Assembly: GCA_021157415.1 (NCBI GenBank)
Contig: JAGGWN010000035.1
Coordinates: 1 to 58,163, forward strand
DNA: 58,163 nucleotides
Source of the DNA: Bacteroidales bacterium
GTDB taxonomy: Bacteria; Bacteroidota; Bacteroidia; Bacteroidales; VadinHA17
Direction of reading: 5' to 3'
Shown: piece by piece, positions 1-58,163 of the stretch
Numbering within the stretch: position 1 is the stretch's first letter
Layout of the letters: each line of letters opens with the position of its first letter
Translations under genes and position numbers: made by a program
Notes under the pieces: generated by a model
The model's database searches: none
Seen by the model: only the letters and a program-made list of their open reading frames with translations
What the model was told of the DNA's origin: nothing

Positions 1-67
1 CCCCATAGCAATATCCCTATAAAAATATAAAAATATTTTCAATCGCGGGGAAAAAAATAAAATATTC
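1..67. other. AT-rich intergenic end of window
   Basis: This short AT-rich stretch lies downstream of the last bat-operon gene. It starts with CCCC and has GGGG near base 50, which could close a long weak stem, but the arms are too short to call a terminator. No gene is visible. Confidence 0.4.
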
Positions 68-460
68 TTATTTTAACGGAGCATCGGGAATAACATGGAT
101 CGCAAGTAAATGGCTGATCGTATCTGCAATACTCAGTTCATAGGTAAACTTTCCCTGGCCCAGCGGCACCTCGTAGGTATAGGCCACAGGGACTAATTCA
201 TATTGTACATCATTGATATCCAGAGTAATATGAGCTTCTCGATAAGCAATGTCAAAACGGTAATAGTCTGTCACTCCCCCGGGATTCACCTCTCCGTAAT
301 TATGTTCTCCCCCGGAAGTGTCCACATGGACGTTTTTAAACAATACGCCGGATTTATTACGTATTCTGATATCAGAAGGACCATCCGGACTTTTCTTACA
401 GGACAAAAGGGAAAAGAGTAAAAATAATCCGGCTCCCGCAAAAAAAAGTCTTCTGTTCAT
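68..460 (-). CDS. Small secreted lipoprotein at the end of the bat operon
   Basis: A 130-aa protein with a clear lipoprotein signal: a basic start, a hydrophobic stretch (residues 7-20) and a lipobox ending LLSC with Cys21 followed by KK. The lysines after the cysteine could matter for sorting, but Bacteroidota surface export signals are usually acidic, so a periplasm-facing anchor is as likely. The rest is short beta-rich sequence without a family I recognise. It begins 4 bp after batE ends, so it is very probably the last gene of the bat transcript. Function unknown; a small envelope protein that assists the Bat complex is only an inference from position. Confidence 0.75.
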   Translation of the reverse strand: MNRRLFFAGAGLFLLFSLLSCKKSPDGPSDIRIRNKSGVLFKNVHVDTSGGEHNYGEVNPGGVTDYYRFDIAYREAHITLDINDVQYELVPVAYTYEVPLGQGKFTYELSIADTISHLLAIHVIPDAPLK

Positions 461-464
461 GTCA

Positions 465-1256
465 TTATAATTTAGTTATGGTTTCCGCCGGCAACCATCC
501 TTTGCTACCATCGTCGAGTCTTATCTCCGTCCAATGATCCTGTGATTCCACAACCCCCACCTTGGTTCCTGCATGAATAACGAATAAGTCGGTACCATTG
601 CTGTCCGGTGAGCTTTTCACCGTAACCGCAGGCTGCATGACGATGGCATAGTCGTGGGCATTCATGATCCTGCGACTTTGCCAGGCGAAGAAAAAAGACA
701 ATAACGAAAAGAACAAAACAATAATCCCCAAGATAAAACCAGTCTTTCTCCAGATAAAGCGTTTGCTAAAAACGAATAAAGTTAATAATAATAAACCAAC
801 CATAAAAGCAATAACACTAAAACGGGCCCAGCCGTCCGAAGACATTCGTTCCAGGAACCAGTGATACCACTCCACCAGGAAGAACCGGGGGAGGGTTTCA
901 ATTTTATCCGAGACATAAGTACGTGCCAGCTCAAGGTTATATTTTATATCTTCATTCCCGGGGTCCAGTTGCAGCGCTCTTTCATAATTCAGGATTGCCA
1001 TCGGGATGTTATGCTGCTTAAAATAAGCATTGCCCAGGTTATAATACAGCTCGGGAGCCACCAGTCCTGCATCGATAACCTGCTGGTATAATTCTGCAGC
1101 CTGTTCGTACATCTGATTTGCATAAAAAAGATTGGCACGGGTGATCAGGCTGTCAGGGTCCGGCGCCGGACCTGCCTGGAGGTGTGCTCCCAACAACAGA
1201 AACAAGACGATCAATACGATCCTGTTTCCTTTTCTATTGTCAATTTTCATGCCCAT
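465..1256 (-). CDS. batE: BatE-like TPR/SH3 membrane protein
   Basis: A 263-aa protein with an N-terminal signal or anchor (about 12-28), two tetratricopeptide repeats (about 35-115, including YYNLGNAYFK), two membrane helices (146-165 and 172-192) and a C-terminal bacterial SH3-like domain (about 203-263, ending in a GWLPAE motif). This order is that of BatE, the last core gene of the Bacteroides aerotolerance operon. TPR and SH3 parts should lie outside the cytoplasm and mediate protein or cell-wall contacts. It starts 9 bp after batD ends. A second in-frame Met lies two codons in; either start keeps the domains. The role of Bat proteins in oxygen or envelope stress is known from related species, not shown here. 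Confidence 0.88.
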   Translation of the reverse strand: MGMKIDNRKGNRIVLIVLFLLLGAHLQAGPAPDPDSLITRANLFYANQMYEQAAELYQQVIDAGLVAPELYYNLGNAYFKQHNIPMAILNYERALQLDPGNEDIKYNLELARTYVSDKIETLPRFFLVEWYHWFLERMSSDGWARFSVIAFMVGLLLLTLFVFSKRFIWRKTGFILGIIVLFFSLLSFFFAWQSRRIMNAHDYAIVMQPAVTVKSSPDSNGTDLFVIHAGTKVGVVESQDHWTEIRLDDGSKGWLPAETITKL

Positions 1257-1265
1257 TTCTCTTTA

Positions 1266-3086
1266 TTACAGTTTCTCTTCCAATTCACTAATTACTGCCA
1301 TTGCTTCTTCATATAACTTATCCATAGATCCTGTCGATCCTTCAGGTGCATACCTTGCAAATTCACACTGGTCAATCACCCGCATCAGTTTTTCTACCGT
1401 ATCCTGTTCAACATTTTTCTTTTTGAGTGCTTCGGTAGCGGTTTCCCGCGTAAGGTCGGACAGAGGCAACAAAAGCTTGTCACTAAGATATCCCCAAACA
1501 GCTTTCAGCACTTCTTCATAAAATCCCGACTGATTCCCTTTCTTCAGGAACTGACCTGCCGTTTTCAGGCGTTTGCGTGCCATTTTATTGGCCTTACGGT
1601 TCCTCACACGTTGAATATCCCCTTTGGCCTTCAAATACCGGTGACGTGCTATCACCGCTAGCAGGAATACAAACAGAGACACAATGTAAACAAGATAAAA
1701 TTTCCACGTACCGAACAACGTGTAGCCTGCAGGTTTAAGTTTTATAGGTTTGCTATAAATGTACCGGATATCTTTACCCAGGTACTTCAAGGCTTCTTGT
1801 CCGCCGCCGGCCATCACCTGTCCTGTTTCTGTCTGATCCCCTTTGAGGACATTCAGCGTAAAAGCAGGGGTTTTCAGCATCTTATAGGCTTTGGCAGAAG
1901 GGTCAAAATAGGAAAATTCCACAGAGGGGATTCTGTATTTTCCGGGATGCCTGGGAATCATAAGGTATTCAAATTGTTTATAGCCTGTTTCTCCATGTAC
2001 CGTATTGTTGATATGGCTGGTGATCTTCGGGTCGTAGGTTTCAAAATCGGGGGGAAATTCCACTTTGGGAGACTCAATCAGTTTGAGATTCCCGTTTCCC
2101 GATATCTTCACTTTCAGCGTTACCGCATCATTTGCCCTCAGGGTGGTCTTATCCACAGAAGCATCCAGACCAAACGTACCTACAGCGCCCTTAAACCCCG
2201 GAGGTGCACCGGAAGGAAGAGGATCTACATGGATGGTCACCCTGTTACTTAGAATCGTTTTACGTACAGTACGGTAGTTTCCGAAGAAATCATCAAAAAA
2301 AGGATCGGAAGAGGTATGGACGCGCTCACGGACCAGACCAACGATCTTGGCAGGCTCTATCTTGATATCTCCTGTCGTCTGTGGAAAAATCAGATACCTC
2401 TGTATCACCCCCGTACCATATGCTACTCCGTTGATATATTCTCTCTCCAAAGAATGCAGGTCAGGCGTGGGTATCTCCTGTTTGAGAAACCCGTCGAACT
2501 CGGGCAAATCCACTTCTTCGAGACCTGTCAGATTGACCCGCGAATAAATTTTCACCGTTACCGCAACCGCCTCACCCTGATAAACCCTTGTCTTGTCAAC
2601 CAATACTTTAACGAACAGATTGGGATTGGAAGAAGTGGGCGTTATGTCGGACTGAGAAGAACCTGCAGCAGGTTTGTGTCCCTGATTAGCCGGCGGGGAT
2701 GATCCCTTCACCACGGTGATTTTCAAGGCATTGGACTCAATAACCTGTCCTTTGATTCTGAGTTTTGCCGGGGCAATGGTAAATGTTCCCACAGCCCTGG
2801 GTTCGAGGATATAGGTATAAGTATAACTGATATGGCTGCTTATCTTGCCGTTGATGATCTCCGTACTCTGGCTGTACGATGTGCTGGGTCCCATCAGGAT
2901 ATCAAAATTGCTTAAATCGGGTGGGACAAACTTCCCATCCCGGGTATTCATCTCAAAAACGACCCTGAATTGCTGGCCCAAGGTTACCGTTTCAGGTGCC
3001 GAGGCACTGATATGATATGTGCCGGCCGCCGCATTTGTCAACGCTGCCAACATCCAAACCATGAGTATGATTCCTTTCTTTGTCAT
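1266..3086 (-). CDS. batD: BatD family envelope protein
   Basis: A 606-aa protein with a cleavable signal peptide (about 1-21), a long ectodomain of tandem Ig-like beta domains (about 25-440), one membrane helix (about 455-475) and a cytoplasmic helical tail (about 480-606). The beginning (ASAPETVTLGQQFRVVFEMN) and the repeated 'effective oxygen/protein BatD' Ig pattern fit BatD (oxygen tolerance protein family). It lies between batC (19 bp upstream) and batE (9 bp downstream) in the conserved order. BatD is thought to present a periplasmic scaffold to the VWA proteins BatA and BatB. The low-complexity linker at about 130-155 (rich in Ser, Pro, Asn) separates two ectodomain halves. Confidence 0.9.
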   Translation of the reverse strand: MTKKGIILMVWMLAALTNAAAGTYHISASAPETVTLGQQFRVVFEMNTRDGKFVPPDLSNFDILMGPSTSYSQSTEIINGKISSHISYTYTYILEPRAVGTFTIAPAKLRIKGQVIESNALKITVVKGSSPPANQGHKPAAGSSQSDITPTSSNPNLFVKVLVDKTRVYQGEAVAVTVKIYSRVNLTGLEEVDLPEFDGFLKQEIPTPDLHSLEREYINGVAYGTGVIQRYLIFPQTTGDIKIEPAKIVGLVRERVHTSSDPFFDDFFGNYRTVRKTILSNRVTIHVDPLPSGAPPGFKGAVGTFGLDASVDKTTLRANDAVTLKVKISGNGNLKLIESPKVEFPPDFETYDPKITSHINNTVHGETGYKQFEYLMIPRHPGKYRIPSVEFSYFDPSAKAYKMLKTPAFTLNVLKGDQTETGQVMAGGGQEALKYLGKDIRYIYSKPIKLKPAGYTLFGTWKFYLVYIVSLFVFLLAVIARHRYLKAKGDIQRVRNRKANKMARKRLKTAGQFLKKGNQSGFYEEVLKAVWGYLSDKLLLPLSDLTRETATEALKKKNVEQDTVEKLMRVIDQCEFARYAPEGSTGSMDKLYEEAMAVISELEEKL

Positions 3087-3105
3087 AGGGCCAAAATTAA
3101 TACTT

Positions 3106-3864
3106 TTACCAGTTAATCACCGTTTTCACCTTTTTTTGCTTCGCTTTGGCTCTCTTCACTTTCTCCTGCACTTTCTTTTCATCCTCTGCCAACGCCCGCA
3201 AAATTCGTTCCGCATCTTTTTTAGATATCTTGCCGGGTTGTGGCTTTTGTTGCTGTTGCCGGTTTTGATTCTGCTGATTTTCTTGCTGTTGCTGTTGTTT
3301 TTTTTGTTGTTGCTGCTGTTGCTTGTTCTGCTGATTTTTTTGTTGCTGGTTTTTCTTTTTTTGTTGTTGGTCTTTATCGTTTTGATTCTGATTCTGATTC
3401 TGGTTTTTGTTATTTTTGTTTTTCTGTTGTTGTTGTTGTTTTAATTTCATGGCATACAGAAGGTTATATTTGGCATCCATATCATCAGGATTATATTTCA
3501 AGGCCATTTTATAGGCTTTAATACTTTCATCCAGCTTCTTGGACTGTAACAAAGTATTTCCCAGATTATACAAGGCCTTTGCTTTTTCTTTATCCCCTTG
3601 ACTCCTTTTAACCACGGAAAGAAATTGGTCTGCCGCTTTGTCATATTTTTTTTGCTTATAAAGAGAGGTGCCAAGGTTGTAATCCGGGATCACCGGGTTT
3701 TTTGCCATTTTACGTGCTTTACTATATTCCACTTCAGCGTTGGCATATTTTTTTTGTTCGTAAGCCTTGTTGCCTTCATGGATCTTTTGTATGGCCTTCC
3801 ACTGGGTCCAACCCGGTGTAATCCACAGAAAAACAGCCAGAATCCATAATCCTGTTTTTTTCAT
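3106..3864 (-). CDS. batC: BatC-like TPR protein with Gln/Asn/Lys-rich tract
   Basis: A 252-aa protein: signal peptide (about 1-20), three to four TPR motifs (about 22-137), a striking low-complexity region of Gln, Asn and Lys (about 138-210), and a basic helical tail with a run of Lys. The start codon overlaps the batB stop by 4 bp (ATGA type), indicating translational coupling. Gene order and TPR content identify BatC; Q/N-rich tails are common in this family. On the DNA the tract is a run of TTG/TTT triplets (about 3240-3450) that could vary in length by slippage. The TPRs probably bind other Bat proteins in the periplasm. Confidence 0.87.
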   Translation of the reverse strand: MKKTGLWILAVFLWITPGWTQWKAIQKIHEGNKAYEQKKYANAEVEYSKARKMAKNPVIPDYNLGTSLYKQKKYDKAADQFLSVVKRSQGDKEKAKALYNLGNTLLQSKKLDESIKAYKMALKYNPDDMDAKYNLLYAMKLKQQQQQKNKNNKNQNQNQNQNDKDQQQKKKNQQQKNQQNKQQQQQQKKQQQQQENQQNQNRQQQQKPQPGKISKKDAERILRALAEDEKKVQEKVKRAKAKQKKVKTVINW

Positions 3865-4904
3865 TTTTTCTCCTCCTTTGCCTGAAATAATCTAATCCGT
3901 GACCAGAACCTGCTTTTTCTTTCCAGGATCATCCACTCGAGCAGGAAAAACAGCAGCGCCAACCCAATGGCATACTGAAAAATATCGTTGTAATCGGAAT
4001 AGGTTTTTGTTTCCATTTCTTTCCGGTCCATTCCTTTGATCTTGTCATATATTCGTTTCAGTCCCAGCGAGGTACTGGAAGCACGGACATAAATCCCGCC
4101 TCCTGCCACTGCAATTTTCTGCAGCAAGGGTTCATCCAGGCGGGTTATGACAGTATGACCGTTCTGATCTTTCAGAAAAGCTCTTTGGCCATTGATGGTG
4201 ATGGGGATGGGGACTCCTTCCGGTTTGCCTATGCCGATGGTATGGATGGTAATTCCTTTTTCATGAGCTTTTTTAGCCGCTGCCACAGGATCCGCTTCAT
4301 GATTCTCTCCATCGGTGATAATAATCAGTGCTTTGCTTCTGCTGTTTCCGGGTGTAAAAGAGTTCATAGCCAGTTCAATGGCCGAAGCAATGGCTGTCCC
4401 CTGTTTAGGCACCACGGCAGGTCCGATGGTCGGCAGGAACATCTTTACGGCCAGATAATCGGATGTAACAGGGATTTGCACATAGGCATCCCCGGCAAAA
4501 ACGATCAATCCCATCCGGTCATTTTCCATCCGGTCGACCATTTTAGAGATTGCCCGTTTGGCCCGTTCCAGCCGGCTGGGTTGTATGTCTTCGGCCAGCA
4601 TGGAATTGGATACATCCAGTGCCACAATGATCTCTACCCCTTTCTTTTTCACTGTTTCCAGTTTGGCTCCCAGCTGCGGCCGTGCCAGTCCCAAAACCAG
4701 AAACATCCAACCCAGACAAAACAACACAAGTTTCCACCTGGCCCGGCTCCAGGAAACATCAGGCATCAATCCTTCCAGAAGACCGGGTTCTCCCAGCTTA
4801 CGCACATTCTTCCTCCAGGTACCGGCAGCGATCCAATACAACAGCCAGAACACCGGGATCATCAGCAAGGCATATAAATACACTATATTGGCAAATCGAA
4901 ACAT
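3861..4904 (-). CDS. batB: BatB von Willebrand factor A membrane protein
   Basis: A 347-aa protein with membrane helices at about 8-26, 57-75 and 310-330 around a VWA domain (about 88-295). The metal-ion-dependent adhesion site is intact: Asp97-x-Ser99-x-Ser101 in ALDVSNSM, a Thr in the QIPVTSDY loop, and the downstream ITDGE motif. This is the BatA/BatB arrangement. The VWA domain would bind a partner through a divalent metal, and the MoxR ATPase of the same operon is the expected regulator of that contact. It follows batA by 12 bp and overlaps batC by 4 bp. Two VWA paralogues in a row (batA, batB) are normal for this operon. Confidence 0.93.
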   Translation of the reverse strand: MFRFANIVYLYALLMIPVFWLLYWIAAGTWRKNVRKLGEPGLLEGLMPDVSWSRARWKLVLFCLGWMFLVLGLARPQLGAKLETVKKKGVEIIVALDVSNSMLAEDIQPSRLERAKRAISKMVDRMENDRMGLIVFAGDAYVQIPVTSDYLAVKMFLPTIGPAVVPKQGTAIASAIELAMNSFTPGNSRSKALIIITDGENHEADPVAAAKKAHEKGITIHTIGIGKPEGVPIPITINGQRAFLKDQNGHTVITRLDEPLLQKIAVAGGGIYVRASSTSLGLKRIYDKIKGMDRKEMETKTYSDYNDIFQYAIGLALLFFLLEWMILERKSRFWSRIRLFQAKEEKK

Positions 4905-4916
4905 TTTCTCTTCACT

Positions 4917-5912
4917 TTAAGGCATTGTCCTGAAAACCGTTTTTCTTAAAAACCACTCTGCCAGCAATAAAACTGCTGCCCACAGAGCGAACTTCAAATA
5001 TTCTTCTTCTTTACGACTAAACTGTTTTACATCAATTTTTGACTTCTCCAGCTTATCTATGGCATTATAAATCTCCTGGAGTTTTTTATTATCCGTAGCC
5101 CGGAAATATTTTCCTCCTGTCATGGAAGCAATCTGTTTCAGCATGTCCTCATCTATCTGCACCTTCATTTGTTGATACCGTGTACCTCCATAGGGGGTCT
5201 GGATCGGATAAGGAGCTGTCCCAATGGTTCCCACCCCGATGGTGTAAACACGTATTCCGAAGGTACTGGCAATTTTTGCGGCTGTGAGGGGTGCTATGTC
5301 CCCGCGGTTGTTCATTCCGTCCGTCAACAGGATGACCACTTTGCTTTTGGCTTTGCTGTCTTTCAACCTGTTAATGGAGGTGGCCAGGCCATCACCGATC
5401 GCGGTACCATCTTCAATCATTCCGCTTTGAACCTGATGGAAAAGATTGATCAATACGGCATGGTCGGTTGTGAGCGGACATTGTGTAAAGCTCTCTCCGC
5501 TAAACACCACCAGGCCGATCCGGTCATCCGGCCGGCCTGAAACAAACTGAATGGCCACATTTTTGGCAGCTTCCAGCCGGTTTGGCTTAAAGTCCTGCGC
5601 AAGCATACTGCTGGATATGTCCAGGTCGATGATAATATCTATCCCTTCTGTGTTCACTTTCTGCCAGCGATTAACCGATTGCGGACGCGCTATAACGATA
5701 AAAAGAAGAGCTATAGCCAGCACGCGCAGGACAAAAAGGATATGCCGCAACCATGCTTTTACCGGGGTGCCTATTTTTTCAAAGGGTTGTAATCCGGAAA
5801 CCAGCAATGAGTTTGTTCGTCTGATCTGCCGCCATACATACCAGGCGATCATGGGGATAAGTACCAACAGCCCGTATAACCACTCCGGATTGGCAAAATG
5901 AAGGTCACGCAT
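4917..5912 (-). CDS. batA: BatA von Willebrand factor A membrane protein
   Basis: A 331-aa paralogue of the next gene: helices at about 10-27 and 57-76, a VWA domain (about 90-300) and a C-terminal helix (about 308-326). The MIDAS is complete (Asp98-x-Ser100-x-Ser102 in DLDISSSM; a Thr in CPLTTDH; LLTDG). It overlaps the end of the upstream DUF4381-like gene by 8 bp, so the two are likely translated together. As in other Bacteroidota it should sit in the inner membrane and form part of the Bat complex with BatB, BatD and the TPR proteins. Nothing unusual is seen in length or motifs. Confidence 0.93.
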   Translation of the reverse strand: MRDLHFANPEWLYGLLVLIPMIAWYVWRQIRRTNSLLVSGLQPFEKIGTPVKAWLRHILFVLRVLAIALLFIVIARPQSVNRWQKVNTEGIDIIIDLDISSSMLAQDFKPNRLEAAKNVAIQFVSGRPDDRIGLVVFSGESFTQCPLTTDHAVLINLFHQVQSGMIEDGTAIGDGLATSINRLKDSKAKSKVVILLTDGMNNRGDIAPLTAAKIASTFGIRVYTIGVGTIGTAPYPIQTPYGGTRYQQMKVQIDEDMLKQIASMTGGKYFRATDNKKLQEIYNAIDKLEKSKIDVKQFSRKEEEYLKFALWAAVLLLAEWFLRKTVFRTMP

Positions 5913-7020
5913 GGTCTTTTTCCTCCTTTCCTTCCTGTTTCTCCTTTTCGTCTCTCACTTCAACTCCTTCCTCATCCGGTTCACTATCGTTGAGATCCGT
6001 CTCCGTTTTTTTTTCTTCCCGGATGCTCTGATCCTCTTTCTTCCACGACTCCTTGGTTTCATTTACAAAGACAAAAGCATTCAGCAACACAGATTCGTTC
6101 ACATCGGGTTGTGGCTGAAATTTTGCGAACTTCACCAGATCGCCAGTCTCCAGCACCTCTTTCAGAATACCAAACAAACGGTTGTCATTGAAACCCGCTG
6201 CCGTAAGTGAATGGAGCGTTTCGCCGGACGTTTGTTCCAGGGCCTTTATGTCATAACGGTACTCCAGATATTTTCGCAGAATATCCGTCAACCGTGTATA
6301 ATATTCCTTTACCCGGCCTTGTTGCCACAATCTGGCATCTTTCAGATTATTCAGTTCACGCAAGGCAAATATATGTGGTGGTTCGGCTGGCTTTCGCATA
6401 ATTTCCGGTAATCTTTCTTTCCGACTTTTCTTTCGTACATGCGCTACCAGGAAATATATGCCCAGTGCAACCAACTGAAGAACCATAAACCAGAAAAAGA
6501 AATAGAATGCATATACGATCAAAGGAATCTTAATCGGTTTTTTGATATCCCTGGGTCCTTTGGAAGGCTCTATCGGAATGGGTTTAACCACCAGTTTCAC
6601 AGGTCGGGAAGCCAGGGTAGCTTTCATGCCGTGATAGATATAGCCAACCACTACAGGATCCATAACCACGATCCCACCCGTATCAAAAACGATCACCCGG
6701 TAGCGGTGAATGATCTCCAACAGATGATTTTTTTTCCGTACCGTGTCCATCCGCAAAGTCCGGACTATTTCCACGCCCCGGGTTATTGAATCTCTAAAAA
6801 CCGGTATATTCAGTTTCAGCGAATCCGGCTGAACCACCCGCAAGGTAAAATCCAGCTGATCCCCTATCAGCACGGTGTCCCTGCTAAATGAAGCTTCCAC
6901 ATCAATTTGCTGAGCCCGACCCGTAACACCGGAAAAGCAGAGCATAATAAAAGATATTCCGGCAATGATTCCCTGCCGCACAGATACAAACCGTTTTCCG
7001 TATTTCTTCATTTCCGTCAT
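5905..7020 (-). CDS. DUF4381-like single-span protein of the bat operon
   Basis: A 371-aa protein with a signal peptide (about 1-37, cleavage near GRAQ), an Ig-like beta ectodomain (about 40-145), a strong membrane helix (about 166-195) and a cytoplasmic helical domain (about 215-330) with the pattern ALRELNNL...YYTRLTDILRKYLE typical of DUF4381/BatD-associated proteins. The last 45 residues are highly charged, mostly Glu, Lys and Asp, probably disordered. It lies between the DUF58 gene (12 bp upstream) and batA (8 bp overlap), the usual place for this partner. The domain plan is a short version of BatD, so it may be a BatD paralogue with one ectodomain. Biochemical role unknown. Confidence 0.82.
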   Translation of the reverse strand: MTEMKKYGKRFVSVRQGIIAGISFIMLCFSGVTGRAQQIDVEASFSRDTVLIGDQLDFTLRVVQPDSLKLNIPVFRDSITRGVEIVRTLRMDTVRKKNHLLEIIHRYRVIVFDTGGIVVMDPVVVGYIYHGMKATLASRPVKLVVKPIPIEPSKGPRDIKKPIKIPLIVYAFYFFFWFMVLQLVALGIYFLVAHVRKKSRKERLPEIMRKPAEPPHIFALRELNNLKDARLWQQGRVKEYYTRLTDILRKYLEYRYDIKALEQTSGETLHSLTAAGFNDNRLFGILKEVLETGDLVKFAKFQPQPDVNESVLLNAFVFVNETKESWKKEDQSIREEKKTETDLNDSEPDEEGVEVRDEKEKQEGKEEKDHA

Positions 7021-7032
7021 CTCAATTTCCTG

Positions 7033-7896
7033 TTATCTTCGCTTAAACAATTGCACCAGAGGGCGGATATAATCTTCATCGGTTGCCAGGTCTGTATAAT
7101 CCACGCCGCACTGCCTGAAGGTATTTTCCATTTCTTTCTCTTGTTTTATCTGCCAGGCAAGATAGGCCTCCCGCACTGCTGCGGAAGAAGTGTCCACCCA
7201 TCTTTCTTCCCCTGTTTCTGCATCTTTCAGTCGCATCAACCCGACGTCCGGCAACTCTTTCTCGGTCTTATCATAAACTTTCAATGCCACCACATCATGT
7301 TTGTTGGAGGCAATCCTCAGGCTGTTGGTAAAGGGAGCACCCATAAAGTCACTGATAAGAAAGGCGATAGAGCGTTTTTTGATTGCATTGGTCAGGTATC
7401 GTAAAGGTTCGGAAAAATCCGTTTTCCGGCTTTCCGGCCTGAGTTCAATCAATTCACGAATAATATGCAAGATATGTTTTCTGTTTTTTTTGGGAGGGAT
7501 AAATTTCTCCACCTTATCGCTGAAAAATATCACCCCCACTTTGTCATTGTTCTGTATGGCTGAAAAAGCCAGGATGGCTGCCACCTCGGTGATCAGATTC
7601 TTCTTCAGCATCTTATGTGTCCCGAATTTCTGAGAGCCACTCACATCCACGAGCAGCATCACGGTCAGTTCACGTTCTTCTTCAAACACTTTCACATAAG
7701 GATGATTGAATCGCGCCGTAACGTTCCAATCGACCGACCGTATATCATCTCCATACTGGTATTCTCTCACCTCACTGAAAGAAATCCCGCGCCCCTTGAA
7801 AGCACTGTGATATTCCCCTGCAAAAATATGTTTTGAAAGACTCCGTGTCTTGATCTCAATCTTTCTGACCCTTTTTAGCAATTCAGCCGGTTCCAT
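7033..7896 (-). CDS. DUF58 / VWA-like protein
   Basis: A 287-aa soluble protein with the DUF58 signature DIRSVDWNVTAR (residues 51-62) followed by a VWA fold whose metal site is present (Asp84-x-Ser86-x-Ser88 in LLVDVSGS). No signal peptide or membrane helix is seen, so it acts in the cytoplasm or at the inner face of the membrane. DUF58 proteins are near-constant neighbours of MoxR AAA+ ATPases; the pair is thought to act as chaperone and adaptor for VWA targets. Here it is two genes downstream of moxR. The length is usual for the soluble Bacteroidota form. Confidence 0.9.
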   Translation of the reverse strand: MEPAELLKRVRKIEIKTRSLSKHIFAGEYHSAFKGRGISFSEVREYQYGDDIRSVDWNVTARFNHPYVKVFEEERELTVMLLVDVSGSQKFGTHKMLKKNLITEVAAILAFSAIQNNDKVGVIFFSDKVEKFIPPKKNRKHILHIIRELIELRPESRKTDFSEPLRYLTNAIKKRSIAFLISDFMGAPFTNSLRIASNKHDVVALKVYDKTEKELPDVGLMRLKDAETGEERWVDTSSAAVREAYLAWQIKQEKEMENTFRQCGVDYTDLATDEDYIRPLVQLFKRR

Positions 7897-7911
7897 ATCC
7901 TCTTTTTTTTG

Positions 7912-8337
7912 CTAATGTTTTACTGTATCCGGTTCAACAGGTTTTGTGATCACGGTGAAAAACCAATCCTGTCTTTCCAAAACCTTTTGATAGGTGTTCC
8001 CCCCCGACTTTTCCAGCCACAGGGTATCCGATACTTTCCGGCATGTTGAATCCAGGCCTGCGATTACCGACGGCAACAGATCGTTGTCATACACTACCTT
8101 GTACCAAATACATACGTCATGATCGGACAGAAAATACAAAGCGGTTTTCGTCTCCGTTTCATCCACATATTTCAGATATTTATACACTTTATTGACCGTG
8201 GTTTCATCCAGCGAAAAATTGTTTTGTTCCGTCCTCATATACTTCCTGATCTCATCTGCTTTCCATCCAATAAGATTTTGTGCCGACCCCGACAGTGTCA
8301 GTAATAAGATAAAACCGGAGAGAAGCACTTTATACAT
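7912..8337 (-). CDS. Small secreted protein between moxR and DUF58
   Basis: About 141 aa if translation begins at the second Met (8337), which directly precedes a good signal peptide (MYKVLLSGFILLLTLSGSAQ); an in-frame ATG 30 bp upstream (8367) would put ten residues before the signal, so I prefer the later one. The mature part is mixed alpha/beta with aromatic clusters and no recognisable motif. It sits in the bat operon 41 bp downstream of moxR and 15 bp before the DUF58 gene. Related operons often carry a small secreted protein here. Function unknown; export suggests contact with BatD or BatC outside the membrane. Confidence 0.7.
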   Translation of the reverse strand: MYKVLLSGFILLLTLSGSAQNLIGWKADEIRKYMRTEQNNFSLDETTVNKVYKYLKYVDETETKTALYFLSDHDVCIWYKVVYDNDLLPSVIAGLDSTCRKVSDTLWLEKSGGNTYQKVLERQDWFFTVITKPVEPDTVKH

Positions 8338-8378
8338 AACCGTTCCGTTTTCTGGAGGGATGAACAAAAATCAAACCA

Positions 8379-9374
8379 TTACGGCACTTCCACCGTATCA
8401 AGAATAGCTGTCAGGATATCTTCGGCTGTAATATTCTCTGCCTCTGCCTCATAAGTAAGTCCAATCCGATGACGCATGACATCATAGCATACAGCTCTGA
8501 TATCTTCGGGGATGACATAGCCTCTTCTCTTGATAAAGGCATATGCTTTGGCTGCCGTTGCCAGGTTAATACTGGCCCGGGGCGAACCTCCGTAATTGAT
8601 CATCGGCTGGAAACGTTCCAGGGTGAAACGTTCAGGATAACGGGTGGCAAAAACAATATCCAGGATATACTTCTCGATCTTTTCATCCATATATACGTCC
8701 TTCACCACATCCCGTGCCCGCAAAATATCGTCGGTACGTATCACAGGAGAGGCCGTGGGAAAAGATTTTTGCAGGTTCTCCCGTATGATCAGCCGTTCCT
8801 CTTCCCGGTCGGGATAGTCAATGAGCACTTTTAACATAAAACGGTCTATCTGTGCTTCCGGCAACGGATAAGTACCTTCCTGTTCTATGGGGTTCTGGGT
8901 AGCCAGCACCAGGAAAGGCTCATCCAGTTTGTACGTCTCCTGACCAATGGTTACCTGGCGTTCCTGCATGGCTTCCAGCAAGGCACTTTGCACTTTGGCG
9001 GGGGAACGGTTGATTTCGTCAGCCAACACAAAATTGGTAAAGACAGGTCCTTTTTTCACATTAAAAACCTCGGTCTTCGGACTATATACCATCGTTCCGA
9101 TCAGGTCGGCCGGCAGCAGGTCGGGCGTAAACTGAATCCTGTTAAAACCGGCATCTATACTATCGGCCAGGGTTCGTATAGCCAATGTCTTTGCCAGTCC
9201 CGGCAATCCTTCCAACAAGATATGTCCCCCCGATAGCAACCCGATGAGAAGGCTGTCCACCAGATGATGCTGGCCGATGATGACCTTTTGCATCTCCATA
9301 TTTATCAAGTCTATGAATGCGCTCTCCTTGCGGATGCGCTCATTTAGTTCACGAATATCCGTTTGCTCATTCAT
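8379..9374 (-). CDS. moxR: MoxR family AAA+ ATPase
   Basis: A 331-aa AAA_3 ATPase. Walker A is GLPGLAKT (56-63), Walker B FVLADE (115-120), followed by INRSPAKVQSALLEAMQE, sensor-1 ATQNP and the C-terminal lid with GGSPRAS (sensor 2). These are diagnostic of MoxR. It is a cytoplasmic, probably hexameric chaperone that remodels or activates VWA proteins; the VWA proteins BatA, BatB and DUF58 are encoded in the same transcript. It is the first gene of the operon; the 231 bp upstream separates it from divergent truA and must hold its promoter, though I found no convincing TAnnTTTG element on the minus strand. Confidence 0.96.
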   Translation of the reverse strand: MNEQTDIRELNERIRKESAFIDLINMEMQKVIIGQHHLVDSLLIGLLSGGHILLEGLPGLAKTLAIRTLADSIDAGFNRIQFTPDLLPADLIGTMVYSPKTEVFNVKKGPVFTNFVLADEINRSPAKVQSALLEAMQERQVTIGQETYKLDEPFLVLATQNPIEQEGTYPLPEAQIDRFMLKVLIDYPDREEERLIIRENLQKSFPTASPVIRTDDILRARDVVKDVYMDEKIEKYILDIVFATRYPERFTLERFQPMINYGGSPRASINLATAAKAYAFIKRRGYVIPEDIRAVCYDVMRHRIGLTYEAEAENITAEDILTAILDTVEVP

Positions 9375-9580
9375 ACCTGTATTTTGTTTTTATTGGTTTA
9401 TTGTACTCATGCAATTTGTCGTATCCTACCCACACCCTCCCCTGAAAAACGGGAAAGATGAGTGAGTCAGCAATAATATAATACTCCTTTTTCAAAATCC
9501 CTGCAAATTTGTAGAATATTTCGTTAACATCCTGTTAAAAAATGTTAAACCCTGTTAGGCTGACAGATAATAATTTTGGT

Positions 9581-9588
9581 TAACTTTG
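9581..9588 (+). promoter_or_regulatory. Candidate -7 element for truA
   Basis: TAACTTTG matches the Bacteroidota -7 consensus TAnnTTTG and lies 18 bp before the truA start codon, giving a very short leader. A second match, TAATTTTG, lies at 9571-9578. No clear -33 TTTG box is seen at the expected distance. Confidence 0.5.
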
Positions 9589-9605
9589 CTTCATAAATCG
9601 GACCC

Positions 9606-10379
9606 ATGGATATCGATATCAACAATATCAAGAACCGGTATTTTATACAATTGGCTTTCAAAGGCACCCGTTTCCACGGCTGGCAGGTACAACCCAAAGC
9701 AAAAACAGTACAGGAGGAATTGAACAATGCCCTCTCCACTGTTCTCAAGGAAGAGATCGAAACGGTGGGTGCAGGACGAACAGATGCCGGAGTCCACGCA
9801 CGTTTTTATGTAGCACATTTTGATTCGGTCCGGGAAGAACCGGCCCGGGATGACAGGTTCATTTATCAACTGAATAGTCTTCTGCCTAACGATATTGCCA
9901 TTCACGCCATAACGCCGGTACCTCACACGGCACACGCCCGTTTTGATGCTCTTTCCCGAACCTATGAATATGTCATTACCACACAAAAAGATCCTTTCAG
10001 CCTTGAATTTGCCTATTTCTATCCACACAACCTGGATGTGCCGTTGATAAACCGGGCCTGCCGCATCATAAAACATTACCGGGATTTCGCCAGTTTCAGC
10101 AAAGTGAATACCGATGTAAAGACTTTTCATTGCAATATCATGGATGCCCGCTGGACCCAGGAAGATCACCGGTATATCTTCTCTATCACAGCCGACCGCT
10201 TTTTACGGAATATGGTTAGGGCCATTGTGGGTACCTTGCTGGATGTCGGACAGCAAAAAACGAACCTGGAAGATTTCAGACAGATTATCGAAACCAAGGA
10301 TCGCAGTGCAGCAGGCCGTTCCGTCCCGGCTCACGGACTGTTCCTGGTAAATATCAAATATCCGGCACACATTTTGTAA
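9606..10379 (+). CDS. truA: tRNA pseudouridine(38-40) synthase TruA
   Basis: A 257-aa enzyme converting uridines 38-40 in the anticodon stem-loop of several tRNAs to pseudouridine. The catalytic motif GAGRTDAGVHA contains the nucleophile Asp60, at the same number as in the E. coli enzyme. YDGT-like entry (FKGTRFHGWQVQ), the SRTYEY strand and the FLRNMVRAIVG motif near the end are all present. Full length for the family. Divergent from moxR, convergent with the RelA-type gene 80 bp away. The first Met is accepted because the conserved core begins only about ten residues later. Confidence 0.96.
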   Translation: MDIDINNIKNRYFIQLAFKGTRFHGWQVQPKAKTVQEELNNALSTVLKEEIETVGAGRTDAGVHARFYVAHFDSVREEPARDDRFIYQLNSLLPNDIAIHAITPVPHTAHARFDALSRTYEYVITTQKDPFSLEFAYFYPHNLDVPLINRACRIIKHYRDFASFSKVNTDVKTFHCNIMDARWTQEDHRYIFSITADRFLRNMVRAIVGTLLDVGQQKTNLEDFRQIIETKDRSAAGRSVPAHGLFLVNIKYPAHIL

Positions 10380-10416
10380 AACGATGCATATTGATTGACG
10401 AAGGATTTGCAGGAGG

Positions 10417-10440
10417 GATGACATGTCCTGTTCTGTCATC
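10417..10440. terminator. Weak hairpin between convergent truA and relA-type genes
   Basis: GATGACA at 10417-10423 pairs perfectly with TGTCATC at 10434-10440 around a 10-nt loop. It lies between two convergent stop codons, where a shared terminator would be expected, but no T-tract follows on either strand, so the assignment is tentative. Confidence 0.25.
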
Positions 10441-10459
10441 ATTGCCTGTCGTCCTTTCA

Positions 10460-12661
10460 TCATCCGTCCCCGTACCGGGACGCTTTTGTCACTCCTTTCA
10501 CTCTCATCAGCCTGTGCAGGATCGCCTCCAGATGATCGGCATTGGCCACGACTACTTTTATCCGTCCCTCAAAACTGCCTTTTTTTTCAGAAAATGAAAT
10601 AGACCTGATATTCACGCCCAGCTCATTGGATAACAGTTCCGTAATACGGTTTACCATACCTATTTCATCGGTTCCCGTCACACGGATCAATGCTTCAAAA
10701 GAGGGTTTGTCTTTCACATGGGTCCAGCGGACAGGGATTATCCGATATGGATACTTTTCCTTCATCCATTTGGCATTTGGACAGTCCTGCCGGTGTATCT
10801 TTATCCCCTCACTGATGGTAACAAAACCGAATACAGGATCCCCGAAGATAGGGTTACAACACCGGGCCAGGGTATAGTCGACATTCTTCATATTGCCATC
10901 GACCAGCAGAAAGTCTTCGTTTTTCTGCCGCACCTCCGATGGGAGGGTTTTCATGTCACCCCATGACTTTGGTTCCTCTGATCCCTTCTTTTGCGGGGCT
11001 GTTAATATTTCCTTGATCTCCAGCAGATCGATTTCTTCATCGGCGATTCTGGCATAAAGATCCCGGGCCAGTTTGGTGCGATAATGCTGTAATAATTTTT
11101 TCACGGTCTCATCCGAAAAAGGGATTTTCCAGTTCCGAAGACGGCGCATCAGCATTTCTCTGCCGTGGGCGGCAGCTTTCATCTGCTCCTCATTCAGGGA
11201 TTGCTTTATTTTCGAACGGGCTTTGGACGTCCTCACAAAAGCCAGCCAATCGGAAGCAGGTTTTTGATTTTTGGCAGTAATCACTTCAACCCTGTCTCCG
11301 GTTTGCAGGGTATGATGCAGGGGGACCACCCGGTTCTCTATCTTCCCTCCCGTACAATGCATGCCCACTTCGGAATGTATCGCAAAAGCAAAGTCCAGTA
11401 AAGTAGCTCCCTCCGGCAATCGCATCACGTCTCCTTTGGGTGTAAAGACAAAAATTTCTTTGGAATACAGGTTGAGCTTCATCTGGTCCACGATATCCTC
11501 CGACCGCGGATCATAATTTTCCAGAATCTCACGCACATTGCGCAACCACTCGTCTATCGCTTGTTCGCGACCTCCCTCTTTATATTTCCAGTGAGCCGCA
11601 AAACCCTTTTCAGCGATCTCATCCATCCGGGTGGTACGTATCTGCACTTCTATCCACTTTCCGGAAGGACCGGCTACGGTTGTGTGTAACGATTCGTAAC
11701 CGTTCGACTTCGGGATAGAGATCCAGTCCCGCAATCTCTTGGGATTCGGTGTATAAAGGTCCGTAACAACGGAATAAACTTTCCAGCAATCCTCTTTTTC
11801 CCTTTCGCCCAGGCTATCCAGGATAATCCTCACGGCAAAGATATCATACACTTCCTCAAAACCTACGTTTTGCTTTTTCATCTTGGCCCAGATAGAATGG
11901 ACTGATTTCAGCCTGCTCTTTATCGTAAACCGTAACCCCTGGGCTTCCAACCTTTTTTTCAACGGTTCAATAAAATCACGGATCAAACGGTTACGTGCAG
12001 CTTTTGTCTGAACAATCTTCTTCCGGATATCTTCATAAACTTCAGGCTCGAGATATTTCATCGACAGGTCTTCCAGCTCTGATTTCAGATTATATAAACC
12101 CAACCGATGAGCCAGGGGAGCATAAAGATAATATGCACCTGTAGAAATATTTACCTGGTCTTTTTGCGGCACTTTCTCCAGATGCCTCATCAGCTCGAGT
12201 TGCTCTGCCAGCCTGATCAGTATCACGCGTATGTCTCCAGCCAGGTTCAGGATCAACTGCCTGAAATTCTCCGACTGAACAGCTGCGAGATGCGGATCAA
12301 GTCCGGAGATTTTATTCAGCCCTTTGATGAGCTCTTTCACCTGGGGCCCGAATTCACTGTCAAAATATTCAGGTGGGATATTCCGTATCCGGCTGATGTC
12401 ATGGTACAGCGCACCGATCACTGAAACCACCCCCATACTCATCTGCTCCATCACAATACGGGCCACATTCATGGCATGTATCAGATAAGGCTCACCGGTA
12501 AAGCTCATTTCTTCGCCGGGCAGTGAAACCAAATGACGTATAGCTTTGCGGATATCGGCCTGCTCCTTCTCCGTCATATATTTCTTTACAGACCGGAGAA
12601 AACTCCTGTAACGGTTCCTGATCAGGGCAGCATTGTCATTTTTGGTAATATTTGCCTTCAT
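10460..12661 (-). CDS. RelA/SpoT-type (p)ppGpp synthetase with degenerate hydrolase domain
   Basis: A 733-aa long RSH protein, counted from the ATG at 12661; a TTG nine codons upstream is also open, but the ATG follows a purine-rich GGGGGGAAAA. Order: HD-type hydrolase region (about 40-165), (p)ppGpp synthetase (about 235-365 with SRLKSVHSIWAKM, YDIFAVRI, IPKSNGYESLHTTV, EVQIRT), TGS (about 402-465), zinc-finger/CC region (LARCCNP) and C-terminal ACT. In the hydrolase half His62 and HD (87-88) remain, but the usual ED after HD is RI and the KLADRLHN motif reads RLAEQLEL, so metal and catalytic positions are lost. It probably makes but does not degrade (p)ppGpp; a second RSH elsewhere would be needed. 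Confidence 0.9.
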   Translation of the reverse strand: MKANITKNDNAALIRNRYRSFLRSVKKYMTEKEQADIRKAIRHLVSLPGEEMSFTGEPYLIHAMNVARIVMEQMSMGVVSVIGALYHDISRIRNIPPEYFDSEFGPQVKELIKGLNKISGLDPHLAAVQSENFRQLILNLAGDIRVILIRLAEQLELMRHLEKVPQKDQVNISTGAYYLYAPLAHRLGLYNLKSELEDLSMKYLEPEVYEDIRKKIVQTKAARNRLIRDFIEPLKKRLEAQGLRFTIKSRLKSVHSIWAKMKKQNVGFEEVYDIFAVRIILDSLGEREKEDCWKVYSVVTDLYTPNPKRLRDWISIPKSNGYESLHTTVAGPSGKWIEVQIRTTRMDEIAEKGFAAHWKYKEGGREQAIDEWLRNVREILENYDPRSEDIVDQMKLNLYSKEIFVFTPKGDVMRLPEGATLLDFAFAIHSEVGMHCTGGKIENRVVPLHHTLQTGDRVEVITAKNQKPASDWLAFVRTSKARSKIKQSLNEEQMKAAAHGREMLMRRLRNWKIPFSDETVKKLLQHYRTKLARDLYARIADEEIDLLEIKEILTAPQKKGSEEPKSWGDMKTLPSEVRQKNEDFLLVDGNMKNVDYTLARCCNPIFGDPVFGFVTISEGIKIHRQDCPNAKWMKEKYPYRIIPVRWTHVKDKPSFEALIRVTGTDEIGMVNRITELLSNELGVNIRSISFSEKKGSFEGRIKVVVANADHLEAILHRLMRVKGVTKASRYGDG

Positions 12662-12810
12662 ATTTTCCCCCCGAACAATTCTTTGCAAAGATGGGGTAAT
12701 TTTTTGTAAATGAAATATGCGGATTCAAATCGTCTGCTTTTCTATGGCACTTGTTTTACATTTTTTACATTGATCCCAAATTCCTCAGTAGAAAATCCAA
12801 CATGCTTTCT

Positions 12811-12837
12811 ATGACGGAACGCAAAGGCGGATGAAAA
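12811..12837 (+). repeat. Short dispersed repeat, copy 1
   Basis: This run (core CGGAACGC-n-AAG-n-CGGAT followed by poly-A) matches 47661-47687 at most positions (about 22 of 27 by eye). Both copies are intergenic and end in an A-run. It may belong to a small repeated family or be the remnant of one. Confidence 0.5.
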
Positions 12838-13025
12838 AAATATATTTCTGTGAAAATATTAAATTTCCAAAGAACAATCTGGCATGCCCTTTAATAGATC
12901 GTTGAATCAAAAACGGTCAACCATATTCAGGGAAGCTCAGCTCTTCCAGACTCTTGTTTCCCGGCACTTGTCTCCTGGTGCCAACTTTCATCCCTCCCTT
13001 CCCTCCAAACCCCAAACATATTTCT

Positions 13026-13033
13026 TAACTTTG
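13026..13033 (+). promoter_or_regulatory. Candidate -7 element for mnmA
   Basis: TAACTTTG, identical to the element before truA, lies 20 bp upstream of the mnmA start. The same octamer at the same short distance from two tRNA-modification genes supports both as promoters. No -33 box was found. Confidence 0.5.
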
Positions 13034-13052
13034 CCCTTCAGATCAAACCAGC

Positions 13053-14285
13053 ATGAGGAAGAAAAAGGTAGTAGTAGGTCTGTCCGGAGGAGTGGACAGC
13101 AGTGTGGCAGCCTGTCTGCTCAAAGAACAGGGCTATGACGTTACCGGCATGTTCATGCGCAACTGGCACGATACCACCGGCCTGCTGGAAGGTGACTGCA
13201 CCTGGGAGGAGGACGAGATCCTGGCCCGCATGGTGGCGACAAAACTGGAGATCCCCTTTTTCGTGGTGGACCTGAGTGAAGAATACCGCAAACGCGTGGT
13301 GGATTACATGTTTGCCGAATACGACCGTGGCCGCACCCCTAACCCGGATGTTCTCTGTAACCGTGAGATCAAATTCGACCTGTTTGCTACAGAAGCCCGC
13401 AAACTTATCAGCAACTACGTAGGCACCTACGTAGATATTTTTATAGCCACCGGACATTACAGTCGCATTGAAAAGACTGTAAATAATAAAAAAGAGACGG
13501 TGTACAGGCTTCTGGCCGGCAAAGACAGAAACAAAGATCAAAGTTATTTCCTTTGTCAGCTTTCACAGGAACAGTTGGCCATGAGCCTTTTCCCGTTGGG
13601 AGAGGTAACCAAGCCGGAAGTCAGGAAGATTGCTGCCCGTTTTGCTCTGCCCACGGCCACACGCAAAGACTCGCAAGGCATCTGTTTTGTCGGCAAGGTT
13701 GACCTGCCTGCCTTCCTGCAGCAACAACTGAATGCAACAGAAGGAGAGGTAATCGAGATCTCCAAGAACGGCTTCACGCCTCCCGCCTACCCGGAAGGCT
13801 TACCAGACCAGGATATCGACATCGAAACGTTAACAACGATCTGTGCCGGTTTCCGTTTTTCCCCGCAAAGCGGCCAGGTGATCGGAAAACACCGTGGTGC
13901 TCATTTCTTTACCATCGGCCAGCGCAAGGGACTGAACATAGGCGGCAAGGCAGAACCTCTGTTCGTACTTTTTCCGGACGTAAAAAACAACCTTCTTTAT
14001 GTCGGACAGGGACATGACCATCCCGGACTGAACCGCAAGGGGTTGATCATTGCCCGGGACGAGATCCACTGGGTACGTCCCGACCTGGCCATGCAACCCG
14101 GCGAACAGCGCCGTTATCAGGTACGCATCCGCTACCGGCAGCCGCTGCAGGAAGCAGTCCTCTTCATGCGGGAAGAAGGGATGTATATCGTTTTTAAAAG
14201 GCTGCAGCGTGGTATCACCCCCGGCCAGTTTGCCGCCTGGTATGACGGCGACGAACTGTTGGGATCAGGAACGATAGCAGAGTAA
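13053..14285 (+). CDS. mnmA: tRNA-specific 2-thiouridylase MnmA
   Basis: A 410-aa enzyme that installs sulfur at C2 of wobble U34 in tRNA-Lys, -Glu and -Gln, using ATP and sulfur from a relay or cysteine desulfurase. PP-loop GLSGGVDSS (9-17), the nucleophilic Cys102 in PDVLCNREIKF, ATGHYSRI, the KDQSYFL motif and the second catalytic Cys (about 211) in SQGICFVGK are present. Slightly longer than the E. coli enzyme, mainly from an insert around residues 110-155 and the beta-rich C-terminal domain. Monocistronic by position, with its own -7 element and 175 bp before the next gene. Confidence 0.96.
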   Translation: MRKKKVVVGLSGGVDSSVAACLLKEQGYDVTGMFMRNWHDTTGLLEGDCTWEEDEILARMVATKLEIPFFVVDLSEEYRKRVVDYMFAEYDRGRTPNPDVLCNREIKFDLFATEARKLISNYVGTYVDIFIATGHYSRIEKTVNNKKETVYRLLAGKDRNKDQSYFLCQLSQEQLAMSLFPLGEVTKPEVRKIAARFALPTATRKDSQGICFVGKVDLPAFLQQQLNATEGEVIEISKNGFTPPAYPEGLPDQDIDIETLTTICAGFRFSPQSGQVIGKHRGAHFFTIGQRKGLNIGGKAEPLFVLFPDVKNNLLYVGQGHDHPGLNRKGLIIARDEIHWVRPDLAMQPGEQRRYQVRIRYRQPLQEAVLFMREEGMYIVFKRLQRGITPGQFAAWYDGDELLGSGTIAE

Positions 14286-14429
14286 CAAAGCAGTGGGGAG
14301 ATGAAGTAATGATACAAATATTATTTATCCCGCTCCAGGTAATCCGTTCAAATCCATATAATCTATGATCTTGTTTGCGGAAATATGCACGAACTGCGTA
14401 AAAATATTCTAATTTTTCCCCTAAAGCCT

Positions 14430-14437
14430 TATCTTTG
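14430..14437 (+). promoter_or_regulatory. Candidate -7 element for the UroD-like gene
   Basis: TATCTTTG matches TAnnTTTG and lies 24 bp before the start codon at 14461. It suggests the UroD-like gene is transcribed separately from mnmA. Confidence 0.45.
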
Positions 14438-14460
14438 ATAAACCATTAAGAACACCTGTC

Positions 14461-15735
14461 ATGACAAGTAAGGAACGTATTCAGGCATCCGTAAACCACC
14501 GGATACCGGACAAAGTGCCGGTGGATTTCGGAGCTACACCGGTAACAGGCATTCACGTGTTGGCGGTTGAGAACCTGAGAAAATATTTCGGTCTTTCCGA
14601 TCATCCTGTAAAAGTAAACGAACCTTATCAGATGCTGGGCGAGATCGAAGACGACCTGGCAGAAATTCTGGGTGTTGACACGGTGCCGGTCTCTCCGAAG
14701 AATACCATATTCGGTTTTGCCAATGAAGGGTGGAAAGAATTCAACGCTCCCTGGGGCCAGAAGGTGCTGGTACCGGAAAAGTTCAATGTCACGCGGGATG
14801 ACAGTGGGAATGTTTACATGTATCCACAGGGCGACACCCGTGTGGCACCCTGCGCCAAGATGCCGGCAAACGGCTATTTCTTCGATGCTCTCTCCCGGCA
14901 GGAACCTATCGATCACAACAACCTGCACCTGGAAGATAACCTGGAAGAGTTTACGGACATCTCTGAAGAAGATTTGGACTATTTCAAGAAAGAAGTGGAC
15001 AAAGTCTATGCCACCGGCAAGGCAGTGGTAGCCAACTTTGGCGGGATGGCCCTGGGAGACATTGCCCTGGTACCGGGACTGGACCTAAAACACCCCAAAG
15101 GCATTCGTGATGTGACCGAATGGTACATGGCTACCCTGATGCACCCGGACTACGTGGCCGCTATCTTTGATTATGAAACGGCCCTCGCCATTCGCCGTCT
15201 TGAAAAGATATATGCTGTCGTAGGTGACAAAGTGGATGTAGTCTATATCTGCGGAACGGATTTCGGCACACAGACCTCCCAGTTTTGCTCTGAAGAGACG
15301 TTACTCTCTTTATATGGACCCTACTATAAAAAGGTCACCGGATGGATCCACGAACATACACCCTGGAAAACTTTCAAACACTCCTGCGGTGCCGTAGAAC
15401 CTTTCATACAAGATTTTATCGGTTTCGGGTTTGATATACTCAACCCTGTGCAAGTCAGCGCCACCGGGATGGAACCGAAACATCTCAAGCACAGTTTCGG
15501 GAAAAACATCACTTTCTGGGGTGGCGGCGTGGACACCCAGCATGTCCTGCCCTTCGGCACACCGGAAGCAGTGGAGAAGCAGGTACTGGAACACTGTAAG
15601 ATTTTTTCCGAAAACGGAGGGTTCGTTTTCAACACCGTTCATAATATCCAGGCCAATGTCCCGGTGGAGAACATTGTGGCCATGCTGAATGCGGTGAGAA
15701 TATTCAACGGGGAGGAAAAAATCAACATAAGTTAG
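14461..15735 (+). CDS. Uroporphyrinogen decarboxylase-like (MtaA/CmuA superfamily) protein
   Basis: A 424-aa TIM-barrel protein of the UroD superfamily. It has the zinc-type motif KHSCG (His-x-Cys, about residues 303-307) seen in cobalamin- or coenzyme M-dependent methyltransferases such as MtaA and CmuA, but lacks the second Cys of those enzymes; the matching place reads VHNIQANVP (about 391-399). True HemE is about 350 aa and has no HxC, so this is unlikely to be haem biosynthesis. The subfamily with HNIQANVP is common in anaerobic Bacteroidota and Clostridia and is mostly uncharacterised; a methyl-group transfer or demethylation role is inference. No corrinoid protein gene is adjacent. Confidence 0.8.
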   Translation: MTSKERIQASVNHRIPDKVPVDFGATPVTGIHVLAVENLRKYFGLSDHPVKVNEPYQMLGEIEDDLAEILGVDTVPVSPKNTIFGFANEGWKEFNAPWGQKVLVPEKFNVTRDDSGNVYMYPQGDTRVAPCAKMPANGYFFDALSRQEPIDHNNLHLEDNLEEFTDISEEDLDYFKKEVDKVYATGKAVVANFGGMALGDIALVPGLDLKHPKGIRDVTEWYMATLMHPDYVAAIFDYETALAIRRLEKIYAVVGDKVDVVYICGTDFGTQTSQFCSEETLLSLYGPYYKKVTGWIHEHTPWKTFKHSCGAVEPFIQDFIGFGFDILNPVQVSATGMEPKHLKHSFGKNITFWGGGVDTQHVLPFGTPEAVEKQVLEHCKIFSENGGFVFNTVHNIQANVPVENIVAMLNAVRIFNGEEKINIS

Positions 15736-15877
15736 CAGGCATCACCTGCAACACCGGCCACCTGTGCCCTCCCGGACAGATGAAACCGGCTGTTTTTACC
15801 CGGATGACGCCGGACCCGTCCGTACCAGGCCGTGCAGACAGGAGGACAAAGCGGAGAAACAGAACCAAGTCCTTGCC
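15736..15877. other. Intergenic gap between convergent genes
   Basis: 142 bp between the stop codons of the UroD-like gene and the 3032-aa secreted protein. GC-rich for this genome, with several short CCGG-containing inverted pairs, but no stem followed by a T-tract that I would call a terminator. Confidence 0.4.
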
Positions 15878-18800
15878 TTATTGTATTATTATTTTCCTGA
15901 TTAACGTTTTATCCTCAGTTTCGAGCTTCACAAAGTATAGTCCCGGATGGAAGAAAGAAAGATTAAAAGACTCCTTGTTCTCTCCCGTCCAGTTCCGCAC
16001 CATGATGGTCTTTCCGGTCATATCCAGGATTCTGACATATCTCACGGTTGTCCGGAAAACTTCCACGGTGAGATGATCATGTGTGGGATTCGGATAGATC
16101 ATCACACGCGGGTCTGCATTCGGATTGTTGATGTCCGAAGCATTCGTCAGAAAAACATTTATCCTGGCGATTGAAGTCAGTTCACCGTCACTGACGAGGA
16201 GGAGGAAAGTAATCAGGGTTGTATCCATATCCTCCGGTACCGTAAACGAGGGTGTCATGTTGTATCTGTCATCCAGGACAATCCCCTCGGGGGCAAACCA
16301 CTCGAAAAGCAATTCATCATTGTCAGGATCAAAGGATGAAGATCCATCCAGATAATAACTGTTTCCACGGATAGCCGTAAAGTCTTTCCCTGCATCCGCC
16401 ACCGGAGCCTTGTTGACATTTTGAATTTTCCACGAGGCAGATGCGATATGGCTTCCCTGCAATCCGCTGATATACTTATGTATCTTTGTCAAATCAACAG
16501 AGATAATATATTCTCCGGGACGAACGCCGGCCGTGTCAAATCCGGTGATACTGTAAAGCGTATCTGCCATCTTCTGTATGGATAACCGGCTGATATCCAC
16601 CGGAACCCCATTGTTTGTTAAAGAAAACAGACTTTTGTCCGTGGGATTTTCCATGATTTTATCCGAAAGCACCAGCAGGATGGTGTCCGGGTGGAGGATT
16701 CCCGGAGTAGCAGGTATTCCCACCCATGATGCATGCATAGCTGTCTGGTCAATATATATTGACGTTTGTGTTGTGCTGAAATTATCATAACGGTTTAGGG
16801 CATGTACCTCAATTGTATTTGTTCCGGCCGCCGGGATGCTGACAGGAAAGGAATAAGTACCTGATCCTGGAATCATAGTGTCAGCCAACAATATGAGTGA
16901 GCCCGGAATATTCCGGTAGATTTCAATCTTTTGCACGGAAGTATCCGTTATCTCCATGCTAACGGAGAGATTTGTTTCGGAAGTAATGCCGTCTGTATCG
17001 GAGCATCCCAGATCGGGAGTAATACGCAGATCCGCTACCTGCCGGGGCAGGTTACGATCCACCGTCCACCGGTATTCTCTGATTTCCATACCGTTCAGGA
17101 GGGCACTGTCGCTGACATGGCTCAGATCAACCTTCAGGGTATAGTTTCCCGGATAGTAGGTCAGCATCCTGAATCCTGACAGAAACCAGGCATTTCCCTT
17201 CAAAGCATCTATATGTAACTGGGAAAGAGGTTGGCGGGTACCGTCTTTCCAGAGTTCAAGGGCTGACAAATCAAGACCTCTTACCGGTTCGCTGAAAAGG
17301 ATATTAATGGCTGTGGTATGCTGTGCATCCAGGCCTCCTTCAAACAATCGCGTGAAAGATACAATATCCGGAGGGGTGGTGTCTATATTCCATCCGGTGG
17401 TTTGTTGCATGATCCCTTTCTTCCCTTCGACAGTGGCAATATTGGGCAGATCCACCGTTAGAGTGTACTGTCCGTCTTGTGTCATCATGGTTTTCAGCCC
17501 GGAAATCCTGAATAGTCTGGCTTCGTTATCCATAAGCGTAATGGTCAGATCCCCCTGGACGGGTTTTCCGTCTTTTGAAAGGATAAAACGGGCAACCTTC
17601 ATCGTATATACATCAATAGGAAGGTTAAAGCGTACAAGCAGATAATCAAAGGGTGCTGAGCTGCCGCTTTCAGGTATTCCGATAAATTCTTCCACCAAAG
17701 GTGCGTTGACAAACTGCGACCAGGAGAGCTGTTTTCCCACTTCTCCGGCAAACCCCTTGTCGTCGGTGATCTCAGCAGTCTGAACCGTAAATACATAATA
17801 GCCGTCCCCTCCGGTAAATGGAGAGATATCAACGGAATAGGTTACTGAATCGATGGAAGTAATAGCCATTGCAGTGTCCAGCAAGTTCTCTCCGCCCTGT
17901 CGCCGCAGCATCAGATCATGCCAGTCAAAAGTAGCAGGGTCAACAGGTGTACTGAACGTTATGGTCACGCTTGTGACCGGTTCTGACACGACATTCCGGG
18001 CAGGTCCTTCCATTCTGAGGACGGATAAGACCCTTGAAGGTTTTTGTTTCCAGGCTACCGTATATTCCTGGGTGCCTGGATCGGCAAAGAAGTCGGTAAA
18101 ATGAAATTTATGCTCATAAACAGGATCTCTCCCATCGGGCAGCGTAACATGCGTCAGCCACCCGTTTTCCACGGGGATCACCTGCCCGTCATTACGGGTG
18201 ATGCTTACAATCCCGTAGTTTCCGCGGCCGGGGTCATCGAGCTCTATGTAGTTCCATCCTAATTTTGAGGCCACCACTTTCAGGGTATCTGTGAAGTCAG
18301 GCGCTTGAATCCCCCCCTCAAAAACGCCGGCATCGGCACCGGACACATCCAGTGTCACATCCCCCTGTGACAAGTAGATAGCGTCGGGACATTCGTGGAT
18401 ATCCTGGATTTCATTCACCAGAAAATCCTGCATTCCGTCATCTGAACCGCCATACACGCGGATACTTCTGATCAGTTCATGAAGTCGGGCACCGCTTACC
18501 ATACTCAGATCTGGATTTCCCCGGCTGTCGAGATGAGAGAGTTGCGTTTCGTAATGGACGAAGTGCCCCATCAGGTCGCTGGTAAACCACCATTGGCCCG
18601 TGGTAGCTGTCTTAGGAGGTATGTTCCCGAAGTCAATATTGGTAAGACCCAGCTGACGAGGCTGACCGTTGAGGTTAGACCCGGTCAGTTCAAAATGCAC
18701 AGCCAGTCCCTTTTCATTGTCCACGATCTCGGGCTGGGCCGATTCAATCTGTACCTTTTTAGCTGTTCCGTACCCATTATTTACGACCATGACAGCCAAC

Positions 18801-21800
18801 TCGGCCGGGACAACCGGCTCGACAGGTTGTGTCAGGGGATCATCTCCGAAGATATTTCTTTGCATGAAATAGTGCAAAAACAGGTCGGGGGAAGGATTTA
18901 CTGCCAGTGTTACAGGCAGGAGATTGCGGGTTACCGTAGTCCCGGTAAACGGATCCACGTAAGAAAAAGAACCCCCGAAAGAATAACTCTGCGGAACTTC
19001 CGGGGCTGCGTCCTTTTCCGGGATGAACAATATTGTGACACTTCCTTTTTCTTCCGCCCCCAAGGTGCCGTGGCCGTCAATACCCGTGAGGATATCCATG
19101 GCTTTGGTTTCAATCTGGAAAAGGTCATTACAGAGCTCTCCTTGTTCATTCCGTACCTCCAGGTTCAGTTTGATCCCTTCCATACCGGTGGTGGTGTTTC
19201 CGTTGAATATGGTCAGGGTTCCTTCAAAAGCCTCCCTTGTCATTACCAGCTTTTGCGAGATTTTGATCGTAACGGAAGCACATACGGCGGTCCGTTTTCC
19301 TTCCAGAAATTCCTTATAGTCGTGTTGTGCCTGTAGAAACATATCTTTGACATTTTTATATCCTCTTTTCAGGGAATAATGATATGCGCTGTCGTTCAAC
19401 TGAACACAGGAATCCAGAACTGTTTTATCCAAGATTCCGGGAAATTCTTCATTGGGAGACAGAATGCCCTGTGACCAGGCATCCATGGTACGGTTCCACC
19501 GAAGGACGAAATAATCAATCTCCTGCGGTATGATATCCATCCCCTGCATATCCTGTTTGACACGCATGACCGTTTCAGGATCAAAATGAAGTTTATTGGT
19601 AACAACCGAATCAATTGCCCGGGAAAAATCCATAAAACTTTCTTTGTTCTTCCAATCGAGGCCCCCCATAACCTGAGAGATATATGTTTCCCGGGTTGTA
19701 AAATGTGTCAGCGCCCAGGCCATATCCAGATAAATTTGTTCCAGGATAGGAGAGACAGCTCCTTTGGTGTATGTTTTACGGGCACTATGAACCCCTTTGC
19801 CTCCGGCGCCAAACATTCCGGGAGGTCCTCCCGGAGGGGATCCTCCATTGCCAAAATAGCATGTTAATATAGCGGAACCAATACCTATGGCACATCCTAT
19901 TGGTGGCGGAGCAAAACAGCCTGCCATATCCACCCAGTCTATACCATCCGTGGCTCCCAAAGCACAGGACAGAGGACCGAAACCTGGAACACAGCCTGCC
20001 GTAGCACCGGCCAACGGGATCAGACAGGGATCACAACCGGTAATATGCTCTCCGGTAGCCGGCGGAATATCCCAGCCTACAGGGACTGCCCCGCCGGGTC
20101 CGCCAGGGCCTCCCGCAGCTATGGGTCCGCCAAATCCTGCAGGACTGCCGGTACATACACGACCTTCATACTCAAAATATACGTGAATGATATGAATCTG
20201 TCTGTCTTGTCCGCATTCAAAAGTATACAAAGCACCTCCTGTGTCTGCACATCTTCCCCCTGATTTTGCTCCGTCACCGGAGTTTTTTTTGTCATCGGTC
20301 GCCTGTACGTCAGTCGATTTACCTGTATCTTTCCGTTTCAGAACCACCGGGATTTGGATGGACTGTTGCGCCAGGAGACTCTGCTTCGGGAAATTGAAAA
20401 CCCATTCATACGCAGGATCGTCTTTTGGGAAAAATACTTCCACATCATCGGCTGTGATCAACCCTTTATTGGTCAGGGTAACCATGAATGAAAAAGTTTC
20501 ATCTGCCATTAACCGTGGCATGACTTTGGGCATTTCCATAACCAGTACAGGTACGGGAACATTTGTCTCGAAATCCATAACCAGATCAATATCGTATTTA
20601 TCTTCAATTTCCGTAGGGACCACTTCCCAGGTGTAGGTTATGGCCTGGAAACTTAAAAAGACGGTTTCCGTTTTCACCCTGCCCGGATCGATCATAACGA
20701 TCTTTTGTGTACCTTCGTGTTTCTCAGCATCAACGGTAATAGCACAAGGGCCTTCCGGCAAACTGTCTATGGTTAAGATACCCGACGCATCGGTAAACCC
20801 TTCCGCCAGGGTCTGCCCGCTGAACGGATGACGTACCACAACATGGGCGTTGCCCAGATGAGGGGCTTCTGCTGTAAAGTAAGTGTACTCATCCACGACA
20901 TCCACCTTCAGGCTTCCTTTGTCTTCGGAAACTACCTCTATCTGAAAAGGAATGGCAAGATCATCTCCGTTGGCAACATGTATGGCAAAATTCCCGGAAA
21001 CGGGAGTGTTCAGAGGTAATTCACCGGAAGTAAGCATGAGCGACAGCACCATCGTATCCCCGGCAGGGAGTGTGGCGAAGGTATCGGCGCTGACCAATGA
21101 CATCCACGGAACATCCGGCAGATCAATATTTAGACTGCCTGTCTCTCCCGCTCCGTTATTAATGATCTGAAGATCATATATCCGGGCCTTTCCTTTCGTT
21201 ACCGTAGCATTGACAGAGGAAGGGCTACTCTCCAGATGACTGTCAAGAGCCTGACAATAATAATACACGGTAAACTCACAAGAAATCCCTTCGGAAGAAA
21301 CAACCTGCATAGGAAATTCCAGGTAACGGGCTCCTTCGGTTAGCTCCTCTCCACGGACGGTATAGCCGATCCCTGAGGTACCGTTTCCCTGGAGGATATC
21401 CAATGTATCGAAAACCAGTTCACACCCATCAGGCAAAGAAGCGGGCTGAAGAGTGACATTGTGAAGCGGCACGAAGCTTCTGTTTTTTATCACAATGGTA
21501 CCTTCAACAGGAACATCTCTTTTCAGATTCCATATAAAATATTCATCGGAAGCCCTTTCCATGCCCAGTATATCAAAAGAATCCTGGGCTTCGCCTGATA
21601 ACTCCCCAGGATAACAGGCCCCGACAATATAATGACCCGACTCATAATCGTAGGGATGAAAAGCGGTGGTGAAGTGACCTTCATTATCGGTGGTAACAGA
21701 CCACACTCTCCTTATACCATTGTTGATAACATATATATCCAACATAGCACCGGCAGCATGATCTCCATTGCGCATCGTGGCCGATCCATATATTGCAACA

Positions 21801-24800
21801 GGGGCCGGTTTGGAGAAACTTTCTTCCTCTGCCATGGCCGTTCCTGTGTATCCGGGTAGTATAGTCAGCGGCACAGCGGAGGATATGTTGTTTTTATAAA
21901 CCAGTTCAGATATTTTCAGGCCGGGATTTACTTTTGTCAGCAGATAATATTGTCCCGGTATAGCCGGGGCAGTGGTTACTTCCATCAAATGGGAGGATCC
22001 ACCGACAGAGACGGGTTCTGAAAAGGTAGCAGTGTAAAACAACGTATCCTTGTCATCAAGACGATCATCTTTCGAGAGATAAAAACCAATTTCCACACCC
22101 GTAGGTGCGGTACCATACCCGTTGTTTAGGATTTCCGCCTGTATTTCCAGCGGGTTTTTGGTTATTACCGTATCCGTTGACAAGTGCAGGCCGGATATTT
22201 CCAAATCGGGACGGTTGATATCCGTAACATAAACCCAACCGGTGCCAGGAGTGAACCCGGGCGCAGAGGCTCGTAATGTTACCATCTGGCTTCCGTCATC
22301 CCTATGATCATCTTCGGTAACAATAGCTACCTGAACGGAAGCTTTCCCAGCGGGTATAACAACCGTGGCCGGCAGTATGAGTTCACCGGTATCTCCGCTG
22401 AAAAGAGTGACGGTCAGCGCTGAATCTGTCGAAGTGTTGCGAAAGACACTCATAAACCCTGCATTATCATGCCCTTCTGCCAGGGATGCCGGGTTTACCG
22501 TAATGGAAAGAGAAGGACCGTCGTTATCAAGAACGGTGACGGATGATGCAACCATACCTCCGTTATTTTTTGTGGTCATACATCCGCAGGATGACAGATA
22601 GATGGCTCCGGAGAGTGTCACACTGCGGTATCCGTCCACCAGATTATTATCAATGACTCCGATATTAAATTGTTTTTGCTTCTCACCTTCTTTTAAAACG
22701 ACGTAGGATGGAAAATATAGGGCATTGGGTGTGTCGGCGCTGAGGTTGATGCGAATGGGGCAGGTGCTCTCCCCTTCGCGATGGATAATGCCCCATGTGG
22801 CATATGGCCCCGCCTCTTCGGAAATGCTGTCTGCAAGTATCTCCATCCCGATGGGCGGAATATCATTATCCAGAATGAAAACGGAGGACTTACCGGCATC
22901 TATTTTTCCCGAACGTGCAGTTAGCGTTGCTTCGTTGTTCAACTCGGGAGTGACATCATCCGTTACGATGAGAGGTATCTGCACAGAATAATGGTTTGCA
23001 GGTAAGATAACGGAAGAGGGGAATGTCCATTGGGCCGGTTTATCCGTAGAGAGATAAACAGGGATGGTGTCGGGTAAGGCCAGGTTAAGCGTCAGGGTAA
23101 GGAGAAGGGTGTCTCCTTCTGTGGCGGTGTCTGAATCAAAAGTTGCTGTCAGGGCCGGAATTTCGTCATCGGTAATATCCAGTGCTGTCAGGAAGGTGTT
23201 GAAGCCCATTGCCGAAGCTGCAATGGTGATGTGTCGTTTTCCGTTTAACAACGCATTATCAATAGGGGAGAAATAAAACAGGGCGGAAGAAATATGGGGA
23301 GGAATGGTGACAGCGACCGGCAAATCAATGATTCCGGGGAGCGAAGCACGCAGGTTTACGGTCAGCTCGTCTCCTGTGTTGCCGCTGCGGTAAACATAAC
23401 CGCGTATCTGACCGGAGTAGTCTTCGCTGACTGCAGTGCTTTGCAGCCAGACAGATAATTTGCTCAGAACCGTAATCCGGCTCTCGGAAACCCCCTGGTT
23501 GTTGGTTTCTCCACCCGGCATTTCTATGAGACTGTCCGATGGGAACAACGTAACCTGTAATTCCGTCTCTCCTGCAAAAGAGAGCATTGTGGGAAGTACA
23601 AAGGTCCGGCTACGGGCAATAACACCACCTTTTTCCAGAGTTTCTGAATAAAGGGATGTTACGCCCAAATCTGTACGAATTCCCGAAAGAGAGAGCAGGG
23701 AAACTTTCTCTGTCCATCCTCCGGCGGCATCGGCAGATCCTCCGTTTTCAACGTACCAGGAAACGGTCAGGGTATCTCCCGGTTCAACATCCGCTTTGTC
23801 CGCCGTAATGCGACTCACCGAAATATCAGGCAAAGGTTTTGCCTGAACTGTTAACACCAACGGCGAGGGAAGCAGGTTGTTTGTTTCGTCCTTTTCACGG
23901 ACATTGTTTCTAAAATCTGACCGGATAAAAAGATAATAGGTTCCCGCATATTCTTTTGGAAGCAACAAGGTAATATTTTTGACCATATCGCTGTCCGGCA
24001 ACAGGGTCTGCGTGTTGATAACCTGATCTGTCAACAGGTCGTCGGAAGAAAGGACCGCATCGGAAGACAGATAAAGGGCATCCTTCCAGTCATTACCGGC
24101 CGTAGCCCCTGCTCCGTTGTTGCGCACCGTGTAGGCGACGGCAAAAGGGGTGGCAGAGACTACCGTATCGGGAGCATGTGCCTCCATCACCACCAAATCA
24201 GGCAACTCTCTGACGGAAAAAGTATTCATCGTACTCGTGTCTTCTGTACATTGATTAACCGAAGTAACAAACCAATGATAAGTGCTACCGTAGGCCAGGT
24301 TGCTCACTACGGAATGGGTACCGTAAATATTATCCCGGTAGGGGCCCGAAGGATATGGATCCCCCTCCTGCCACAGAAAAAGACGATAGAATACAGCATT
24401 GTCTGCCGGTTGCCAGTATAAATCCACAGCATCATCTTGATTGGCAGAATCATCTCCGGGGATCAGTCCTGTTGGTTTTCCTACCGTTCCGCAATAAGCA
24501 TTCAGTAGTCCTGGATGATAGTAGTCGGTAACACTGTCAGCCACGAATGTGGCTTTCTCCGTAATGTCATAGATTTTTTTATTGAAAACATCATAATAAC
24601 GAAAGGTGAGATGCTCTTCCCTGACAGAGTTGCTGAAAATACGCACCTTGAAAACCATCGTATTGGTGGGAGGAAAAAGTACCGAAGCTGTTTGAGCACC
24701 CCGTATCTGACCATCTGCGTAGGCGATCAGGGTACCGTCTTCCAGGTAATCACTGTCGAGTGCCACCCGGTACACATATTCCGCACTATACTCAAAGGAT

Positions 24801-24976
24801 TTGGATAACTGACCGTCGGAGGGAATAGCCGGGAGGCTGAATTGTCCGAAAAGGGTTACGGGAAGCATCAACCATAAGAGTAAAATAAAAGGGGAAACAG
24901 TCCATTGTAAAAAGAATCCGGTTTTCATTGGAGGATTCACAAAATGCATTGCCGGGACATATTGGTGTCTTTTCAT
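15878..24976 (-). CDS. Giant secreted multidomain protein (CARDB/Calx-beta/PKD) with T9SS sorting domain
   Basis: A 3032-aa protein. The signal peptide is best read from the inner Met at 24928. In order: N-terminal beta and fibronectin-like region (about 45-250), two CARDB-like domains (258-500), four Calx-beta-like repeats (about 505-915), a third CARDB (920-1030), a carboxypeptidase regulatory-like domain (1045-1130), further beta domains with a second regulatory-like module (about 1348-1430), a Gly/Pro/Cys-rich stretch (about 1565-1725), a helical segment (about 1727-1895), more beta domains, Big-type domains (about 2300-2750), a PKD-like domain (about 2850-2935) and a type A T9SS C-terminal domain (YPNPTHDHLTVEV to KTLIRKIIIQ). 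It is probably on the cell surface or released, as an adhesin or scaffold. No catalytic domain was recognised. It ends the three-gene operon, 19 bp after its neighbour. Confidence 0.85.
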   Translation of the reverse strand: MKRHQYVPAMHFVNPPMKTGFFLQWTVSPFILLLWLMLPVTLFGQFSLPAIPSDGQLSKSFEYSAEYVYRVALDSDYLEDGTLIAYADGQIRGAQTASVLFPPTNTMVFKVRIFSNSVREEHLTFRYYDVFNKKIYDITEKATFVADSVTDYYHPGLLNAYCGTVGKPTGLIPGDDSANQDDAVDLYWQPADNAVFYRLFLWQEGDPYPSGPYRDNIYGTHSVVSNLAYGSTYHWFVTSVNQCTEDTSTMNTFSVRELPDLVVMEAHAPDTVVSATPFAVAYTVRNNGAGATAGNDWKDALYLSSDAVLSSDDLLTDQVINTQTLLPDSDMVKNITLLLPKEYAGTYYLFIRSDFRNNVREKDETNNLLPSPLVLTVQAKPLPDISVSRITADKADVEPGDTLTVSWYVENGGSADAAGGWTEKVSLLSLSGIRTDLGVTSLYSETLEKGGVIARSRTFVLPTMLSFAGETELQVTLFPSDSLIEMPGGETNNQGVSESRITVLSKLSVWLQSTAVSEDYSGQIRGYVYRSGNTGDELTVNLRASLPGIIDLPVAVTIPPHISSALFYFSPIDNALLNGKRHITIAASAMGFNTFLTALDITDDEIPALTATFDSDTATEGDTLLLTLTLNLALPDTIPVYLSTDKPAQWTFPSSVILPANHYSVQIPLIVTDDVTPELNNEATLTARSGKIDAGKSSVFILDNDIPPIGMEILADSISEEAGPYATWGIIHREGESTCPIRINLSADTPNALYFPSYVVLKEGEKQKQFNIGVIDNNLVDGYRSVTLSGAIYLSSCGCMTTKNNGGMVASSVTVLDNDGPSLSITVNPASLAEGHDNAGFMSVFRNTSTDSALTVTLFSGDTGELILPATVVIPAGKASVQVAIVTEDDHRDDGSQMVTLRASAPGFTPGTGWVYVTDINRPDLEISGLHLSTDTVITKNPLEIQAEILNNGYGTAPTGVEIGFYLSKDDRLDDKDTLFYTATFSEPVSVGGSSHLMEVTTAPAIPGQYYLLTKVNPGLKISELVYKNNISSAVPLTILPGYTGTAMAEEESFSKPAPVAIYGSATMRNGDHAAGAMLDIYVINNGIRRVWSVTTDNEGHFTTAFHPYDYESGHYIVGACYPGELSGEAQDSFDILGMERASDEYFIWNLKRDVPVEGTIVIKNRSFVPLHNVTLQPASLPDGCELVFDTLDILQGNGTSGIGYTVRGEELTEGARYLEFPMQVVSSEGISCEFTVYYYCQALDSHLESSPSSVNATVTKGKARIYDLQIINNGAGETGSLNIDLPDVPWMSLVSADTFATLPAGDTMVLSLMLTSGELPLNTPVSGNFAIHVANGDDLAIPFQIEVVSEDKGSLKVDVVDEYTYFTAEAPHLGNAHVVVRHPFSGQTLAEGFTDASGILTIDSLPEGPCAITVDAEKHEGTQKIVMIDPGRVKTETVFLSFQAITYTWEVVPTEIEDKYDIDLVMDFETNVPVPVLVMEMPKVMPRLMADETFSFMVTLTNKGLITADDVEVFFPKDDPAYEWVFNFPKQSLLAQQSIQIPVVLKRKDTGKSTDVQATDDKKNSGDGAKSGGRCADTGGALYTFECGQDRQIHIIHVYFEYEGRVCTGSPAGFGGPIAAGGPGGPGGAVPVGWDIPPATGEHITGCDPCLIPLAGATAGCVPGFGPLSCALGATDGIDWVDMAGCFAPPPIGCAIGIGSAILTCYFGNGGSPPGGPPGMFGAGGKGVHSARKTYTKGAVSPILEQIYLDMAWALTHFTTRETYISQVMGGLDWKNKESFMDFSRAIDSVVTNKLHFDPETVMRVKQDMQGMDIIPQEIDYFVLRWNRTMDAWSQGILSPNEEFPGILDKTVLDSCVQLNDSAYHYSLKRGYKNVKDMFLQAQHDYKEFLEGKRTAVCASVTIKISQKLVMTREAFEGTLTIFNGNTTTGMEGIKLNLEVRNEQGELCNDLFQIETKAMDILTGIDGHGTLGAEEKGSVTILFIPEKDAAPEVPQSYSFGGSFSYVDPFTGTTVTRNLLPVTLAVNPSPDLFLHYFMQRNIFGDDPLTQPVEPVVPAELAVMVVNNGYGTAKKVQIESAQPEIVDNEKGLAVHFELTGSNLNGQPRQLGLTNIDFGNIPPKTATTGQWWFTSDLMGHFVHYETQLSHLDSRGNPDLSMVSGARLHELIRSIRVYGGSDDGMQDFLVNEIQDIHECPDAIYLSQGDVTLDVSGADAGVFEGGIQAPDFTDTLKVVASKLGWNYIELDDPGRGNYGIVSITRNDGQVIPVENGWLTHVTLPDGRDPVYEHKFHFTDFFADPGTQEYTVAWKQKPSRVLSVLRMEGPARNVVSEPVTSVTITFSTPVDPATFDWHDLMLRRQGGENLLDTAMAITSIDSVTYSVDISPFTGGDGYYVFTVQTAEITDDKGFAGEVGKQLSWSQFVNAPLVEEFIGIPESGSSAPFDYLLVRFNLPIDVYTMKVARFILSKDGKPVQGDLTITLMDNEARLFRISGLKTMMTQDGQYTLTVDLPNIATVEGKKGIMQQTTGWNIDTTPPDIVSFTRLFEGGLDAQHTTAINILFSEPVRGLDLSALELWKDGTRQPLSQLHIDALKGNAWFLSGFRMLTYYPGNYTLKVDLSHVSDSALLNGMEIREYRWTVDRNLPRQVADLRITPDLGCSDTDGITSETNLSVSMEITDTSVQKIEIYRNIPGSLILLADTMIPGSGTYSFPVSIPAAGTNTIEVHALNRYDNFSTTQTSIYIDQTAMHASWVGIPATPGILHPDTILLVLSDKIMENPTDKSLFSLTNNGVPVDISRLSIQKMADTLYSITGFDTAGVRPGEYIISVDLTKIHKYISGLQGSHIASASWKIQNVNKAPVADAGKDFTAIRGNSYYLDGSSSFDPDNDELLFEWFAPEGIVLDDRYNMTPSFTVPEDMDTTLITFLLLVSDGELTSIARINVFLTNASDINNPNADPRVMIYPNPTHDHLTVEVFRTTVRYVRILDMTGKTIMVRNWTGENKESFNLSFFHPGLYFVKLETEDKTLIRKIIIQ

Positions 24977-24995
24977 TACTGAGGATTTTCTTATG

Positions 24996-27900
24996 TTAGT
25001 TAGAGGTTTTCACTACTTTACGTATGATCAGGGCGTTACTGGTTTTCACGGCCACCGTGTAAATGCCCGGAGGGAGCTTATCTACCGGGATGACAATCGT
25101 TCCTGTATGAGGTTGTTGCAGGAAAACTTCTTTGCCTGTCAGATTATATAAAGTTACCTGTTCTATGATTGCGGATGAAGAGAGGGTTAAATATCCGGAT
25201 ACGGGATTAGGATAAAGGTATAAGTTACTGACATCCTCTTGTCCCGCGATGCCGGTGGCCGTCTCTGTAGTCAATGCCATGGGCAACATCGGTTTTCCTA
25301 AGATCTCATCAGCCCGGAAAGGCACTGTCAGGCAGGTTTCGTATTCTTTTTTTTCCGGATAAGAAATTATGCGAAATGAAATATTCTCTTCGTTCCGGTT
25401 TGAGAAACAGGTCAAAATATATACGTACCGGTCCAGGGCAGGGACATATTCTGCTTCGGATATCCCTCTGCATTCCTCTCCTCTGTATGCAAGAAGCAAC
25501 TCTCCTGCATGAGTAAGGGATTGGCCTTTCCGGGATATTTCCTCTGCAATTATCGTGGAGGAAAACTCATAGCTCCGGGGAGAAAGATTGTAAGAAGCAA
25601 GCAACTCTCTGCGTGAATAGATTGTTCTCTTTCCGCTTTTTTGATGAGGTGCAGAAGCCCTGTACAGAAGGTTCCCGGCAGATGTCACATACAGATTATA
25701 ACCATGCAGGATTCTGAGAGAGTCAATTTCTCCTGCCCAGCCCGAAGAGGGATAATAAACGGCCGAGCCCGTTTCTCCCTTGATCAGGACCTCTCCGGGA
25801 GGAATGGATGCCGGCTCCAGGGCTGCGTTGATGTCTTCATCGTTTCTAAGCAGATAAGCAATTTGGTTCCATCCCGGAGTCACGGAAACGGAATTGAGCG
25901 ATGGATTGATCTCCTTTCCCAAAACCGTGAATATTTCAGGGGTCTGTTTTCTGAACCTGATCATACCATACTCCGGAAAATTCTGAAGGTTTCCAAACCA
26001 TCCGGTTTGTTCATACCAAACAGACGAGTATTCGGCCGATTTTATATAGTCCATATCGGAAAAGGAGAGTGCGCTGAACAGATTGCTGATATTCATATCC
26101 GGTGGTCTGACATTCAGAGAGAGCCAATTCCATCCTTTCAGTAGGGGTCGTTGGGCGGTTCTAAGGGGATTAGACACTTCCACCCGCCACATCCGTGTTG
26201 TAAAACCATCTTCGGCAGTTACGGTATAATAAACCGGCAGAGAGAAATCATGCAAAGTGCCTGCGGCCGGTTGTATGGTCGCAGAGCGGGACAAAACAAA
26301 GTCAGGACCCAGGGAACGAATGTCATATGCGTAAGGCAGGTAAAGAGTGATAACAGAACCGATAGTATCAATACAGAAAGAATCAAGAGGGCTTAACATC
26401 ACACTGTCAATGAGATTCTCATGGCTGAGTGAATCCATATTGATTATGGTAACAAGTACTTGGTCAGGCTCAGAGTATTGGGTGCCGTCATACACCACCA
26501 GTGAAAAAACGAGGATGGAATCACGGTGTACCAAAGGCGCTGTGAACACTGGCTTTGGTATTGTGTCGGAAGAAAGGATTATTCCGGCCGGAGCTATCCA
26601 CCGCCATGATACCGGTTTGTTTTCAGGGTCATAGGACAGAGAGCCGTCTAAAGCTGCTTGGGTATTTTCCTGAATCGAAAAATCACCACCGGCAAAAGCA
26701 ACGGGTTTCTTATCAATCTGTATGCTTGTAATGGTCACGGTGTCGGAAGAAGAAGATACTGAACCGTCATTCACAACCAGGGTAAAACGGTAAGGCGTAT
26801 TTTCCGTGACCTGCGGCAGGATAAAAGAGGGTTTTGTTCCTGTATTGTTGAACAGAACAATACCGTCGAGGGAAGACCACTGGTAAGACAAAGCGTCGTC
26901 GTCGGGATCCCAGGAAGCGGATCCGTCCAGAGAGACGGAGCTGCCTTCGGCATAGCTCATATCCGTGCCTGCGTCCGAGACAGGAGCATGGTTAACCTGC
27001 AGCACAGTGATCGTCACCTGGTCGGGGTCGGAGATTTCCGTACCATCACTTACGACCAGCGTAACCGTAAAAACAGTGTTCTCATTGACCAGGGGTGCAG
27101 TAAAACGGGGTCGGGAAGAAGTGGTGTCATCCAGGGGGATCCCATCGGGTGCCTGCCAGGCCCAGGTGAGCGAATCACCATCATAATCGAAAGAAGCACT
27201 TCCGTCCAAATAACCGGACGTACCTTCCGTGAGGCTGAGATTATCGCCGGCATTGGCAACAGGCCGGTAACTTACCTGGTCAACACGATGAACAGATCCG
27301 TTTACGAAGGAAGAAAAAAGAGTGCGTTCATTGGCCGAAAAAGCATTGAAAGTTACGGGACTAACGGCACCCAGAGGGAAGTCGTTCTTTATACGGAAAA
27401 CCAGGAAACCCAGAAGGCCTGACTCAATTCCCCTTGAAGAAGCTCCGGAAACATGAATCGTGGATCCCAGCAACGAGGACTGTGTGATCACTCCGCTACC
27501 ATTGCCGGGTGGATCCATGCGAATGAAATCAAGATCGGCGTTGTCAAAGGCAACGGTAAAATCATATCCGTAAACCGCCTTGCCTGATGGCAGAGTAGAG
27601 GTAAGCACCGGCACCCGGGTTTCCTGATCTGCCACCCCGTCAGCATTTGCAATAGTAACTTTATTATCGAGGAGGGTAATGGTATTGCCGGTACCTGTAG
27701 CTCCGTGAACATCGGTGACCGTTACGGTTATGTTGCCTCCGGACAGGGCCGTCAAAGTCCCCAGTGCATCAATGGTTGCCAGGGATTCATCAGAAATATG
27801 ATACGTGTAAGGAGGGGTTCCGTTGCTAACGATTATTTGCCGGCTATCGCCCCACATCAGGGTAGCGGAGCCGGGTAACAACACCAGGTCAGGCAGGGCT

Positions 27901-28991
27901 TTGACCGTAACATAGTAAGTCGTCAGGCCTGGCAGGCCTGATAAGGTCTCATTAAAATGCATCTCCCCGAAACGGATCACCCGATTGCCACTTTTGCCGG
28001 CACGGAAGGCAGGATAGCACAGGATCCCGTTGCCGCTGATACCCTGTGATGAGGCAAAGGAGAGTATCATCTTCCCGCTACTGACATTGTTTTCGATCAG
28101 GATATTGAAATCCCCCGGCAGGATATCTTCTTCCAGACCTGATAACCCGCTGTCGAAGGACAGCTCGATATGACCTGAGTAAACAACAGTTCCCGGAGCG
28201 ATGTTAAGCTTTATCGGTAGGAAAAAGGTGTCGGCAGGCCAGACTGTGGATGTCTCCAGGTCTGTACTTATTGCCCTAACATCAAAAACGCCGGAAGTAA
28301 TCGATATTTCCCCCCTGGCGTCGGTAACCCTGATGCGTGTTTTGCCGGCCCCTGTAGCCCGCACCCTGTTTCCGGACGTGATAACGGCGACGGAAGGGTC
28401 TTCCACCGAATATTGATAAGGAGCTGTTCCACCGTTAACGCCCATTTCCGTTTCATCACCGATATACATTTGTTGCTGATCCGGAAAAATATCGGGATAA
28501 GACCGGGCGGAAGCATGTATGACAGTATTTTTAAACAGGGCTTCGGGATTTCGTTCATTCAGATAGCTCTCCGCAATATGAAAGCTGATGGAGGCATCCC
28601 CCGGGCGCCGGGACACAAACTGAAGATATACCATATCACCGCTTCCTGTCAGCGGCAATGAACCCGCCCCGGCCAGAATGAGTACCCCCTCATGTGTACT
28701 GTTCAGGGAAGGTGCTCCCCACGACGAAAGAACACTTCCTGTACCTGCCAGACCGGTAAATTCAAAATAAACGGGAGAATAAGTAAGATAAAAATGATAA
28801 GAAACAACAGACCTCCCGGTAAAGACGGAATCTGCCTGTATGGTTACCGTGAATGTGTCTTTTTCAGTGACCGTGGCTCCCGAAAGACTGAATCCAGGAG
28901 CACCGCTCTGTGCCATGCACGGAAAACCCCATGCTGTCAGCAGGAGAACGCCGGTAATCAGGATCATATGAAATAATTTATTCATCAACAC
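24996..28991 (-). CDS. Secreted scaffold-like protein with three cohesin-like and three PKD/REJ-like domains, T9SS-sorted
   Basis: A 1331-aa protein with signal peptide (about 1-28). Three cohesin-like beta domains (about 32-160, 240-360, 445-575) alternate with Big_2-type Ig domains (about 165-235 and 365-440). Three PKD/REJ-type repeats follow (about 578-860; each with the pattern PVADAG..., DGSASFDPDND and VSDG). Then an unassigned beta region (about 870-1240) and a T9SS sorting domain (LYLYPNPVSGYLTLSS to the end). Cohesins bind dockerins, and the gene upstream encodes a dockerin-like module, so the two products may dock to each other. The cohesin calls are from fold-level patterns by eye. 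It lies 49 bp after the upstream gene and 19 bp before the giant gene. Confidence 0.82.
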   Translation of the reverse strand: MLMNKLFHMILITGVLLLTAWGFPCMAQSGAPGFSLSGATVTEKDTFTVTIQADSVFTGRSVVSYHFYLTYSPVYFEFTGLAGTGSVLSSWGAPSLNSTHEGVLILAGAGSLPLTGSGDMVYLQFVSRRPGDASISFHIAESYLNERNPEALFKNTVIHASARSYPDIFPDQQQMYIGDETEMGVNGGTAPYQYSVEDPSVAVITSGNRVRATGAGKTRIRVTDARGEISITSGVFDVRAISTDLETSTVWPADTFFLPIKLNIAPGTVVYSGHIELSFDSGLSGLEEDILPGDFNILIENNVSSGKMILSFASSQGISGNGILCYPAFRAGKSGNRVIRFGEMHFNETLSGLPGLTTYYVTVKALPDLVLLPGSATLMWGDSRQIIVSNGTPPYTYHISDESLATIDALGTLTALSGGNITVTVTDVHGATGTGNTITLLDNKVTIANADGVADQETRVPVLTSTLPSGKAVYGYDFTVAFDNADLDFIRMDPPGNGSGVITQSSLLGSTIHVSGASSRGIESGLLGFLVFRIKNDFPLGAVSPVTFNAFSANERTLFSSFVNGSVHRVDQVSYRPVANAGDNLSLTEGTSGYLDGSASFDYDGDSLTWAWQAPDGIPLDDTTSSRPRFTAPLVNENTVFTVTLVVSDGTEISDPDQVTITVLQVNHAPVSDAGTDMSYAEGSSVSLDGSASWDPDDDALSYQWSSLDGIVLFNNTGTKPSFILPQVTENTPYRFTLVVNDGSVSSSSDTVTITSIQIDKKPVAFAGGDFSIQENTQAALDGSLSYDPENKPVSWRWIAPAGIILSSDTIPKPVFTAPLVHRDSILVFSLVVYDGTQYSEPDQVLVTIINMDSLSHENLIDSVMLSPLDSFCIDTIGSVITLYLPYAYDIRSLGPDFVLSRSATIQPAAGTLHDFSLPVYYTVTAEDGFTTRMWRVEVSNPLRTAQRPLLKGWNWLSLNVRPPDMNISNLFSALSFSDMDYIKSAEYSSVWYEQTGWFGNLQNFPEYGMIRFRKQTPEIFTVLGKEINPSLNSVSVTPGWNQIAYLLRNDEDINAALEPASIPPGEVLIKGETGSAVYYPSSGWAGEIDSLRILHGYNLYVTSAGNLLYRASAPHQKSGKRTIYSRRELLASYNLSPRSYEFSSTIIAEEISRKGQSLTHAGELLLAYRGEECRGISEAEYVPALDRYVYILTCFSNRNEENISFRIISYPEKKEYETCLTVPFRADEILGKPMLPMALTTETATGIAGQEDVSNLYLYPNPVSGYLTLSSSAIIEQVTLYNLTGKEVFLQQPHTGTIVIPVDKLPPGIYTVAVKTSNALIIRKVVKTSN

Positions 28992-29040
28992 AGGATTTTA
29001 TAGAGGCTCCCTTGCAGAATATGGGTCCTCCGGGTTAACT

Positions 29041-32000
29041 TTACCTTACAACAATTTTCCTGGTAATAATAAAGTCCTGGCCACGAATGGTCACGATATA
29101 GAGTCTGAGGGGATTTTGTCTGCCGTTTTTATCAGGCGAGAAAGTGAAATGATTCATCCCTGCAGGAATATTCCGGAGAGTCAGTCCGTTGGTCCTGCGG
29201 CCACTGAGATCATAAACCGTGATCACAAGCTCCGGCTGTTTTGACAACAACTCCAAACCAGCTACAATCCGTAAGTCTTTACTGTACAGCTCTATCCTGC
29301 GGATACCGGTTTCTTCCAGACCAGTGACGGCATTCTCTGTATTGACTGTAAAACCGCCTGATACTCTTTGCTCTTCCGTTTCGTTGCCCTTTACTTGTTT
29401 CAGTGCAATAACCGACGCCTTGATTTCCGGATTTTTTATCCCGAAAGTTAGCATGATCTTATTTTCAGTCAGGTTAAGATCATAGGCGGATGTCAGGGCT
29501 ATGCGGATACTTCCGTCTTCTTCATTGTAACCTGTGGCACTCATAATGCCGGCAGGCAAATGGTCCGACTTCAAACCGGTAAACGTCAGATGTTCGGAGT
29601 TGGTTTCAAATACCAGCTCTAGCGATTTGATGCTTTCCGACGTAGTCAGAGTGACAGGCACTTCGAAATCAGCGCTTTCAGGGAACAACGGACCGGAAGG
29701 TATCGTTACGTCAACCGGGTCGCCGATAAGGGCTGATTTCTTCCCTCCCTGGTCAAATCCGGTGATCAGTCCCACGGTATATTGCAGGATCAGGGAGGCA
29801 TCGTACGCGGAGATACTACCGTCTTTTGACACGTCCGCCACTGCCTGCTGCGAAGCATTCAGGGTTATGTTACCTACGGTATACTGCAGGACCAGGGAGG
29901 CATCATAGGGCATTACTTCACCGTTAAGGCTTACATCCCCCGTTACCGGTATGGAGGGATGGGTGATCCATGGATCGAAATCCACGTGGTTGGAGACTCT
30001 TTCTCCTGTTCCGTCAGGATTAAGCGTAGGATGCCACGGACCGGTATCGTCATTCCACCAGCAATTTTCTGCATTAATTTCTACCGTCCCTGTTTCATTC
30101 CAGATTGCATAACCGTGGGAGGGATCACAGCCTGAAAAATCACAATGGTCAATATCGGGCACAGAAGTATTCCTTATCAGGATCCCCCAGAAATCATCTG
30201 TAAACAGGCTATTGTGTATCGTGGGAGAAGCATTATCAAGGGTAATACCTGCACGATTAGAGCTGTGGACATTATCCGAATAATGATACGAAGCATTCTT
30301 AATGACGCAATGATCCATGAGACAGGAAACATCGATGGATTCTCCCGGAAAGTAAATTCCTCTCCACCAATGATTATTAGCAGGGAGAGCATCCCCATCC
30401 CCATAAGTATCCCCACCGTAGAAATCATCCCTGTCGGAGGTAAAGACAATGGAGCTGTCGGGTGTGCTGCCTCCGTCGGCAATCAAACCGTTGCGGACCG
30501 TCAGGTATCCGTTTTGCATGAATTTACAAACCACACCGGGAGATATGGTTAAAACGGCACTGGTGCCAATGGTGTAGCGATTGAAGATATAAGGGATATT
30601 GGTTATCCCGGCAAAATTTCTTTTCCCGAGTGTGGCATTCTGGGTGAGTGTTTCATTGTCTTTCACCAGGATACCCCTGCCGGTAGTCCCGCTTAACAGA
30701 TTGTCACTTTCAACTGATGGGAAAGCCAGGACAGATACCGACATTGGAAAAGGAATATCTTCAAAAGTGCAGAAACGAATGACCGGGGCACTGGCTCCGC
30801 TGAGACCAAGAGCATAGTTCTCATTTTTATAAAAAAGGCAGTGTGTGATAACAGGAGAAGCATCCGAAGTGGATATCCCATAGTATCGCGAATACCGGAA
30901 GGTTGCATGATCTACGGAACTGTTGTCATCAGACTGATCCCTGAAAATAATGCGGCATCCTTCTTTAGTTACTGATACGGACCCGTTTTGCTCCGTATCT
31001 CCCGGCTTACCGAATACATCATCCCGCACGGTGGTAAAAACAACAGGTTTATCAACTGTTCCTGCCACCGTAAGCTTGCCATAGATGTCGAAATAAGCAC
31101 CGTTATCACTCTTGAAAACCAGGCCGGACGGAATGGTTAACTGGTCATCCACACGTATGTTTTCATTGACCAGGTAGGTGATGGTATCATATCCGGCAAA
31201 GCTTCTGACAGGCACCGTACCGCTGACTGCACCTCCGTTCAGGCTGATCCCCACCTGAGCCACATTGGCGATGGTGTTGCCTGAGAAAACGGGATTGGCA
31301 AACATATCCATGTGTACCGGAGCTTCACGGAGGTTGTTAAAAGCACACTGCGTAATGTGGGGATTGGCATCTCCATGAATCATCACCCCAAAATTATCCG
31401 AGAAATTTACAGTTACCTCCTGCATGTTGAGTTTGCAATCGCTGATGCTGATACCGTTACGTATATATCTCACCTCACAATGAGAGAGCATATTTAAGCT
31501 GTCATGTGAATCACCGGCGAATTCCATCCCCGACCATTTATGATTTGTGGGATCGTCGCCTCCGTTGAAGTTGGTATTGCCTGAAACGGAGTTATCATAC
31601 AGGGATGTAAAAATGATTTTTCCGGTTTCCTCTCCTTGTGCTTTCAACCCTCCGTGAACGACAAGCTTGCCGTAATATTCCCGGAATTTGAACACTGTAC
31701 CTGGTAACACGGACACGTCAGCATTCGCCGGAACGGTCATGGTATTGTCAATAATATAGGCAAGATTCGTATGACCGGCAAAATCCAGTCCTCCTAAAAC
31801 GTAAGTCCCTCCCAAAAACTTATCAACATAAACCCCCAGGTATCCGATAGACGAGAAACTATTTCCCAGAAGAACCGGGTTTCCGTCATTCAGCTCGCGC
31901 GCCAGGGGAAAGTAGGAAATGTTCTCAAAATAATTATTCAGAATCCGGGCATTACCGGAAAATAAAATGGCCCGGTAGGTATTTCTGATATCACAGTTTT

Positions 32001-33570
32001 CAAGAATATTATTGTTTCTCAGGGTGATGGAATAATACCCGTCTCCACGTCCTGCATACAGTATCTTCCAGTATTTCAGATGAGAGGGAACTGAACTATT
32101 AAGGATAATACGTCCGGAGGTGCTGCCTGAGATAGAAGTTGTTCCATCATTGTAAGTATCACCCGGATTTCCGTAATTATCATCGTTAATATGGGTAAAG
32201 ACAATGGGGCTTGCAGCTGTTCCAACACCTGTCAGAGGGCCGTTGGCCAAAAGATAATAATTCTTGTTTTTACACTTGATCACAATCCCCGGATCAATGA
32301 TAAGAGAAGCCGTGTCCTGAACCACCACATTTCCTTCGAGGGTAAAGGTAATGTTATCAAGATTTGCGAAAGACACCTGACGGAGATGGGCGTCATGATA
32401 CACGGTAGAACCTATAATACCAATGGCCCGGCCTTCGCTGGCGTTAAAATCCACCGAACAGTTGTTGAATGTTGGACCGGCATTCATATCCATATTGATA
32501 TTCAGTGTCTGTGCCCCTTCATAAGCAGATGGCATGAATTTACTATCGGAAAAAACAGGGAAAGCTTGTCCGGTGACCACCAGGTTGTAACGGTTTCCGG
32601 TAAACAGGCAATGCTCAAAAACAGGAGAACTTTTTATTACCTCCACAGCACATCTGGGCAATTCGCTGTTTCTGTTATTGTAATTGGAATATCTGGCACC
32701 GGTAAACTTGCAATAAGTCATGATACATGCGGTATCCACTGCTTCCCTGATATTGATCCCCTGCCAGTAATCATAGGAAGGTTCATGGTCGAAGATGACA
32801 GAATCGGCAGAGATTCCAAGGGCTTTCAGCTTTCCGTTGACATTGATCCAGGCATCCTTGCTCCCCAGAAAAGAGACACCGGGATACAGATACAGCAACC
32901 CACCGGAGGTGATACGCAGCTCGGAATCATAATAATACGGTATGCCCGTATTTTTACAGATAAAATGATTGTTGATATCCCGGAAATTGAGGTAGATATA
33001 ATCATGATCATTGCCGGTAAGTGTGAGGTTGTCTCCCGTATTCCACTGCCCGTTTCCACTAAAATATACCGGATAGGAACAACCCCTTATGGTGGTTTGT
33101 TCCAGATGCAGGGTTCCGTCCGTATATACATTTACTCCGTAACTGCTGAAATTTTCTAACAACGTATTGTTTGCCAGTGTAAGGTTTCCTTTTCTGACAC
33201 GGATTGATTGTGCATACTCCAGTTGACAATGATCCAGAGAGATGTTGCCGAAATCATTGCCATATTCATATCCGACATACAGTCCGTCCCAGAACCCTTC
33301 ACTGGTGCTGTTATTGGCAGTGAAGGTGACATCGGTGGCGTCCATTGCGCCATACACCACAATGTATTTCCCATTGTCAAATCTCAGTTCAACACCTGGC
33401 TCAACGATCAGGGTAATACCGGCATTCACTGTGATATTATTGGTAACAATGTATGGACTGTTGGCCGCGGTCAGGGTTGTATTGCTGCTAAAGACGCCCC
33501 CGATGTTGGTTTGTGCCATCAGGGAAAAAGTAGTGAAAATAAAACCAGTGAAAAGGTAAAACTTTTTCAT
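29041..33570 (-). CDS. Secreted beta-helix repeat protein with dockerin- and cohesin-like modules, T9SS-sorted
   Basis: A 1509-aa protein: signal peptide (1-19), about six right-handed beta-helix units of roughly 195 residues (units begin near residues 36, 205, 395, 595, 790 and 985; each has a VxPGxVxKF turn, then IVFTS, DD and GD), a type I dockerin-like pair of calcium-loop repeats (about 1210-1268: DVSLNGEVMPYD and DVSKDGSISAYD, each followed by ASLxLQYTVG), a cohesin-like beta domain (about 1275-1410) and a T9SS-type C-terminal domain. Beta-helices of this kind bind or cut polysaccharides; no catalytic residues are assigned. First gene of the secreted operon; its start is 35 to 560 bp from the candidate operator and divergent regulator. 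Confidence 0.86.
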   Translation of the reverse strand: MKKFYLFTGFIFTTFSLMAQTNIGGVFSSNTTLTAANSPYIVTNNITVNAGITLIVEPGVELRFDNGKYIVVYGAMDATDVTFTANNSTSEGFWDGLYVGYEYGNDFGNISLDHCQLEYAQSIRVRKGNLTLANNTLLENFSSYGVNVYTDGTLHLEQTTIRGCSYPVYFSGNGQWNTGDNLTLTGNDHDYIYLNFRDINNHFICKNTGIPYYYDSELRITSGGLLYLYPGVSFLGSKDAWINVNGKLKALGISADSVIFDHEPSYDYWQGINIREAVDTACIMTYCKFTGARYSNYNNRNSELPRCAVEVIKSSPVFEHCLFTGNRYNLVVTGQAFPVFSDSKFMPSAYEGAQTLNINMDMNAGPTFNNCSVDFNASEGRAIGIIGSTVYHDAHLRQVSFANLDNITFTLEGNVVVQDTASLIIDPGIVIKCKNKNYYLLANGPLTGVGTAASPIVFTHINDDNYGNPGDTYNDGTTSISGSTSGRIILNSSVPSHLKYWKILYAGRGDGYYSITLRNNNILENCDIRNTYRAILFSGNARILNNYFENISYFPLARELNDGNPVLLGNSFSSIGYLGVYVDKFLGGTYVLGGLDFAGHTNLAYIIDNTMTVPANADVSVLPGTVFKFREYYGKLVVHGGLKAQGEETGKIIFTSLYDNSVSGNTNFNGGDDPTNHKWSGMEFAGDSHDSLNMLSHCEVRYIRNGISISDCKLNMQEVTVNFSDNFGVMIHGDANPHITQCAFNNLREAPVHMDMFANPVFSGNTIANVAQVGISLNGGAVSGTVPVRSFAGYDTITYLVNENIRVDDQLTIPSGLVFKSDNGAYFDIYGKLTVAGTVDKPVVFTTVRDDVFGKPGDTEQNGSVSVTKEGCRIIFRDQSDDNSSVDHATFRYSRYYGISTSDASPVITHCLFYKNENYALGLSGASAPVIRFCTFEDIPFPMSVSVLAFPSVESDNLLSGTTGRGILVKDNETLTQNATLGKRNFAGITNIPYIFNRYTIGTSAVLTISPGVVCKFMQNGYLTVRNGLIADGGSTPDSSIVFTSDRDDFYGGDTYGDGDALPANNHWWRGIYFPGESIDVSCLMDHCVIKNASYHYSDNVHSSNRAGITLDNASPTIHNSLFTDDFWGILIRNTSVPDIDHCDFSGCDPSHGYAIWNETGTVEINAENCWWNDDTGPWHPTLNPDGTGERVSNHVDFDPWITHPSIPVTGDVSLNGEVMPYDASLVLQYTVGNITLNASQQAVADVSKDGSISAYDASLILQYTVGLITGFDQGGKKSALIGDPVDVTIPSGPLFPESADFEVPVTLTTSESIKSLELVFETNSEHLTFTGLKSDHLPAGIMSATGYNEEDGSIRIALTSAYDLNLTENKIMLTFGIKNPEIKASVIALKQVKGNETEEQRVSGGFTVNTENAVTGLEETGIRRIELYSKDLRIVAGLELLSKQPELVITVYDLSGRRTNGLTLRNIPAGMNHFTFSPDKNGRQNPLRLYIVTIRGQDFIITRKIVVR

Positions 33571-33635
33571 GGGGATAAGATTTTGAATATTAATTAAAGA
33601 ATAAACAGATTCCCGGAATTTTAGATGTTCGGTTA

Positions 33636-33896
33636 TTAAAAATATAGTCTTAATATTTTTTCATAATTAATTTCATCGGAAAGAATTTTGATACTTACTA
33701 TTTCAATATCCTCCGAAATAACCACATGTTCATGATTCGTATTGGATAGCATTTTCTGAAATATGATTGTTTCATCCATGTTCTGTATGGTTAACAACCC
33801 TTGTTTGATCACAGATGAAGCCGTAAAATATATCTCATGCCGGCTCGTAAAAATGAGAATATTCGTATCCTCGGTATGATCCCGGAATTTTTTCAT
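33636..33896 (-). CDS. Small hypothetical protein upstream of the secreted operon
   Basis: About 86 aa from the Met at 33896 (MKKFRDHTED); a longer reading from 33947 adds 17 residues but its start codon overlaps a GTAGCA repeat, so I prefer the shorter one. The sequence is beta-rich with alternating Ile/Thr/Glu and resembles the short beta-sandwich proteins or degenerate sorting domains of Bacteroidota, without a firm match. No signal peptide in the short form. It stops 65 bp before the first secreted-protein gene on the same strand. It could also be a remnant of an older surface protein C-terminus. Expression uncertain. Confidence 0.4.
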   Translation of the reverse strand: MKKFRDHTEDTNILIFTSRHEIYFTASSVIKQGLLTIQNMDETIIFQKMLSNTNHEHVVISEDIEIVSIKILSDEINYEKILRLYF

Positions 33897-33940
33897 TCGG
33901 CTAAAGTATGCCGGGGTACTGAGCGTGACAAAAAAAACAG

Positions 33941-33990
33941 GTAGCATTTAAGTAGCACCCGGAATAAATACAGGTAGCATTCAGGTATCA
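33941..33990. promoter_or_regulatory. Four 11-bp-phased GTAGCA repeats (candidate operator)
   Basis: GTAGCA occurs at 33941-33946, 33952-33957 and 33974-33979, with GTATCA at 33985-33990. Spacing is 11, 22 and 11 bp, so all four lie on one face of the helix. They form two direct repeats of about 24 bp, 33 bp apart, with about 19 matching positions. The cluster lies in the divergent region between the secreted operon side and the TPR-HTH regulator. Confidence 0.5.
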
Positions 33991-34100
33991 TACAAAATCA
34001 TAACAGTCATCCTATCTGTCCGGTAGAAAATATAATTGCTGTTTTCAGCAAAAATAGCAGTGCCGAAATATGAGCATATCTATCTTTATAGATTTTTCCC

Positions 34101-34108
34101 TATCTTTG
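34101..34108 (+). promoter_or_regulatory. Candidate -7 element for the TPR-HTH regulator
   Basis: TATCTTTG fits TAnnTTTG and lies 29 bp before the start codon at 34137. A near match, TATCTTTA, lies 20 bp upstream at 34081-34088. Confidence 0.5.
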
Positions 34109-34136
34109 TTAGCCTTTTTAATTCAACGGAAATCTC

Positions 34137-35879
34137 ATGAAAGGAAAAATTCATACTCTTCTTCTAATTTTTTTTTTCATACAAATTTCTATCTCAGCCA
34201 GTACGTCAGTTGACAGTTTAACAAAGGTTCTTCCTCTGTGTGCAGGGGTGGAAAGACTTCACACCCTGGAAGAATTATCGGATTACTACCTCAATAATAA
34301 TCTGGATAGCTGTATTTTTTATGCAGGATTATTAAAGAAAGAAGCCATTAAGACTCACAATACCGGTTTTGAGGGGGCTGCATATACCTCTCTCGGGTTA
34401 TGTTCTTATTACAGGGGGAAATATTTTGAGGCTGAAAATTATTTATTAAAAGCAATCCGCTTACAGGAAGAAATAAAGGATTCGGAACGGTTGGCACATT
34501 CATATAATGTTCTGTCCGGTATTTATGGGGAAACTGGTCAATATAATAAATCCACCAAGATTTTATACAAAGTCATAAAGTTTTACGAATCGAAAGATGA
34601 CCGGAAAGGTCTTTTAACCGCTTTTAATAATCTGGGATATTTATATATGAAGCTGGAGGATTATCCCAAAGCAATGGAATATTATCTCAAAGCCATTGAT
34701 ATTATTCACAAAAATCATCCGGATAGAAATAAGGGCTTTTTGTATAGCAACCTGGGAATATGTTATAAAGAGTTCGGTCAGTACGACAGTGCCTATTTCT
34801 ATTATAAGAAGGCGCTGGAAGAATATAAATCTCACAAAACCCTGAATGCCATTCCTATGCTTTACCAAAGTATTGGAAATTTATACGGATTCAGGCTGGA
34901 ACAACCGGATTCGGCCTTCTACTATTTTAACAGAGGAATAAGTCTTGCTAAACAATATGATCCCAATTCCCTGATTGAATTGTATTATAGTCTGGGACTA
35001 TTAAAAGAACGTCAGAAAAAATACCGGGCAAGTATTGACGCTTTTGACAAGTCTCTGGTTGTTGCAGAAAACACAAATGATCTGACCGGCCAGATGCAGG
35101 CTCATCTGGAGCTGTTCAGAGTCAATAAAAGTACAAATCGCTTATCAGAGGCTATCAATCATTTTCAAAAATACGATTTTCTGAAAGATTCGATCAACAA
35201 TAATGAGACCCGGACCACCATTGCAAGACTGGAAGAAAAATATAAAAACGAAAAAAACCAGGTTTACATTGAAAAGCTGAAGGCACAACAAAAAGCCGAC
35301 AAGAATTTAAAAGCAGCTATGATTCTTGCCATTATATTTTTACTTGCTTTTCTTGGCATTATCCTTTATGGGATTTTTCAACGAAAAAGAAGGAATAAAC
35401 TTGAAAAAGAATTATTAAGGAAGGAAAAGGAAAAAGTTGATGAGGAATTACGGCATCAAAACAGACAGCTGGCTTCACAAGCCCTGATGATGATGCAAAA
35501 AAGCAGGATGTTGAAGTCACTCTATCAATCCTTAAAGGAAGCGCCTACGGAAGCGGAACTTTTACCCAAATTTCTCAACAGCCTCAAACATCAGATTCAA
35601 AGCAACATACGATCCGAGAAGGACTGGAAACTTTTCAGGCTTTATTTTGAACAGGTAAATAAAACTTTTTTTCAGAAACTTAAGGCTATAAATCCGGAGC
35701 TCACCCAGAACGACTTTCGTCTGGCGGCATTGATAAAACTAAGATTGAACATCAAAGAAGCAGCCACGGTACTTAATCTTTCACCGAACAGTATCAAAGG
35801 GGCCCGTCATCGTCTTCGTATCAAACTGGGGTTAAAAGGAGAAGACGATCTGGCAGCGTTTGTTGAAAAAATCAACTGA
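34137..35879 (+). CDS. TPR - transmembrane - LuxR-type HTH regulator
   Basis: A 580-aa protein: signal peptide (about 1-22), six to eight TPR motifs (about 60-360), one membrane helix (about 391-413), a coiled coil rich in Lys and Glu (about 415-460), and a C-terminal LuxR-like helix-turn-helix (about 525-575: LTQNDFRLAALIKLRLNIKEAATVLNLSPNSIKGARHRLRIKL). This layout is a Bacteroidota-specific one-component membrane regulator: TPRs outside sense a ligand or partner and the HTH inside acts on DNA. It is transcribed away from the three-gene secreted operon and is the obvious candidate for its control. Convergent with the polyferredoxin gene, only 27 bp apart. Confidence 0.85.
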   Translation: MKGKIHTLLLIFFFIQISISASTSVDSLTKVLPLCAGVERLHTLEELSDYYLNNNLDSCIFYAGLLKKEAIKTHNTGFEGAAYTSLGLCSYYRGKYFEAENYLLKAIRLQEEIKDSERLAHSYNVLSGIYGETGQYNKSTKILYKVIKFYESKDDRKGLLTAFNNLGYLYMKLEDYPKAMEYYLKAIDIIHKNHPDRNKGFLYSNLGICYKEFGQYDSAYFYYKKALEEYKSHKTLNAIPMLYQSIGNLYGFRLEQPDSAFYYFNRGISLAKQYDPNSLIELYYSLGLLKERQKKYRASIDAFDKSLVVAENTNDLTGQMQAHLELFRVNKSTNRLSEAINHFQKYDFLKDSINNNETRTTIARLEEKYKNEKNQVYIEKLKAQQKADKNLKAAMILAIIFLLAFLGIILYGIFQRKRRNKLEKELLRKEKEKVDEELRHQNRQLASQALMMMQKSRMLKSLYQSLKEAPTEAELLPKFLNSLKHQIQSNIRSEKDWKLFRLYFEQVNKTFFQKLKAINPELTQNDFRLAALIKLRLNIKEAATVLNLSPNSIKGARHRLRIKLGLKGEDDLAAFVEKIN

Positions 35880-35906
35880 ATCCGGACCAGAATCACGACC
35901 TATAGA

Positions 35907-36956
35907 TCACTCCGTATGTTTATAAACCGGATCGTTAATATGCCTGATTCGATATTGGTATTCTTCTATGGGGATCCTGTTCTGCCAGTGCCCTGTGAGG
36001 CGGGCAATACCTGTAAAAAGGAAGAATATCAGCAGAATCAGGGCCGCCACCCGGGCGGGAGAGAGAACGCTTTTTTTCTTTCCCGGCAGACTGAGTGATA
36101 ACGTATCCGGTTCGGGGCACACAGAGACACAGGTCAGGCAGGCTGTGCACTCGTCCGTTTTAACTCTTCTTTTTTCGTGTACTTTGATATTTGCCGGACA
36201 GGCTTCGGTACACAGCTTACAATCGGTACATGTATCCGGATTGCGGGTAATCTTTGCCGGGCTAAACAGGCTGAAGAAGCCTAGCAACGCTCCATACGGA
36301 CAAAGATAACGGCACCAGAAATTCCTGATGAATACCGATAACAGTGCCAGTAGCACAATCACTCCTAAAGAGAAGGCAGAGATATGTGCAAAGAAGAGCA
36401 GCATCTTGATATCCGCCACCCGGTTGTAATCGCCATAGATAAAGGCTTTCAGATCCTGAACATTCATCCCCACCAGGATGCCCCAGGCAAAGAAAAGCAA
36501 TAACAGGTACTTCAAGCTTCGCAAGGGCCAATCGAGCCAGGCCGGCAACATCACATTCCTGCCAAAAATTCTCCGGCCGGTTTTCCACAAATACTCAGAC
36601 AGGAAGCCCACCGGACAGATCCATGAGCAGAAGCTTTTCTTTATCAACCAGGCTATCCCCAGGAAAGCCAAGAAAAAGACAAGTCCCGCCGGATGAACCG
36701 GATTGAAATCACCGGTAAGAATCCAGTATTTCAGGCTCATCAACGAGCTGATTGGCAGAAATGCCTCCACCCCCGGTGGTCGTGACACCTCTGCCCCACC
36801 CTGTTGCAAGAAATGCACAAAACGCACAAAGCGCCAACCTGTAAACAGCGTAATCGCCAGAAAAAATAACTGCACCGACAATCGGATCTTTTGACTGGTT
36901 TTGTAACCGGATGCCGTCCAACGAAACTCATCGACAAATATTCTTTTCTGTAACAT
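35907..36956 (-). CDS. NapH/YccM-like membrane polyferredoxin
   Basis: A 349-aa integral membrane iron-sulfur protein. About five or six helices (near 27-42, 70-80, 93-106, 150-166, 190-212 and 305-325) carry two conserved CxxxCP loops (CSWICP, Cys110/Cys114; CRYLCP, about 214-218). Then come two 4Fe-4S ferredoxin motifs: CTDCKLCTEACP and CTACLTCVSVCP (about 240-285). This is the NapH/NosR/CcoG-like layout, passing electrons between the quinone pool and a periplasmic or membrane acceptor. The acceptor is not in this window next to it; the cytochrome fusion 11 kb away is one candidate. It begins 2 bp from the barrel remnant and shares its strand with the propeller gene. Confidence 0.85.
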   Translation of the reverse strand: MLQKRIFVDEFRWTASGYKTSQKIRLSVQLFFLAITLFTGWRFVRFVHFLQQGGAEVSRPPGVEAFLPISSLMSLKYWILTGDFNPVHPAGLVFFLAFLGIAWLIKKSFCSWICPVGFLSEYLWKTGRRIFGRNVMLPAWLDWPLRSLKYLLLLFFAWGILVGMNVQDLKAFIYGDYNRVADIKMLLFFAHISAFSLGVIVLLALLSVFIRNFWCRYLCPYGALLGFFSLFSPAKITRNPDTCTDCKLCTEACPANIKVHEKRRVKTDECTACLTCVSVCPEPDTLSLSLPGKKKSVLSPARVAALILLIFFLFTGIARLTGHWQNRIPIEEYQYRIRHINDPVYKHTE

Positions 36957-36958
36957 AT

Positions 36959-37465
36959 TTACTTGTTCTTCAATAACATATAGATAACATTTATCCCCAG
37001 CACCTTATTCTTTACCGAAGTATCCTCTGCATTGCGTATATCACTCCACCCGTAACTATATTCCAATCCTATACGGAAGACACCCAGGGTAATCCCTCCA
37101 TCGATTTTAAGCCCCATGTCAAAATTCCGATATTGCTGGGGCAGTGGTCCAAAACCCTTATCGATTGCAAAGCCAGATCCAGTAAGGTTGGTAAATAACC
37201 CGTAATCAAAATACGTACCCCCCAAAAAATAAAACCCCTGTCTGAAAAAATTACATTTTAGTATCCATAAGAGAGGCACTTCGAGGTAAAAAAAGGTGGT
37301 TTTATCTTTTTCTGAAAGCTGGTAGTCTTCCTTAAAGCCTTTTTCTGCAAAGATCAAACCGGATCCCAATGCAAGTTTCCCGGATAAATTTATTTCTGCG
37401 GCCATACCCAAATGAAAGCCCATCTGCCAGTAGATTACTTTATGTATTATCCTTCTCTTTATCAA
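36959..37465 (-). pseudogene. N-terminally truncated outer-membrane beta-barrel (PorT-like) gene
   Basis: The frame encodes about 168 aa of an outer-membrane barrel of the PorT/OMP_b-brl_2 type: GFHLGMAAEINLSGKLALGS followed by a GLIFAEKGF strand, and a typical C-terminal strand series. Family members begin with a signal peptide and a first strand about 40-50 residues before this point. Here they are missing: the open frame stretches only to a stop at 37511, the first possible start (37465) is TTG, the first ATG is at 37423, and there is no signal sequence. The 5' end overlaps the last 26 bp of the propeller gene. This looks like a deletion remnant; without export it cannot form a barrel. Confidence 0.65.
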
Positions 37466-40400
37466 ACTCTTCTCTTGATACGGGCTGAATAAGAGGCCGC
37501 TTTCTTTTTTTCAACAGGGTGTTGATATTTGTGATTTGTTTCTCATAAATATTTTCATACCGCACCTGATAATCGTTCATCTCCTTAGCCAGAACATCCA
37601 GTCTTTGAATCTGGGAATGGGTAGGACGTCCGAGAAAGTTCACCACCCCGCCATAAACAGCTGCTATCTTTTCCCGAAGCTGTTCTTCGGAGGTAAACAT
37701 TCCTTCGGCTTTAGTGGCAACCAGTTTACCATGGATATCATTCATTTCCGTGTTTAAGGAGTTTAATTTTTTTCTCAGGCCATGTGGCAGTTTTTGTTTA
37801 TTCAGGGCTGTCACGGCTTTGATTACATCCGTTACCTGGCGGTCCAGATAAGCCAGATCTTCCAGCATGTTATAAGCTTTCATCAGGGTTTTACGTTGCA
37901 GGGACCTGTCTTCTGCACTGTAAGGCAGTTCGGGATCATCCATCAGGGTAAAGGAACCTTCCAGCACCTGATCTTTTTTTACGATTTTCACCCTGTATTC
38001 TCCCGGGGGCATTAAAGGACCGTAAAAACCGGCAAAAGAAAGTGTTTTTGAGGTAGGTACGCGGGGTGGTTTCAGCCGGATCCCCATTTGCACCCGGTTG
38101 ATTCCTTTTCTTTTTCCTGCCGGCAGTTCTTTGATTTTTTTACCGTTCTGATCATAAACTTCAATATGCATATCTCCGAAGATATGTCGTTTTTTCAGGT
38201 AATACGTAAGCATGGCCGCTTCGGGAGGATTGGGGCCCGTAAATCCGTCATTGCCGGCAAATTCCTGTGTATAACCCTGGTTTCTCAACACATAAGGACG
38301 GGATGGCAGAAAAGCCATGTCCTCATCCAGGATATTCGGGGTCAGAAAACGCAAAGGTGTAATATCGTCAATTATCAGGATCCCACGACCGTGGGTAGCC
38401 ACCACGAGATCGTTCTCACGTGGTTGAATCACCATATCACGCACCGGCACTTTCGGGAACTTACCGGTAAAACGGGCCCACTCTTTTCCCCCGTTCACTG
38501 AAAGATAGAGGCCAGACTCCGTTCCCAGAAATAACAAATCCGGTTCCTGCAGGTCTTCAATGATCTTATGACAATATCCATCCAGCGCCTCATCATGCAA
38601 GGATGTCCATGTTTTTCCATAATCTTTGGTTACGAATAAATACGGGGTGTTGTCTCCGGTACGATGGCCATCAAACGTAACATAAGCCGTAGCTTTCCCG
38701 AAGCGGCTTGGAGTCACGGAAGAACACCAGGTGTGGTCAGGAAGATCCCGGATGTTGGCGACAACATTCTCCCAGTGTTTTCCTCCGTCGCGGGTAACCT
38801 GCAGATTTCCGTCATCGGTGCCCACCCAAATCAGGTTTCTGTCAAGGGGGGATTCCCCTATTGCATAGATGGTACAGTGGTTTTCTGCCGAAGTATTGTC
38901 TTTGGTCACTCCTCCCGATTTGTCCTGTTGAAGTTTTTTCGGATCGTTGGTTGTCAGGTCGGGGGAGATACGATCCCAGGAATCTCCTTTATCCCGGGAA
39001 CGGTAAAGATACTGACTTCCGATAAAAAGAGTGCCACTGGGACCAAACAGAAAAGGAGTGTTCCAGTTAAACCGCAAGGTCCCGGTCTGCTCATCTGCAA
39101 AGGGCTTTATATCTTTCATCTCGTATGTCCTGGTGTATATACGGCTGATCTCTCCGCCCTGAGACTGGGAGTATATCACATCCGGGTCATCCGGGTCGGG
39201 AAAAGCATAGAAGCCATCGCCACCGCCAATATTTTTCCAATCGGCATTACTGACTCCCCCGGGAGCCTGGGAGGGTCCCATCCAGGAACCGTTGTCCTGC
39301 AACCCTCCATATACCCAATACGGATTTCTGTTATCCACTGCAACATGATAAAACTGTGATACGGGCAGGTTATGGACCATTCTCCATGATTTTCCACGGT
39401 CGTTGGAGACATAAACTCCGCCGTCTGTCCCCAGGTACATAAACCGGTTATTTGCGGGACTAACCCATAAGGCATGCAGGTCGGAGTGTACTCCTCCACC
39501 TCCCATGGACATGAGGTTCCCCCGGTCAAAAGTCTTCCCTCCGTCTTTGCTGGCGCCAAACATCAGGCCGGGTTTATAAACCCGGTTTGTATCCACGGGG
39601 TCGGCGAAGATATTTGAAAAATAAAACGGCCGTTCACTCACGGCAGTGGAATTATTCATCATCTTCCAGGACTTTCCTCTGTCATCCGAACGATACAGCG
39701 CGGTTTTTTCAGATTCTATCAGAGCATAAATACGATCGGGTTTTACAGGGGATACATCCAGGGCAATGCGTCCCCAGGTTCCTCCGGGCAGGCCAAGTCC
39801 TGTAACCTTTGTCCAGGTATCTCCTCCGTCAACAGACTTATACAATCCACTGCCTTTACCACCGGAGCGAAAAGACCAGGGCTGTCTTCTGAAATCCCAC
39901 ATCCCGGCATAAAGAACCTCCGGCTGATCCGGTAAGATAATCAAACCGGAACAACCGGTATTTTCATCTATATACAGAATTTTTTTCCAGGTTTTTCCTC
40001 CGTCTTTGGAGCGATAAACTCCCCGCTCAGGGTTTGCATTCCACAGATGACCCAGAGCTGCCACATACAGAATTTGGGAATCCAGAGGATGGATGAGAAT
40101 GCGGGCAATTCGTTCTGTTTTCTCCAGGCCCAGAAACTCCCAGTCGTCTCCTCCGGAAGTAGTACGGTACAGGCCTTTTCCCACAGACACGCTGTTTCGT
40201 GTCCAGGGCTCTCCGGTACCTACATAGATGGTGTCCGGATGTCTCTGATCTATGGTGATCGCACCGATAGACATTACCTGTTTATCAAACACCGGAAAAA
40301 AGGTTATGCCTGCATTGAGGCTTTTCCATACACCTCCCGAAGCCGTACCCACGTACACGATACGATCGTCTTTGGCTACGGCATCAATAGCAGCAATACG

Positions 40401-40544
40401 TCCGCTCATGCGGGCAGGACCGATTCGCCGGGCTTCAATGGCACTGAACGTGTAGGAAGACACACGGGGAGGTTCCTGAGAACTTCCCGGAAAAGAACAT
40501 ACAGAAGCTATTACAGCCACCAGAAAAGGAATAGGCTGTTTCAT
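37440..40544 (-). CDS. Secreted BNR / sortilin-like beta-propeller protein
   Basis: A 1034-aa protein with signal peptide (about 1-22) and many BNR/Asp-box repeats of the S/T-x-D-x-G-x-T/S-W kind (for example SKDGGKTWKKI, SDDRGKSWKMM, SNDRGKSWRMV, TRDGGKHWENV, TKDYGKTWTSL), at least eight, across about 60-700. That gives one or two beta-propellers of the sortilin/VPS10 or sialidase-like kind. An Ig-like domain (about 760-870) and a helical tail (about 880-1034) follow. Annotated elsewhere as a 'glycosyl hydrolase', but no sialidase arginine triad could be assigned, so a binding or chaperone role is as likely. No T9SS domain. Confidence 0.82.
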   Translation of the reverse strand: MKQPIPFLVAVIASVCSFPGSSQEPPRVSSYTFSAIEARRIGPARMSGRIAAIDAVAKDDRIVYVGTASGGVWKSLNAGITFFPVFDKQVMSIGAITIDQRHPDTIYVGTGEPWTRNSVSVGKGLYRTTSGGDDWEFLGLEKTERIARILIHPLDSQILYVAALGHLWNANPERGVYRSKDGGKTWKKILYIDENTGCSGLIILPDQPEVLYAGMWDFRRQPWSFRSGGKGSGLYKSVDGGDTWTKVTGLGLPGGTWGRIALDVSPVKPDRIYALIESEKTALYRSDDRGKSWKMMNNSTAVSERPFYFSNIFADPVDTNRVYKPGLMFGASKDGGKTFDRGNLMSMGGGGVHSDLHALWVSPANNRFMYLGTDGGVYVSNDRGKSWRMVHNLPVSQFYHVAVDNRNPYWVYGGLQDNGSWMGPSQAPGGVSNADWKNIGGGDGFYAFPDPDDPDVIYSQSQGGEISRIYTRTYEMKDIKPFADEQTGTLRFNWNTPFLFGPSGTLFIGSQYLYRSRDKGDSWDRISPDLTTNDPKKLQQDKSGGVTKDNTSAENHCTIYAIGESPLDRNLIWVGTDDGNLQVTRDGGKHWENVVANIRDLPDHTWCSSVTPSRFGKATAYVTFDGHRTGDNTPYLFVTKDYGKTWTSLHDEALDGYCHKIIEDLQEPDLLFLGTESGLYLSVNGGKEWARFTGKFPKVPVRDMVIQPRENDLVVATHGRGILIIDDITPLRFLTPNILDEDMAFLPSRPYVLRNQGYTQEFAGNDGFTGPNPPEAAMLTYYLKKRHIFGDMHIEVYDQNGKKIKELPAGKRKGINRVQMGIRLKPPRVPTSKTLSFAGFYGPLMPPGEYRVKIVKKDQVLEGSFTLMDDPELPYSAEDRSLQRKTLMKAYNMLEDLAYLDRQVTDVIKAVTALNKQKLPHGLRKKLNSLNTEMNDIHGKLVATKAEGMFTSEEQLREKIAAVYGGVVNFLGRPTHSQIQRLDVLAKEMNDYQVRYENIYEKQITNINTLLKKRKRPLIQPVSREEFDKEKDNT

Positions 40545-40612
40545 GGCTTACATTTTTTAATGATGTGAATAAGAGGTTTTGCATATTTTCCGGACATAAT
40601 ATCCGGAAACAC

Positions 40613-41329
40613 TTACTTAACGGGTTTTAAAAAAATCGAATCCGGCAGGTCCTGACCAAAGAGAATTGATTCGATCTCAATCTGTTGCGTCTGGCCTGTT
40701 CCCTCCACTTTATTTTCCATGCTCATAGGAATGGTCACTCCGTCGATCGTTTTATAATTACTCATATAGGAATCCACCTTGACCTCATTGCCTCCCTGTT
40801 TAGATATGGTAGTTACCTTCACCGGCAGGTTAACATCCGTATCAATATAGTAATACTGAACATCCCCGTTTTTTTTGTCGAGTTTAATCTTGTACACCTC
40901 ACTCCCTTCCATTTCTTCTTTTCCCATATAGGTAGCCTTATGGCCTTTATCCTTGTAGTGATATAATTCTCCTTCCATATCCGCCTGTTCTTTAGCCTGT
41001 TCCAACTGTTCTCCGGCCAGGTCCTGCGGATCCTGACTGATCCAGGGAGCGATCATCCAGCCATGCTCGCCGTCAAAGGCCGTAACCATTTCCTGTCCCT
41101 GTATTTCCATTTCCATTCTGAATTTGTTGGGATGTTTGACTTTAATAACCATAGGTAACTTCATGTCCATCTGAGACATATTTCCTTTCATGACAATCGT
41201 TTTTTTCTTAGCAAGACGCTCTGTGCCGGAGGCCTTGAAATACTTAGCAAGGATTTCATCTACTGTCTGTGCCTGAAGAAAAGACACAGATAAGAAAACT
41301 ACTGAGAACAATACGAAAATTTTTTTCAT
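40613..41329 (-). CDS. LolA-like outer-membrane lipoprotein carrier family protein
   Basis: 238 aa when started at the Met (41329) directly before the signal peptide MKKIFVLFSVVFLSVSFLQA; an upstream in-frame Met (41386) would place 19 residues before it. The mature part has the pattern of LolA/outer-membrane lipoprotein-sorting proteins: DEILAKYFKASG, KKTIVMKGNM, KFRMEMEIQG, DGEHGWMI and a late LPVKVTT strand, forming a half-barrel that binds a lipid or hydrophobic ligand in the periplasm. Bacteroidota carry several such paralogues and this one is probably not the essential LolA. A TATATTTG element sits about 68 bp upstream. Its target is unknown. Confidence 0.8.
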   Translation of the reverse strand: MKKIFVLFSVVFLSVSFLQAQTVDEILAKYFKASGTERLAKKKTIVMKGNMSQMDMKLPMVIKVKHPNKFRMEMEIQGQEMVTAFDGEHGWMIAPWISQDPQDLAGEQLEQAKEQADMEGELYHYKDKGHKATYMGKEEMEGSEVYKIKLDKKNGDVQYYYIDTDVNLPVKVTTISKQGGNEVKVDSYMSNYKTIDGVTIPMSMENKVEGTGQTQQIEIESILFGQDLPDSIFLKPVK

Positions 41330-41396
41330 GATTAAGCTTCTATTAATGAATAATGTTATTTCTATCAAAATAAATGCATATGCCAATATTATTTTT

Positions 41397-41404
41397 CAAA
41401 TATA
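41397..41404 (-). promoter_or_regulatory. Candidate -7 element for the LolA-like gene
   Basis: On the minus strand TATATTTG fits TAnnTTTG, 68 bp upstream of the chosen start at 41329. This distance supports the inner Met over the one at 41386. Confidence 0.45.
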
Positions 41405-41439
41405 AATATTTTTTGGACATAAATAATGATAGCGATTTA

Positions 41440-42021
41440 CTATATCAAAGTAGCATGCCAAATAAAGTAAGAATATACAGCATACCGTATGAAACGGAAA
41501 CCGGCAAATAATAAAAATTTACGAAAAGAATAACGGACCGACCCTGTTACCATGCAGGTGGCAGAAAAGGGAACAGGGGTCAAAGCAGCAATGATCACCA
41601 GTGAAAAACCGTATTTCCGCATCAATGGGATCACTTTATTTAATCTTTTCTCCTCAAGTCTCCTGAAAATTTTTGTACCACCCAGCAAACGACCGAAAAA
41701 ATAACCCACAATTCCAGCCATATAAGAGATAGATGCCAATATCGCCATTACCTCAATATAACGGGAACTATCACCATAACCTCTGGCCCAGATCATAAAT
41801 AATTCAGGGGGGATAATCCCGAAAAAGACTTCGGAAAAGGTATATATCAATATCAGCAAAAAAGGACGGTTATAAAAGGGGTTCAGAAAGGTATAGTAAT
41901 CAAATTCCACCCATTCCAGAAAGATAAAAAACCCCAGGATCAGGGACAGCCATAACACACCTCTGAGCATATTGCCCAGAAAAAAACGGCGGTGTTCTTT
42001 TCTGAATATTTCATTGTGCAT
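41440..42021 (-). CDS. VTT/DedA-like (YqaA-type) membrane protein
   Basis: A 193-aa inner-membrane protein with four to five hydrophobic segments (about 17-37, 50-73, 88-112, 138-160, 165-190). The VTT-fold signature is visible: a short helix-loop (GIIPPELF), GYFFGRLLG, then KYGFSLVIIAALTPVPFS and a final FAGFRFIRY helix. VTT proteins (DedA, YqaA, TMEM41-like) are lipid transporters or scramblases. Small single-domain length is usual for the YqaA group. It has its own -7 element 26 bp upstream and is followed by the LolA-like gene on the same strand 54 bp beyond its stop. Confidence 0.78.
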   Translation of the reverse strand: MHNEIFRKEHRRFFLGNMLRGVLWLSLILGFFIFLEWVEFDYYTFLNPFYNRPFLLILIYTFSEVFFGIIPPELFMIWARGYGDSSRYIEVMAILASISYMAGIVGYFFGRLLGGTKIFRRLEEKRLNKVIPLMRKYGFSLVIIAALTPVPFSATCMVTGSVRYSFRKFLLFAGFRFIRYAVYSYFIWHATLI

Positions 42022-42046
42022 ACGTGCAGTTTCCAGGGAGAACTGG

Positions 42047-42054
42047 CAAAACTA
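42047..42054 (-). promoter_or_regulatory. Candidate -7 element for the VTT gene
   Basis: On the minus strand TAGTTTTG fits TAnnTTTG and lies 26 bp before the start codon at 42021. Confidence 0.45.
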
Positions 42055-42187
42055 AAGAAATTTTAATTAAGAGTGGAGGTGTGGCTCATCCTTTTCCGGC
42101 CTTCAGCGATATATAGAGCCTACAGAAAGTAGTCTTATCATGATCATTACCATAGTTCGTATTGGTTTATTTATCAAAGGGTTGGGA

Positions 42188-42218
42188 GTATCAATATTGA
42201 TACTGTCCAAAAAGTGTG
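42188..42218. repeat. Left inverted repeat beside a 16-bp palindrome
   Basis: A perfect 16-bp palindrome (GTATCAATATTGATAC, 42188-42203) abuts TGTCCAAAAAGTGTG (42204-42218). The latter is an inverted match, apart from one A, to CACACTTTTTTGGACA at 47726-47741. The pair look like the ends of an insertion sequence or transposon about 5.5 kb across. Confidence 0.65.
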
Positions 42219-42281
42219 CAAAGTGAGCTTTTTCTTATTATTGTAAAAAAACAAATTAAAAACGAAAAAGAATGAAAAAGA

Positions 42282-42436
42282 ATGAATAAACTACACTTTA
42301 CACGAGAACAAATTACAGAATTTTAGAAGAAATCGCACAAAAAGAAGGAGGATTAACTGATGAGACTCTCTCCTTGGAATCTTTGATGCGTGCAGCTAGG
42401 CCCACAGATGCACATTATTGTTGCTTGGGCGTGTAG
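42282..42436 (+). pseudogene. Decayed transposase N-terminus (IS256-like)
   Basis: Reading from 42282 gives MNKLHFTREQITEF and a stop at 42324-42326. Restoring one T lets the frame continue as EEIAQKEGG, LTDETLSLESLMRA and on to a stop at 42434. The combined pattern (FTREQI, EEI, KEGG, SLESLMRA) resembles the N-terminal helix region of IS256-type transposases in Bacteroidota. The rest of the transposase is gone. It begins 64 bp inside the left inverted repeat and points inwards, as an IS gene would. A short open stretch that follows (to about 42540) has no match I recognise. Family assignment is from pattern memory only. Confidence 0.5.
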
Positions 42437-42553
42437 CCATGACCAGAAAGGTATATAGCAGGAAAATACCGAAATTAGATTATGAAACAGAAAAATTAAT
42501 AAGGGAGGAATGCATGGCACATTTACATCCGCATAGATCGGCATGGATGTAGG
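42437..42553. other. Intergenic remainder between transposase remnant and SusD terminator
   Basis: About 115 bp with short open frames on both strands that show no recognisable protein motif. It is AT-rich and probably decayed insertion-sequence DNA. Confidence 0.4.
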
Positions 42554-42555
42554 AA

Positions 42556-42586
42556 AAAAAGCGGAAGTTTTAAGCTTCCGCTTTTT
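42556..42586 (-). terminator. Rho-independent terminator after susD
   Basis: AAAAAGCGGAAG (42556-42567) pairs perfectly with CTTCCGCTTTTT (42575-42586) around a 7-nt loop. It begins 30 bp beyond the susD stop codon, and on the minus strand the stem runs into a T-tract. Confidence 0.8.
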
Positions 42587-42616
42587 GACAATAAGATAAT
42601 CTTCAGAATAAAAAGC

Positions 42617-44203
42617 TTAATAGCTGTTCTGTACCATATTGGGATTAGCATTAAGCTCTCTTTGCGGGATACTGAATAACCATTTCGGATTGACACTGGG
42701 CCTGTCCTGATACATTCCGTCGAGGTAAAGATTTGGATCGGCACCTGATCCTGTCAAATCAAGTACTTCATCATTCCTTAGCATATCGAAATACCTGAAC
42801 CCTTCCAAAAATAATTCAATCCTTCTTTGCAGCAAAATCTCATTGATAAGTGCCTGGCCTGTATTTGTTGACATAACATAACCAGCATCTCTTGCTGAGA
42901 CCAGATCATACAGCACGCTTTGAGCCTGGCCATCCAACCCCTGGCGAGCCAGTGCTTCTGCTTCAATCAGATACATTTCTGATGCTCTCATGTGTATTAC
43001 ATCCATTGGAGTAATTGTTGGACCATCTGCTTGCGACAATTTAATGTGCATATAAGGCACCATGTTGTGCCTGGAAGAATTATTTACAATTGTTCGGTAT
43101 AAGGCCACAGAGTCCTTATAGTCATCCTCACTAGCATATCTTCCAGCATTTTGCCCTTCATCCCAGGCATCGAAAGTGCTTGGGGCATTCGCTAAGATCA
43201 GGTCTTTTCTATAATCCGTTGCCGGTATCTGGTCATATAACAAATGGTTCATAAACTTAGGGTTGCTCCTCACCTGCGAACCATTAAAATTATTTGAACA
43301 GTAATAAAAGTAAGCCCAATAATAGGATGTTTGATCCTCAATCACTTTTGATCCCCACATCCACTCGGGGTTAGACCAGTTATTAAATCCTGATTTATAC
43401 TCAGATTCATTCATCAAAGAATATTCCTGACGGGCTTCATGAGCATATGTTGCTGCATTTGCCCAGTCACCAGTCGTTAAATAAACCCTTGCAGCAATAC
43501 CTTTCGCCACATCGATATTTAAATGTGACAAATCAGCTCTGGGTGAAGCATCGGCAAAATGGGTTATAGCCGTATTCAGATCTTCTTTAATCTGGTCATA
43601 AACTTCCTGAACGGTATTTCGACTTTTCCCCTCGTATGGAGGTTCGGTAGCTGTCATAATGGGCACCCCCAAATCCGTTGCCGGGTTTCCGACCATATAG
43701 GGTTTACCATAAAGTTGTACCAGGTAAAAATGAGCCCAGGCCCTATAAGTATAACATTGTCCTAAGATATTATGCAAATCGTCTGACATGGGTAGGTTAT
43801 CACCAGCATTAATTATGTTGTTTACCGATCCGATAATGTTGTAAAAATAGTACCAAAGCCAATCCATATCTGTTGCGGTGGCATTGATATGCCCGGTCCA
43901 TTGTATATGAGACCTGAACCAGCCATTACCTGTCGTAGAATGCAAGGCATCACTGGCACCGTATTCTCCCAAAGGTATAACATATTGTTGTCCGGCATAG
44001 TATCTGATCCTTCCATTCTGACCATATAAAGTCCGGTGGATACCATTAAGTGCAAGCATCATATTTTCAGTGGAACTAAGTACGATATCCGTGGAAATAG
44101 CATCAGTAGGAACGGTTTGCAGGAAATCTTTTTTACATGAGCCCAGGCTCAGTATCATTGCAAAGATTACCAGCAACCTTAATATTTTATATTTTGCTTT
44201 CAT
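42617..44203 (-). CDS. SusD/RagB family surface glycan-binding lipoprotein
   Basis: A 528-aa lipoprotein: signal with Cys23 in LGSCKKD, an N-terminal SusD-like region (about 25-200), TPR-type helices, and a RagB/SusD C-terminal domain (about 270-528, with YLIEAEALAR and LLQRRIELFLEGFRYFDMLR). SusD proteins cap the SusC channel at the cell surface and capture oligosaccharide or peptide ligands. The partner gene lies 28 bp upstream on the same strand. Without neighbouring glycoside hydrolases the substrate cannot be named, and this is an orphan pair rather than a full polysaccharide utilisation locus. Base composition is more AT-rich than the flanking genes, consistent with recent arrival. Confidence 0.93.
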   Translation of the reverse strand: MKAKYKILRLLVIFAMILSLGSCKKDFLQTVPTDAISTDIVLSSTENMMLALNGIHRTLYGQNGRIRYYAGQQYVIPLGEYGASDALHSTTGNGWFRSHIQWTGHINATATDMDWLWYYFYNIIGSVNNIINAGDNLPMSDDLHNILGQCYTYRAWAHFYLVQLYGKPYMVGNPATDLGVPIMTATEPPYEGKSRNTVQEVYDQIKEDLNTAITHFADASPRADLSHLNIDVAKGIAARVYLTTGDWANAATYAHEARQEYSLMNESEYKSGFNNWSNPEWMWGSKVIEDQTSYYWAYFYYCSNNFNGSQVRSNPKFMNHLLYDQIPATDYRKDLILANAPSTFDAWDEGQNAGRYASEDDYKDSVALYRTIVNNSSRHNMVPYMHIKLSQADGPTITPMDVIHMRASEMYLIEAEALARQGLDGQAQSVLYDLVSARDAGYVMSTNTGQALINEILLQRRIELFLEGFRYFDMLRNDEVLDLTGSGADPNLYLDGMYQDRPSVNPKWLFSIPQRELNANPNMVQNSY

Positions 44204-44231
44204 TGTTATATGCTTTTTTATTTAAATTAAA

Positions 44232-47200
44232 TTAAAACTTCAGATTAAGGCCTATAATTACAGACTTGCTTGGATTGTAAGCAAATACGCTTTGTGTTCC
44301 TGAGAAGTTATACGTTGGGTTCATTCCTTTTCGGGCCGTAAACATATAAAGGTTCTCGCCCGTGACAAACACACTTAATTTATCCATTCCCCAATCGGTT
44401 AGAAGGCGTTTCGGAATATCATAACTTAATGTTACACTTCTTATATTCAGATAATTGGAAGATATGAGAAAAAAGTCCGATGTGGCATATAAATTATCGT
44501 TTGCATATTGCAATCTTGGGAAATCCGTAATATCTCCGGGATTTTTCCATGACTTCAAAATATCAGGATGGAATGACTCACCGGGCTTTGCATTCAACAT
44601 ACCCTGGTAAATGCCATCCAGCATTTTTCCGCCAAGCGAATAGGTAAGCAACGCATTCAATGTAAACCCCTTATACGAAAGTGAATTTCCGACAGACCCC
44701 TGCAGATCCGGAAAGGCAGACGCTCCAACGTACCCATAGCCCGCATCGTTTTGGTCTTTTGTAAGTACAGGATTGCCATCTGCATCGTAAGACAATTTTG
44801 AACCGATTACATTTCCTTCATCATCGGTGATATCTTCCCAGACATGGTATCTGGTAGCACCATCATCAGGATCAACATCGTAATACTTCCTTAACCAGAA
44901 ATCATAAATGGAATGGCCTTTGGACCATCTCTTAGTTCCGTTAACAAACGGTTTCGGAATAGACGTGATTTCGTTTTTAATGGTTGACCCCAAAAGACTC
45001 AAGTTCCATCTGAAACCGTTGGCACGGATAATATCACCATTAACATTGATTTCCAATCCTCTGTTAAACAGAGCCGCAATATTCCGTGGTTGATTTAATA
45101 AGCCCATGGAAGAAGGCAATGGCATGTCATACAACAATTCATCAGATTGTCTATTGTACCATTCAATACTACCATTTAACCTGTTAAACAATGAAAAATC
45201 CAAAGCTGCATCAAAGGTTCTATTTACCTCCCAGGTTAATGCTGTATTACCAACAGTGCTCCAACGCAGACCTGGACTTGTGGCGTTTGGGTAGGTTTCG
45301 TACAGAGCCTGGTAGCCATAAGAACCGATATTGTCATTACCTACTTCTCCGTAAGATGCTCTCACTTTCAGGTTGTCTACCCAATCTACACTATTCATAA
45401 ATTGTTCTTTGTTTATTCTCCAGCTACCTCCTATAGAAAAGAAATCACCCCATCTGACATCTTCGTGGAAGGCAGAGGACCCATCCCTACGGTATGATCC
45501 TTCAATATAGTATTTGTTATCGTAGTTATATTTTAGCCTTCCAAAATATCCTTCGGTTCGTTTATCGGTAGAATAACTTGTGTTGGTTGATGTATTCACA
45601 AAGTTATTCAACTCATATATCCCTGTAACAATAAACTGATTTTTAAAGCCCCGCTGGTAGCTATAATTTCTGGAGTAGGCTTCATGTCCGATTAAAATAG
45701 AAAAATTATGAACCTCATTAAAGGTTTTTTCATAATTGATTAACTGATTGAAGTTTAGTGATGTTCTGGTGTATCGGGACACATCCATTCTGGCCGTTGG
45801 TGCACCATCCCCAATTTTAGGATTCTCATAACCCTTATATTGGCGGTTTTGTATATCTGCACTAGCATTGATCGTAGCAGTTAGCCCCTCTAAAATGGTG
45901 AACGTGGCAAAAACTTTATTACCCATATTATTTCTCTTGTATTTATCACTATTCCAGTTCAACTCGGCGATAGCATTTCTCCCCTGGTTAATGGGTCTTG
46001 AATATAATCCCCCATCATCATACTGTTTCTGACCTGCTCCATCGAGAATATATTCGCCGGTGGTCTGGTCAACCAGAAAAACAGGGTAAATAGGAGCTGT
46101 CATCCTTGCATTTCTAAAAGGGTTGGCATATGTTGCAGAATTTGAAGTACCAATATCGCTATTAACCAAAGTAGCATACATATTTGCCCCTATCTGCAAC
46201 CATTTTTTAACCGTATAGTCAATATTTAAACGAGTATTCAAACGTTCAAAGTCCGACTTAATGGTATAACCTCTTTCGTCCAGATATCCCAATGAGTAAT
46301 AATAGCTAGCTTTGGAACTACCTCCTGAAAGGCTTAAATCGTAATTTTGCCGGTATCCTGTTTGTTTGGCAGCCTTATACCAATCCAAATCCGGAAAACC
46401 GATCTTTGCATTTGGATTTATTTTTCCATCAGATCCTACAATCTCATCGTTGGGTGTTCCCACGAAAGGATTATACCTTAACTGAGAAAAAATATTTTGA
46501 TATGCATATGCTCTCGCATCGTCTATTGAGGCATCAGCTCCTGACCAAAACCTTGACTGTGCAAAAGCCTCTGCCTGAAGCTCATAATAATCGAAAGCGT
46601 TTACGGAGGGGTAGTAAGGAAGGGCATGGTCAATCAACCCTCCCTGCGCTTTAAGATTCACCTTTATCCCTTCACTGCCTTTTTTCCCTTTTTTTGTGGT
46701 AATAATTATGACACCGTTTGCAGCACGTGAACCATAAAGGGCTGTTGACGATGCATCTTTAAGTATTGTAATGGACTCAATATCCGATGGATTTATACTT
46801 GAAATACTCCCGGAATATTCAGATCCATCCAAAACGATCAGTGGGTAGGCAGATGTGTTTAAGGTTCCAACCCCACGTATCCGGATATCAGGAGAACTTC
46901 CCGGCTGACCCGATCCCGATGTAGTTTGTACACCAGGGGCAGAGCCTGTGATTACTTGGGCAACGGAAGATAACGAACGACTCTCAATGTTCTTTGAGTC
47001 AATAACAGCCGCCGAACCCGTTAAAGATTCTCTCTTGATCTTACCGTAAGCAACAACCAACACTTCTTCCAGACCCAAAATGTCCGGTTCAAGGGTTGCA
47101 TTGATAACAGATCCCGTAATAGGAAGTTCAAGTCTTTTCATGCCAATAAATGAAAAAACAAGATGGGTTGCGTTATCCGGCACTTCCAATGTGTACTCCC

Positions 47201-47378
47201 CATTTATGTTTGTGGTTGTACCCATCGTCGTTCCTTTTACATAGACGGACACCCCAGGAATGGGCTGGTTATCCTCGGCAGAAATAACCTTACCGCTTAC
47301 TTGTTTAGTTTGCGCATGTAGTGTCAAACCACCTATTAATAGTAGCAGCATTGACAATAGAAACAATTTTTTTTTCAT
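44232..47378 (-). CDS. SusC/RagA family TonB-dependent outer-membrane transporter
   Basis: A 1048-aa protein: signal peptide (1-22), a carboxypeptidase regulatory-like domain (about 25-105; GKVISAEDNQPIPGVSVYVKGT), the plug with the SusC signature (about 115-235; PGVQTTSGSGQPGSSPDIRI and SSTALYGSRAANGVIIITTK), and a 22-strand barrel to the C-terminal Phe. It imports SusD-captured ligands with energy from TonB-ExbBD. There is no STN domain, so sigma/anti-sigma signalling through this protein is not expected. A TATGTTTG element about 135 bp upstream may start the susCD transcript. The pair is bracketed by inverted repeats. Confidence 0.95.
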   Translation of the reverse strand: MKKKLFLLSMLLLLIGGLTLHAQTKQVSGKVISAEDNQPIPGVSVYVKGTTMGTTTNINGEYTLEVPDNATHLVFSFIGMKRLELPITGSVINATLEPDILGLEEVLVVAYGKIKRESLTGSAAVIDSKNIESRSLSSVAQVITGSAPGVQTTSGSGQPGSSPDIRIRGVGTLNTSAYPLIVLDGSEYSGSISSINPSDIESITILKDASSTALYGSRAANGVIIITTKKGKKGSEGIKVNLKAQGGLIDHALPYYPSVNAFDYYELQAEAFAQSRFWSGADASIDDARAYAYQNIFSQLRYNPFVGTPNDEIVGSDGKINPNAKIGFPDLDWYKAAKQTGYRQNYDLSLSGGSSKASYYYSLGYLDERGYTIKSDFERLNTRLNIDYTVKKWLQIGANMYATLVNSDIGTSNSATYANPFRNARMTAPIYPVFLVDQTTGEYILDGAGQKQYDDGGLYSRPINQGRNAIAELNWNSDKYKRNNMGNKVFATFTILEGLTATINASADIQNRQYKGYENPKIGDGAPTARMDVSRYTRTSLNFNQLINYEKTFNEVHNFSILIGHEAYSRNYSYQRGFKNQFIVTGIYELNNFVNTSTNTSYSTDKRTEGYFGRLKYNYDNKYYIEGSYRRDGSSAFHEDVRWGDFFSIGGSWRINKEQFMNSVDWVDNLKVRASYGEVGNDNIGSYGYQALYETYPNATSPGLRWSTVGNTALTWEVNRTFDAALDFSLFNRLNGSIEWYNRQSDELLYDMPLPSSMGLLNQPRNIAALFNRGLEINVNGDIIRANGFRWNLSLLGSTIKNEITSIPKPFVNGTKRWSKGHSIYDFWLRKYYDVDPDDGATRYHVWEDITDDEGNVIGSKLSYDADGNPVLTKDQNDAGYGYVGASAFPDLQGSVGNSLSYKGFTLNALLTYSLGGKMLDGIYQGMLNAKPGESFHPDILKSWKNPGDITDFPRLQYANDNLYATSDFFLISSNYLNIRSVTLSYDIPKRLLTDWGMDKLSVFVTGENLYMFTARKGMNPTYNFSGTQSVFAYNPSKSVIIGLNLKF

Positions 47379-47512
47379 AGAAATTAAATTTAAGGTTGGG
47401 ATTAATAAAAATGATTTAAAAATTAAATTAATGTTTTTAAATGTTTTTACTAGACTTCCTATTTCTTAAAATAAAACAAAATAATAAGGAAATTATTTGT
47501 TAAAGATTATAT

Positions 47513-47520
47513 CAAACATA
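47513..47520 (-). promoter_or_regulatory. Candidate -7 element for susCD
   Basis: On the minus strand TATGTTTG fits TAnnTTTG and lies 135 bp before the susC start, leaving a long leader of the kind common for SusC genes. It is inside the inverted-repeat-bracketed unit, so the pair would carry its own promoter. Confidence 0.4.
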
Positions 47521-47660
47521 GAAAGCAATAGTAATCATTTTATTTTAAAAAAAAAATTTTAATAAAACAAAACTCTATGATGATTCCCCATTTTTTTGCA
47601 GCAGGGAGATTCTTTCCCAGATCCTCTGGATCGGGGCATTAAACCTTCTTCTCGTCCGCC

Positions 47661-47687
47661 ATAGCGGAACGCGAAGACGGATTAAAA
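47661..47687 (+). repeat. Short dispersed repeat, copy 2
   Basis: Second copy of the element at 12811-12837, with the same CGGAACGC core and trailing A-run. The sequence just upstream (TCCGCCATAGCGGA, about 47655-47668) is itself an inverted repeat. Confidence 0.5.
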
Positions 47688-47725
47688 AACAATGATTATA
47701 TAAGCAGAAAGAATAAAATCAAATA

Positions 47726-47756
47726 CACACTTTTTTGGACACTACTCCAATATTGG
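47726..47756. repeat. Right inverted repeat beside a CCAATATTGG palindrome
   Basis: CACACTTTTTTGGACA (47726-47741) is the inverted counterpart of 42204-42218. Six bases outside it is CCAATATTGG (47747-47756), sharing the CAATATTG core with the palindrome outside the left repeat. Confidence 0.65.
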
Positions 47757-47770
47757 TATAATCACAATAC

Positions 47771-47793
47771 GTCGTATGTTTGCAACATACGAC
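47771..47793. other. Perfect 10-bp hairpin
   Basis: GTCGTATGTT (47771-47780) and AACATACGAC (47784-47793) are perfect inverted repeats around TGC. No T-tract follows. It lies just outside the right transposon-like end and about 220 bp before the Rieske gene, so it may be a protein-binding site, an IS target or a remnant end. Confidence 0.55.
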
Positions 47794-48014
47794 ATTTCTT
47801 TCCGGGAAAACAAAGAAATTTCTTAAAACAAACTATCCCTAAGACAGCCCGCTCTTGCCAGCCCTGTCGTTAAGGCCTCCGACAAAGGCTACGGCCTGTG
47901 CGCAATAGAAGGTTTTTTGAAATCCCTGTTAAGCAAACCGGATTTATTTTGGATGACTGCTTCTTTGCTCATTCTGCTTGTACAGATATCATCCATTTTC
48001 TTTATCTTTACATC

Positions 48015-48428
48015 ATGTCCAGTTATTTACCACAGGCAGGCCGCAGAAAGTTTTTCAAGGTTCTCGGAGGGATTCTTGCCGCACCATTCCTTGTCGTCGC
48101 CGGAATGGCGATAAAAAAAACGGAACAAAACCAGGGCAAAAGCCGGATCATTTTGCCGGCCATCCCTGAAGGAATATCTTTTCATGGAGCTGTAATCACC
48201 ATACGGACGGGTAAAAAAGTACGCGTACTTTCCTCCAGTTGCACACACCTGGGATGCCGTATCCAGTCGACCCGGGAAGGACACTTACAATGTCCCTGCC
48301 ACGGATCCGAGTTTTCCGGCGACGGGTCCGTTCTCAAAGGACCTGCTGACAGGCCCCTGACATCGCTCCATTACAAGACCGACCCTGTCAGCGGACAGTT
48401 TACTATTTATCTGAACCGTAACGTATGA
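48015..48428 (+). CDS. Rieske [2Fe-2S] protein
   Basis: 137 aa from the ATG at 48015; an upstream in-frame ATG at 47898 would prepend 39 residues without conservation, so it is rejected. N-terminal signal or anchor of twin-arginine type (Arg10-Arg11 in GRRKFFKVLGG, hydrophobic 17-31), then a Rieske fold with both cluster-binding motifs: CTHLGC (76-81) and CPCHGS (93-98). Ligands are Cys76, His78, Cys93 and His96, with a Cys81-Cys95 disulfide. The Tat-type signal is the usual route for Rieske proteins. Its stop overlaps the start of the cytochrome b fusion (ATGA), so the two should be made together as subunits of one quinol-oxidising complex. Confidence 0.93.
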   Translation: MSSYLPQAGRRKFFKVLGGILAAPFLVVAGMAIKKTEQNQGKSRIILPAIPEGISFHGAVITIRTGKKVRVLSSSCTHLGCRIQSTREGHLQCPCHGSEFSGDGSVLKGPADRPLTSLHYKTDPVSGQFTIYLNRNV

Positions 48429-51211
48429 GTCTGTTCAGAAAGACATTCCGGTATCTCCTGTTTGATACCTACGGAGCTTTTTCCATGGCTCTGTTGGTCA
48501 TTTGCATCCTTTCAGGGATCATTTTGGCCATCCCGTTTAATGTATCGGCACCCCATGATTCGGTCATCCGGATTATGCTGTACAATCCCCCTGCAGCATG
48601 GTTAAGGAATTTGCACTACTGGAGTGCACAACTGTTTCTTGTTTTTTTCATCCTGCATCTGTGGGAACAGTTCAGCCAGTGGGGAGAACAACGAGTCGGA
48701 CGGGGCCTGTGGTTTGTCCTGGTTGTAGCCATTCTTTTTGTTTTTTTTGCCATGCTGAGCGGATTTATCCTGAAAGGGGATGCCGACAGCCTGCAGGCCC
48801 GCAGAATCCTGCATGAACTGTTGACCAAAATCCCGGTGGCAGGCAAGCTTCTTGCCTGGTTTTTTCTGGGCCGTGAACCCGGATTTCAGATCATTTATGT
48901 CCAGCACATTGCCGTTGCCACCCTTTTTCTGGTAGTTATCACTTACGAACATGCCCACACCCTGTGGGCCAGGCATGACACTTTTCTCGTAATGCTCCTG
49001 ATTACGGGAGTAACAGCTTTGCTCTTCAATGCTCCGCTGCATGATCCCCACGATCCGGTTCTGAAAGGACCTTGGTATTTTAATGGTTTACAGGAGATTC
49101 TTCACTGGATGAGTAATCCTGGATGGTCTGTTTTATTAGTAGTTTTAATCCTCATGCTTATCTGGTTTCTGCCTTATCTGAAGGCATACCAGGAAAAATA
49201 CGTTAAAAAAATACTTGCCGGATCATTATTTATTTATTTACTGCTTACATTGATGGGATATTATTTCAGGGGAGAAGCGTGGCAATGGGTGATTCCCTGG
49301 CGGCAACAGGACAGGCACAGCGGACAGGTAAAAGCCGGTGCCGGACTGGCACGTACTCTGTTTCTCCGGAATGACTTAAGCTTTCAGGACACCCTCCCTG
49401 CCAGCGGGAAGGAAGGATGTATTTCCTGTCATGCCCATACGCAAGGATTGTCCCCTGCGCATGACCCTCTCTCCATCGGTTGCTCATCCTGTCATCTGGG
49501 CAACCCCTACACTACTGATAAAAAAGATGCTCACAAAGGCATGGTACTTATCCCGGGAAACCTTAGCGAGGCCCGACTTACTTGCGGCACTACCGATTGT
49601 CACCCCGATATTTCAGATCGTATCCGGAACACCTTAATGAGTTCACTCAGCGGCATGATCGGCGTGGACAAGTTTGTTTTTAACGAACACCCTAACCCGG
49701 ACGGGCACTATCATGTAAGAGATCTTCAAGATAAGAAAGCTTTGTCTGCCTCCGAGACCCATTTAAAAAATCTCTGCGTTTCCTGTCATCTCGGAAATAC
49801 ACGCTCCCGGCCGGAAGTCCTTACAGATGAAAGCCGCGGTGGAGGTTGCAGTGCCTGCCATCTTAATCATAACAACAGAACACTGTCAGAATGGTCGTCC
49901 TATCTGGCAGGCAACAAGACAGATACTCTCCTGCCCCACCATCATCCCTCCCTTTCGCTCCGCATCACCAACGAACATTGTTTTGGTTGCCACAGCCGCT
50001 CGGGGCGTATCTCCCCCAATTATGAAGGATGGCACGAAACCTTTCTGGCGCATGAGCAGATCCCGGACACAGGCCGCTTCCGCACCCTCCATGACGGCAG
50101 GGTCTTTACCTATGTCTCTGAGGACATTCACCACCACAATGGGATGGATTGCATTGACTGTCACACATCCTATGAGCTGATGGGCAATGGGAAAGAATAC
50201 CGGCATGAAGAGCGACAGGTAACCGTACGTTGTGAAGATTGCCATACGAATAAAACCCATAACTGGATCAGTCGCCGGGATCTGGATAAAGAGAACCGTC
50301 TGATTGCCGAACTTCGTAAACTTAAAGCCGATTCTTTCCCTGAGGGTATTGTCTCCGGCAATCCACTGCTGAATGTCCGATCAGACAGCAATAAAAGATT
50401 ACTCCTCCATACCAAACTTACAGGAAAAGACTTGCCTATGCTTCCGCCCGTTGCAGCCTGCACGCGTAAGGAAGCACATCAGGCAGTCTCCTGCACTGCC
50501 TGTCACACGACCTGGGCTCCTTCCTGCATCGGCTGTCACAATCAGTGGGAGCCCAACGCCAGGGGATATGATATGCTTCACGACAACCAGCCTGTCCTGA
50601 GGTCGTGGGTTGAATATGCCGGGATCATGTCTGCAGCCCCCCCCGCATTGGGTGTATCCACTGACACAACCTCCTCGGGGGATCTCCGGAAAGAAGTGCT
50701 TCCTGCCATCCCGGGCATGATCCTGACCATAGACATGCATAGTTTTAATCCTACCTCTCATGACAGCCTGATTTTTCACCGTTTATTTGCCCCTGCCCAG
50801 CCACATACCATCAGTGCCAAAGGACGCCATTGTAAATCATGCCACAACAGTCCTCAGGCACTGGGCTTCGGCAAAGGATCATTAACCTATGTCGTATCCG
50901 GAAGATATGGTCACTGGAAATTTACCTCCGACTATGTCACCCGGCCGGAAGACGGTCTGCCGGAAGATGCCTGGACCGGCTTTTTGCAGGAAAGGGATGG
51001 TCCGGTTTCTACCCGTAGTAACTTCAGGCCGTTCAACATACAGGAACAGCAAAAGATCCTGACTGTAGGAGCCTGCCTGACCTGCCATCCCGAAAACTCG
51101 AAAGTAATGCAGAAAAGTCTGACCCGGTATCAGAAAGAACTGAGCCATCTCAGTCCCAACTGCATTTTACCGGATTGGAACGATGTTCGTACATTGCCCA
51201 AAGATGAATAA
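48425..51211 (+). CDS. Cytochrome b - multihaem cytochrome c fusion protein
   Basis: A 928-aa fusion. Residues 1-290 form a cytochrome b: helices with bis-His haem pairs H64-x13-H78 and H161-x14-H176 (the bc1/b6f spacing), a GPWYFNGLQEILHW motif (215-228) in place of PEWY, and two further helices (about 235-250, 263-280). Residues 332-888 carry eleven CxxCH motifs (first CISCH at 332, last CLTCH at 884) and one CxxxxCH (about 388), so up to twelve c-type haems outside the membrane. Rieske gene overlaps by 4 bp. The module should oxidise quinol and pass electrons along the haem chain to an unknown acceptor. Similar cytochrome b/multihaem proteins occur in anaerobes, usually as separate subunits. 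Confidence 0.93.
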   Translation: MSLFRKTFRYLLFDTYGAFSMALLVICILSGIILAIPFNVSAPHDSVIRIMLYNPPAAWLRNLHYWSAQLFLVFFILHLWEQFSQWGEQRVGRGLWFVLVVAILFVFFAMLSGFILKGDADSLQARRILHELLTKIPVAGKLLAWFFLGREPGFQIIYVQHIAVATLFLVVITYEHAHTLWARHDTFLVMLLITGVTALLFNAPLHDPHDPVLKGPWYFNGLQEILHWMSNPGWSVLLVVLILMLIWFLPYLKAYQEKYVKKILAGSLFIYLLLTLMGYYFRGEAWQWVIPWRQQDRHSGQVKAGAGLARTLFLRNDLSFQDTLPASGKEGCISCHAHTQGLSPAHDPLSIGCSSCHLGNPYTTDKKDAHKGMVLIPGNLSEARLTCGTTDCHPDISDRIRNTLMSSLSGMIGVDKFVFNEHPNPDGHYHVRDLQDKKALSASETHLKNLCVSCHLGNTRSRPEVLTDESRGGGCSACHLNHNNRTLSEWSSYLAGNKTDTLLPHHHPSLSLRITNEHCFGCHSRSGRISPNYEGWHETFLAHEQIPDTGRFRTLHDGRVFTYVSEDIHHHNGMDCIDCHTSYELMGNGKEYRHEERQVTVRCEDCHTNKTHNWISRRDLDKENRLIAELRKLKADSFPEGIVSGNPLLNVRSDSNKRLLLHTKLTGKDLPMLPPVAACTRKEAHQAVSCTACHTTWAPSCIGCHNQWEPNARGYDMLHDNQPVLRSWVEYAGIMSAAPPALGVSTDTTSSGDLRKEVLPAIPGMILTIDMHSFNPTSHDSLIFHRLFAPAQPHTISAKGRHCKSCHNSPQALGFGKGSLTYVVSGRYGHWKFTSDYVTRPEDGLPEDAWTGFLQERDGPVSTRSNFRPFNIQEQQKILTVGACLTCHPENSKVMQKSLTRYQKELSHLSPNCILPDWNDVRTLPKDE

Positions 51212-51300
51212 ATTTCCCACCTCTCCTCAGGGAGAAGTATAAACGGCACATAGGGATAATCTTCGGATAAGTAAGGTTCTTTTCATCAACCCATCCCTCA
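51212..51300. other. Short gap between convergent genes
   Basis: 89 bp between the cytochrome fusion and the TPR gene. A small stem (TCTCC...GGAGA, about 51224-51237) lies just after the cytochrome stop, without a T-tract. No gene is seen. Confidence 0.35.
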
Positions 51301-51579
51301 TCAGTCAAGCCAGGGATCATGATTCGTATTGGTATCGGAAAAGATATCGAGGTTGGTAAATTTCAGGATGGTTTCCAGGAAACGGGCTCTTTCGCGCGCC
51401 TCCCTGTATTCCGGATGTATCTCTATGATTCGGTGCAGATCATTCAGTGCCTCTCCAAAACGACCTACCTGCTGTAACAGAGCGGCACGTTTGTAAAGCA
51501 GGGTTAAATCATCCGGGCTGTTTTTCAGTTTCCGTGTAATCTGCTCAATCTCTTTTTCCGGTGGCCATTGTTGTTCCAT
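51301..51579 (-). CDS. Small TPR protein
   Basis: A 92-aa protein with a helical hairpin followed by one clear TPR-type repeat (about 30-65; LYKRAALLQQVGRFGEALND) and a short acidic tail ending HDPWLD. No signal peptide or membrane segment, so cytoplasmic. It begins 3 bp after the MBL-fold gene ends and is likely translated from the same mRNA. TPRs mediate protein contacts; the partner is not evident. Similar short TPR genes often trail metabolic operons in Bacteroidota. Confidence 0.7.
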   Translation of the reverse strand: MEQQWPPEKEIEQITRKLKNSPDDLTLLYKRAALLQQVGRFGEALNDLHRIIEIHPEYREARERARFLETILKFTNLDIFSDTNTNHDPWLD

Positions 51580-51582
51580 ATT

Positions 51583-52386
51583 TCAGTCTTCAAACCGGTA
51601 CACATCGCCGGATCTCACAAAGTTATTTTTATAATATGCATAAAAGCGAGCCAGGGCAGGCAGTTCGGTACAATGGGAGGGGAAAGCATTTTCCACACCC
51701 ATCCTGATAAAGCAATCCACAACACCCTTTGTCTGCCTGTCATCCTCTTTCAGATGAAATCCACCCATGGCAGCTACGATTCTCTTGTCTCCGGTAATTT
51801 TCATAGCATGGGTTATGGTATTGCAGATACCGGCATGTCCACAACCGGTTACTATAATCAATCCCTTTGAGGTTGATATGGCAATGCCGCTGTCATCCGG
51901 CATAAAATCATCTGCACCGTCTTCTTTCTCAAAAGAGGTTTTCTTCGATTCAAAATCATTCAATCTGGGGATCTCCCCCAGAAAAAAAATATCTTCCATC
52001 ACCTGCAACGGTTCCCTGGTCTCCAGAAGCTCAAATCTGCTAACAGCCTCCTCCCGGGACAGAGGCAAACCAATATATGCATGGTCTCCCTTGTGGTATT
52101 TTCCTGCAAATGCTTCAGGGTGGCAGATCAGTTTGCGTTTTTTTTCCCCTTCCCTTCCCAGGTGTATCAACCCGTTGCCATGATCATAATGCCCGTGACT
52201 TAACACAATTGTATGCACATCTTCCAGATCAATATTCATTTTCCGGGCATTCCTGAGGATAATATCCGAGGGTCCGGTATCAAACAGTATCCTCTCCCCG
52301 TCCTTTTCTATTAGCCAGGAAAGGCCATGTTCGGAACCGAGGTTTCCGGAGGGACGGTTATCATTTAAAATAGTTATTGTAATCAT
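51583..52386 (-). CDS. MBL-fold metallohydrolase
   Basis: A 267-aa metallo-beta-lactamase-fold protein with the HxHxDH dinuclear metal motif (SHGHYDHG, His64, His66, Asp68, His69), a TGCGHAGICN motif (the third metal ligand) and GGFHL. This pattern is that of the subgroup annotated 'beta-ribofuranosylaminobenzene phosphate synthase-like' or methyltransferase-associated MBL proteins, which occur in anaerobes beside NifX-like and radical SAM genes, as here. Substrate unknown. Cytoplasmic; no signal peptide. Full length for the group. Confidence 0.87.
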   Translation of the reverse strand: MITITILNDNRPSGNLGSEHGLSWLIEKDGERILFDTGPSDIILRNARKMNIDLEDVHTIVLSHGHYDHGNGLIHLGREGEKKRKLICHPEAFAGKYHKGDHAYIGLPLSREEAVSRFELLETREPLQVMEDIFFLGEIPRLNDFESKKTSFEKEDGADDFMPDDSGIAISTSKGLIIVTGCGHAGICNTITHAMKITGDKRIVAAMGGFHLKEDDRQTKGVVDCFIRMGVENAFPSHCTELPALARFYAYYKNNFVRSGDVYRFED

Positions 52387-52470
52387 AAACAGCTAAAGTT
52401 AAATAATAATCTTCTGCCATTATGCCATACAGTACGAAAAATAATCTTGCCAACGTTCAGATCGAAAAGA

Positions 52471-52483
52471 GTCACTTCGTGAC
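52471..52483 (-). terminator. Weak hairpin after the radical SAM gene
   Basis: On the minus strand GTCAC-GAA-GTGAC is followed by TCTTTT. The 5-bp stem is short, so it is only a possible terminator. Confidence 0.3.
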
Positions 52484-52575
52484 GAAATTATTATCACGCT
52501 CATGCCTTTCGCATACAAAACAAAATCATTTCCATCCATTTCGCAGCTGCAGGCAGCTCATTTCGCGGATCCGCC

Positions 52576-52602
52576 CGGATAACTCCGGTCGGATGACTCC
52601 GG
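52576..52602 (+). repeat. Tandem 14-bp repeat
   Basis: CGGATAACTCCGG and CGGATGACTCCGG are adjacent with one base between them and differ at one position. A partial third copy (CGGATG) begins at 52600. It lies upstream of the MBL gene on the minus strand. Confidence 0.5.
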
Positions 52603-52630
52603 ATGTGCATAGTTCGCTTATTTCTTTTTA

Positions 52631-53581
52631 TCACACCATCAAATCTTTTTTCAGTTTCCGCATATAGAACTTATGGCCGTTGAATTCGGTTTCCATGATC
52701 TTTTCCTCGTCCATAAGTTTTTTGATCACTTCCCACCCTTTGCCGGCTTTGTGCAACATTTCTTCCACAGCCTCTTTGCGCATAGGGTGCACGGCAGCAA
52801 TGCTGAGGACATCCTCTTCCACGTTCCCTGTATAGGCAAAAGCATTTCCTTCATAGCCCAGGATCAGCTCCACGTTCTGCACATGCTGAATATATTGCTG
52901 ATAAGCAAAATTGATAGCTTCTTCCTCTGCGGGCATAGCTTTTGAGACAGCAGGAGGACGAGTCGGGATGCCTATGAAAGCCGTATGAGGAGCCACCCTC
53001 TCCAGGCATTCGGCGGTCATCATAATCGATTTCTTGTCATCGTTATATCCTTTCACCAGCATGGTCTCTGTCATGAGCGTTCCCTGATATTCCGAAGCAA
53101 ACTGTAATATACCCTGCCTGATCCGGTTCAGGTCCAGGTTTTTATGGGGACGGTCCGTTTTTTTCCATTCTTCAGGCAGTACGCTGTCCACCTTTACCGA
53201 CACCCAGTCGGCAGCAACCAGGTCTTCCCGCACATCTTCACGCCATAACAGACTGCTATTGGTAATAACGGCAATTTTTATACCTGTATCCTTCAACATC
53301 CTGATTTCTTTTCCCAGATTGATGTCCAAGGTAGGTTCTCCGTCCGGCACAAAGGTCAGATAGTCAATCTTTCCCCCCATTGCCTGTACCTGTTGTATTT
53401 TTTCTTTCACTTCGGCCACCAGTTCTTCCGGTTCGAAATAATGTTTTCTTTCCGTATCCATCACAATGGCTTTGCCCAACTGGCAATAGACACAGGAATA
53501 GGAACATATTTTGGGAGGTATATTATTGATTCCCAGGCTCTGTCCCAATCTTCTCGAAGGAATCGGTCCAAATGCTTTCAT
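52631..53581 (-). CDS. Radical SAM protein, COG0731-like
   Basis: A 316-aa radical SAM enzyme: cluster motif CSYSCVYC (Cys26, Cys30, Cys33), the GE motif in FVPDGEPTLD and an SPASM-free C-terminus carrying a winged-helix-like region (about 240-310). The start GPIPSRRLGQSLGIN is the signature of the COG0731/Tyw1-like group, which modifies RNA bases or proteins in archaea and is uncharacterised in most bacteria. It starts 10 bp after the flavin oxidoreductase ends, so it is in that operon. The substrate is unknown; it is one of several oxygen-sensitive enzymes in this cluster. Confidence 0.88.
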   Translation of the reverse strand: MKAFGPIPSRRLGQSLGINNIPPKICSYSCVYCQLGKAIVMDTERKHYFEPEELVAEVKEKIQQVQAMGGKIDYLTFVPDGEPTLDINLGKEIRMLKDTGIKIAVITNSSLLWREDVREDLVAADWVSVKVDSVLPEEWKKTDRPHKNLDLNRIRQGILQFASEYQGTLMTETMLVKGYNDDKKSIMMTAECLERVAPHTAFIGIPTRPPAVSKAMPAEEEAINFAYQQYIQHVQNVELILGYEGNAFAYTGNVEEDVLSIAAVHPMRKEAVEEMLHKAGKGWEVIKKLMDEEKIMETEFNGHKFYMRKLKKDLMV

Positions 53582-53591
53582 TTTCTTTCTT

Positions 53592-55451
53592 TTATAAGGT
53601 TAATCCCAGGTTATATCCGTCACGGATAGCATCGTACGCTTTACCCACTTCTTTGGCATCCCCGATCACATAGGTTTTGATCTTATCTCTGATTTTATCG
53701 AAAAGAGGATTATAGCTCTTCATTCCCGTAGTCAAAACGATATGGTCCACGTCCTCCAGGGTTGTTTCTTCGGCACCTTCCAGCTTCACACTCTTTCCAT
53801 CAATCTCTACCACTTTTGTAGAGGTATATATCTCCACGCCCTTTTCTTTCAGTTTTTTCAGGGTTAGGGTTTTTTCTATCATCTCCATTCCCCGGGCAAT
53901 TTCTTCCATCATCTCCACAATAACCACCTTATTGTTTTGTTCCACCAGTTTACTGGCCACTTCTATGCCGATCAATCCTCCTCCTATGATAAGTACGTTT
54001 TTGTTTTCCGGAAGATGTTCTTCATGAAGAAATTCCGTCCAGAAATATTTTTTCAAACCCTTGATCGGAGGGATCGCAGGAACAGCGCCAGTGGCCAGAA
54101 CAACCCCGTCGTAATTCGCAGCCAGGAGTTTTTTAAGGGTTGCTTCTTCATAGATAACAGAAATATTCTCTACCTCTAACTGGTTTTTATAGAAATCAAT
54201 AATTTTTTTAAGGTTTTCTTTTTTAGGAGGCAAATAAGCAAGATTAAACTGTCCACCCAGTTCATTTTTTTCATACATTACCACTTCATGACCACGTTCA
54301 TTCAAGGTAAGAGCAGCTTCCATGCCAGCCAGGCCTCCACCCACCACAGCATATTTCTTTTTCACCGGGGCTTTGATCAGTTCAGGATAAGATTCTCCGG
54401 CCATTGGATTGACAACACAATGCAGGCCTTTCCCGGCGCGGACACCTCCGAGACATCCTTCGGCACAGGCCAGACAGGGACGTATCTGTCCCTCCACTTC
54501 TCTCAGGTACTTTCCTACAAACAGGGGATCAGCCACCAGTGCGCGCCCGATGGCAAAATAATGTGCCCCAAAATTCTTTTTCAACATCTCAATATCTTCT
54601 GCTGAATTGATCCTGCCAACGAAAATCGTCGGGATATCAACTTTCTCCTGTATCGTTTTGGCAAACTCCCAGGTTTTGCCTTTAGGCACGAACATATGCT
54701 GAAAAAACCATGGGGGTGTGGAACAAACGGTCCCTGCCGACACATGGATCGCCTCCACTCCTTTTTCTTTCAGCCTCTTTGAGAATTCAATCATCTCAGA
54801 CAAATGGATGCCATCAGGAATCATATCATCACCACTGATGCGAACGATCACAGGCAATGATACGGCACTTTTTACCACTTCCAGCACTTCCAGGGGAAAG
54901 CGCATCCTGTTTTCCAGTGAACCTCCGTATTCATCGGTGCGATCATTCACTTTGGGCGAGAGAAATTGTGCTAAAAGATAACCATGCCCGAATTGTAATT
55001 CGATAATATCAAATCCCGTCTTTTCAGCTCTGATAGCTGCTTGTGTAAATAATCCTATCACTTTGAAAAAATCTTGCTTTTCCATCCTGCGCGGTATAGC
55101 TCCGCCGTTCTCACAAGGCTGATCAGAAGAAGATATATGATAATTTCCGGGTATTTTCGGATTGGCCATTCGGCCGGGATGATTCAAATGGGCTATCACC
55201 GCTGCACCATCTTCATGAATATGATCCACCAGACGCTGTAAACCCTCTATCTTATCATCACTGTCTATTCCGAGTTGGGTTGGAATCTCCCGTAACCCTG
55301 CATCCATATACAAGGGTTCGAGCGTGATTGCCCCGATATATCCGGAACGCTCCTGGTAAAAATCCACATGTTTATGCGTTATTTTCCCGTCACCAAAACT
55401 ATACCCCAACTTGATGGGGGCCATAATAAAAGGGTTTCTTAGGTTTAACAT
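53592..55451 (-). CDS. Old-yellow-enzyme/FAD oxidoreductase with Fe-S cluster (2,4-dienoyl-CoA reductase-like)
   Basis: A 619-aa protein with the FMN TIM barrel of the old yellow enzyme family (about 1-325), a 4Fe-4S motif (CLACAEGC then Cys after 11 residues, about 331-350), an FAD-binding GGGLAG motif (about 368-373) and an NADH-binding GGGLIGIE (about 487). This is the layout of 2,4-dienoyl-CoA reductase, trimethylamine dehydrogenase and BaiH-type enzymes, which reduce activated C=C bonds with NAD(P)H through a flavin/Fe-S chain. The true substrate cannot be told from sequence. Several residues typical of DCR are present (HLNHPGR, QFGHGYLLAQFLSP). It is followed directly by the radical SAM gene. 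Confidence 0.9.
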   Translation of the reverse strand: MLNLRNPFIMAPIKLGYSFGDGKITHKHVDFYQERSGYIGAITLEPLYMDAGLREIPTQLGIDSDDKIEGLQRLVDHIHEDGAAVIAHLNHPGRMANPKIPGNYHISSSDQPCENGGAIPRRMEKQDFFKVIGLFTQAAIRAEKTGFDIIELQFGHGYLLAQFLSPKVNDRTDEYGGSLENRMRFPLEVLEVVKSAVSLPVIVRISGDDMIPDGIHLSEMIEFSKRLKEKGVEAIHVSAGTVCSTPPWFFQHMFVPKGKTWEFAKTIQEKVDIPTIFVGRINSAEDIEMLKKNFGAHYFAIGRALVADPLFVGKYLREVEGQIRPCLACAEGCLGGVRAGKGLHCVVNPMAGESYPELIKAPVKKKYAVVGGGLAGMEAALTLNERGHEVVMYEKNELGGQFNLAYLPPKKENLKKIIDFYKNQLEVENISVIYEEATLKKLLAANYDGVVLATGAVPAIPPIKGLKKYFWTEFLHEEHLPENKNVLIIGGGLIGIEVASKLVEQNNKVVIVEMMEEIARGMEMIEKTLTLKKLKEKGVEIYTSTKVVEIDGKSVKLEGAEETTLEDVDHIVLTTGMKSYNPLFDKIRDKIKTYVIGDAKEVGKAYDAIRDGYNLGLTL

Positions 55452-55525
55452 AGTTTTAACTTATAAATTTAGAGTTTAGGATTTAGGGTTCATAATAATT
55501 TAAAAAATCGAAGCAAGTTATAAAA

Positions 55526-56764
55526 TTATTTTTTCTTTACGGCTGAACAATTCAGTTTTGCAGCAAAGACCAAGCCTGCCAGAATCAACCCGGCCAATAC
55601 CAGAAAGACGGCTTTGTAACCAAACCATACGATAAACATACCGGAGAATATCGGAAGCAGGGATGCCAGGATATTTCCTGCGCCGGTAATACCGGCAAAA
55701 AAAGTCCGGTTTTCCTCGTTGGATATTTCTATCAGTATCCCGTTAATAGCAATCTTATATAACCCCAGAAAAATACCGGACACCACAAAAAGGTATTGAT
55801 ACCATGCAGCATTGTGAATCAAGACCAGGGAAAGTACCGGCAGGCTCGCTCCGAGCAACACACTCAGCATAAGCACCCATTTGTAGGAATATTTCTTATG
55901 GATAAAGAAAAGCAGAGTGCCGGGGATCAGCATTCCAAACACTTTTAACAATAATATATTCCCAACCAATCCGGCCGAAATGCCGAAATGATCTTTTGCC
56001 ATCATCACCATAAACGGGGTAAAAGTAATGGCAAGGCCTGTCGTATTCAGAATAAAAAGATAATTGACCAGATTGGGATATTTTCTGAGTTCCGGTCCGA
56101 TGCGTTTGAGAAATGAAAAGAAAGGATCCCTGCTTTTGGGAGGGGATTTAACCTCCCTGACGTTGATAAATCCAAAAGAGGCAATCAGCAACAATCCTGA
56201 AGCCAGGGCAAAGCTGATCGCATAATTAACCGGGAAGTCATGACCTTTCAGCACATGTCTTACGGCAAAAGCCGAAATCAAAATCCCGAGGCTGTTGACA
56301 ATCTGGCGTACGGAGAAGAATTTCCTGCGATCACTGGCAAGGATAGACTTTCCCAGAATATCAATATACGGCACATTGGCCAGCGAGCCACTGACCGAGA
56401 AAAGAGTCATGACAAAAAAGATCATCCCGATAAGCAGAGCCGGCGTTAAATGAGCCGAAAAATAGAGTGCTAAAGCTAAGAAGAAAAGGGAAAAAATGCG
56501 CAGAAATATGCCCAGAATCATGAATTTTTTCTTATACGCAAGTGGCTCGAAGAGACCGGCAAAGAGCAATTGAAACAATCGCGACACCCCCAGCATGATC
56601 GCGGTAAGGATCCCCACCGCGAAAGGACCTCCACCCGACTTGATCAAAACGGCAGGAATCACGGTATCGGTATCCATAAAATTAACAGCCAGTGCAAAGA
56701 AACCGGCATGCCAAACATATGACCGGAAATTGATCCCGGATTTCTGTGAAGTCAGCTCAGCCAT
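55526..56764 (-). CDS. MFS transporter
   Basis: A 412-aa protein with about twelve hydrophobic segments and the N-half/C-half symmetry of major facilitator transporters. A basic loop (KKKFMILG, about 77-85) sits at the usual cytoplasmic position between helices 2 and 3. No signature links it to a substrate. It is 12 bp after the NifX-like gene on the same strand and 74 bp before the flavin oxidoreductase. A drug, sugar or organic-acid exporter or importer are all possible. Confidence 0.85.
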   Translation of the reverse strand: MAELTSQKSGINFRSYVWHAGFFALAVNFMDTDTVIPAVLIKSGGGPFAVGILTAIMLGVSRLFQLLFAGLFEPLAYKKKFMILGIFLRIFSLFFLALALYFSAHLTPALLIGMIFFVMTLFSVSGSLANVPYIDILGKSILASDRRKFFSVRQIVNSLGILISAFAVRHVLKGHDFPVNYAISFALASGLLLIASFGFINVREVKSPPKSRDPFFSFLKRIGPELRKYPNLVNYLFILNTTGLAITFTPFMVMMAKDHFGISAGLVGNILLLKVFGMLIPGTLLFFIHKKYSYKWVLMLSVLLGASLPVLSLVLIHNAAWYQYLFVVSGIFLGLYKIAINGILIEISNEENRTFFAGITGAGNILASLLPIFSGMFIVWFGYKAVFLVLAGLILAGLVFAAKLNCSAVKKK

Positions 56765-56776
56765 AACAACATAATA

Positions 56777-57220
56777 TCATACGGTTAGCACAAGATGCTT
56801 TCTTTCACCGGGCGGGAGATCTAATTGTCTGACCAGATCCGGAAAATACATTTGGCAAAGCGAGATTCCTTCCTGCAGGGTTTCCGCATTACGAATCACC
56901 ACAGGCAGGACATACTGACGTATAATCACAATATTGGGACCAAACTGCCGGGACAGGAAAACATCAACTTTTCTTTCTCTGAAATGTTCGAGGATATTCC
57001 GCGCTTTGGCACCCTCCCCATGATCATGCCGGTGATGATGCCTCCCTTCTCCGGGATGGTCATGTTCTCCGGCAACCCGATTGGGAATGGACTCCACATG
57101 CTCCCATTGGCCGGGACCAATCTTATAAATCATAAAATACCGTGCTTCTCCAAAATGATCTTCGATCAATTTTTCCTGATCATTTGTGGCACAAGCAATC
57201 AGGATTGAAATTCTATTCAT
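56777..57220 (-). CDS. NifX/NafY-like dinitrogenase cofactor-type protein with His-rich loop
   Basis: A 147-aa protein of the dinitrogenase iron-molybdenum cofactor biosynthesis family (RNase H-like fold; HFGEARYFMIYKI near residues 22-34, ending with a VFLSRQFGPN strand). Members occur widely in anaerobes without nitrogenase. Inserted at about 52-68 is a loop with seven His (GEHDHPGEGRHHHRHDHGEG) that could bind Ni, Co, Zn or Fe. It overlaps the methyltransferase by 8 bp and precedes the MFS gene by 12 bp. No nif genes are in the window, so a metal-carrier or redox-cofactor-handling role is more likely than nitrogen fixation. Confidence 0.85.
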   Translation of the reverse strand: MNRISILIACATNDQEKLIEDHFGEARYFMIYKIGPGQWEHVESIPNRVAGEHDHPGEGRHHHRHDHGEGAKARNILEHFRERKVDVFLSRQFGPNIVIIRQYVLPVVIRNAETLQEGISLCQMYFPDLVRQLDLPPGERKHLVLTV

Positions 57221-57854
57221 TTTGAATTTTTTTGCTGCGTATTACCACAAAACTACCCTCTCCGTAACCCGGCACAAAATCCTGAACGGTTTTCACCTGA
57301 TCCAGACTTCCGAATATCGTTTGAACGGTGTTGTCCGGTTGCAAACCGGCTTTTTTTAAAGCTATCATCATTTCCTGCGTTGAGAAAAAGGTTGCCTCTT
57401 TGTAAAAAAGACTCTTTTCCTTCATCCGGAGATATTCTTTTCCAACCGGGCTGTTTTTATCCACAAAGGCAAGGACAAAAACGCCATGGTCCTTCAATAC
57501 CCGCGCAGCCTCCTGCAGCGAACGATCCACATTGTCCACAAAGCAAATGGTAGTCACCATCAGTGCATAGTCAAATGAGTGATCCGGAAAAGGGATGTTT
57601 TCTGCCACCCCTTCTTTCACGTTGATTCCTCTTTCCAGAGCTTTGTTGATCATCCCGGCGGAGGGATCGATACCTGTTTTTATGCCCAGGGGCTGAGCAA
57701 ACAAACCGCTCCCCACTCCTATCTCCAGGCCTTCTCCCTGCTGTGGCAATACATGCCGGATGGCCTTCAGTTCCGACGCATATACATAACGGTTTACCAC
57801 AAACCACTCTTCGTAGAGATCGAGATGCTTGTCAAAAGGTTCGGTTTTGGGCAT
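57213..57854 (-). CDS. Class I SAM-dependent methyltransferase (UbiE-like)
   Basis: A 213-aa Rossmann-fold methyltransferase. SAM-binding motif I is LEIGVGSG (43-50), with the acidic end of beta-2 in GIDPS and motif II/III (SFDYALMVTTICFVDNVDRS, AARVLKDHGVFVLAF). This is the Methyltransf_11 subgroup, many of which act on small molecules or metals/metalloids. It overlaps the NifX-like gene by 8 bp, so they are translated as a unit. Substrate not identifiable; arsenic methylation is not supported since no conserved cysteines were seen. Confidence 0.85.
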   Translation of the reverse strand: MPKTEPFDKHLDLYEEWFVVNRYVYASELKAIRHVLPQQGEGLEIGVGSGLFAQPLGIKTGIDPSAGMINKALERGINVKEGVAENIPFPDHSFDYALMVTTICFVDNVDRSLQEAARVLKDHGVFVLAFVDKNSPVGKEYLRMKEKSLFYKEATFFSTQEMMIALKKAGLQPDNTVQTIFGSLDQVKTVQDFVPGYGEGSFVVIRSKKIQNE

Positions 57855-57875
57855 GGTTAAATTAGAAATTGTTTA

Positions 57876-57960
57876 TTACTGGGTACTGGGTTACTGGTTA
57901 CTGGTTACGGACTCTTAGCTCTTAGCTCTTGGCTCTTAGCTCTTAGCTCTTAGCTCTTTT
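57876..57960. repeat. Short tandem repeats (TTACTGG-type and CTCTTAG heptamers)
   Basis: 57876-57909 is built of imperfect TTACTGG(G) units. 57912-57953 is six copies of the heptamer CTCTTAG (one is CTCTTGG), ending in CTCTTTT. The heptamers run into the 3' end of the partial methyltransferase gene and include its stop codon. Confidence 0.75.
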
Positions 57961-58163
57961 TTTATATGCAGTAAGCATCCGGGCATATCTTCCGGCCAGT
58001 TTGTATTCTTCGAAACGGGTAAAACCCGCTTCTTTTAGGATTTTTTTCCAATCGCGCCCAATGTAATCAAATGCATACTTACACTCTATTTTTTTAAAAA
58101 TAAACCGGGCATAGAAAGGAGCTTTGTGAAGATCAAATTCTCCGTAATCCAGGATATGAAACG
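57943..58163 (-). CDS. Partial methyltransferase (C-terminal part, 5' end outside window)
   Basis: The minus strand reads HILDYGEFDLHKAPFYARFI through KKIECKYAFDYIGRDWKKIL and KEAGFTRFEEYKLAGRYARM to a stop at 57943-57945. This is the end of a UbiE/COQ5-type methyltransferase as seen in uncharacterised Bacteroidota genes (LDYGxFDLxKAPxYARF is diagnostic of a small subgroup). The start is beyond base 58163. Its last codons and stop lie inside the heptamer repeat, so length variation there would change the C-terminus. It is upstream of the 213-aa methyltransferase, about 88 bp away, and probably cotranscribed. Confidence 0.7.
   Translation of the reverse strand, partial: FHILDYGEFDLHKAPFYARFIFKKIECKYAFDYIGRDWKKILKEAGFTRFEEYKLAGRYARMLTAYKKRAKS

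Follow-up and report, generated by a model that had tools for sequence, protein, structure and literature searches.

A probable Ext-type Rieske/cytochrome b complex in Bacteroidota, encoded by two genes, with cytochrome b and a dodecahaem cytochrome c on one chain

Introduction

Complex III normally passes electrons to a mono- or dihaem c-type cytochrome subunit. A b-type cytochrome and a multihaem cytochrome c are joined in one inner-membrane protein in Geobacter CbcL; to our knowledge, the b domain of that protein lies outside the family of cytochromes b that partner with Rieske proteins, and CbcL has no Rieske subunit. Among described Rieske/b complexes are some in which separate subunits carry five haems or six to eight (PMC12954380; PMC4683180), and in Kuenenia (Kuste3096-3097) and Gram-positive bacteria cytochrome b is fused to a dihaem cytochrome c (PMC12954380). 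The latter fusions qualify a premise of the first-pass annotation of the DNA considered here, namely that bc1 and b6f complexes keep haem c on a separate subunit. The nearest known system is the extHIJKLMNOPQS cluster of Geobacter sulfurreducens, in which separate genes encode a Rieske protein (ExtO), a cytochrome b (ExtP), a membrane protein (ExtQ) and a 12-haem cytochrome (ExtM) (PMC5877670). The literature that was searched yielded no biochemistry of ExtM-Q or of the fused complex that is the subject of this paper.

The window, a stretch of 58,163 nucleotides from a member of the Bacteroidales (contig JAGGWN010000035.1), contains a Rieske gene followed by a gene for a protein in which cytochrome b, a subunit-IV-like part and a dodecahaem cytochrome c are merged into one chain. 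We consider it rather probable that the two genes specify an Ext-type Rieske/cytochrome b complex that serves as a menaquinol outlet linked to sulfur or selenium metabolism.

The Rieske protein and its fused partner

The Rieske gene (48015..48428, + strand) encodes an ExtO-like [2Fe-2S] protein of 137 amino acids with an N-terminal RRKFF and a membrane anchor. It matches the Pfam Rieske family (PF00355, E 6.5e-12) and both of its cluster boxes, CTHLGC and CPCHGS, are intact, the ligand boxes being invariant among homologues. The mechanically delimited ORF begins at a GTG (47898); the ATG start adopted here is backed by the homologues. The gene overlaps by four bases (ATGA) an ORF on the same strand (48425..51211) that encodes the fusion protein of 928 amino acids.

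Approximately residues 1-181 of that protein (48425..48967, + strand) constitute a b6-like cytochrome b part with four transmembrane helices, which contains a Pfam Cytochrome_B domain at residues 16-150 (PF00033, E 1.6e-8) and also matches ExtP (E 2.9e-11). Its haem b ligands, H64 and H78 (codons at 48614 and 48656, + strand) and H161 and H176 (48905 and 48950), are invariant in 40/40 fused homologues, with spacings of 14 and 15. A subunit-IV-like part with three transmembrane helices follows (about residues 184-295; 48974..49309, + strand), matching ExtQ over residues 186-291 (E 3.6e-5). A plain hydrophobicity scale identifies six membrane segments; helix B, which carries histidines and spans residues 55-84 in the AlphaFold2 model, brings these to seven, in a 4 + 3 layout like that of cytochrome b6 plus subunit IV.

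The remainder of the chain is the ExtM-like dodecahaem cytochrome c domain (residues 326-928; 49400..51211, + strand), with haem motifs from 49418 to 51088. Eleven are CxxCH (residues 332, 353, 451, 475, 519, 576, 603, 690, 701, 803 and 884) and one, at residue 387, is CxxxxCH (CGTTDCH), making 12 in all, whereas shuffles of the composition of the domain generate a mean of 0.14 and a maximum of 3 (5,000 trials). All 12 are invariant among 50 aligned homologues. The topology of known cytochromes b and b6f, in which the N-terminus is inside, would with seven helices place the haem c domain on the periplasmic side; an ORF for a CcsBA-type haem lyase in the genome makes maturation of c-type haem available. 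The ATGA overlap with a 928-residue ORF, the two bis-histidine pairs and the tally of haem motifs had all been reported in the first-pass annotation, and our analysis agrees with it on each.

The AlphaFold2 model of the fusion protein that was used (mean pLDDT 86.9, pTM 0.78) was made with a 50-sequence alignment, an earlier run with 15 sequences (pLDDT 49.5) having been discarded. Fold searches covered residues 1-294, of which residues 8-294 match the cytochrome b of complex III (best Z 24.5, 3.4 Å over 279 residues, with 9gy6_B). The top matches, tied within 1 Z, are menaquinol-oxidizing actinobacterial bcc complexes; the best Foldseek E value for residues 1-294 is 5e-9. A structure-based search listed no multihaem cytochrome, which does not in itself argue for a new fold. 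The model gives residues 1-294 a bc1-type cytochrome b fold.

The pair has the hallmarks of bc complexes: four haem b histidines in two helices, a cytochrome b fold and a Rieske protein with CxHxGC and CxCHGS boxes. The place of the Qo motif (residues 215-218; 49067-49078, + strand) reads GPWY, rarely GPWF, in 40/40 fused proteins. The second residue of this motif varies with lineage and quinone potential (PMC9162462); lacking the Glu of PEWY, the putative Qo site of the fusion protein is not guaranteed to oxidize quinol.

Assignment to the Ext family

NCBIfam divides the fusion protein into ExtP (residues 13-185), ExtQ (186-291) and ExtM (327-899). The ExtM profile (NF040943) is matched with E 5.3e-61 over positions 17-588 of its 599, but the score of 206 bits does not reach the equivalog cut-off of 800 bits, and the fusion is accordingly filed as Ext-like rather than as ExtM itself. 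Since the ExtP and ExtQ matches are weak, and the canonical cytochrome b of the same genome outscores the fusion against ExtP, assignment of the b part leans more on the comparison with Campylobacterales that is presented below. Kinship of the haem domain with Cbc or NrfA/HAO cytochromes, families with which the first-pass annotation had suggested alignments, was not borne out: there is no full-length match, the likeness to NrfA is local (60 residues), and it is Geobacter ExtM that matches over nearly its entire profile. The proposal in that annotation of a bc-type quinol dehydrogenase with its own haem wire survives with regard to the Rieske/cytochrome b core fused to a multihaem chain, the closest known system being Ext rather than Cbc, NrfA or HAO.

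Gene neighbours and the molybdenum reductase

In the window, the gene pair stands alone between a SusC/SusD-like pair (identified by sequence) and unrelated genes. A candidate operator, a palindrome at 47771-47793 that precedes the Rieske gene, was not taken as a control element, because further copies adjoin unrelated genes at other places in the genome. A promoter scan did no better than with shuffled sequence, and Rfam has no match in 46900-52500.

In the relatives, a molybdenum (Mo) reductase gene is found within the fetched stretch in 30/39 fused loci, typically 600-1,000 bases from the fusion gene and often divergent from it, followed by genes for an FeS protein, NrfD, a YeeE/TsuA-type transporter split into two parts, and a pair of rhodaneses. 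In some of the loci there are also genes for Crp/Fnr regulators, for a porin resembling ExtI (E 2.5e-16) and for a rhodanese resembling ExtH (E 5.5e-19), and a congener has a type III sulfide:quinone reductase (SQR; 645 bits, cut-off 525), TusE/DsrC and DsrE2 beside its Mo operon. The window's own genome carries the Mo operon on another contig (C35), not adjacent to the fusion. The best PDB match of its Mo enzyme is PsrA (2vpw, E 4e-205); against the PhsA model the partner Mo enzyme scores 473 bits (cut-off 694). Members of the PsrA/PhsA/SrrA lineage reduce polysulfide, thiosulfate or selenite (PMC7331816), any of which may be the substrate of this enzyme.

Among 393 genomes sampled across the order, the Mo reductase is present in 25/26 that have the fusion versus 83/367 others (Fisher p 2e-14, in a test that counts related genomes as independent). 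Most of the genomes with the Mo reductase, these 83, have no fusion, which is therefore not required for that enzyme. This near-constant co-occurrence of the fusion with a reductase of the sulfur/selenium type suggests that the complex takes part in electron transfer involving sulfur or selenium under anaerobic conditions. The first-pass annotation had the complex possibly feeding an extracellular or periplasmic terminal reductase, a conjectural role; the partner that the genomes offer is a PsrA/PhsA-type Mo reductase with sulfur-handling genes.

Proposed function and its alternatives

The most likely role of the fused complex is to oxidize menaquinol and pass the electrons to a periplasmic haem chain, within the redox metabolism of chalcogens (sulfur or selenium). 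Menaquinol would be oxidized at the Qo site, on the P side, one electron passing by way of the Rieske cluster to the haem chain while the other is returned through the b haems in a Q cycle, and electrons would travel along the twelve haems to an acceptor located in the periplasm or outside it. The quinone pool would be shared with the Mo reductase, NrfD, YeeE and the rhodaneses (with SQR in some relatives), which would transfer electrons between it and compounds of sulfur or selenium; given these chalcogen partners, the fused complex most likely drains the pool towards haem acceptors in the periplasm. Because the couples of elemental sulfur and thiosulfate have potentials below that of menaquinone, a Q cycle running forward depends on an acceptor with a higher potential, such as selenite, tellurite, tetrathionate, Fe(III) or a partner cell. 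That demand implies either that electrons drawn from reduced sulfur compounds are sent outward by the haem chain (which they reach by way of SQR, the Mo enzyme and the quinone pool) or that the chain, or a partner of it, reduces a chalcogen oxyanion. Only tentatively do we go on to suggest that a single-chain complex III with a twelve-haem wire uses menaquinone to link the sulfide/polysulfide or selenium redox chemistry of a PsrA-like Mo enzyme with proton-translocating electron transfer in the periplasm or out of the cell, and that this constitutes a widespread, undescribed module of anaerobic Bacteroidota.

An unlikely but substantial alternative makes the dodecahaem domain a terminal reductase in its own right, one that acts directly on a substrate such as tetrathionate, selenite or tellurite instead of serving as a wire. 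Besides the 12 proximal histidines, only 8 are invariant among the 50 homologues, so that as many as four haems may have no conserved histidine in the distal position; M586 is also invariant, and M405 and M765 are nearly so. Eight invariant histidines of distal type would leave room for a catalytic haem without amounting to proof of one, since His or Met residues that are not conserved could serve as ligands of the other haems. Residues 557-625 are weakly NrfA-like (E about 0.003), but none of the 27 cysteines is part of a CxxCK motif and no known reductase is matched over its full length. Loss of ExtI impairs selenite and tellurite reduction in Geobacter, a role that has been shown for ExtI only (PMC5877670).

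The same gene cluster furnishes the argument for extracellular electron transfer, from the haem chain through an outer-membrane conduit to minerals, electrodes or partner cells, which we regard as quite improbable. In Geobacter, Ext proteins reach higher levels with Fe(III) (PMC5877670), and the ExtI-like porin adjoins the fusion in several relatives, but the search for an ExtI homologue in the window's genome was negative and ExtI is described as a porin-like channel, not as a known porin-cytochrome conduit. The complex might also run in reverse, electrons from reduced sulfur entering the haem chain and reducing menaquinone at the expense of the proton motive force. That neighbouring genes (SQR, rhodaneses, YeeE) handle reduced sulfur is compatible with such a direction of flow, but the SQR and NrfD modules can already feed the quinone pool without that cost, making this a very improbable mode of operation. 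Finally, the separate adjacent genes that encode the parts in Campylobacterales might prompt the thought of two adjoining genes joined by faulty assembly or a frameshift, a reading that we reject because about 40 independent Bacteroidota genomes share the identical, uninterrupted fusion frame.

Spread and origin of the fusion

The frameshift error that the first-pass annotation had itself raised is likewise excluded by the sampling of relatives: the fusion is full-length in 13 of 59 other relatives (14/60 when the window's own genome is counted), and the 393 genomes of the order contribute 25 full-length fusions and one that is cut by a contig end. A phylum-wide ExtM search found fused proteins in other classes as well. 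The 12 haem motifs are kept in every fused homologue (one row has an overlapping-motif count of 13), and cytochrome b, subunit IV and the 12-haem part form one chain in 39/39 fused loci. Each of the 38 fused loci for which upstream sequence exists has a Rieske gene there, in the same orientation, usually at a distance of a few bases (0.8-3.3 kb in four of them). The fusion is real, probably old and present across Bacteroidota.

Campylobacterales metagenome-assembled genomes (L005-L008) have an unfused cluster, in the order Rieske, cytochrome b (267 amino acids), 12-haem and 8-haem cytochrome genes, with matches to the ExtM, ExtP and ExtN profiles. Pairwise comparison of the window's Rieske protein, cytochrome b part and 12-haem domain with their Campylobacterales counterparts yields E values of 3e-20, 8e-22 and 4e-83, respectively. 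The Rieske proteins are 37% identical, and the window's Rieske and b parts match the Campylobacterales ones better than they match the canonical complex of their own genome. The genes of this cluster stand in the order that the fusion of neighbouring genes would require.

The phylum-wide search also brought to light stand-alone 12-haem proteins (632-655 amino acids) with neither Rieske nor b genes nearby, several of them encoded beside or inside the same Mo operon. In a haem-domain tree (midpoint-rooted, with two stand-alone rows on long branches), Bacteroidota lie apart from Campylobacterota, stand-alone forms are nested among fused ones, and well-supported branches force at least three changes between the fused and stand-alone labels. 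An early fusion followed by losses of the b part may account for this pattern, with which it fits.

Comparison with known systems

The classical PsrABC operons of Wolinella and Thermus and the Phs operon of Salmonella, with adjoining Mo enzyme, FeS and NrfD subunits of the kind found here, resemble the partners of the fusion but not the fusion itself; we know of no Rieske/b/12-haem module in these operons. CbcL is set apart by the b domain of the fusion, which matches PF00033 and folds as a bc1 cytochrome b. Several Kuenenia loci (Kuste3096-3097, Kustd1480-1485 and Kuste4569-4574) share with the fusion a Rieske/b core accompanied by multihaem cytochrome c, or a cytochrome b fused to cytochrome c; in contrast to the Bacteroidota protein, the fused Kuenenia complex has a dihaem cytochrome c, and the complexes with 6 or 8 haems have these on separate subunits, together with NAD(P) oxidoreductases. 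The novelty of the Bacteroidota protein is the union of twelve haems with a b6 and subunit-IV core in one chain. No description of a cytochrome b-dodecahaem fusion was found in the open-access literature searched, a scope outside which most subscription journals lie.

The Campylobacterales cluster has the same gene order, homologues of all the parts and the same Mo reductase/NrfD/FeS operon adjoining it; it differs in that cytochrome b and the 12-haem cytochrome are separate and in the additional 8-haem, ExtN-like gene. With ExtO, ExtP, ExtQ and ExtM of Geobacter, the Bacteroidota pair shares all four elements (Rieske protein, cytochrome b, subunit-IV-like membrane protein and 12-haem cytochrome), and ExtH-like rhodanese and ExtI-like porin genes adjoin the fusion in some relatives. 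Unlike the separate Geobacter genes, b, subunit IV and ExtM form one chain in Bacteroidota, where the fused loci are accompanied by a PsrA/PhsA-type Mo operon and a split YeeE, and where scores fall under the equivalog cut-offs. The fusion would, then, be a compact, two-gene form of the Ext Rieske/b complex: a complex III core merged with a dodecahaem cytochrome and conserved across a phylum that is not regarded as a home of Geobacter-like haem wiring. Its co-occurrence with a Mo reductase of the sulfur/selenium type ties an Ext-type complex to that enzyme and makes the function of ExtM-Q directly testable.

A canonical-looking set and a recurring palindrome

Besides the fusion pair, the genome to which the window belongs holds another, canonical-looking Rieske/cytochrome b set (L126:5617-9916, on contig C21), which is composed of a cytochrome b of about 425 aa, a Rieske protein and a 785-aa protein that has eight haem motifs and, at its C-terminus, a TPR region.

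A near-perfect palindrome, GTCGTATGTTTGCAACATACGAC, lies 5' of the Rieske gene of the fusion pair (window positions 47771-47793). It has four exact and three near copies in the window's genome, one of them immediately 3' of the gene for CcsBA, the haem lyase (contig C126), and one 3' of a malate-dehydrogenase-like gene (contig C32). The copies resemble a small dispersed family of repeats or terminators.

Large secreted proteins

Positions 15878-24976 of the window encode a secreted protein of 3,032 aa, which has CARDB and carries a sorting tail for type IX secretion. Large secreted proteins are also the products of a neighbouring pair of genes at 24996-33570: in the first, PKD repeats and a T9SS sorting tail accompany a weak cohesin match; the second combines a dockerin domain with a right-handed beta helix. 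The two are possibly a cohesin-dockerin pair in a Bacteroidales.

Neighbours of the Mo operon and an ExtM-like protein

The YeeE/TsuA-type transporter is split between two genes, at L027:17517-18680 and in most Mo operons, with the gene for the C-terminal half lying ahead of that for the N-terminal half. In a congener (G003), genes for a type III sulfide:quinone reductase (matching an NCBIfam model whose name specifies the selenoprotein subtype), a 224-aa protein with no family match, TusE/DsrC and DsrE2 stand in a row (L123:10937-13717) that adjoins the Mo operon. The same congener encodes, on contig C35 (L034:8358-10829), a second 12-haem protein, of about 808 aa, which lacks a cytochrome b part and resembles ExtM, the 12-haem cytochrome of the Geobacter Ext cluster.
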